From Candidatus Latescibacterota bacterium (GTDB lineage Bacteria > JAAXHH01 > JACQVL01), in the NCBI GenBank assembly GCA_016209865.1, contig JACQVL010000134.1, forward strand, positions 1 through 30,964: 30,964 bases of DNA, written 5' to 3'. Every line of letters begins with the position of its first letter. The stretch's first letter is position 1. Positions 1 to 30,964 of the stretch are shown here, piece after piece. The position numbers and the translations under genes are program-made. Below the pieces are notes generated by a model. That model was not told the DNA's origin. It ran no database searches and saw nothing but the letters and a program-made list of their open reading frames with translations.

Positions 1-1644
1 GTAGGCGGACACCGTATACCCGCCGGGCAACACCTCGTCAAATCGGTAACCGCCGGGCCTGGGGATGATCGTGTCGTACCGGCCTCGGACGCCGCCAACT
101 CCGGTCAACGTGAGCGAAATCCCCCCGGCCGCCGTCGAGTCATCATCGGAGACCGTCCCGGAGACTGAGCCGTAGAGGGAGGGGTTCACGGTGGTGAACC
201 GGAGGACGGTCGCCTCATCGGTCGTCCGTTTCAGCCGCAAGGCATTGCCCGCCCAGTCGACGATGCGGCGGAACATCAATCGGAGCCAGTACTCCGTCCC
301 AGCCCGGAGCGGAGCACGCGGCCTGAATCGTGCATGGACGGGCGTCTCCCACTGAATCGTCCCGTCGAGACGTTGCCCGTCCCGGTCGATCAGCATGATC
401 GCCGCGCTATCGGCCCGGACCGCCTCGCTGAAGATCAGGTCGACCCCGGGCTGCAGGGGCACGTTCGTCGCGCTGTCAGCCGGGACGGTGCGGATGACCG
501 TCGGCGGAAGCGTATCGGGCATCGCGCTCCCGGTGAATTGGGCGACCGATCGCGTCCGGTCGAGCGGGTTCCCGTTCGGATCGGCCAGACCGGACACGCT
601 CACCTCATACTCCCGCCGGGCCGTCTGTGGGGCGGTGACCAGGACGATCGACGTCGAATCTCTGGAGTCCGGATGGGCGATAAGGATGGGGAGTCGCACC
701 GCGCGCTCCCCCTGCGGGGCCGTGATCCGGTAGCGACTCGTGTCCGAGACCCCGGTACCGGGCGGTTTGTTAAACCGTAACACGACATGAAGCCGGTCTA
801 TCGGCCGAACGGACAGCAGGGCGAGCTGTGATGTATCCCGCACCGCAAGCACCAGCCGCCGTCCCTGAACACGGGGCTGGTCATCCGTGATGACGACATC
901 GGAGGTCGGAACACCCAGAGCATCCTGGCCGGGGTCGTACCCACGGTCACGTCCCCGGTCGATGAAGGCGAACACCCGGTATCGGCCCGGCGACAGGTGT
1001 GAGAACGTGAATTGTCCGCCGCTTCCCGCCTGGACGATGTAATCGGGCGGCATCGTCGTCGGGTTTGGGGCCGGGGTTCGGCGCAGGTTGTACGCCCAGA
1101 CGAACGCGCCGATGACCTCACGCTCCCCGGAGACGACGACGCCCGTGATCTCGCCGGCATCGATCGTTGAACCGGTCGAGATGGCGAACACGGAAGAGGC
1201 GGCGAGCCGGTTCCCCATCACATCCCGCGCGCCGGTCCCGACGGTGATGACGTAGGTCTGGGCAGGATCGAGCTTCCGCTCGAAGAGCAGGGCGATCTCA
1301 TTCCCGCCCCAGTTGGCTTTCAGACGGAACGGGATCACCGGCGCGATGAAGATCGATTCCTCGACCGACGGGAGGTCCATCCGTTCGTTGAACGTGATAA
1401 CCGGCGAGAGCGTGACCGGGGCGTTCGTGGAACCGGATACAGGGGAGATGGAGACCACGTACGGCGGCCGACGATCCGGTGATCCCCCTGGCGGAAAGCC
1501 TTCCTGAGCGCAGCCGCACAGCAGAAGGCAGAAGGACGAAACAGCAAGGACGAAGGACGAAGGACGAAGGACGAAAAAAGAAAAAATCTGGAGGGCAATA
1601 GTTCGGCCAGGTATTCGAGCGAGCACTCTTGATGGATTGTTCAT
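1..1644 (-). CDS. Ig-like (SbsA/Big_5-type) domain lipoprotein, 3' end outside window
   Basis: An open frame runs from an ATG at 1644 to the window edge (548 codons), so the C-terminus is missing. Residues 1-45 form a lipoprotein signal: a long hydrophobic stretch ending in the lipobox-like LCGC, with Cys45 as the predicted lipidated residue. Two segments look like SbsA Ig-like (Big_5) domains: one starts near residue 55 (PPYVVSISPVSGSTNAPV), the other near residue 385 (PPTVIRTVPADSATNVP). Between them lies a carboxypeptidase-regulatory-like stretch (GQFTFSHLSPGRYRVFAFID), and a similar one begins at the window edge (GGYRFDEVLPGGYTVSAY). Such proteins are anchored in the envelope and face the periplasm or cell surface; no enzyme motif is seen. 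The hydrophobic core of the signal peptide is encoded by a heptamer repeat. There is no clear Shine-Dalgarno sequence. Confidence 0.8.
   Translation of the reverse strand, partial: MNNPSRVLARIPGRTIALQIFSFFVLRPSSFVLAVSSFCLLLCGCAQEGFPPGGSPDRRPPYVVSISPVSGSTNAPVTLSPVITFNERMDLPSVEESIFIAPVIPFRLKANWGGNEIALLFERKLDPAQTYVITVGTGARDVMGNRLAASSVFAISTGSTIDAGEITGVVVSGEREVIGAFVWAYNLRRTPAPNPTTMPPDYIVQAGSGGQFTFSHLSPGRYRVFAFIDRGRDRGYDPGQDALGVPTSDVVITDDQPRVQGRRLVLAVRDTSQLALLSVRPIDRLHVVLRFNKPPGTGVSDTSRYRITAPQGERAVRLPILIAHPDSRDSTSIVLVTAPQTARREYEVSVSGLADPNGNPLDRTRSVAQFTGSAMPDTLPPTVIRTVPADSATNVPLQPGVDLIFSEAVRADSAAIMLIDRDGQRLDGTIQWETPVHARFRPRAPLRAGTEYWLRLMFRRIVDWAGNALRLKRTTDEATVLRFTTVNPSLYGSVSGTVSDDDSTAAGGISLTLTGVGGVRGRYDTIIPRPGGYRFDEVLPGGYTVSAY
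1547..1575. repeat. Heptamer array, AGGACGA family
   Basis: Four consecutive 7-bp units (AGGACGA), inside the 5' end of the lipoprotein gene. Read on the minus strand, 21 bp gives seven residues, producing FVLRPSS followed by FVLAVSS in the signal peptide. The reverse-complement family lies at 1722-1749, so the two arrays face each other across the gene start. Confidence 0.85.
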
Positions 1645-1721
1645 CCGTTGACGCCTGTGGTCAGCTTCGTACGGACGGACAGATACCAGCATGGTTCTTC
1701 TCTTTCACCCTTCAGCTTTTT

Positions 1722-1749
1722 CGTCCTTTGTCCTTCATCCTTCGTCCTT
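1722..1749. repeat. Heptamer array, CGTCCTT family
   Basis: Four 7-bp units (CGTCCTT, TGTCCTT, CATCCTT, CGTCCTT), immediately downstream of the argF stop codon. They are the inverse of the array at 1547-1575. The rest of the 1645-1754 gap holds nothing else I recognise. Confidence 0.85.
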
Positions 1750-1754
1750 GCTTT

Positions 1755-2666
1755 TTAGCCCAACAGTTTGACCAGAACCGCCTTCTGCGCGTGCAGGCGG
1801 TTCTCTGCCTGGTCGAAGACGATGGATCGCGGGCCTTCTAACACCTCGTCGGTGATCTCCTCGCCGCGATGGGCGGGGAGGCAGTGCATGATGAGCGCAT
1901 CCGGCCGGGCGCTGCCCAACAGCCTGGCGTTGAGCTGGAACCCGGCGAACGCCGCTAAGCGCTTCTGCCGTTCCCGCTCCTGTCCCATGCTCGTCCAGAC
2001 ATCGGCGTAGAGAATCTCGGCCTCGGCGATGGCCTCCTGCGGGTCATGGCTGATGGTGATCGTGCTGAGTCCCGCCTCGACCGCCCGGCGGGCAACCGTC
2101 GCGTCAGGCCCATAGCCCGGCGGGGTGGCGATGGCCAGGGACATCGGGATGCGCGTCGCCGCATCCAGCCAGGTATTGGCCATGTTGTTCCCGTCCCCGA
2201 GGTAGGCGAGGGTGAGACCATCCAGGCTTCCCCGGTGTTCGAGGATCGTCATGATGTCAGCCAGCACTTGACAGGGATGGTACAGGTCGGTCAGGCCGTT
2301 GATCACCGGCACATCGGCATACCGGGCGAGCTCCTCGATGTCCACATGGGAGAACAGCCGGGCCATCATCCCGTCCCCGTACCGGGACAAGATCCGCCCG
2401 ATATCGCGGGCCGGCTCGCGCACCCCGAGCTGGAGGGTGTCTGGCGCCAGGTTGATCGCGTGGCCGCCCAACTGAAACATCCCCGCCTCGAAGGAGGCGC
2501 GGGTTCGACTCGACGGCTTCTGGAAAATCATAGCGAGGACTTTGCCCCGCAGAGGCTCGACGCGCTGTCCCTTCTTGAGCTTGGCCTTCAGGTCGGCGGC
2601 CAGCGCCAGGATTCCGGCCATCTCCTCAGCCGTGAAGTCAGAGAATGCTAAAAAATGCCGTGCCAT
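1755..2666 (-). CDS. argF: Ornithine carbamoyltransferase
   Basis: Transfers the carbamoyl group from carbamoyl phosphate to ornithine, giving citrulline in arginine synthesis; cytosolic. The 303-residue protein is of normal length. It has the carbamoyl-phosphate loop SSRTR (52-56), HPCQ (130-133), the SMGQE loop (226-230) and the ornithine-site HCLPAHRG (261-268, Cys262), which separates it from aspartate carbamoyltransferase. I chose the ATG at 2666 because GAGGAG lies 4 nt upstream; a GTG at 2678 would overlap that ribosome binding site. It follows the permease gene closely and may share its transcript. No other arg gene is in the window. Confidence 0.95.
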   Translation of the reverse strand: MARHFLAFSDFTAEEMAGILALAADLKAKLKKGQRVEPLRGKVLAMIFQKPSSRTRASFEAGMFQLGGHAINLAPDTLQLGVREPARDIGRILSRYGDGMMARLFSHVDIEELARYADVPVINGLTDLYHPCQVLADIMTILEHRGSLDGLTLAYLGDGNNMANTWLDAATRIPMSLAIATPPGYGPDATVARRAVEAGLSTITISHDPQEAIAEAEILYADVWTSMGQERERQKRLAAFAGFQLNARLLGSARPDALIMHCLPAHRGEEITDEVLEGPRSIVFDQAENRLHAQKAVLVKLLG

Positions 2667-2693
2667 ACAACTCCTCACAATGGGGATCGGGGG

Positions 2694-4070
2694 TCAGGGG
2701 GCGCGGCGCACCCATCTCCAGTAGACGGGCACTCCCAGTGCCGTGATCAACAGGCCGATGAGCGTGTTGCCGGGGTCGTTGAGAACGATGGAGACGAGGA
2801 AGACGAAGCAGATCAGGATGAACAACACCGGGGTCACCGGGTAGCCCCACGTTCGGTACGGCCGGCTGACGTCGGGCCGCTTGCGCCGGAGGATGAACAG
2901 ACCGACCCCGTTGAGCAGGAAGAAAAAGTACCCCGCCGCAGTCTGCGAGGCAACGATCCTTTCCCAGTATCCTAAGAACAGGAGCTGCAGGGCTGCGGCA
3001 ACCGCCACGATGACGGTGGCCACGGACGGCGTCCGGTAGGTCGGGTGCACGCGCGCCACCCACTGAAAGAACATCCGCTGCTTCGCCATCGCGTAGCAAA
3101 CCCGTGGGCCGGTCAGGATTTGGGCGTTGAGCGTGCCAAACGTCGAGATCAGGACGGCTAAGGAGATGAGTGACCCGCCGACCGGCCCGATGATGCGTTC
3201 CATCATGTCGGTCGCCACCCGGTCGCTCCGGGCCATGCCGTCGTTCGACAGCACGGACAGGTACGCCGTGTTGACGAGGAGGTAGATCAACGTGGCGATG
3301 CTCAGGCCGAGCAAGAGCGACAGGGGAATAAATTTCCTGGGATTCTTGATCTCTTCTGCGACGTACGTCGAGGATTCCCAGCCGCCGTATGCGCCGAGGG
3401 AAGCGATCATGCCGAGGCTGAACATCCCGATTAAACTGGTATCGAACGAAGCTGGCCAGACTGGACGGAAATGATCGAGGCTCCCGTGCACCGTCCCCAG
3501 GCCGAACGCGACGAGCGCGCACATGGCGGCCACTTTCAGGAACGTGAACACATTCTGGACGAACCCACCCAGGCTGATACCCCGGTAGTTGATGTAGGAG
3601 AGCGAGACGATGGGAAGCAGCGCCACGAGGCGCCGAACCCATTCCGGGTACGGGACGACCTGGCTGATGAAGTACCCGAAATAGGTGGCGAACGCCGTGG
3701 AGACGGCCGCGATGCCGCCTGGACGGAGGACGAGCAGGAACGTCCAGCCATACAAGAACGACCAGACGGGGGAGAACGCCTCCCGCAGGTAGACGAAATG
3801 GCCCCCGGCTCGCGGCATCATGCTCCCCAGTTCCGCGTAGCAGAGCGTCCCGCAGAAACACAGGAAACCACAGACCACCCACACCAGCAGGGTCAGCCCG
3901 GACGAACCCGCGTACTTAGCCACGATGCTCGGCCCGACAAAGATACCCGCTCCGATGACCGTCCCGACGATGACGTTGGTCGCGGTGACCGGGCCGAGCT
4001 CACGCTTGAGTTCGGTCTCTGTGCTGAACGGGTCGAATGCGGGCGCAACATTTTTCTCGTCACTCGTCAC
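2694..4070 (-). CDS. APC-family amino-acid permease (LAT-like)
   Basis: A 458-residue inner-membrane transporter with about 12 hydrophobic segments. The first segment carries the APC-superfamily glycine signature VGTVIGAGIFVGPS (about residues 35-48). PRAGGHFVYLREAF follows TM2, as in the L-type amino-acid transporter branch; the substrate cannot be read from sequence. The only plausible start is a GTG at 4070: the frame is closed by a stop two codons upstream and no ATG occurs early. That GTG and the next four codons lie in a heptamer repeat array, and there is no conventional Shine-Dalgarno site. The gene lies between hslU and argF on the same strand, which would suit amino-acid uptake beside arginine synthesis, but that link is inference. 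Confidence 0.88.
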   Translation of the reverse strand: MTSDEKNVAPAFDPFSTETELKRELGPVTATNVIVGTVIGAGIFVGPSIVAKYAGSSGLTLLVWVVCGFLCFCGTLCYAELGSMMPRAGGHFVYLREAFSPVWSFLYGWTFLLVLRPGGIAAVSTAFATYFGYFISQVVPYPEWVRRLVALLPIVSLSYINYRGISLGGFVQNVFTFLKVAAMCALVAFGLGTVHGSLDHFRPVWPASFDTSLIGMFSLGMIASLGAYGGWESSTYVAEEIKNPRKFIPLSLLLGLSIATLIYLLVNTAYLSVLSNDGMARSDRVATDMMERIIGPVGGSLISLAVLISTFGTLNAQILTGPRVCYAMAKQRMFFQWVARVHPTYRTPSVATVIVAVAAALQLLFLGYWERIVASQTAAGYFFFLLNGVGLFILRRKRPDVSRPYRTWGYPVTPVLFILICFVFLVSIVLNDPGNTLIGLLITALGVPVYWRWVRRAP

Positions 4071-4116
4071 TTGTCACTCGTCACTGATTGTTACCGACCA
4101 CTGATCACTGACCACT
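4056..4116. repeat. Two heptamer arrays upstream of the permease gene
   Basis: 4056-4083 holds four 7-bp units of the CTCGTCA/CTTGTCA family. 4096-4116 holds three units of a second family (GACCACT, GATCACT, GACCACT). Together they fill nearly all of the hslU-permease gap, and the first array runs into the permease reading frame. Confidence 0.9.
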
Positions 4117-4119
4117 GTA

Positions 4120-5472
4120 TTACAGTATATACCGACTCAGGTCCTCATCCGCGATGATCGCTCGGAGCCGATCCCGGACGTAGATGCGCGTGATCCGGAT
4201 GTGGGGTGTGGCGACGTGAGGAATGTCGAACAGAAAGTCCTCCAGCAGGGTGGTCATGATCGTGTGGAGACGGCGCGCGCCGATGTTCTGCGTCTGTTCG
4301 TTGACGATCGTGGCGAGCTCCGCGATTTCCTCGATCGCCCCGTCCGTGAACGTAATCCTCACGTGCTCGGTCGCCAGCAGGGCGGTATACTGCTTGATGA
4401 GCGCGTTGCGGGGCTCGGTCAGGATGCGGACAAAATCCTGTTTCGTCAACGTGTCCAGCTCGACCCGGATGGGAAACCGGCCCTGGAGCTCCGGGATGAG
4501 GTCGGACGGCCGGGAGACGTGGAACGCGCCGGCCGCGATAAACAGGACGTGATCGGTCCGCACCATCCCGTATTTCGTGACCACGTTCGACCCCTCGATG
4601 ATCGGGAGCAAATCTCGCTGGACGCCCTCACGGGAGATATCCGGGCCGACGGACGACCGTTCGCCCGCGATCTTGTCGATCTCATCTAAGAAGATGATCC
4701 CGGAGTTCTCGACGCGATCGATCGCATCCGCCACCACCTCGTCGAGATCGATCAGCTTCTGAGCCTCTTCCTGGGCCAGAATCCGCTGTCCTTCCGGGAC
4801 GTAAAGCCGCCGGCGCTTCGTCCGTTTGGGGAAGAACCCGCCGAACATCTCCTGGAGGTTCATCCCCATCTCCTCGATGCCCATCGGGGAGATGATCTCG
4901 ATCATCGGGTTGCGGTCGGTCGGGACTTCCAGCTCGACCATGCGGTGGTCGAGCTGGCCCGTCTTGAGCTGAGATCGGAGCTTCTCGCGGCTCCGTTGCC
5001 ACTGGAGTGCCGTATCCCCGGCCATCATCCGGGATCGCGCCGTACGGGGTCTTTTCAGGGGCGGAAGGAGGATGTCCAGGATGCGCTCCTCCGCTAAGGA
5101 TTCGGCGGTCGCCTGCACCGCCTGAGCCTTCTCATTCTTGACCATGTTGACCGCGATGTCCGTCAGGTCTCGGATGATCGACTCCACATCCCGGCCGACG
5201 TAGCCGACCTCCGTGAACTTCGAGGCCTCCACCTTCAGGAACGGCGCCTGGGCCAGGTCGGACAACCGACGCGCGATCTCAGTCTTGCCCACGCCGGTCG
5301 GCCCGATCATGATGATGTTGTTCGGCATGATCTCTTCGCGGAGGTCGTCGGACACCTGCCGGCGCCGCCAGCGGTTCCGCAGGGCGATGGCGACCGCCCG
5401 CTTGGCTCGTTCCTGGCCGATGATGTACTTGTCGAGCTCTGCCACAATCTGTATCGGAGTAAATTCGTCCAT
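4120..5472 (-). CDS. hslU: HslU, ATPase subunit of the HslVU protease
   Basis: AAA+ unfoldase that feeds substrates to the HslV peptidase in the cytosol. The 450-residue length is usual. It shows the N-terminal [16 protein letters not shown], Walker A GPTGVGKT (57-64), the pore-loop region [11 protein letters not shown], Walker [14 protein letters not shown], a sensor-2-type GARRLHT, and the C-terminal LSRYIL, the tail that docks into HslV. The variable I domain is present in the middle. It starts 17 bp after the hslV stop, so the two are co-transcribed. Confidence 0.97.
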
Positions 5473-5489
5473 GCGAGACTCTCTGCAGC

Positions 5490-6038
5490 TTATCGCCGGA
5501 TGGGAAGTTCTTCGATCGTGAGATGGTCGTTCGTGAACACGCAGATCGCGGCGGCGATCCGGAGCGATTCCTCGACGATCGTGCGAGCGTCGAGCGTGGA
5601 ATGCTTGAGGAGCGCCCGTGCGGCAGCCAGGGCGTACGGCCCGCCCGACCCGACGGCCACGATCCCGTCGTCTGGCTCGATGATATCGCCCGTCCCTGAG
5701 ATGATGAACGAGTGCTGGGCATCGAGGACGACCAGCAGCGCCTCGAGCCGGCGCAGGTACCGGTCCGACCGCCAGTCTTTGGCGAACTCGACGACCGACC
5801 GCAGCAGGTTGCCGTGGAATTCATCGAGCTTCGTCTCGAACCGGGTGAACAACGCGAGGCCGTCCGCGGCCGCACCCGCAAACCCGGCGAGGAGCTGGTC
5901 ACCATACATCCGCCGGACTTTGTTGGCGTTGTGCTTCATCACGGTGTCACCGAACGAGACCTGCCCATCTCCCCCCAGGACGACTTTTTTCTTATCCCGG
6001 AGTCCGATGATCGTCGTGGAATGCCTGTGCTGGGACAT
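5490..6038 (-). CDS. hslV: HslV, peptidase subunit of the HslVU protease
   Basis: Threonine peptidase of the bacterial proteasome-like HslVU complex. The 182-residue protein contains TTIIGL, so the catalytic N-terminal Thr is probably Thr8, exposed after removal of a seven-residue propeptide (MSQHRHS). Family motifs [14 protein letters not shown] and [17 protein letters not shown] are present, as is [14 protein letters not shown]. An AGAGGA ribosome binding site precedes the ATG. It lies between xerC and hslU, the classic xerC-hslV-hslU order. Confidence 0.97.
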
Positions 6039-6048
6039 ACAAATCCTC

Positions 6049-6954
6049 TCACGCCCTCGGATGCGCTTTCTCGTAGGTCCGCTTCAAACGATCCAGGGCG
6101 ACATGGGTGTAGACTTGCGTCGTGGACAGCCGTTCATGGCCCAACAGTTCCTTGACGGCCATCAGGTCTGCTCCGGCGTCGAGCAGGTGCGTGGCGACGC
6201 TGTGCCGGAGGGTGTGCGGGCTGAGGTGCGCCTGGCCGAGACGCGCGCCATAGTGCGCCAGGATCGTCTGAACGCCCCGCGCAGTCAGGCGTCGGCCCGT
6301 GGAATTCACGAATAACGCCGACTCTGGTGGCGGAGGAGCGCCAGCCCGGTGGCGGAGGACCGGCCGCCAGACGAGGTACGCCCGAAGCGCCGCCAGCGCC
6401 TGACTGCCCAGCGGCACGATGCGTTCCTTGTCCCCCTTGCCCCGGACACGGACCCGCTCCCCCGTCTCGTCGATGGCGCGGACGTCGAGGCTCACCAGTT
6501 CCCCCACACGCATGCCCGTGCTGTACAGGAGCTCGAGCATCGCCGCATCCCGGATACCGAGCGGCCGGGTTCGGTCCGGCAGTGCCAGGAGCGTCTCGAC
6601 CTGCGTCCGGTCGAGGAAACGGGGAAGCCGCCGGTCGCATTTCGGGGTGGCCAGGTACAACGCCGGGTTGGCCGACAGGAGACCTTCGCGGCAGAGGTAA
6701 TGAAGCCAGGACCGCAGCGCGGCAAACCGCCTTGCGATCGTGCGCTTCGCATACCCCCGCTGGTGGAGGGCGCCGAGAAACCCCCGGATGACCGATTTAT
6801 CGATCCGATCCGGAGCCACCTCTTCCGTCCCGGCCTGCGACCGGACAAACCGGGCAAACTGGTCGAGGTCACGCGCGTACGCGACGATGGTGTGGGGAGA
6901 AAAATTCCGTTCCTCCCTCAGATGTCCGAGAAACCGTCCGATGAGGTCGGTCAT
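6049..6954 (-). CDS. xerC: Tyrosine recombinase, XerC/D type
   Basis: Site-specific recombinase that would resolve chromosome dimers at dif. The 301-residue protein has an N-terminal SAM-like core-binding domain ([19 protein letters not shown]) and a catalytic domain with all expected residues: Arg149 (STGMRVGEL), Lys173 ([10 protein letters not shown]), His247 and Arg250 (HTLRH), His273 (LGHERLS) and nucleophile Tyr282 (VYTHV). I placed the start at the ATG at 6954, which gives normal length and clears topA; a longer frame back to 7158 would overlap the topA 3' end. XerC and XerD are hard to tell apart by eye; the hslVU neighbourhood favours xerC. Confidence 0.92.
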
Positions 6955-7009
6955 ACTGCGGACTCCCGTCGCGCAAGGTGTGCTCTTCCGCGACGTATGG
7001 ACGGGATGG

Positions 7010-9286
7010 TTAGGCCGAGAGCGGGTGTGACGAGGCCTTACGCCGTTTCCGTGGTGCCGGAGTGGTCGCCTGACCGTCGAGCCGATGGCCGCAACGGGGA
7101 CACTGGAGGGCCGTCGTCCCCGATTTATCCGTCTTCTCAACCATGATCGTACTCCCACACGCCGTGCAGGCGGCCGCGACGGGGGTATCCCAGACGACGA
7201 ACTTGCAGGCCGGATACTTGCTGCACCCGTAGAACGTGCGCCCTTTCTGTGACCGGCGACGAGTCAGGTATCCTCCGCAATCCTTCTCTGGGCAGGCAAT
7301 CCCCAGGCTGATCGGACGGGTGCGCTGACATTTCGGGTACGCGGCGCAGGCGAGGAACGGCCCGAACCGTCCCCGCTTCACGACCATCGGCGACCCGCAC
7401 CGGTCGCACACCTCCTCCGTCTGAGGCGACTCGCGCTCCTCGGCGAGCGGCCGGGCATTCCGGCAGGCTGGATACCCGGAGCAGGCGAGGAACCGGCCGT
7501 TCCTGCCCCACCGAATGACCATCGGCTTGCCGCACTTCTCGCAGACCTCGGTCGTGGTCTCCGTCAGCGTCTCTTTCAACTCAGACCGCTGCGCGTTGAC
7601 CTCCTGGAGGCGGACGCTAAACGGCCGGTAGAACTCGTTCAGGGCGCCCACCCAGTCGAGTTCTCCCGTCTCGATGCGGTCGAGCGCATCCTCCATCCGG
7701 GCCGTGAAGGCCACGTCGAAGATGTCGGGAAACGCTCTGACGAGGAGCTGGTTGACCGCCGTCCCCAGGTCGGTGGCGGAGAAGCGGCCATGTCTCATCG
7801 TCACGTACTTGCGGAGCCGCAAGGTGCTGATGATCTGGGCATACGTGCTCGGCCGCCCGATCTGTTTCGCTTCGAGCTCCTTCACGAGCGTGGCTTCCGT
7901 GTACCGGGGCGGCGGCTGCGTAAAATGCTGCTTGGGCACCAGGTCGATCAGAGACAACCGCTCTCCATCCCGCAGCGGCGGGAGGGGACTCTCCTCCTCC
8001 CGCTCCGCGTCTTCATCCGCGACTTCTTCGTACACCTTGAGGAACCCCGCGAAACGCGGAATCGAGCCGGTTGCTCGGAAGAGGTACTGGTCCGCCCTCA
8101 CGTCGACGGTCGTCACGTCGAACACCGCGGGCATCATCTGGGAGGCGACAAACCGGCACCAGATCAGCTCATACAGACGGTATTGATCGTGGGTGAGATG
8201 CGGCTTGATGTCTTGTGGAAGCCGCTGGACGGACGTCGGACGGATGGCCTCGTGTGCGTCCTGCGCCCCGGCTTTGGCCTTGAAGACACGCGGTTTCGGG
8301 GGCAGGTACGCCTTGCCGTACTGGCGGGAGATGTACGTCCGGACCGCGGCGACCGCTTCGTCCGAGACGCGGGCGGAGTCGGTCCGCATGTACGTGATCA
8401 GTCCGGTACTGCCCTCATCGCCCAATTCTAGCCCTTCGTAGAGCTGCTGGGCGATCAGCATCGTCTTCTGGGCGGAGAACCGGAGCCGCCGGGCCGCATC
8501 CTGCTGGAGGGTGCTCGTGATGAACGGCGGGAACGGCTGGCGCTGCGTCTCTTTCGTCTGCACGCTCTCGACGAAGAACGGCCGGGGCCGGATGTCTTCG
8601 ACGAGCGCGCGTGCGGTCTGCTCGTCCGGAATCCGCACCCTGTCCTGGTCGATCTTGAGGAGCTTAACAGAGAAGGGACCGCCCTGTTCCCCCTGGACGA
8701 CCGCGGTGATCGACCAGTATTCTTCCGACACAAAGACGGCGATCTCCGCCTCGCGCTCACAGATCAGCCGCAGGGCGACGGACTGGACGCGTCCCGCGCT
8801 CAGGCCGCCCGCGATCATCTTCCAGAGAAACGGGCTGACCTGGTATCCGACGAGCCGGTCCATCACCCGGCGGGCCTGCTGAGCGTTGACTTTCATCAGA
8901 TCGATCGGCAGCGGGTTCTTGATGGCCGACCTGACCGCCTGCTCGGTGATCTCGTGGAAGAGGACGCGGCCGACATCCCGCCCCTGCTCGCCGAGTTGGC
9001 TGGCGACATGCCAGGCGATCGCTTCCCCCTCCCGGTCCGGGTCGGTCGCCAGGTAGACCCGGTCCGCCCCTTGCGCCGCGCCCCGCAGGTCGCGCAGGAT
9101 TTTTTCTTTCCCACGAATCGTGACGTATTCCGGGGCAAAATTCTGCCGGATATCGACGCCGAGGCCCTTCGGCGGGAGGTCCCGAACATGCCCGATCGAC
9201 GCCTTGATCTCGAAGTCCTGTCCTAAAAATTTTTTAATCGTTTTGGCCTTGGCCGGTGATTCGACGATGACGAGTGATTTTGGCAT
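7010..9286 (-). CDS. topA: DNA topoisomerase I (type IA)
   Basis: Relaxes negatively supercoiled DNA. The 758-residue protein has an N-terminal Toprim domain (Glu9 in VIVESPAKAKTI; TDPDREGE at 81-88) and the active-site Tyr299 in GLITYMRTDS. Four cysteine-rich C-terminal modules begin near residue 585 (CEKCGKPM, CDRCGSPM, CPEKDCGG, CTACGS). The first three are typical topoisomerase zinc ribbons; the fourth is more divergent. In many bacteria topA lies next to xerC-hslVU and to smg/dprA, as here; trmFO, which often sits between topA and xerC, is absent. Confidence 0.97.
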   Translation of the reverse strand: MPKSLVIVESPAKAKTIKKFLGQDFEIKASIGHVRDLPPKGLGVDIRQNFAPEYVTIRGKEKILRDLRGAAQGADRVYLATDPDREGEAIAWHVASQLGEQGRDVGRVLFHEITEQAVRSAIKNPLPIDLMKVNAQQARRVMDRLVGYQVSPFLWKMIAGGLSAGRVQSVALRLICEREAEIAVFVSEEYWSITAVVQGEQGGPFSVKLLKIDQDRVRIPDEQTARALVEDIRPRPFFVESVQTKETQRQPFPPFITSTLQQDAARRLRFSAQKTMLIAQQLYEGLELGDEGSTGLITYMRTDSARVSDEAVAAVRTYISRQYGKAYLPPKPRVFKAKAGAQDAHEAIRPTSVQRLPQDIKPHLTHDQYRLYELIWCRFVASQMMPAVFDVTTVDVRADQYLFRATGSIPRFAGFLKVYEEVADEDAEREEESPLPPLRDGERLSLIDLVPKQHFTQPPPRYTEATLVKELEAKQIGRPSTYAQIISTLRLRKYVTMRHGRFSATDLGTAVNQLLVRAFPDIFDVAFTARMEDALDRIETGELDWVGALNEFYRPFSVRLQEVNAQRSELKETLTETTTEVCEKCGKPMVIRWGRNGRFLACSGYPACRNARPLAEERESPQTEEVCDRCGSPMVVKRGRFGPFLACAAYPKCQRTRPISLGIACPEKDCGGYLTRRRSQKGRTFYGCSKYPACKFVVWDTPVAAACTACGSTIMVEKTDKSGTTALQCPRCGHRLDGQATTPAPRKRRKASSHPLSA

Positions 9287-9366
9287 AACCCTTCAGGTGG
9301 ATGAGTGAGTGGATATGTTCTTAGGTTGACGAACACATCCGGTCATGGGATGATGGAACGACTGTA

Positions 9367-9388
9367 GGGGCGTAGCGTGCTGCGCCCC
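9367..9388. repeat. GGGGCG/CGCCCC palindrome
   Basis: The arms GGGGCG and CGCCCC enclose a 10-nt centre and can form a stem between smg and topA. It resembles the palindrome at 22315-22340. There is no T-run on the transcribed side, so I call it a repeat, not a terminator. Confidence 0.5.
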
Positions 9389-9391
9389 CCC

Positions 9392-9871
9392 TCAATTCAC
9401 GGGGATATTCCTCTCCCCACCGTACCACGGCAAATTCTGGTGCGACCGTTCCGTCACGTCGAAATCGAGCAGGATGGACGCGGCGATCGCCTTGATATCA
9501 TCCTGGGTCACATGGCGCGAGCCGGTCAGCATCGCGCGTTCGATGATCATCTCTGTCTGGACGTCGTCGATCAGCCCCAATTCACGCAATTGAATGATGT
9601 ACCCGTAGGCTTCCGGACTGATGACCAGTCGTTCGATCGTATGCAGCACCCGGTTCGGTCTCGGGTGCAGCGGCGGCATCTGGCCGGCCAGTTCTTCGGA
9701 TTGCGCTTGCAACCGCTCGAACAACCAGGTGAACGCAGTGTTTACTTCATGTTGAGTGTAGCCGTGACCGATCAGCGTCTGTGACACGTGGCCGATGTCG
9801 TCGAATTGTCCATGTTCCTCCTGGATCTGTTTCATCAAATAGACGAGAATTTCCATCACTTTCTCGTGCAT
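9392..9871 (-). CDS. smg: Smg-family (DUF494) protein
   Basis: A 159-residue protein of the Smg/DUF494 family. The N-terminus MHEKVMEILVYLMKQI is characteristic, followed by a helical middle with GYTQHEVNTAFTWLFERL and a C-terminal LILDF-like stretch (AASILLDFDVTE). The biochemical role is not established. The family is commonly encoded beside dprA or topA, and here it lies just upstream of topA, which supports the call. GAGGAG lies 8 nt before the ATG. Confidence 0.88.
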   Translation of the reverse strand: MHEKVMEILVYLMKQIQEEHGQFDDIGHVSQTLIGHGYTQHEVNTAFTWLFERLQAQSEELAGQMPPLHPRPNRVLHTIERLVISPEAYGYIIQLRELGLIDDVQTEMIIERAMLTGSRHVTQDDIKAIAASILLDFDVTERSHQNLPWYGGERNIPVN

Positions 9872-9991
9872 GTCCCGCGCTCCTCACTCCGGTGGACACT
9901 CTCGCTGACGACGAGCGGTGAGCATACCCTCAACCCTTTCACGGTCTTATCTTGTGCAATGTACACGTCTCCTCTGTGAAACGCAAGCGCT

Positions 9992-11014
9992 TTATTCTTC
10001 CTCAAACACCTTCCCGATCTCATCCCGCTGGAACACCGGCAGGTCGGAGATCGTACCAGCCCGCCGGATCTTGAACCCGAACTCGGCGGGCATGATCGTC
10101 CCGATACGGGTGGCCGGAATCCCGTCCGCAGCGAGCCGGCTGATCATGGCCGGCGCCGCCTCCGGGACGACCGTCAACACCAGCGCGCCGGACGCGATCG
10201 TCCCGAGCGGGTCGAGGCCGTACACCGCGCAGAGCGCCGCCGACTCAGGCAGGACCGGAATCTGATCATCCTCGCACAGCACGCCAACCCCCGCCGCCGC
10301 GCCGATCTCGCGCAGCCCGGTGGCCAGCCCGCCCTCCGTCGGGTCGTGCATCGCATGCACCCCGCCCGTCTCGACCGCGATCCGGGCTTCCCGCACGACG
10401 CTCAGGCCGGGGTCGGTGAGGTAATCACGGCATCGCTGCAACAACTCGTCAGGGAACCGTCCGCGGAGGTCCTCCGCCTTCTCCCGCGCGATCAGCGCTG
10501 TGGCTTCGATGGCGATGCCTTTCGTGAGCAGGATCGCGTCGCCGACACGAGCGCCGGACGTGGTCACGAGCCGGTCGACAGCGGCCTCGCCCAGCATCTG
10601 CCCGACGAGGATCGGCCGGGTGAGTCCATACGTGATCTCGGTGTGGCCGCCACATAAGGTGATGCCCAGCTCGTCACACGCCTCAGACAGTCCGGCGAAA
10701 ATACACTCGACCAGCTCCACCGTCGTCCCGTCGTCTGGCAGGAGGACGGTCGCTAAAAACCACCGGGGGATCGCGCCCATGACGGCCAGGTCGTTCGCGT
10801 TGATGTGGACGGCATACCATCCGATGCGGTCTGTGGCGAAGGTGATGGGGTCGGTCTTGGCGACCAGAGCCGTCGAACCGAACGCGATCGCCGCCGCATC
10901 CCGTCCGATGCCTGGACCGACGAGCACGCGGGGATCCGTCGTGCGGGCGTACCGGCTGAGCAGCCGTTCGAGTTCAGCAGCCGGGAGTTTGCCGATCGGG
11001 AAACGCTCAGCCAT
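9992..11014 (-). CDS. AIR synthase-related / HypE-like protein
   Basis: A 340-residue ATP-binding protein of the PurM/ThiL/SelD/HypE superfamily. It has the N-terminal phosphate-binding motif in a variant form (GPGIGRDAAAI, with Arg where Asp is common), NDLAVMGAIPRWFL, GGHTEIT and the C-terminal-domain motif DPTEGGLATGLREIG. It lacks the Cys-ending C-terminal tail of hydrogenase-maturation HypE and the N-terminal Cys/Sec-Lys motif of SelD, so neither function is assigned. It starts 9 nt after the HU gene stop, and that gene follows the BMC shell genes by 31 nt. It may therefore be transcribed with the BMC operon, but a role there is unproven. Confidence 0.75.
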   Translation of the reverse strand: MAERFPIGKLPAAELERLLSRYARTTDPRVLVGPGIGRDAAAIAFGSTALVAKTDPITFATDRIGWYAVHINANDLAVMGAIPRWFLATVLLPDDGTTVELVECIFAGLSEACDELGITLCGGHTEITYGLTRPILVGQMLGEAAVDRLVTTSGARVGDAILLTKGIAIEATALIAREKAEDLRGRFPDELLQRCRDYLTDPGLSVVREARIAVETGGVHAMHDPTEGGLATGLREIGAAAGVGVLCEDDQIPVLPESAALCAVYGLDPLGTIASGALVLTVVPEAAPAMISRLAADGIPATRIGTIMPAEFGFKIRRAGTISDLPVFQRDEIGKVFEEE

Positions 11015-11023
11015 GTGTGACGG

Positions 11024-11326
11024 TCACCCCGATGGCTGGCGTTGGGCGCGCAACGCTTCCTTGAGAATCTTCCCTGGCTTGAACCGGGCTTTCCGCCGGG
11101 CGGGGACCTGGATGCGCTCCCCGGTTCGCGGGTTCCGCGCGGCCGGCTTGGGCCTGGTATCCTTCACTTCCAGCGCGCCAAAGCCCCTGATTTCTATCCG
11201 ATTGCCGTCGACGAGGTTTTCCCGCATCACATCGAACAGGCTGTCGATGACCGGACAGACCTGCGACTTTTTGATCCCGAGCGCTTCGCTGATTTCGTTC
11301 ACCAGATCGTTTCGCGTTGTGGTCAT
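11024..11326 (-). CDS. HU/IHF-family DNA-binding protein
   Basis: A 100-residue histone-like protein that bends DNA. It shows the HU fold sequence (LVNEISEALGIKKSQV), the arm region (IEIRGFGALEVKDTRP) and the DNA-contacting RNPRTGERIQVPARR with the conserved proline, then FKPGKILKEAL. A strong AGGAGG ribosome binding site lies 5 nt upstream. It sits 31 nt downstream of the last BMC-P gene and 9 nt upstream of the AIR-synthase-like gene. An HU gene in this place is unusual and could be chance adjacency. Confidence 0.93.
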   Translation of the reverse strand: MTTTRNDLVNEISEALGIKKSQVCPVIDSLFDVMRENLVDGNRIEIRGFGALEVKDTRPKPAARNPRTGERIQVPARRKARFKPGKILKEALRAQRQPSG

Positions 11327-11357
11327 GCTCCCTCCTGACCGAGCAGACTCTGGGGCA

Positions 11358-11630
11358 TTACTCGACAGACTGAATCGTATCGATAATCCCGACGATCAGG
11401 GATCGGACCGGCCCGTTGCTGTCGCCGAGGATCTCACGGGCAGCCCTTCCTTCGGTCGAGACGAGTACGGTCTCACCGATGCCGGCCCCGATCGTGTCTA
11501 CCGCGACCATCGTGTAGCCCTGCGGCGCGCCGGCCGGGTCGAGCGGCTGGACGAGCAGGATTTTCTTGCCGTGGTAGACGGGATGTTTAATCGTGGAAAC
11601 CAGGTTGCCGACGACACGACCGATGACCAT
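11358..11630 (-). CDS. BMC-P (EutN/CcmL) shell vertex protein, copy 3
   Basis: A 90-residue pentameric shell protein that caps microcompartment vertices. It has the family start MVIGRVVGNLVSTIKHP, KILLVQPLD, and the signature VAVDTIGAGIGETVLV, ending in IVGIIDTIQ. It is the third of three BMC-P genes in the locus, consistent with loci in which several vertex proteins coexist. A short heptamer array separates it from the preceding BMC-P gene. Confidence 0.95.
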   Translation of the reverse strand: MVIGRVVGNLVSTIKHPVYHGKKILLVQPLDPAGAPQGYTMVAVDTIGAGIGETVLVSTEGRAAREILGDSNGPVRSLIVGIIDTIQSVE

Positions 11631-11641
11631 GCGCTATTCCA

Positions 11642-11655
11642 TTTTAGATTTTGGA
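11642..11655. repeat. Short heptamer array, TTTTAGA/TTTTGGA
   Basis: Two 7-bp units between BMC-P copies 2 and 3, in the reverse sense of the array at 11969-11996, so the two bracket BMC-P copy 2. Confidence 0.6.
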
Positions 11656-11674
11656 TGAACATCCATCCGATCAT

Positions 11675-11953
11675 CTACAATCCAGAGTTGTTCGTATTCA
11701 CCTTATCTACGATTCCCACGATCGACGCATCGGACGGAATCACCCGTCCCTGAATCGCCAGGGTCGCCTCCGCTCCGCCGACCCAGAAGACCGTCTCGCC
11801 TTCCCCGGCCCCGACAGAATCGACCACGATGATGGGCGTGCCGGCCGGCTTCCGGTGATGGTTGAGGGGCTGCATCACGAACAGCGTGACTCCGGTCAAC
11901 GTGGGCGTCTTCGCCGTCGCCCAGACTTTCCCGATGATGTGACCAAGCCGCAT
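11675..11953 (-). CDS. BMC-P (EutN/CcmL) shell vertex protein, copy 2
   Basis: A 92-residue vertex protein: MRLGHIIGKVWATAKTP, LFVMQPLN, then VVDSVGAGEGETVFWV and IVGIVDKV. I set the start at the ATG at 11953, preceded by GGGAG at 5 nt. The frame stays open to 12007, but the extra residues (MKRFWILDFGFWID) are only the translation of a heptamer repeat and are not part of the family. The sequence differs clearly from the other two BMC-P copies, so they are not recent duplicates. Confidence 0.94.
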   Translation of the reverse strand: MRLGHIIGKVWATAKTPTLTGVTLFVMQPLNHHRKPAGTPIIVVDSVGAGEGETVFWVGGAEATLAIQGRVIPSDASIVGIVDKVNTNNSGL

Positions 11954-11968
11954 ACCCACTCCCGTATC

Positions 11969-11996
11969 AATCCAAAATCCAAAATCTAAAATCCAA
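11969..11996. repeat. Heptamer array, AATCCAA family
   Basis: Four 7-bp units (AATCCAA twice, AATCTAA, AATCCAA) between the small BMC-linked gene and BMC-P copy 2, just upstream of the latter's ribosome binding site. Confidence 0.88.
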
Positions 11997-12003
11997 AATC
12001 GTT

Positions 12004-12276
12004 TCACTCACTCCCTATCCGAATAGCAATCCCCTTCTCCTTCGCCGTGTCCCGCGCGAGCGGAGTGATCAGCGACCCGACTGGCACGTCGAGGGTGGAT
12101 CGCCCGGCGGCGGCGGCGTCCAGCACCATCCGGGCAGTCACGACGCGCCGCTTCCCCTTCTCCGTCATCGGACGTGACGCCGGTGCCGCGGGAGTCGTCC
12201 CCTGAATCACGCCCTGCCGGACGAGTTCTTCGACAACCGTCTTGACGATGAGGGTGATGAGGCGTTCGAGGTCCAC
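12004..12276 (-). CDS. Small BMC-associated protein with N-terminal encapsulation-like helix
   Basis: A 90-residue protein starting with GTG, with AGAGGAG 4 nt upstream. Residues 3-22 (LERLITLIVKTVVEELVRQG) form an amphipathic helix like those that target enzymes into microcompartments, and resemble the N-terminus of the dehydrogenase encoded just upstream. A Pro/Ala linker follows, then a compact domain with VVTARMVLDAAAAG and VGSLITPLARDTAKEKGI. I recall similar short segments in other BMC-linked proteins but cannot name the family or a reaction with confidence. It could be a lumen scaffold or core-assembly factor. It starts 9 nt after the dehydrogenase gene ends. Confidence 0.75.
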   Translation of the reverse strand: MDLERLITLIVKTVVEELVRQGVIQGTTPAAPASRPMTEKGKRRVVTARMVLDAAAAGRSTLDVPVGSLITPLARDTAKEKGIAIRIGSE

Positions 12277-12285
12277 GTAACTCCT

Positions 12286-13722
12286 CTACACAATCCGGAA
12301 ACTATCCACCAGCACGCACCGCCGGGGCCGGGTGTAGGTGCGCGGGGTCGTCGGCCCCTCGCCAGTCGGGCTGGCGATCGTCCAGCAAGTCGGCCCCTCG
12401 CCCCCGAAGCCGAGTCCGGCGTACGACGGTCCGTTCTTCACGAAGATCGTCGTGTTGATCGACCGGGCCATTTTACTCAGTTTCTCGATGTTCCGGGAGT
12501 GCATGACGGCCGTGTGGCCGCAGCCCTGCTCGACTTCTTTGGCGAACTGGATGGCCTCGTCGGCGTCACGCACCCGGACGAGAGGAATGACCGGCATCAT
12601 CTGCTCTTTCCAGACGAGCGGGTGGTCTTTCGGCGTCTCGACGAGGATCAGACGGATGTCGTCCGGCGCGGTGATGCCGAGCGCGCTGAGGATCGTCCTG
12701 GCCTCCTGGCCGACGAATTTCCGGTTGAGCACGGCATCCTTGCACCCGACGCCCCGCCACCGGTCGAAGATCACATCCAGGAGAGCATCCACTTTCGACC
12801 CGGCCAGCTCATACGTCTTGTAGGCTTTCATGTGCCGCTTCAGATCATCCGCCACAGCATCGACGACGATAATCTCTTTCTCGGAGGTGCAGCAGATGTT
12901 GTTGTCCACACTCGCCCCATCGACGATCGACTGGGCTGCCTTCACCAGGTCCGCCGTCTCATCGACGACGACGGGCGGGTTGCCCGGCCCGGCGGCGATC
13001 ACCTTCTTGCCGCTGCTCATCGCCGCCTTCACGACGCCGCCCCCGCCGGTGACGACGAGCAGCCGGATGCGCGGGTCTTTCATCAGGACGCCCGCCGTGT
13101 CGAGCGTCGGGTCGGTCACGCCCGTGAGCAGATTATCGGGGCCTCCGGCCCGGACGATCGCCTGGTTGACGAGTTCGACCGCTTTCATCGTCACCCGTTT
13201 TGCCAACGGATGGGCGTTGAACACGACCGCGTTACCGGCGGCGATCATACAGATGCCGTTGTTAATGACCGTCTCCGACGGGTTGGTCATCGGCGTGATC
13301 GACCCGATCACCCCGTACGGGGCGAGCTCCGTCACGGTCAGCCCGTGATCGCCCGTCACCGCGTCCGGTCTCAGGTCTTCCAGTCCCGGCGTCTTCTCCG
13401 CGGCGACCCGGTTCTTCTTGATCTTATCCTGCCAGTTGCCGATCTTCGTCTCCTCGGCCGCCATCTTGGCGAGCAGCTCCAGGTTGTCTAAGATCGCCTG
13501 CCGCATCCCTTCGATCATCGTCGCGCGGAGTTCCAGCTTCGTCTCCTGGAGCTGATGGAACGCCGTCTGCGCCGCCGCGATGGCGTCCTCGATCGCGGTA
13601 AACTGGCCGTATTGCCCGCCCGTCTGGCCGTGTGACGGCGGAGCCGGTCTGCCCGCCTGGAGGCCCAGTTCAGCGATCACCTGCTGGACGATCGCCTGAA
13701 TCTGACGTTCATCGATGTTCAC
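12286..13722 (-). CDS. CoA-acylating aldehyde dehydrogenase, BMC type (PduP-like)
   Basis: Oxidises an aldehyde, here probably lactaldehyde, to an acyl-CoA with NAD+ inside the microcompartment. The 478-residue length fits PduP/EutE-type enzymes. Residues 1-20 are an amphipathic encapsulation peptide (QIQAIVQQVIAELG), then a Gly/Pro linker. The catalytic domain has PYGVIGSITPMTNPSE, VVTGGGGVVKAA, and the active-site motif DNNICCTSEKE, with Cys278 the likely nucleophile by alignment to the PduP DNNxxCxxEKE pattern. Cys277 beside it is unusual. It starts with GTG behind a G-rich ribosome binding site. The propanal versus lactaldehyde preference cannot be read from sequence; the linked class II aldolase suggests lactaldehyde. 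Confidence 0.94.
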   Translation of the reverse strand: MNIDERQIQAIVQQVIAELGLQAGRPAPPSHGQTGGQYGQFTAIEDAIAAAQTAFHQLQETKLELRATMIEGMRQAILDNLELLAKMAAEETKIGNWQDKIKKNRVAAEKTPGLEDLRPDAVTGDHGLTVTELAPYGVIGSITPMTNPSETVINNGICMIAAGNAVVFNAHPLAKRVTMKAVELVNQAIVRAGGPDNLLTGVTDPTLDTAGVLMKDPRIRLLVVTGGGGVVKAAMSSGKKVIAAGPGNPPVVVDETADLVKAAQSIVDGASVDNNICCTSEKEIIVVDAVADDLKRHMKAYKTYELAGSKVDALLDVIFDRWRGVGCKDAVLNRKFVGQEARTILSALGITAPDDIRLILVETPKDHPLVWKEQMMPVIPLVRVRDADEAIQFAKEVEQGCGHTAVMHSRNIEKLSKMARSINTTIFVKNGPSYAGLGFGGEGPTCWTIASPTGEGPTTPRTYTRPRRCVLVDSFRIV

Positions 13723-13754
13723 GAATTTCCCCCCTCATCCGACTGCATAGAGCG

Positions 13755-13836
13755 TTCACCACAAAGACACAAAGAGCACAAAGAGATCAAAAGTTCTTTC
13801 ATCATTTCTTGGTGTCCTTTGTGTCTTTGTGGTGAA
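13755..13836. repeat. Perfect 20-bp inverted repeat (CACAAAGA type)
   Basis: The arms 13755-13774 (TTCACCACAAAGACACAAAG) and 13817-13836 are exact reverse complements, with a 42-nt loop that itself contains a further CACAAAG copy. It occupies most of the gap between BMC-P copy 1 and the dehydrogenase gene. The motif is of a kind seen between genes in many unrelated bacteria. The RNA would form a stable hairpin in the shell/enzyme transcript. Confidence 0.92.
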
Positions 13837-13851
13837 TATGTTTGACCGCCC

Positions 13852-14163
13852 TCACCCCATTGTCCACCGCTCGTCTGACTTGCGGTACCGGATCGTCCCC
13901 TCCACCTCGATGGAGTCGATGATGGCGATGATCGACGCATCGACCGGCACGCCGCCCATCCCTTCCGCCTGTCGAGCCGAGCTCCCGCGGACGACGATGA
14001 CCGTCTCCCCGACGCCCGCGCCGATGGTGTCCAGGGCGACGACGTGCGCTCCGGTCGGCTTGCCCTCCAGCGTCAGTAGGCTGACGATCAGCAGTTTATA
14101 CCCCGCAAGCCGTTCGTTCTTCTGCGTCGCCACGACGGTGCCGGTGACTCGACCCAGATCCAT
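13852..14163 (-). CDS. BMC-P (EutN/CcmL) shell vertex protein, copy 1
   Basis: A 103-residue vertex protein with MDLGRVTGTVVATQKN, LLIVSLLTLEGKPTG, VALDTIGAGVGETVIVV and ASIIAIIDSIEV. It carries a short charged C-terminal extension (about residues 90-103) not seen in the other two copies. I use the ATG at 14163; a GTG four codons upstream (14175) is possible, but family members begin at MDLG-like sequences. A palindrome lies immediately upstream. Confidence 0.94.
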   Translation of the reverse strand: MDLGRVTGTVVATQKNERLAGYKLLIVSLLTLEGKPTGAHVVALDTIGAGVGETVIVVRGSSARQAEGMGGVPVDASIIAIIDSIEVEGTIRYRKSDERWTMG

Positions 14164-14175
14164 GGTATCCCCCAC

Positions 14176-14194
14176 GTAAGGGCGAAGCCCTTAC
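14176..14194. repeat. Palindrome GTAAGGGC-GAA-GCCCTTAC
   Basis: A perfect 8-bp inverted repeat with a 3-nt loop, in the gap between BMC-H and BMC-P copy 1. It lacks a T-run on the transcribed side. It could be a processing or attenuation hairpin, or a dispersed palindromic repeat. Confidence 0.7.
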
Positions 14195-14200
14195 AACGTG

Positions 14201-14467
14201 TCAACGCAATAAGACATCCTCCACATCCGTGTGCGGCCTGGGGATGACGTGGGTGGAGACGACCTCGCCGACCCGCTTGGCGGCGGCCGCGCCCGCGTCC
14301 ACTGCCGCTTTCACGGCCGCCACTTCCCCCCGGCAGAGGATGGTCACGTACCCGCCGCCGATCTTCTCACACTTGATGAGCTTCACGTCTGCGGCCTTCG
14401 CCATCGCGTCCGCCGCCTCGACGACCCCGATAAACCCTTTGGTCTCGACCATTCCGAGTGCTTCCAT
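14201..14467 (-). CDS. BMC-H shell hexamer protein
   Basis: An 88-residue major shell protein that forms the hexagonal facets. It begins [20 protein letters not shown], has the pore-region motif KIGGGYVTI, and ends [18 protein letters not shown] place the start at the ATG at 14467 (AAAGGA 6 nt upstream); 16 further residues back to 14515 are possible but not family-like. This is the only hexamer gene in the window, and there is no BMC-T. Either this protein makes all facets or other hexamer genes lie elsewhere. Confidence 0.96.
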
Positions 14468-14484
14468 GCGCCGTCCTTTCTCTG

Positions 14485-15231
14485 TTACACCCTCGCCCTC
14501 ACGGTATCCCCGCACTTGAGACCCGCCGCGTTCGCGTCGTCCGTGTCGAGGTGCATGATGAGTTTGAATCCCTCGTTGATCCGAACCCGGACATTGTGGA
14601 AGATCAGACCGGAGATGCCGGGGACTTCGACTGTGATACGTTGACCTTCCCGGACGCCGTACCGACGGGCGTCCCCAGACGAGATGTGGATGTGCCGGTC
14701 GGGCCGGATGACCCCTTCCTTGAGGTCGAGTGAGCCGGCAGGCCCGATGATCGTGATGGGCGCTGCTCCGGCGACGTCTCCGGACGCGCGGACGGGAAGG
14801 GAGAGGCCCAGAAAAACCCCGTCCGTCGGGGCGAGTTCGACCTGCGTGTGCGACCGCGTCGGCCCCAGGATGCGCACCCCTTGCAGCGCCCGGAGGTTCG
14901 GCCCGACGAGTGTCACCGTCTCCTGCGCCGCGAATTCGCCCGGCTGGAGGAGGTCACGGAGCGGGGTCAGCCGGTGGCCTTTGCCGAACAGCGTCTCCAG
15001 GTCTTCGTCCGTGATGTGGAGATGGCGAGCCGACACGCCGACCTGCACGTCGAAGCCCCGATGGGTTGTCGTCGTACCGTTCCCGTTCAGGACACGTAGG
15101 ACGGTCTCCCGCACGATCGTCCGGATGCGGTCTTCATCCGTCTGTCGCGCATCCGCCTCGCACAACCGGCAGTCCGCGCACTGTGAGCACGCGTGCGGAC
15201 GGAAGAGCAGAGCGTCGGGTGTGGCGATCAC
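14485..15231 (-). CDS. pduL: PduL-type phosphotransacylase with N-terminal Cys cluster
   Basis: Converts acyl-CoA, here probably lactyl- or propanoyl-CoA, to acyl-phosphate and recycles CoA inside the compartment. From the GTG at 15231 (GGAG 5 nt upstream) it has 248 residues. Both PduL half-domains are present with likely metal ligands His70/His72 (SARHLHIT) and His180/His182 (DRHIHIS), plus [14 protein letters not shown] near the end. Residues 33-50 ([18 protein letters not shown]) look like an encapsulation helix. Before it lies [10 protein letters not shown] (15-24), a CxxCxxCxxC cluster that I do not associate with PduL. A TTG ten codons upstream (15261) is an alternative start but lies in a repeat array. 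BMC-H follows after 17 nt. Confidence 0.93.
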
Positions 15232-15246
15232 AGGGGCTCCAAAGGT

Positions 15247-15267
15247 AGTGACGAACGACAAGTGACA
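15247..15267. repeat. Heptamer array upstream of pduL
   Basis: Three 7-bp units (AGTGACG, AACGACA, AGTGACA), the reverse complement of the CTCGTCA family, between the mazF stop and the pduL start. Confidence 0.75.
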
Positions 15268-15276
15268 AAGACAAGC

Positions 15277-15624
15277 TTATAATCCAAGACAATACCGCAC
15301 AGCACGTTCAATCTTCTCCAGTGTCGCATCGGTAACTTTGCCCGCTGATTGCTCAGGAAATCGCTGAGGATCTATGGATCGAATCTGAAAACATAGGAAT
15401 ACCGTTTCCATTGGCAGTCCGCTGTCTGCTGGAGAAACACGAACATTGGTTGGATAGTCACGAGTAACGTTTTCACCCTTTGTTCCGATCACCACTGTAA
15501 CGACAAGCGGCAACTTATTGATGGCATCTATGGACAACGCTAAGACTGGACGGGTACCTGCTTGTTCTTTTCCTTCAACAGGATTCAAGTTTACGAAATA
15601 AATCTCTCCGCGATGGATGGCCAT
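15277..15624 (-). CDS. MazF/PemK-family toxin
   Basis: A 115-residue probable sequence-specific mRNA endonuclease toxin. It shows the fold's opening IHRGEIYFVNLNPVEGKEQAGTRPVLALS (given here only as RGEIYFVNLNPVEG and GTRPVLALS), then VVIGTKG and PADSGLPMETVFLCFQIRSID. Its ATG overlaps the antitoxin stop codon by one base (TAATG), the usual coupling of a toxin-antitoxin pair. Base composition is visibly more AT-rich than the flanking BMC genes, and the pair interrupts the BMC operon, so I infer later insertion. Confidence 0.9.
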   Translation of the reverse strand: MAIHRGEIYFVNLNPVEGKEQAGTRPVLALSIDAINKLPLVVTVVIGTKGENVTRDYPTNVRVSPADSGLPMETVFLCFQIRSIDPQRFPEQSAGKVTDATLEKIERAVRYCLGL

Positions 15625-15860
15625 TACGTTTTCTCCAGTCCATCCATTTCTGTCGGAGCAAATTCTTGTTCTATCTTGCGCAATTCGTTCCGGATTTCTG
15701 GATCGGCTGCCATCGCGACAAGCTGACTCTCTATAAGGTTCTGCTCTTCCATCATGCTGTTCCGTAGTCGATGAGCGAGTCGCTCAATTAACCCTAATTG
15801 TTCGTCGTAGGATAGTTGATTGATTTTATCCTCGATCTCTGACAATGTTGACGAATTCAT
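15624..15860 (-). CDS. Antitoxin of the MazF-type pair
   Basis: A 78-residue small protein rich in Glu, Leu and Gln, with LSYDEQLGLIERLAHRLR near the N-terminus. Similar segments occur in small antitoxins that precede MazF-family toxins. It has no recognisable MazE AbrB-type DNA-binding domain, so how it regulates its promoter is unclear. A strong GGAGGAGGAG ribosome binding site precedes the ATG. It is called mainly from position, size and the overlap with the toxin gene. Confidence 0.72.
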   Translation of the reverse strand: MNSSTLSEIEDKINQLSYDEQLGLIERLAHRLRNSMMEEQNLIESQLVAMAADPEIRNELRKIEQEFAPTEMDGLEKT

Positions 15861-15894
15861 GTTTCACTCCTCCTCCAGAATTGAAACGTGTCTG

Positions 15895-15915
15895 CTCGTC
15901 ACTTGTCACTCGTCA
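15895..15915. repeat. Heptamer array, CTCGTCA family
   Basis: Three 7-bp units (CTCGTCA, CTTGTCA, CTCGTCA) between the antitoxin gene and the kinase remnant. Confidence 0.88.
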
Positions 15916-16402
15916 CCGCTTTTTAAACTCCCGCGCCCAGTTCTCCACCACCGTGATCGTTGTTGTCGCGTTCCCACCCACTGGCCGTACGACCACGAAC
16001 CGTTGGCCGTCGGCTGTGACGTCGTATCTCCCAGGCAGCGTGGCCTCCACCTGCTCCCCCGTGAACAGCTCCTGCGGAATCTCCCACTGGAAGCCCGACC
16101 GGGTGTCCACTGGCACCACCATCAGCGTGTTCCCCTCCACGTAGAATAGCTCGTTCCCTCGACCACTCCATTTCTTCGATCGAATAGATCGTGGCGATAT
16201 TCGGATGGTTCAGCTTCGCCGCCGCTTCCGCCTCGGTGCGGAACCGCCGCAGTTGTTCTGGGTCGCGCCGCAGGGCTTCGGGGAGCACCTTCAGCGCCAC
16301 CTGGCGCTTCAGACGGGTGTCTTCGGCCAAGTAGACCTCACCCATGCCGCCCTGTCCGAGCTTCCGGATGATGTGATAATGCGCGAGCATCATGCCGATC
16401 AT
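15913..16402 (-). pseudogene. Remnant of a Ser/Thr protein kinase with TolB-like C-terminus
   Basis: Two pieces in different frames. 16402 to about 16160 encodes the start of a PASTA/Hanks-type kinase: ATP loop [22 protein letters not shown] with the ATP-binding Lys, and a helix ending [12 protein letters not shown]. There is no HRD or DFG motif. Directly after, in another frame, 16160-15913 encodes [16 protein letters not shown] and [17 protein letters not shown], ending in a Trp-containing tail. That matches the last part of the beta-propeller found at the C-terminus of many large bacterial kinases. The simplest reading is a large internal deletion plus a frameshift in a gene once several hundred codons long. 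No kinase activity is expected. Confidence 0.85.
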
Positions 16403-16441
16403 GGTCTTCTCTCCCCTGCCCCTCTGCCCTTTTCGCCTCTA

Positions 16442-16469
16442 CTCGTCACTTGTCACTTGTCACTCGTCA
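16442..16469. repeat. Heptamer array, CTCGTCA family
   Basis: Four 7-bp units (CTCGTCA, CTTGTCA twice, CTCGTCA) between the kinase remnant and the epimerase-like gene, reaching into the latter's last codons. Confidence 0.9.
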
Positions 16470-17537
16470 CTGCTCTATCTCCCCCCGTTTCCCGATCCGC
16501 TTCACCCGCTCCACTCCGTCGTACGCCACCGCCACCAGGTCGGTCTCGATCACCCCGTTCGCCTCGATCCGCGCCTGCCGGCCGCGCCGGATGACCTCTT
16601 CAAGCCCGTGACCGGGGTAGCTCGTGAACGGCTCGAGCGCCATGTTGTACGTCCGGCCAAACCAGGGATACCCGTACGACCGGCCGTACGACTGCCAGAA
16701 CCAGACATGCTTGAAAAGAGCCGGATCCCATCGCATCCCAAACCCCACCCGCTTTCGCGTGTTCGTCAGCGCGTACCAGCCCTCGGTGAAGTCGGTCAGG
16801 TACGCGACATCGACGCCGCAGGTCTTCGGCGGCGGAACCTTGCTGATGTCGATCTGATTCCCCTGTCGATCCTCGATCATCGGCCAGCGACCGGTCGCGC
16901 CCAGCTTGATCCGTCCGTTCGGGTCGTGTTCTTGATCATCCCCGACCACTGTCTTCGCATCGGTGTCGACCACGCAGTGCTCATCCAGGAGGGGAACTCC
17001 GAACGCTGGATGGTGGCCCCACATGAACTCCATCGGCTCATCCGCTTCGTTGATCAGCTTCTCGTGCATGAACAGGACGCCTTGATGCCGCTCAAGCGCG
17101 AGCGTCTTCTCGAGGATGAACGGGGTGCGCTGCGTCTGGACGCGGAACTCGACGGCTACACGGTCGATCGTGTCCTCGACGATGCGGGACGACCAGGGTT
17201 GCAGGGACACCTCTCCGTGCTGGCCAATCGCGGCGCCCTTGTACGTGGCCGCCGGCCCGCCGTTAGGGAAAATCTCCTGCCAGGCTCCGCAATAATAATC
17301 CATGAAAAATCCGTCAGCCAGGCCGCTGGTGGGCACGTACGTCCGGAGGTCGGGGATCTCGCGCGGCCCGCGCCACATGAAGTCGATGTCGGACGGCTTG
17401 TGCAGGAATTCGATGATGTCCGTCCCTTTGTCGGCGAGCACCACCACCCGAATCAGTTCATTCTCCAGGATGACCGTCCGCAATCCCTTATACGCATACT
17501 CGTCCGAAACACGACACCCGTAGTTGTGGGAAGACAT
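16467..17537 (-). CDS. DUF4432-type aldose 1-epimerase-like protein
   Basis: A 356-residue protein resembling the DUF4432 branch of the galactose-mutarotase fold. Stretches such as NELIRVVVLADKGTDIIEF, FMWGHHPAFGVPLLDE (paired His in the sugar-binding face) and PFTSYPGHGLEEVIRRG fit that family. I infer a role in interconverting sugar anomers for the linked pathway; no activity is proven for this branch. The start is the ATG at 17537, with GGAGG 6 nt upstream. A longer frame to 17588 adds MDSRFRGND, which is only the translation of a palindromic repeat. It follows the acetate-kinase gene. Confidence 0.82.
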   Translation of the reverse strand: MSSHNYGCRVSDEYAYKGLRTVILENELIRVVVLADKGTDIIEFLHKPSDIDFMWRGPREIPDLRTYVPTSGLADGFFMDYYCGAWQEIFPNGGPAATYKGAAIGQHGEVSLQPWSSRIVEDTIDRVAVEFRVQTQRTPFILEKTLALERHQGVLFMHEKLINEADEPMEFMWGHHPAFGVPLLDEHCVVDTDAKTVVGDDQEHDPNGRIKLGATGRWPMIEDRQGNQIDISKVPPPKTCGVDVAYLTDFTEGWYALTNTRKRVGFGMRWDPALFKHVWFWQSYGRSYGYPWFGRTYNMALEPFTSYPGHGLEEVIRRGRQARIEANGVIETDLVAVAYDGVERVKRIGKRGEIEQ

Positions 17538-17560
17538 AAGGAACCTCCATTCTTCCATGA

Positions 17561-17587
17561 TGTCATTCCCGCGAAAGCGGGAATCCA
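17561..17587. repeat. dRS3-like palindrome, copy A
   Basis: 27 bp with the core ATTCCCGCGAAAGCGGGAAT (17565-17584), which fits the ATTCCC-N8-GGGAAT pattern of dRS3 repeats described in Neisseria. It contains the acetate-kinase stop codon. Copy B at 18831-18857 is its exact reverse complement. Confidence 0.92.
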
Positions 17588-18780
17588 AAATCGTTCATCG
17601 CTTCCGCCACTGCCCGCGCGATGATCCGTTCTTCGTCCGTGGGGATGACGGCCACGACAACGCGCGCGTCGTCCGTCGAGATGATCGCTTCGCTCGTCAC
17701 GTGTGCATTCCGCGCCGTGTCGAGACGCAGTCCCAAGAACTCCAGTCCGGCGCACACGCGCGACCGAATCTCCGCGCTCCGCTCGCCCATCCCGCCCGTG
17801 AAGACGACCGCGTCCAGCCCGCCCATCGCCGCGGCATACGCCCCGAGGGACTTCTTGACCTCATACGTAAAGGCGTTGACGGCTAACTCGGCCCGCCGAT
17901 TCCCGTGCCGCGCCGCCTCCAGGATGTCGCGCATGTCCCCGCTCACCCCGGACAGCCCTCGGAGACCGCTCTCTTTGCACAACACCCTTCTGACGTCATT
18001 CGTGGTGAGCTGCTCCCTGTCCATCAGGTACAGGACGCCGAACGGGTCGAGGTCGCCGCACCGGGTCGATTGCATCAGGCCGGATTGGGGGGAGAGTCCC
18101 ATACTCGTGTCGACCGACTGTCCGCCGTAGATCGCGCAAACAGAGGAGCTCCCACCGAGGTGGCAGGACACTAATTTGAGCGTCCTCACATCCTGCCCGA
18201 TCAGCACAGGCGTGCGTTCCGCGATGGACTGATGCGATGCGCCATGGAACCCGTACCGTCGAATGCCGTACCGTTCCATCCACTCGTAGGGAACTCCGTA
18301 CACGGAGACGTGCTCCGGGATCGACTGATGAAACGTCGGCTCGAACAGTCCTAAGAGCGGCATGTCCGGGAGGAGTTGCCGGAACAGGCGAATCGTCGCG
18401 ACGTACGGCGGGTTGTGCGCCGGAGCGAGCGGCGTCGCTTCTTCCATCGCTGCCAGCACGTCATCCGTGAACACCCGGCAGCCGGTGATCGCAAGGCCAT
18501 GAACCGGCTTGAACCCGATGGCGGCGATATCCGAGAGCGCCGTCACCGCGCCGATGCCGGGAGAGGTGAGCAGGGTGATCGCAGAGTGGATCGCGGCCGC
18601 ATAATCCGGAAGGTCGACCTCACGCGCGACCGCCGCCTTGCCCGTTGCCTGGTACTGAACGGGCGCGGCCGGGCTGCCGATCCGCTCCATCCGCCCGCGG
18701 GCCAGGACCGGCAGCCCCTCACTCTCGAACAACTGAAACTTGAACGATGTGCTGCCGACGTTGGCGATAAGAAGTTTCAT
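17563..18780 (-). CDS. ackA: Acetate kinase-family acyl kinase, divergent active site
   Basis: Would make ATP and a carboxylate (acetate, propionate or lactate) from the acyl-phosphate produced by PduL. The 405-residue length is usual. It has NVGSTSFK (7-14), GFHGASH with His179, DTSMGLSP, STRCGD with Arg240, FTGGMGERS and TDEERIIARA near the end. Two key positions differ from Methanosarcina acetate kinase numbering: the HR of HRxVHGG is FK here (Lys91 for Arg91), and the catalytic Asp148 of FDTAFH is Glu (FEPTFH, Glu147). These suggest altered substrate use, such as lactyl-phosphate, or lowered activity. The last residues and the stop are encoded by dRS3-like copy A. No Shine-Dalgarno sequence is seen; repeats fill the upstream region. 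Confidence 0.88.
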   Translation of the reverse strand: MKLLIANVGSTSFKFQLFESEGLPVLARGRMERIGSPAAPVQYQATGKAAVAREVDLPDYAAAIHSAITLLTSPGIGAVTALSDIAAIGFKPVHGLAITGCRVFTDDVLAAMEEATPLAPAHNPPYVATIRLFRQLLPDMPLLGLFEPTFHQSIPEHVSVYGVPYEWMERYGIRRYGFHGASHQSIAERTPVLIGQDVRTLKLVSCHLGGSSSVCAIYGGQSVDTSMGLSPQSGLMQSTRCGDLDPFGVLYLMDREQLTTNDVRRVLCKESGLRGLSGVSGDMRDILEAARHGNRRAELAVNAFTYEVKKSLGAYAAAMGGLDAVVFTGGMGERSAEIRSRVCAGLEFLGLRLDTARNAHVTSEAIISTDDARVVVAVIPTDEERIIARAVAEAMNDFGFPLSRE

Positions 18781-18786
18781 AAGGAC

Positions 18787-18814
18787 AGGGGTCAGGGATC
18801 AGGGGTCAGGGGTC
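18787..18814. repeat. Heptamer array, AGGGGTC family
   Basis: Four 7-bp units (AGGGGTC, AGGGATC, AGGGGTC twice) directly upstream of the acetate-kinase ATG. The complementary family is at 18912-18939. Confidence 0.9.
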
Positions 18815-18830
18815 AGGAAAAATCAAGAAC

Positions 18831-18857
18831 TGGATTCCCGCTTTCGCGGGAATGACA
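18831..18857. repeat. dRS3-like palindrome, copy B
   Basis: An exact inverted copy of the 27-bp element at 17561-17587, so the pair brackets the acetate-kinase gene (1,297 bp outer distance). It lies between two opposing heptamer arrays. Confidence 0.92.
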
Positions 18858-18888
18858 ACAGATAGAGGGGAATCAAGCAGTTGTTTTA

Positions 18889-18939
18889 CTCGTCACTTGT
18901 CACTGCTTTACTGACCCCTGAATCCTGACCCCTGACCCC
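18889..18939. repeat. Two heptamer arrays downstream of the aldolase gene
   Basis: 18889-18902 has two units of the CTCGTCA/CTTGTCA family; 18912-18939 has four units of TGACCCC/TGAATCC. The second is the inverse of 18787-18814, so the RNA could fold with copy B inside a larger stem. Confidence 0.85.
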
Positions 18940-18946
18940 TATCTTT

Positions 18947-19774
18947 TTAAGACAGCGGAATGATCTTCGCCTGGCCGGTCTCCCCGGCGGCGGTGCGGAG
19001 ACGATCCACGACTTCCTGCGTGATCTGCTGGACGAGTTGCTCCTGAGAACGGTCGATCCCTGCTACGCCCGGCTGACCGGTCACGGACGCGCTCTTCGGT
19101 CTCTCCGCCATCAGTTGACAGACCGCCGTGGTCGTCACCCCGAACCGTTCCCGGAGTTTAAGCAGTTTCTCGACATCCGTCTGGCCGAGAGTATTGACAT
19201 TGCCCAGTAAACGGGCGACCAGCGCGATCTTGGCGAAATGCTCGATCGTCTCCATCTTATGGTAGGCGTTGATCACGTTCGGCCCGATCGTGAGTGCCCC
19301 GTGGTTCTCCAGCAAGAACGCGTCGTAATCTTTCACGTATTTTCGGATCGGTTCGACGAGTTCGGACGTCCCCGGCGTCCCGTATTCCACGATCGGGACC
19401 GAGCCGAGGACGACGATCACTTCCGGCAGCATGCACTCGGTGAGCGGAATCCCCGCCACCGCGAACCCTGTGGCGGTCGGCGGATGAGCGTGCGCCACCC
19501 CGTGCACGTCCGGCCGCTCCTGGTAGACCATCAGGTGCATCTTGATCTCAGACGATGGCTTGCCGCGGCCCGACACGACCTTCCCTTCGTAGTCGATCAC
19601 GACGAGCTGCTCCGGCGTCAGGAACCCCTTGCTGACGCCGGTGACCGTGACCAGGAGCCGATCCTCGGAGAGCCGGACGCTGATGTTCCCGTCGTTCGAC
19701 GCGACATAGACCCGGTCGTACATCCGCTTTCCGACGTGAATGATGTCGGCTTTCGCCTGCTGCAGGTTCGTCAC
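18947..19774 (-). CDS. Class II aldolase (fuculose/rhamnulose-phosphate type) with C-terminal encapsulation helix
   Basis: Expected to cleave L-fuculose-1-phosphate (or a related ketose phosphate) to DHAP and L-lactaldehyde. Residues 1-220 are a class II aldolase/adducin domain. The zinc ligands of FucA (Glu73, His92, His94, His155) correspond to Glu76 (KPSSEIKMH), His95 and His97 (VAHAHPP) and His158 (ENHGAL), a constant shift of three. After residue 220 comes a flexible Gly/Ser/Pro linker and an amphipathic helix QEQLVQQITQEVVDRLRTA (244-262), a likely C-terminal encapsulation peptide that FucA lacks. This identifies the BMC as the aldolase-type (PVM-like) class. It starts with GTG behind GGGAG. 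Confidence 0.92.
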   Translation of the reverse strand: MTNLQQAKADIIHVGKRMYDRVYVASNDGNISVRLSEDRLLVTVTGVSKGFLTPEQLVVIDYEGKVVSGRGKPSSEIKMHLMVYQERPDVHGVAHAHPPTATGFAVAGIPLTECMLPEVIVVLGSVPIVEYGTPGTSELVEPIRKYVKDYDAFLLENHGALTIGPNVINAYHKMETIEHFAKIALVARLLGNVNTLGQTDVEKLLKLRERFGVTTTAVCQLMAERPKSASVTGQPGVAGIDRSQEQLVQQITQEVVDRLRTAAGETGQAKIIPLS

Positions 19775-19888
19775 GAGCTTCTCCCTGTCCTGTGTCTCAG
19801 AAGAGTTGTCATGTCCGCCCCCGCTTCCGCGAGGGTAAATTCCAACGGGAATCCATCCACGATCACGGAGAAGGAAATATACAAGCCC

Positions 19889-21310
19889 TTAAGGGTTTCC
19901 ACAAGCGTTTTTCAAGACGGCGTCCAGGGCATGGATCACCGCGTCGATCTCCCGGTCCGCCACAGTCCGCAGGTCGAGGATCACCCGGTCATCGACGAGT
20001 GCGCCCAGGACCGCGGGGGACTGCTGTCGCAGCCGTTCGGCGAAGGATTGAGCTGACAGGGGGCCAGGACGGATCGAGAGAGCGCGGCTGGGGAACCGTT
20101 CCGACGGGAGACGGGACGGGGTCAGGTGGGCAACCGTCTCGATGAGGTCAAACGCTCCAAGACGGTCGAGCCGGGCCTGGCAGGCCGTGAGCAGGCGAGT
20201 CGCCCGTGCCGTCACCCGGTCGATCGGGTCGGACAGCATCCACAGCGCGGGATGATGGTCCAGACCGGAGGCTGAGGGCTCGATCTGCCGGAGGACGGCT
20301 TCCAGGCCGGTGTACGTGAGCTTGCCGGGACGGACGACGCGGGCGAGCGGGTTTTGGCGGAGCCGGTCGATGAGCGCCCGCTGGCCCGTGAGAATCCCAC
20401 ACTCCGGCCCGCCGACCAGCCCATCTCCACCGATCACCGCCACGGCGACCCCCGCCTGAACGACCTCCCGGACGGAGCCGACTGGCCGCCAGTCCGCATG
20501 GGTGACGGGCGTCAGCGTCGCATGACCGAGGTCGTAGAGCACGGGAACGTCCTTCTCAGCACTGATCCGGACGAGTTCCTCCACCGGGACATCCTGGACG
20601 AACCCGCGCATCGAGTAGGTTGATGGACGGATGGCGAACACCGCCCCGGTGTCATCCCCGATCGCAGCACGATAATCTTTGGCGTGGGTCTTATTCGTCG
20701 CCCCCACCTCTCTCGTCCGTGCGCCGCATCGCTCGATCAGGTCGAGCAGCCGGAGGTTGTCGTCGAGGGCGGCGAGATGCCCGCGGGAGATGATGACTTC
20801 TTTCCCTCGGCTGAGGGTGTCGATGGCGAGCCAGACCGCCGCAGTCGCGTTGTTCACGACCAGCGCCGCCTCCGCGCCGGTGAGCGGGCAGAGTAACTGT
20901 TCCGTGGCGAGGCTCCATCCGTCCCGATCCGGCGCATCGAACAGCACCGGATCACACGCTGTCGTGATCGCCTCCCGTGCGGCCGGACTGAGGGACGGGC
21001 CGCCGAGCGCATCGTGAAAGAGAATGCCCGTCGCGTTGATGGCGCGCCGGAAGCTCATCGCGGACGGGGCGGTCAGGCGGGCCGCCACCGTTTGGCCGAG
21101 CGCGTCCAGGTCGTCGCGGTCGGGAGACGACGTGTCCGATCGATGCTCGATCAGGGCGGTTCGTGCGCCCTGAAGAACTTCTCGAACGGCCGCCACGACA
21201 CTGGAACGAGGATACTGCTCGCAGAGCGCCCCAACCACGGGAGTCTTCAGCAGGGCATCGACCGACGGGAGCCGGGCGAGCCGGTTTTGGAGGTCACGAT
21301 GATCGTTCAT
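19889..21310 (-). CDS. SelA homologue lacking the PLP-binding lysine
   Basis: A 473-residue protein aligning end to end with L-seryl-tRNA(Sec) selenium transferase. It shows LPSVDALLKTPVVGAL at the N-terminus, RRAINATGILFHDALGG, VNNATAAVWLAI, GKEVIISRGHL, EVGATNKTH, and KLTYTGLEAVL. The family's Schiff-base motif SGDKLLGGPQAG reads GGDGLVGGPECG, so the lysine is Gly297 (GAT GGG in the DNA, not a reading error in translation). Other conserved spots also differ (IRPSTYSMRGF for KVHTSNYRIxGF; DLGHATL for DLGSGxL). A normal SelA reaction is not expected. No selB, selD or tRNA-Sec is seen. It overlaps the upstream transferase gene by 17 bp and precedes the aldolase gene. Confidence 0.88.
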   Translation of the reverse strand: MNDHRDLQNRLARLPSVDALLKTPVVGALCEQYPRSSVVAAVREVLQGARTALIEHRSDTSSPDRDDLDALGQTVAARLTAPSAMSFRRAINATGILFHDALGGPSLSPAAREAITTACDPVLFDAPDRDGWSLATEQLLCPLTGAEAALVVNNATAAVWLAIDTLSRGKEVIISRGHLAALDDNLRLLDLIERCGARTREVGATNKTHAKDYRAAIGDDTGAVFAIRPSTYSMRGFVQDVPVEELVRISAEKDVPVLYDLGHATLTPVTHADWRPVGSVREVVQAGVAVAVIGGDGLVGGPECGILTGQRALIDRLRQNPLARVVRPGKLTYTGLEAVLRQIEPSASGLDHHPALWMLSDPIDRVTARATRLLTACQARLDRLGAFDLIETVAHLTPSRLPSERFPSRALSIRPGPLSAQSFAERLRQQSPAVLGALVDDRVILDLRTVADREIDAVIHALDAVLKNACGNP

Positions 21311-22016
21311 ATTTTTTAATGTCCGTTAATATTCGTTCCGTATGCACGGCACGTGCGGTGTCGCCCGCGGCGCGGAGCCGGTCGATCTCGTCGGACAGCC
21401 GGATGAGGTCGTCGGGTTGATCGATGTCTGACCAGCGAGGAAGCTCGATGCAGGTCAAGTCAGTCGTATGAATCGCTTCGATCGTCTGGCGGAACACCGT
21501 CTCGGTACTCCACGCAATCTGCTCGAACAGTCGCTGGTACGCGTCCATCCATCCCTTTCGTCTCCTCAACCCGATCAGGTAATACCCGCCGTCCGTCGCC
21601 GGACCGATGACGACATCGGAAGAGATCAGCCCCTCGAACGCTTGCGTGAGGATCGACGCGGGCAGGGTCGGACTATCGCTACCGATCGTGACCACCCGGG
21701 CAGCCCCACGCTGGAACGCCCGATGGAACGCGTGCCAGAGCCGCGCGCCGAGGGTGTCCCCGGTTTGCGGAAACCAATCCAGGGCGTGTCCGTTCAGGAG
21801 TGTCTGCAAGGACGGCTGGGCATCGGACGGCGTATACGCCACGCTGATCAAGACCCCCTTCACCCCTGAGACCGTCGCTACCGTATCCTGGATAAACGCC
21901 CGGTACAGGCGTGCCGATTCTTCAGCGGACAGGAATGGTGTGAGGCGGGTCTTGACGGTCCCCGGGCGCGGGGCTTTGACGAACACGATCACGATGTGCT
22001 GTCCTGATGCGCGCAT
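21294..22016 (-). CDS. DUF2064 / TIGR04282-family glycosyltransferase-like protein
   Basis: A 240-residue nucleotide-diphospho-sugar-transferase-like protein. It has the N-terminal IVFVKAPRPGTVKTRL, GSDSPTLPASIL and GPATDGGYYLIGL, which define the DUF2064 group. That group is variously annotated as rSAM/selenodomain-associated transferase 1 or arsenosugar biosynthesis glycosyltransferase; the substrate is unknown here. A GGGAGGAG ribosome binding site lies 9 nt upstream. As the first gene of the run and overlapping the SelA-like gene, it is probably co-transcribed with it. The selenium-linked family name beside a SelA homologue is suggestive only. Confidence 0.85.
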   Translation of the reverse strand: MRASGQHIVIVFVKAPRPGTVKTRLTPFLSAEESARLYRAFIQDTVATVSGVKGVLISVAYTPSDAQPSLQTLLNGHALDWFPQTGDTLGARLWHAFHRAFQRGAARVVTIGSDSPTLPASILTQAFEGLISSDVVIGPATDGGYYLIGLRRRKGWMDAYQRLFEQIAWSTETVFRQTIEAIHTTDLTCIELPRWSDIDQPDDLIRLSDEIDRLRAAGDTARAVHTERILTDIKKYERSS

Positions 22017-22061
22017 GGTGTGATGCTCCTCCCGTGCGTTGGCGTCCTTGAACGCTGGATT

Positions 22062-22090
22062 AACTTACAACACGAAGGAGGGGGTGTCAA
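22062..22090 (-). promoter_or_regulatory. Possible sigma-70 promoter for the transferase/SelA-like/BMC run
   Basis: On the minus strand TTGACA (22090-22085) is followed after 17 bp by TAAGTT (22067-22062), a weak -10. It lies about 45 nt upstream of the first gene of the minus-strand run. Confidence 0.4.
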
Positions 22091-22105
22091 TCGTGAAAAT
22101 ATGTC

Positions 22106-22254
22106 CCCTCACCCCCGGCCCCTCCCTTCCGGGGCAGATGGGCAGTCCCCGCACAGCCACCCTACCCCGCCAGGCAGATGGGCAGTAGACGAGGGAACGG
22201 CTTCCACTGCCCACTGCCCATTGCCCACCTGCCCGGCGGGGTAGGGGGGTGAGG
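22106..22254. repeat. Nested inverted-repeat region with heptamers
   Basis: The inner arms 22160-22185 and 22221-22246 pair over 26 positions with only three differences, all G-T compatible. The outer arms 22107-22116 (CCTCACCCCC) and 22245-22254 also match exactly, sharing two bases with the inner arm. GGCAGATGGGCAGT occurs twice (22133-22146, 22173-22186). 22205-22225 is a three-unit heptamer array (CACTGCC, CACTGCC, CATTGCC). This fills most of the divergent gap between the minus-strand run and the plus-strand genes. Confidence 0.85.
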
Positions 22255-22279
22255 AGCCTGTCCGCTGGGGAGAAAGAAC

Positions 22280-22308
22280 TTGACAGGGCGGGAGGCAGGC
22301 TCTATCAT
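22280..22308 (+). promoter_or_regulatory. Sigma-70-type promoter for the TPR-SDR genes
   Basis: TTGACA (22280-22285), 17-bp spacer, TATCAT (22303-22308): a full -35 match and a five-of-six -10. Transcription would start about 100 nt before the TPR gene, leaving the palindrome at 22315-22340 in the leader. Confidence 0.7.
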
Positions 22309-22314
22309 ACTGAA

Positions 22315-22340
22315 TAGGGGTGCAGAATCCTGCGCCCCTA
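22315..22340. repeat. TAGGGGTGCAG/CTGCGCCCCTA palindrome in the leader
   Basis: 11-bp arms with one G-T pair and a 4-nt loop, right after the promoter at 22280-22308. Related to the palindrome at 9367-9388. It may be a dispersed repeat or may shape the 5' end of the mRNA. Confidence 0.7.
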
Positions 22341-22420
22341 CGGCCGTGCCATGAACCAACCGATGACCGAATGTGTTCATCAAATCTCATCAGATCATGA
22401 TTGGCGTATGGTGAACGTCT

Positions 22421-22933
22421 ATGGTTCAGGATCAGTCCGGTCTATTCGACATCCGAAACAACGTCGATCTGTACAAGCTCCGCGGAACGCAGTGTGAGGC
22501 GCAGGGACTCGATGATCAGGCGATCGAGGCCTATAAGGAATCGGCCCGGCTGAACCCTCACGATGCGGAGACCCGAAAACGGCTCGGCCGGTTGTACGCG
22601 AAGAAAGGGCTGCTGTATTACGCGATCTTCGAGTACAACCGGGCTCTCCGGCTCACCCCGAACGACGCGGATGTGTACTATGCGCTCGGCATGGCATACA
22701 TCGAGCGCGGGATGGTCGATGAAGCGATCCAGGAATGGGAGGAAGTCGTCCGGATCTGCCCCGATCATCCGGCGGTGTACCACGAACTCGGCCATGCGTA
22801 TGCCTACCAGGGGCGGTACCGGGAGGCGCTCGACGCCTACCGGGCCTCCCTCCGGTTTGCGCCAGATGCGCCCAACGTCGAACGTCTCCGGTCGCGCATC
22901 CATGACCTGGAAGAACGAATAAACAAACGATGA
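22421..22933 (+). CDS. Tetratricopeptide-repeat protein
   Basis: A 170-residue protein built of about four TPR units between residues 15 and 160 (for example DDQAIEAYKESARLNPHDAE and GMVDEAIQEWEEVVRICPDH), with no signal peptide or membrane segment. TPRs mediate protein-protein contacts; the partner is unknown. Its stop codon overlaps the ATG of the SDR gene (ATGA), so translation is probably coupled. Confidence 0.88.
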   Translation: MVQDQSGLFDIRNNVDLYKLRGTQCEAQGLDDQAIEAYKESARLNPHDAETRKRLGRLYAKKGLLYYAIFEYNRALRLTPNDADVYYALGMAYIERGMVDEAIQEWEEVVRICPDHPAVYHELGHAYAYQGRYREALDAYRASLRFAPDAPNVERLRSRIHDLEERINKR

Positions 22934-23697
22934 GTGTCGAAGGACGAGTCGTGCTCGTCACCGGGGCGAGCGGCGGGATCGGCGCCGCCATCGCGCGGGC
23001 ATGCGCCCGTGAAGGGGCTGCGGTCGTCGTCCACTACTTCCGCAACGAGGCCACGGCCCGAACGCTCGTCGATGAGATTCACGGACAGGGGGGACACGCG
23101 ATCGCGGTCGGGGCGGACCTCACACAGCCGAAAGCGGTCGAACGCCTGGTCATCGCCTCCCTGCGCGCGTTTGGCCGGATCGAGGTGCTCGTCAACAACG
23201 CCGCGCCCTCTCATGTGTTCGATCCTTCGGCCCAGCCATCGTTCGAGACGGTCTCCTGGTCGGATTACCGGCGCCACCTCGACGGGACGCTCAAGGCCGC
23301 GTACCTGTGCTGCCGAGCAGTCTTGCCCGGGATGCGCGAACGCCGGTTCGGCCGGATCATCTCCATCCTGACCAACTTAGTGTTCACGCCCGATGTCGTC
23401 CATCATGCGTACACGGCCGCGAAATCGAGTCTCCTCGGCTTCTCCCGGACGTTAGCCGCCGAGGTCGGCCCCTGCGGGATTACCGTGAACATGGTGGCGC
23501 CAGGCCTGATCGAAGGAACTGGACTGAGCGCGCACCACACCCCGGAGTCCTTCGCGGCGGTGGCCGATCGCATTCCGCTCCGTCGGGTCGGCCGGCCGGA
23601 GGACGTGGCCGAAGCGGTGCTCTTCTTCGCGTCCGTCCGGGCCGGGTTTATCACTGGCGCCTGTCTGGTCGTGGACGGCGGGTTGACGATGAGGTGA
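22930..23697 (+). CDS. Short-chain dehydrogenase/reductase (FabG-like)
   Basis: A 255-residue NAD(P)-dependent oxidoreductase. It has the cofactor motif TGASGGIG (11-18), the VNNAAP motif near residue 88, and the catalytic pair Tyr161/Lys165 (YTAAK). It also has the C-terminal GRPEDVAEAVLFFAS and ITGACLVVDGG typical of FabG-like enzymes. The catalytic Ser, 13 residues before Tyr, is Thr148 (IISILTN), a conservative but uncommon change. The substrate is unknown; it is not placed with other fatty-acid genes. Confidence 0.9.
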   Translation: MSVEGRVVLVTGASGGIGAAIARACAREGAAVVVHYFRNEATARTLVDEIHGQGGHAIAVGADLTQPKAVERLVIASLRAFGRIEVLVNNAAPSHVFDPSAQPSFETVSWSDYRRHLDGTLKAAYLCCRAVLPGMRERRFGRIISILTNLVFTPDVVHHAYTAAKSSLLGFSRTLAAEVGPCGITVNMVAPGLIEGTGLSAHHTPESFAAVADRIPLRRVGRPEDVAEAVLFFASVRAGFITGACLVVDGGLTMR

Positions 23698-23842
23698 TAA
23701 CCACAGTGACGAGTTATATCTTCCTCAATGTCCAGAAAACTACCCTGCCCGTCGTGGAGGCACTTCGACGGTTGAGCCAGGGTATGTTGACTCTGCAAGA
23801 CGGTGAACGATACCGTTCTTTCTATCACCAGAGGAGGCTCCG

Positions 23843-24247
23843 ATGGCGCGGTTACGTCATCTTGCCCTGCGCTGCCGTGACGTCGATACGTCGCGGCACT
23901 TTTACGAGGCGGTCATTGGGTTTCACTTCATCGGGTACCGGTCCGACGGGCACAGTCTCGATCTGAGTGATGGCACTGTGAATATCACGTTGTTGCCGCA
24001 TGAGGGAGAACGGCCTGCTCTGGAAGAAGGGGAAGAATACATCCACTTCGGCATTCTGGTGGATGACCTGGAAACGATATGGAAGCGCCTTCAAGCGTGG
24101 GGGAGTCGTGCCACAAAGACCGTGAAACAACGCGAACAGCTCGACGCGGATGCGGTGCCGGCCATTGCGTTCAAAACTCTTGACCCGGATGGGAACGTGA
24201 TCGACATCTCGAGCGATCCAGGGGAATGGCGCGGCGTGACAGTGTAA
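23843..24247 (+). CDS. Glyoxalase-fold (VOC) protein
   Basis: A 134-residue vicinal-oxygen-chelate protein with two paired halves: MARLRHLALRCRDVDTSRHF with FYEAVIGFHFIGYR, then YIHFGILVDDLETIWKRL and a final KTLDPDGNVIDISSDP. His6 and the His in YIHFG sit where metal ligands often do. The reaction (lyase, dioxygenase or resistance) cannot be read. A strong GAGGAGG ribosome binding site lies 5 nt upstream. The 145-bp gap after the SDR gene holds nothing I recognise. Confidence 0.87.
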   Translation: MARLRHLALRCRDVDTSRHFYEAVIGFHFIGYRSDGHSLDLSDGTVNITLLPHEGERPALEEGEEYIHFGILVDDLETIWKRLQAWGSRATKTVKQREQLDADAVPAIAFKTLDPDGNVIDISSDPGEWRGVTV

Positions 24248-24294
24248 TGAACGGCAGGGCTGGGAAAGCCAGAGAACCCAGCAGGCTGGTGAAA

Positions 24295-24332
24295 CACGTC
24301 AATGTGGGATGTGGGGGGCAAGCCTTGACGTG
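24295..24332. terminator. Possible terminator hairpin between convergent genes
   Basis: The arms CACGTCAA (24295-24302) and TTGACGTG (24325-24332) pair exactly around a 22-nt loop. A smaller CCAGC-AG-GCTGG stem lies just before at about 24278-24289. There is no strong T-run, so this is tentative; the position between convergent genes supports it. Confidence 0.4.
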
Positions 24333-24374
24333 CTTGAATCAAAATTCTCCCTTACGACTCAACTTCGGTCCCTC

Positions 24375-25361
24375 TCAATAAAACCCCTTCGGCACTTGCA
24401 GCGTGCCCGCCAGAATCTTCTGCTTCGTCTCCTCGATCGACGTCCTCACATCCGGGGGAATCTTGCTCTCCAGCTTCGGGTTGATGACCAGACTGACCGC
24501 GCCCTCTTTCATACCCAGGTGCATCGGCTGCGCTTTGAATGTTCCTTCCTTCACCTGCTTCGCAACCGTCACGAATGCGCCTGGAACACTCAGGGCTGCG
24601 CTTGCCAGAATCACGTCGGGGGCAATCCCGTTCTGGTCTTTGTTCGATCCGAACGCATAGACGCCCTTGCGTTCCTGAACCGCCTGGAAGACGCCGAGTC
24701 CGGCCGCATCCGCGTTGTGGAAGATGAAATCTACCCTCTGGTCGATCAGTGCCAGCGCCGCTTCTTTAGCCGCACCCACGTCCTCCCAGTTGCCGATGTA
24801 CGACACGATCACCCGGCAATTCGGGTTCACCGCCTTCGCGCCCGCTTCGAACGCGTCGAAACTGCTCTTGACGGACGGAATCTGAACGCCGCCGACCGCT
24901 CCCGCTTTCCCGGTCTTCGACATCCTGGCGGCCATCATCCCTAAGAGATACGTCGCCTGTTCGATCTCGAAGACGATCGGCGCGACGTTCGGTCGGACGG
25001 TCGTCCCGGAGGTGGTGATGAAGACCGTGTTGGGAAAATCTTTCGACACCGTGGCCGCGGCGTCCTGGAACTCGAACCCGTGACCGAAGACGAGTCGATA
25101 CCCTTGACTCGCGTAATCCCGGAACCCCTGCTCAAACTCCGCGGGCGTCTTCGTCTCGACCTGGCTGACCTCCGCGCCGAGTTCTGCCTTGATCCGCTGC
25201 AGGCCTTCGTACGCGCTCGCATTCCACCCGGCGTCACTCACCGGCCCCGGACTGAGCAACGCCACTTTAAATGAGCTGGACGACGCTGTTTTTGACTGGC
25301 TGCACGATATCCCGAAACAGATAGTCAACACGAGGAGACCCAACACGCTCCATTTTTGCAT
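24375..25361 (-). CDS. BMP/PnrA/Med-family substrate-binding lipoprotein
   Basis: A 328-residue periplasmic-binding-type protein. The signal peptide ends in FGISC, a near-lipobox with Cys20. The mature part has FKVALLSPGPVSDAGWNAS, SQGYRLVFGHGFEFQDA, and VGGVQIPSVKSSFDAFEAG, typical of the BMP (basic membrane protein) family, which includes nucleoside-binding PnrA/TmpC. No ABC permease or ATPase gene is adjacent, so the transporter partner is elsewhere or it works alone. AGGAG lies 6 nt before the ATG. Confidence 0.87.
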   Translation of the reverse strand: MQKWSVLGLLVLTICFGISCSQSKTASSSSFKVALLSPGPVSDAGWNASAYEGLQRIKAELGAEVSQVETKTPAEFEQGFRDYASQGYRLVFGHGFEFQDAAATVSKDFPNTVFITTSGTTVRPNVAPIVFEIEQATYLLGMMAARMSKTGKAGAVGGVQIPSVKSSFDAFEAGAKAVNPNCRVIVSYIGNWEDVGAAKEAALALIDQRVDFIFHNADAAGLGVFQAVQERKGVYAFGSNKDQNGIAPDVILASAALSVPGAFVTVAKQVKEGTFKAQPMHLGMKEGAVSLVINPKLESKIPPDVRTSIEETKQKILAGTLQVPKGFY

Positions 25362-25381
25362 CAGGAACTCCTACATGAAAC

Positions 25382-25402
25382 AGTGACGAGTGACAAGTGA
25401 CG
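25382..25402. repeat. Heptamer array, AGTGACG/AGTGACA
   Basis: Three 7-bp units, reverse complement of the CTCGTCA family, between nrnA and the BMP lipoprotein gene. Confidence 0.88.
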
Positions 25403-25414
25403 AGGAAAATCTGG

Positions 25415-25441
25415 TGTCATTCCCGCGAAGGCGGGAATCCA
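25415..25441. repeat. dRS3-like palindrome, copy C
   Basis: 27 bp, same orientation as copy A at 17561 with one base changed (core ATTCCCGCGAAGGCGGGAAT). It lies 15 bp from the nrnA stop codon, 12 bp after a heptamer array. Confidence 0.9.
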
Positions 25442-25456
25442 TGCTCTTCTCATTCA

Positions 25457-26437
25457 TCATTCCGCATTCATCGTTGCCTCTATCGCGCCAGTCACGCGAC
25501 GGATGGCGTCGTCGAGCGGGCCGGGGAGGACGGCGCCCGAGGCGGCCCGGTGCCCACCGCCGCCTAAAGCCCCCGCGATCTTGTTCACGTCTTGACGTCC
25601 CCGCGAGCGCAGGCTCACGCGGATCGTGCCTTCCGCCGTCTCCACGAAGATCAGCCCGATCTCCACCCCGGCGATCGTCAGCGTCGCATCGACCAGGCTC
25701 GACGTGTCCTCCGGCAGCGCGCCTGTCTCTTTGAACAACTGCTGAGTCACGACGATCCAGGCGACCTGCCCCCGGTACGCGATCGTCATGTCGGAGAGCA
25801 CTCGTCCCATCAGCCGCAGCCGGGCTTCTGAATTCTGGTTGTACACGAAGTCGTAGATCGCGGCTGGCTGGACGCCCGCTTCCAGGAGACGTGCCGTGAT
25901 CGTATGGGCAGTCGGGGTGGTGTTGCCGAACCGGAACGACCCGGTGTCCGTCAAGATCCCCGTGTACAGCCCGTTTGCGGCCGGCCGCGTCAACGGGCCG
26001 CCCAGGCTGGTGATGAGATCGTACATCAGTTCTGCGGTCGATGAGGCCTTCACGTCGATCACCGTCGTCGGCACGATCGTGTCCTGGTAGGGATGGTGAT
26101 CGATGACCGCCTTGGCCGCCGGGCTCGTCCGGACCGTGTCCCCGATCATCCCCAGCCGCTTCCAGTCGTTGATATCGACGATGAGGATCGCGTCCGCCGC
26201 CGTGATGCGGGGAAGATCCTCCTGAGATGCCGGGGCACGCATCATCCCACCCGGGTCGAGAAACCGGTAGATGACGGGAGTCGGGCTGGTGTTGATGATC
26301 GTCGCATCCTTCCCACGGGCGCGCAGGAATTCACACAGGGCGAGCTCGGTCCCGATCGCATCCCCGTCCGGGTGGATGTGACTGGTGATGACAAACGTCT
26401 GATTCGAGGCGATGATGCGATCGATGTCCGTCCACAT
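25457..26437 (-). CDS. nrnA: DHH-family phosphoesterase (NrnA-like oligoribonuclease/pAp phosphatase)
   Basis: Hydrolyses short oligoribonucleotides and probably 3'-phosphoadenosine 5'-phosphate; cytosolic. From the ATG at 26437 it has 326 residues. DHH-domain metal motifs are HIHPDGDAIG (20-29), VDINDWKRLG, and VIDHHPYQD; the DHHA1 domain ends with GGGGHRAASGA. I preferred this ATG because AAAGGA lies just upstream and the extra 48 residues of a longer frame (to 26581) run through promoter and repeat sequence. A promoter is visible upstream. Confidence 0.92.
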   Translation of the reverse strand: MWTDIDRIIASNQTFVITSHIHPDGDAIGTELALCEFLRARGKDATIINTSPTPVIYRFLDPGGMMRAPASQEDLPRITAADAILIVDINDWKRLGMIGDTVRTSPAAKAVIDHHPYQDTIVPTTVIDVKASSTAELMYDLITSLGGPLTRPAANGLYTGILTDTGSFRFGNTTPTAHTITARLLEAGVQPAAIYDFVYNQNSEARLRLMGRVLSDMTIAYRGQVAWIVVTQQLFKETGALPEDTSSLVDATLTIAGVEIGLIFVETAEGTIRVSLRSRGRQDVNKIAGALGGGGHRAASGAVLPGPLDDAIRRVTGAIEATMNAE

Positions 26438-26459
26438 AGGGGTCCTTTCGAGAAAAATC

Positions 26460-26473
26460 AGTGACAAGTGACG
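26460..26473. repeat. Short heptamer array, AGTGACA/AGTGACG
   Basis: Two 7-bp units in the nrnA leader, between its promoter and its start codon. Confidence 0.65.
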
Positions 26474-26493
26474 AGTCAAAACTACAGTACAGT

Positions 26494-26521
26494 ATAATAT
26501 ACAGGTATTTCTTCCTGTCAA
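26494..26521 (-). promoter_or_regulatory. Sigma-70-type promoter for nrnA
   Basis: Minus strand: TTGACA (26521-26516), 16-bp spacer, TATTAT (26499-26494), in an AT-rich stretch about 55 nt upstream of the nrnA ATG. Confidence 0.65.
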
Positions 26522-26621
26522 GAGGTTGTCGTGATAGGGGAGGTCCTGCCGTGTGGGCGTTGCAGAGCGGACCGACCCCATGCGGCCCAGGTTCCGGAAG
26601 TGTCCCGATTCAATTTCTCGC

Positions 26622-26649
26622 TTGACATGCCGTGGGTTTCCTCTATTTT
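26622..26649 (+). promoter_or_regulatory. Sigma-70-type promoter for the outer-membrane gene pair
   Basis: TTGACA (26622-26627), 16-bp spacer, TATTTT (26644-26649). It would give a leader of about 135 nt before the ATG at 26790. It is divergent from the nrnA promoter. The rest of 26530-26789 holds no gene I can support. Confidence 0.6.
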
Positions 26650-26789
26650 TGTCCTAACAGGCTCACTCGCTGTATGCCTATCCGGTTCTGCCTGGCGGTG
26701 GGCAGACAGGGGTCGTCGAATCCTCCATTTGGTCATCTTCCGTAGTTCCTACTTCTGCATTCATCACCTTCTCACAAGGTGGCCTCACG

Positions 26790-29183
26790 ATGCCAACACG
26801 ATTCTTCGTGTCTGTGTCTTTCCAAGTCATCGTCGTCTGCCTTACCGCCCGATGTCTTGCTCAAGAGATCACGAAGGACAACTATCTGAAATATGTGCCC
26901 CTGTCTTCCCCACCCATTCTCTGTCAGACTGAGGCGAGCCGGGACCTGTGTCTGTATGGGAATGAACAAGACACGAGTTCCTACAAGGACGGCAATTTGG
27001 ATGGCATCGATGACAGCCGGTATCAACGATTGAAAGAACTCTGCGTCAAATTTTCGCCCATCCTGTTTAAGAACGATTATATGATCCCATTGAATTTCAG
27101 GGCCTTCATCAAGGATGGTGTGACACCGCTTCTGTACAGTGACACATGGGATCTGACGCGGGCTGAGCACAGAGTCATCACACGAGAGACCATCAATCTT
27201 GCCTTAGCTGACCCTCTCGAAGACGTGAAACTCCTGCACTTGATTCGGGAAACCCATCCTGACAGTTTGAGAACTGCTAAGGTTCAGCCAACCCACCAGA
27301 CCCTGAAGGTGCTCTATTTTGACTTCCCCGGCGAAGACGAAACAACCTGGAAACAAGCCTACCATAACATCATTTCTAAGGATCTTCAGAGAAGCTATCA
27401 AGAGTACTCCATGATCTATGCCCATCCTTTTATTCATGAACCCCAACCGGACAACAAGGGCAAGCGGGGGTATGAATTCGTCATCCAATACTGGTTCTTT
27501 TATCCCTTCAACGATGGCGCCAATAACCATGAAGGGGATTGGGAGCATCTCAACGTCATCGTGACCTCGAAGATGAAAGCCGATTCCCTGTTGTCACAAG
27601 AAGAGGTCTGGAGCCTGTTGCAGGTGGACGGCTACACGGACATGATCCCGGACTCCTCATGGGTCATAAAACGTGTCGAATACTATTTTCATCAGCTTGT
27701 CACGATCTGGGATTATACGAGGCCGAATGTGTACCTGGACGCTCAGCGATGGAAAGCCGAGGTTGAGAGAAGCCGTCCCGAACGGAAGGAGGAGCAACGG
27801 AAATGGGAATGGGTGCGGGCCAGGGCTTTTCAAGATGACGGGACGATCAACACCCATCCGATAGGGTATATTGCCGGTGACAATAAAGGCTTCAACCAGT
27901 TGCTCGCTCTGCCGGGAGGGAAAAATCGTGATTCTCACGGTACCTATCCGATACCCGGCATCTACAAAGGGGTTGGCGCTATCGGCGCTACGGAACAGAT
28001 TCATGGAAGCTTAAATTACCGCCAGGGTCTGCAACGGCGTTCCCAGTTTGTCTCCTACACGGACGACCAGATTGAGCTCGTCCCGGACTGGGAACGAGTG
28101 AAAGATTTGGTCCTGCAATCTCCGCAAGCCCGACGGAACTGGAGCTGGCTGATTTTGCCTGTTCGCTGGGGGTTTCCGGCGACTGCGTCTCCGGGGGCTG
28201 GGATCGTCCCGAACGCAGATACGGGCAACCTGGGTATTGTAGGACCGGCCTACCAAACGGCCTGGAACCGGGTCGGGGCGTGCGACCGCTTCGCGCTCTA
28301 CGATCCGCACATCTTTAGTTCTGCCTTCCCCATGAGTCCTGTAGACAATTTTTCGAATCGATGGGGATTTTTGAACGCGACTCTCCCGACCGTCTTGAGC
28401 TTACCGACCTATAATTACCTGTGGGGATTTCTCATCAAACCATTAGTCGTCGACCGGTTTGACCCACCCCCCTTATTCATCTCTGAAGACATCATCCCGT
28501 TTCGGCGTGTGGGGTTTGTTTTTGGTGTCTCCCCATCGTTTGAAGATGATGCGTTCGCTCTTCTGTTACACAACGAGCGTCTCCGCCAATTTATCCAAGC
28601 GTATAACCTGGTGCGTCGTCTCGAAAACCGGTGGACCCTCTCTTATTATGGTCAACTCAACTTTTATCTTGGACGAAGGTTGGCGAGCGAAAACCTGTTT
28701 CGTGTTGCCCAGAGTACCGTGAGATATAGTCTGACTCAACCTCCCAAAGTCTTAGCCAGTTTCGAGGGTGACCTCCGGTTGATCGAGCTTTCGGGGAGTT
28801 TGCGGTATAATTTCCTGCCGGAACGGTTTCAACCGTTTCTCAAAAGCGGATACGGCTATACCATCTACAAGGTACGTTCGGCACGTCCTCTCATCACCGG
28901 GACATTGGATCAGGTTGACCCAGCCACGATAGAGGGACTGGTTGATCGATCTGCAACCGCGTGGTTTCATCATCCCAAATTCTGGCCTCCGCAGCGATGG
29001 TGGCCGAATACGTGGCACTTTGGGTTCGGCTTGGAGTTCTTGCCGGTTAAAAGTTATACGAGTGGGCACATGGGCGCTAAGCTTGAGTACGAATTGTACG
29101 TGCACCGGCTGGGGAGGGAGACACCGGAAAACGCGACCGTTGCACGACAATATCTCAACCTCGCGCTGACGTTCGGGTTTTGA
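26790..29183 (+). CDS. Secreted protein: Vps62-like domain plus C-terminal outer-membrane barrel-like region
   Basis: A 797-residue protein with a signal peptide cleaved near Ala24 (VVCLTARCLA). A possible calcium loop follows (DGNLDGIDD, 68-75). Residues about 80-400 contain QYWFFYPFND (233-242), NHEGDWEH (246-253) and DSHGTYP (381-387). These recall the Vps62/plant DUF946 family, where similar Trp-, Gly-Asp-Trp-Glu- and Ser-His-rich motifs recur. From about residue 570 the pattern becomes alternating, aromatic beta strands (WTLSYYGQLNFYLGRRL, FQPFLKSGYGYTIYKV) and the chain ends in Phe797 (LNLALTFGF), the hallmark of BamA-folded barrels. Its function is unknown. Base composition is less GC-rich than the BMC genes. 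The next gene begins 54 nt later. Confidence 0.7.
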   Translation: MPTRFFVSVSFQVIVVCLTARCLAQEITKDNYLKYVPLSSPPILCQTEASRDLCLYGNEQDTSSYKDGNLDGIDDSRYQRLKELCVKFSPILFKNDYMIPLNFRAFIKDGVTPLLYSDTWDLTRAEHRVITRETINLALADPLEDVKLLHLIRETHPDSLRTAKVQPTHQTLKVLYFDFPGEDETTWKQAYHNIISKDLQRSYQEYSMIYAHPFIHEPQPDNKGKRGYEFVIQYWFFYPFNDGANNHEGDWEHLNVIVTSKMKADSLLSQEEVWSLLQVDGYTDMIPDSSWVIKRVEYYFHQLVTIWDYTRPNVYLDAQRWKAEVERSRPERKEEQRKWEWVRARAFQDDGTINTHPIGYIAGDNKGFNQLLALPGGKNRDSHGTYPIPGIYKGVGAIGATEQIHGSLNYRQGLQRRSQFVSYTDDQIELVPDWERVKDLVLQSPQARRNWSWLILPVRWGFPATASPGAGIVPNADTGNLGIVGPAYQTAWNRVGACDRFALYDPHIFSSAFPMSPVDNFSNRWGFLNATLPTVLSLPTYNYLWGFLIKPLVVDRFDPPPLFISEDIIPFRRVGFVFGVSPSFEDDAFALLLHNERLRQFIQAYNLVRRLENRWTLSYYGQLNFYLGRRLASENLFRVAQSTVRYSLTQPPKVLASFEGDLRLIELSGSLRYNFLPERFQPFLKSGYGYTIYKVRSARPLITGTLDQVDPATIEGLVDRSATAWFHHPKFWPPQRWWPNTWHFGFGLEFLPVKSYTSGHMGAKLEYELYVHRLGRETPENATVARQYLNLALTFGF

Positions 29184-29237
29184 GGAGGGCGTGAATTCAC
29201 TGTCGGCAAGCTCTGACATGAGAGATGGTCATCGCCT

Positions 29238-30964
29238 ATGCATCTGTTATCGACTGACATGTTTCGGAATGTTCTGCTTCTCACCGTCGCCTTTTCTCTT
29301 TCTTATATGAATGTATGGGCTGAAATGTTAGAAGGGGACACTTACAGTCACAACGACCTGATCATTCAGACCGCCGATAAGGTCACGGTACGGGGGAGTC
29401 TGTTTGACCGCGATCATGAGAAAGTCATCATCTACTGCCATCGACTCCTCGGTTCTCAAAGCGAGGAAGAGGTACAGCAGCTCTTGGAGGCATTTATTGA
29501 CGAGTATGACCTGATCACGTTCAATTTCAGAGGGCATCAATCCAGCGCCTGGATGAGTACGATGGGTGGAGATGAAGTGCTTGACCTTCGTGCGGTCATC
29601 TCTTTTGCGGTGAAGAAGGGGTACGGCAAAATCGTGGTTCTCGGAGCCGGCATGGGGGGGAGTGTCGCGATTCGGACTGCAGGGATATTCCGGAATATCG
29701 ATGCGCTTATTGTGGTGAGCCCTTCGGGGTTTTCAGTCGAGCTCCAACCCTTTTTGGTGAGAATGGGTTCCGATATCATGCTCGATACAGAATTCGGCAG
29801 GGTATCGTTAAGGATGCTGACGAATACGCGGCTTGGGACAAGATATACCGCCGGCTACCCGATCGACATCATCGACACAGTTTCTCCTATTCCCCTTGCA
29901 GTCGTTCAATCGGAGAATGACCGATTCGTAAAATTAAACAAAATACGCGACGCGTTCGATCGTGCCCTGGAGCCCAAAAAATTCATCCTTGTCCCCGGCA
30001 GCCTGCACGCCGATAAACTGCTTGTCAAAAGCACATTGAGCGAGATTCGGCATTGGCTGAACGGCGTTTTCCCCGAGGAGAAATCTAAAGAGAGTTCCTC
30101 GTTGGAGGGAAGTCCGGTTACCGACCATCCAGACTCTATCCGGATCGTTCTGACTGGCGATCTACCAATACCAGAAGAGGTGATAGTAGGCGACTTTTAT
30201 GAAAGGCTGTACGGGCCTGCAAGGACTTCCTACAAAACCAAAATGAATGCGGAAAGTATAGTCGACAATTTAAAAAATGTGTTTTCTTTTTACGGCTACA
30301 CGGTCGTTTCATTAACCCTCTCTGATTCGGTCCCCTTTTTCAACATCCGAGTCTCGATCCCTCACATCCATTCTGTATCAATTGAAGGGAACCAGTGGGT
30401 CACAGATGATGATATACGGCACTTCCTGACAATCGATGGGGACTACTATAATGCATACGAACTTGACAGAGCCATCAGGCGGGTCTCCTCCCAACCATCG
30501 ATTCAAACCGTTACAGTCGGTAGTACGATGAGGGAGGACGGGACAGTCGACCTGCATGTGAACGTTGTCGAGAAAAGGCCGTACAGGCTGCTTCTTGCCG
30601 CCAAATTCACAGACTTAGGCCAATTCTACGGCACAGGCTTCACCTGGAATGAGTTTAATCCTTCCGGAGTACAGTTGGCGGGGCAGGCGATGGTTGGGGT
30701 GGGTGACCGTAACGTGTATACGAGCTTGGGCGCAACCGGAAGCGTTTGGGGTCATCACATGCGGCTGGGTGGAAAATATTTCGACGTGATTAAAAGTCGG
30801 GACGACCTGGACTACATCTACACCCGTCAGGAGGTTCATGAGAGAGGGGGAGAGGTCACAGCCAGTTATCGGGTGACGTCTACGATCACCGCCAACCTTG
30901 GCGTATTCGGGAAAGAATATAAATCGCCCGAGGCTCGTTCTGACTTTCTTGTGCAGGAGGGGAC
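29238..30964 (+). CDS. Alpha/beta-hydrolase-like domain fused to POTRA and Omp85-type barrel, 3' end outside window
   Basis: The frame is open from the ATG at 29238 to the edge (575 codons seen); an ATG at 29259 is also possible and gives a shorter signal peptide (MFRNVLLLTVAFSLSYMNVWA spans 21 residues, ending at Ala28). Residues about 40-285 look like an alpha/beta hydrolase: FNFRGHQSS (95-103), then GAGMGGSVAI (136-145) where G-x-S-x-G is expected, an acid at Asp228 (SENDRFV) and His257 (GSLHAD). The nucleophile position is Gly138. Residues about 300-374 and 377-446 look like two POTRA domains, the second IHSVSIEGNQWVTDDDIRHF. From 450 on, barrel strands begin (RPYRLLLAAKFTDLG, GVQLAGQAMVGVGD). 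The layout parallels type Vd patatin-POTRA-barrel proteins such as PlpD, with a different passenger. Confidence 0.72.
   Translation, partial: MHLLSTDMFRNVLLLTVAFSLSYMNVWAEMLEGDTYSHNDLIIQTADKVTVRGSLFDRDHEKVIIYCHRLLGSQSEEEVQQLLEAFIDEYDLITFNFRGHQSSAWMSTMGGDEVLDLRAVISFAVKKGYGKIVVLGAGMGGSVAIRTAGIFRNIDALIVVSPSGFSVELQPFLVRMGSDIMLDTEFGRVSLRMLTNTRLGTRYTAGYPIDIIDTVSPIPLAVVQSENDRFVKLNKIRDAFDRALEPKKFILVPGSLHADKLLVKSTLSEIRHWLNGVFPEEKSKESSSLEGSPVTDHPDSIRIVLTGDLPIPEEVIVGDFYERLYGPARTSYKTKMNAESIVDNLKNVFSFYGYTVVSLTLSDSVPFFNIRVSIPHIHSVSIEGNQWVTDDDIRHFLTIDGDYYNAYELDRAIRRVSSQPSIQTVTVGSTMREDGTVDLHVNVVEKRPYRLLLAAKFTDLGQFYGTGFTWNEFNPSGVQLAGQAMVGVGDRNVYTSLGATGSVWGHHMRLGGKYFDVIKSRDDLDYIYTRQEVHERGGEVTASYRVTSTITANLGVFGKEYKSPEARSDFLVQEG

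Follow-up and report, generated by a model that had tools for sequence, protein, structure and literature searches.

Omp85 proteins have long been viewed as devices for the assembly or translocation of proteins. Ten bacterial Omp85/TpsB subfamilies were distinguished by Heinz and Lithgow (2014), and assembly or translocation is regarded as the usual job of an Omp85 protein (PMC4104836). WD40-Omp85 and Metallo-Omp85 in the same work are precedents for an Omp85 barrel that carries a non-POTRA domain at its N-terminus. The type Vd proteins PlpD and FplA unite a signal peptide, a hydrolytic-type fold (patatin), POTRA and an Omp85 barrel in one chain. The patatin domain of the prototype PlpD stays in the periplasm, PlpD forms dimers, and deletion of plpD alters phospholipid levels; Omp85 barrels are therefore usable for other purposes (PMC11116518).

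The protein family described here shares this gross plan with PlpD and FplA, and its N-terminal domain is, by analogy, likely to be periplasmic as well. In contrast to those proteins, it carries an alpha/beta-hydrolase fold in place of patatin, has lost the catalytic serine, and possesses two POTRA-type units. WD40-Omp85 and Metallo-Omp85 differ from it in their N-terminal folds and in being described as without POTRA in that position. The original prediction that a non-patatin alpha/beta-hydrolase, POTRA and an Omp85 barrel are encoded by one gene, in an arrangement not yet described, is upheld: the word hydrolase is absent from the main text of PMC4104836, and open-literature searches on Omp85 together with abhydrolase or hydrolase fold, in which subscription papers and preprints are thinly covered, returned no description of the architecture. 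The hydrolase-fold–POTRA–Omp85 architecture, which belongs to the Omp85 superfamily, is provisionally regarded as so far undescribed.

The window gene and its parts

The window, that is, the whole stretch of DNA analysed, is the complete contig C80 (30964 bp) of draft genome G000, which is 83% complete and comprises 356 contigs. Its last gene is a single open frame of 575 aa at 29238-30962 on the forward strand, without a stop codon. Because the window is the entire contig and the frame runs off its end, the gene is truncated at its 3' end. The following parts were assigned.

29238-30962, forward strand: pseudo-alpha/beta-hydrolase–POTRA–Omp85 fusion gene as predicted, 575 codons, 3' end cut by the contig end (open frame; full-length relatives L076, L077 and L122)
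29238-29321, forward strand: signal peptide, residues 1-28 (RNVLLLTVAFSLSYMNVWAE), from the sequence, with a hydrophobic helix (helix 2-26 in the L076 model)
29346-30077, forward strand: alpha/beta-hydrolase fold domain, residues 37-280, predicted to be catalytically dead (Pfam, phmmer against the PDB, AF2 model with Foldseek and VIA-align)
29439-29444, forward strand: H68-R69, where the 'HG' oxyanion motif has decayed through a change of Gly to Arg (all 28 standalone relatives keep G; the four fused proteins have R, R, R and P)
29649-29651, forward strand: Gly138 (GGC), which occupies the site of the GxSxG nucleophile serine, within GAGMGG (Ser in 28/28 standalone, Gly in 4/4 fused)
29919-29921, forward strand: Asp228, acid of the former triad, retained (invariant in the alignments)
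30006-30008, forward strand: His257, histidine of the former triad, retained (Arg in L077; from the alignments)
30078-30131, forward strand: linker that evolves fast, residues 281-298 (the relatives share 6-45% identity here versus 47-72% in the N-terminal domain)
30135-30353, forward strand: first POTRA-type unit, residues 300-372, on weaker evidence (profile alignment into BamA POTRA4; beta-alpha-alpha in the model)
30360-30575, forward strand: second POTRA, residues 375-446 (PF07244, E 3.4e-5, over the cut-off)
30576-30962, forward strand: start of the barrel of Omp85/BamA type, residues 447-575 (TIGR03303; family profile-profile E 2.1e-15), the remainder lying past the contig end

An orphan Omp85 C-terminus at the start of contig C267 of the same genome (L022, positions 1-126) was considered as the missing 3' end and rejected, because the relatives end in GWEIHVL, GWGIHVL or GWGTHVL and not in GIRNEF; it is the tail of another Omp85 gene.

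Full-length relatives and distribution

A contig scan of genomes with the window protein as the lone query gave no match. With a small alignment of the window protein and three standalone hydrolases as the query, a scan in which each species was represented by one genome recovered two relatives of full length: L076 (JALGZP010000028.1, 'bacterium isolate M3-30_Bin_374'), which is 63% identical to the window protein over residues 1-575 by tblastn, and L077 (JABHBL010000020.1, Candidatus Neomarinimicrobiota SI036_bin79), which is 42% identical by tblastn. A third, L122 (L126 in genome G498), came to light when the phylum to which L077 belongs was searched. The fusion is present in 2 of 245 genomes of that phylum (Marinimicrobiota) and in one of the eight genomes of the L076 phylum. 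The complete relatives are 758, 762 and 767 aa long, their domain order is identical, and identity to L076 over the whole protein ranges from 46 to 64%, the window protein standing at 64%. Since three full-length relatives with the same domain order were found, the fusion is considered a genuine, rare and conserved protein. No further full-length member turned up in broad samples of 384 and of 386 genomes, which returned only standalone hydrolases and loci already found; plasmid and phage records gave one standalone hydrolase match, among the plasmids, and otherwise none. A search with the Omp85 half alone led to BamA proteins among the matches examined. The long open reading frames L003, L025 and L045, taken up as candidate members, proved to be other genes and were rejected.

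The possibility that a frameshift or an assembly error had joined two genes was raised together with the original prediction, and base composition gives it some ground. The last two genes of the window (26500-30964) have a GC content of ~0.51 versus ~0.6 elsewhere on the contig, GC3 falls from ~0.8 to 0.6, and the contig may be chimeric near 26.6 kb, a point outside the fusion gene. However, composition is constant within the fusion gene, and the same full-length fusion occurs in three independent genomes (L076, L077 and L122), which rules out a chimera inside the gene and leaves an artefact with a negligible probability. The conserved gene module described below likewise differs from its surroundings at L127, with a GC content of 0.49-0.51 versus 0.56-0.59. 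L122 and L077 share a phylum, yet the N-terminal domain of L122 is 72% identical to that of the window protein versus 52% to that of L077, and searches of the two phyla that include L076 and L077 did not return the window genome. The fusion seems to span three phyla or more, and horizontal transfer is likely.

An alpha/beta-hydrolase fold without its active site

The signal peptide (residues 1-28) and the alpha/beta-hydrolase-like domain that had been read from the sequence were both confirmed. Pfam alpha/beta-hydrolase families match residues 60-176 of the window protein with E-values of 4e-6 to 9e-5, slightly below their curated cut-offs (Hydrolase_4, 4e-6; Abhydrolase_1, 3e-5), and phmmer against the PDB found the Pyrococcus furiosus esterase Pf2001 (5g59) with an E-value of 5e-11. 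An AlphaFold (AF2) model was built on the 64% identical relative L076 from an alignment of 31 sequences. Its mean pLDDT is 61.9 overall, with ~75-97 over most of residues 31-270 in the N-terminal domain and ~45-67 around residues 151-200. Foldseek matched this model to Pf2001 with an E-value of 4e-14, and VIA-align superposed it on Pf2001 (Z 26.3, rmsd 3.0 over 223 residues) and on the thioesterase DcsB (Z 26.8). The canonical alpha/beta-hydrolase fold, whose absence from a structure prediction would have counted against the original proposal, is therefore present in the L076 model.

In the domain tree, a long branch leads to a single clade of the four fused proteins (support 1.0), and nearest to this clade are exported or glycosyltransferase-linked hydrolases, mostly from Omnitrophota. 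By sequence and fold, the closest relatives of the N-terminal domain are the exported alpha/beta-hydrolases of Omnitrophota and Gastranaerophilales together with Pf2001; these are standalone proteins (or attached to a glycosyltransferase) with Ser-Asp-His intact, which the fused proteins do not have. In the Omnitrophota loci L079, L080, L082, L083, L085, L086, L088 and L105, active hydrolase relatives are fused behind a sequence that by eye resembles a GT4-type glycosyltransferase, giving ~694 aa in total.

The motif GAGMGG had been taken as a hydrolase signature. It does mark the nucleophile elbow, and the surrounding region GxGMGGS is strongly conserved among the fused proteins, but the serine is absent from the elbow. 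All four fused proteins have Gly at the nucleophile position, where each of the 28 standalone relatives has Ser, and the oxyanion glycine of 'HG', kept in 28 of 28 standalone relatives, is replaced by Arg in three fused proteins and by Pro in the other. Neither the GxSxG nucleophile motif nor the HG oxyanion motif of serine esterases is thus retained, and further positions lost in the fused proteins include G101, F137, G225, L239 and E259. Asp228 is kept throughout, and His257 is kept in three of the four, with Arg in L077. A sequencing error is excluded as the cause of the missing site residues because four genomes share the changes. Judged by its sequence, the hydrolase domain is catalytically dead, and the earlier view of the passenger as an enzyme is contradicted by the loss of catalytic serine and oxyanion glycine in all members. 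Among the three closer members, the N-terminal domain has a dN/dS ratio of ~0.16-0.21, which does not exceed that of the POTRA or barrel parts, although at a dS of 0.8-1.4 these values are approximate and serve as a guide only. The dead domain is thus predicted to be a conserved pseudoenzyme under purifying selection, and since selection appears to maintain it, a role in binding may be proposed.

POTRA units and a BamA-type barrel

The two POTRA-like repeats and the start of a barrel in the original prediction were also recovered. The second POTRA (residues 375-446) matches PF07244 over the cut-off, with an E-value of 3.4e-5, so that at least one POTRA is present. The first (about residues 300-372) is weaker: the model shows a beta-alpha-alpha pattern there at middling confidence, and the alignment with BamA POTRA4 covers the C-terminal half of the unit. 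The BamA model TIGR03303 of NCBIfam matches residues 376-556 with an E-value of 8e-7, far below the curated cut-off of that model, and in the full-length relatives the BamA match extends through the whole barrel. A profile of the four fused proteins aligned with a profile of twelve BamA proteins over 408 columns, from POTRA4 through the barrel (prob 98.5, E 2.1e-15). An Omp85-type barrel as defined in PMC4104836 is present on this family profile, and just its first part lies inside the window.

POTRA4/5 and the whole barrel of BamA are thus homologous to the fused family (E 2e-15). BamA has five POTRA units, whereas the fused proteins have two POTRA-type units, the profile match beginning within BamA POTRA4, and the pseudo-hydrolase stands in place of the three N-terminal POTRAs. 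A usual Omp85 hallmark, outside the definition applied above, is the motif (V/I)RG(F/Y) in loop 6. At this site, which lies past the window end, the three complete relatives have LPGY, LPGY and LPAH versus (V/I)RG(F/Y) in BamA, and the Arg is lost. The AF2 models of the POTRA/barrel half, on which a count of the 16 strands of an Omp85 barrel would depend, are of low confidence, both in the full L076 model and for the C-terminal half alone, which was too poor for a structure search. In the structure search with the full L076 model, the hydrolase domain fills the matches listed and no Omp85 chain is among them, which is no argument against the barrel. The window genome also carries an ordinary BamA (L018).

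The proposed kinship with type Vd secretion does not hold in the strict sense. PF01734 (patatin) has no match in the window protein (P0001), L076 or L077 at E-values up to 1, whereas a gene neighbouring the fusion at L128 gives 3e-30 by the same test. The patatin Ser-Asp dyad is likewise lacking, the fold being a different one with its own nucleophile serine missing too. The barrel half aligns far better with BamA, over the 408 columns, than with the one patatin-Omp85 compared, that of L128, for which one POTRA alone aligns (E 0.017; a weak test with one sequence).

Gene neighbourhood of the fusion

A module of four genes is conserved in the three complete relatives, at L126 (G498, 6508-12061), L127 (G384, 10136-15729) and L128 (G385, 1072-6673). 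Downstream of the fusion lies a gene for a ~260-aa protein with a lipobox, with an 11-bp overlap that is identical in L126, L127 and L128. It is followed by a convergent pair encoding a ~295-aa exported protein, likely an outer-membrane protein, and a phosphodiesterase with a lipobox (PF01663, E 1e-26), with a 14-bp overlap in all three loci. The ~260-aa lipoprotein and the ~295-aa protein have no Pfam or NCBIfam match. Two genes lie directly upstream of the fusion in G498, one for a lipid kinase of the DAGK/YegS type and one for an exported protein with weak START-like similarity (PF03364, just under the cut-off). In G385 (Marinimicrobia), a patatin–POTRA–Omp85 gene of type Vd-like organisation (L128, 7063-9498) adjoins the module. 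Neither the module lipoprotein nor a complete phosphodiesterase of the module kind was found in the rest of the window genome, an 83% complete draft in which the contig ends at the fusion gene.

Proposed role and alternatives

In the reading that we favour, at close to an even chance, the fused protein would be a periplasmic, outer-membrane-anchored pseudo-hydrolase that binds an envelope ligand, most likely a lipid, non-catalytically and is coupled to the lipoprotein and the phosphodiesterase. The BamA-type barrel and the two POTRA-type units would hold the folded, non-catalytic hydrolase domain at the outer membrane, on its periplasmic side. POTRA units are, to our knowledge, periplasmic in all known Omp85 proteins, and because of this and of the analogy with PlpD, the hydrolase domain may be placed next to them in the periplasm. 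The old substrate pocket of this domain could bind, without cleaving it, either a partner protein or a ligand, for which an envelope lipid or acyl group is the likeliest candidate. The translationally coupled lipoprotein may be the partner of the fusion protein, and binding could, in concert with the phosphodiesterase, gate or scaffold an outer-membrane step, for example in lipid handling. Hints of a lipid, mostly from single genomes, come from the PF01663 phosphodiesterase, the lipid-kinase gene, the START-like protein, the patatin–POTRA–Omp85 neighbour and the PlpD precedent. It is a more speculative and rather unlikely extension that the pocket is a ligand-sensing or lipid-carrying site gating the barrel, and that the protein and its module form a horizontally spread outer-membrane machine for moving or modifying lipids.

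A somewhat unlikely but serious alternative is a BamA/TamA-like assembly or translocation factor, which would insert the outer-membrane protein of the module or bring its lipoproteins to the surface, with the dead hydrolase recognising the substrate. The homology of the C-terminal half to BamA POTRA4/5 and barrel speaks for such a factor, as does the usual job of Omp85 proteins (PMC4104836), and the module offers possible clients in one likely outer-membrane protein and two lipoproteins. On the other hand, the loss of the loop-6 Arg (LPGY/LPAH) could be a mark of an Omp85 protein that has given up assembling other proteins, and PlpD shows that Omp85 barrels have other uses (PMC11116518). An active enzyme in which the hydrolase fold employs a different nucleophile or a non-serine mechanism would account for the invariant Asp228, for His257 in three of four members and for the strongly conserved elbow. 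It is nevertheless improbable, as the nucleophile, the oxyanion glycine and several nearby pocket residues have changed together, the His is Arg in L077, and no conserved Cys or Ser occupies the nucleophile position, Ser142 probably lying one helix turn down, to judge from the fold. Least credible among these functional readings is a type Vd autotransporter in the original sense, whose barrel would export its own hydrolase-fold passenger to the surface, as the gross order of exported fold, POTRA and barrel in PlpD and FplA might suggest. Alpha/beta hydrolases fold fast into globular domains, unlike known autotransporter passengers. The passenger here is moreover non-catalytic and not a patatin, and self-translocation, a part of the original prediction, finds no argument for export in the sequence, while the domain of PlpD itself remains periplasmic (PMC11116518).

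A second, unrelated hydrolase fold on an Omp85 scaffold, conserved yet dead, would be independent evidence for the re-use of this scaffold for other work, which PlpD had suggested. A dead domain separates binding from catalysis, by which a receptor role of such N-terminal domains becomes testable, and the conserved four-gene module supplies concrete candidates for partners.

Other genes of the window genome

Upstream of the fusion gene, the forward strand of the window encodes a 797-aa protein (26790-29180) with a signal peptide, the motif NNHEGDWEHLNVIV and a barrel-like C-terminus ending in ...LTFGF; it has no Pfam, NCBIfam or PHROG match. The upstream protein P0002 was considered as a counterpart of the module lipoprotein, a likeness that was not supported on comparison. 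At the end of contig C345 of the same genome (L107, 875-1821), a gene that by eye resembles MlaC is followed by the start of a phosphodiesterase, which is 48% identical to the module enzyme over 82 aa and, at a GC content of 0.64-0.69, is perhaps a native paralogue.
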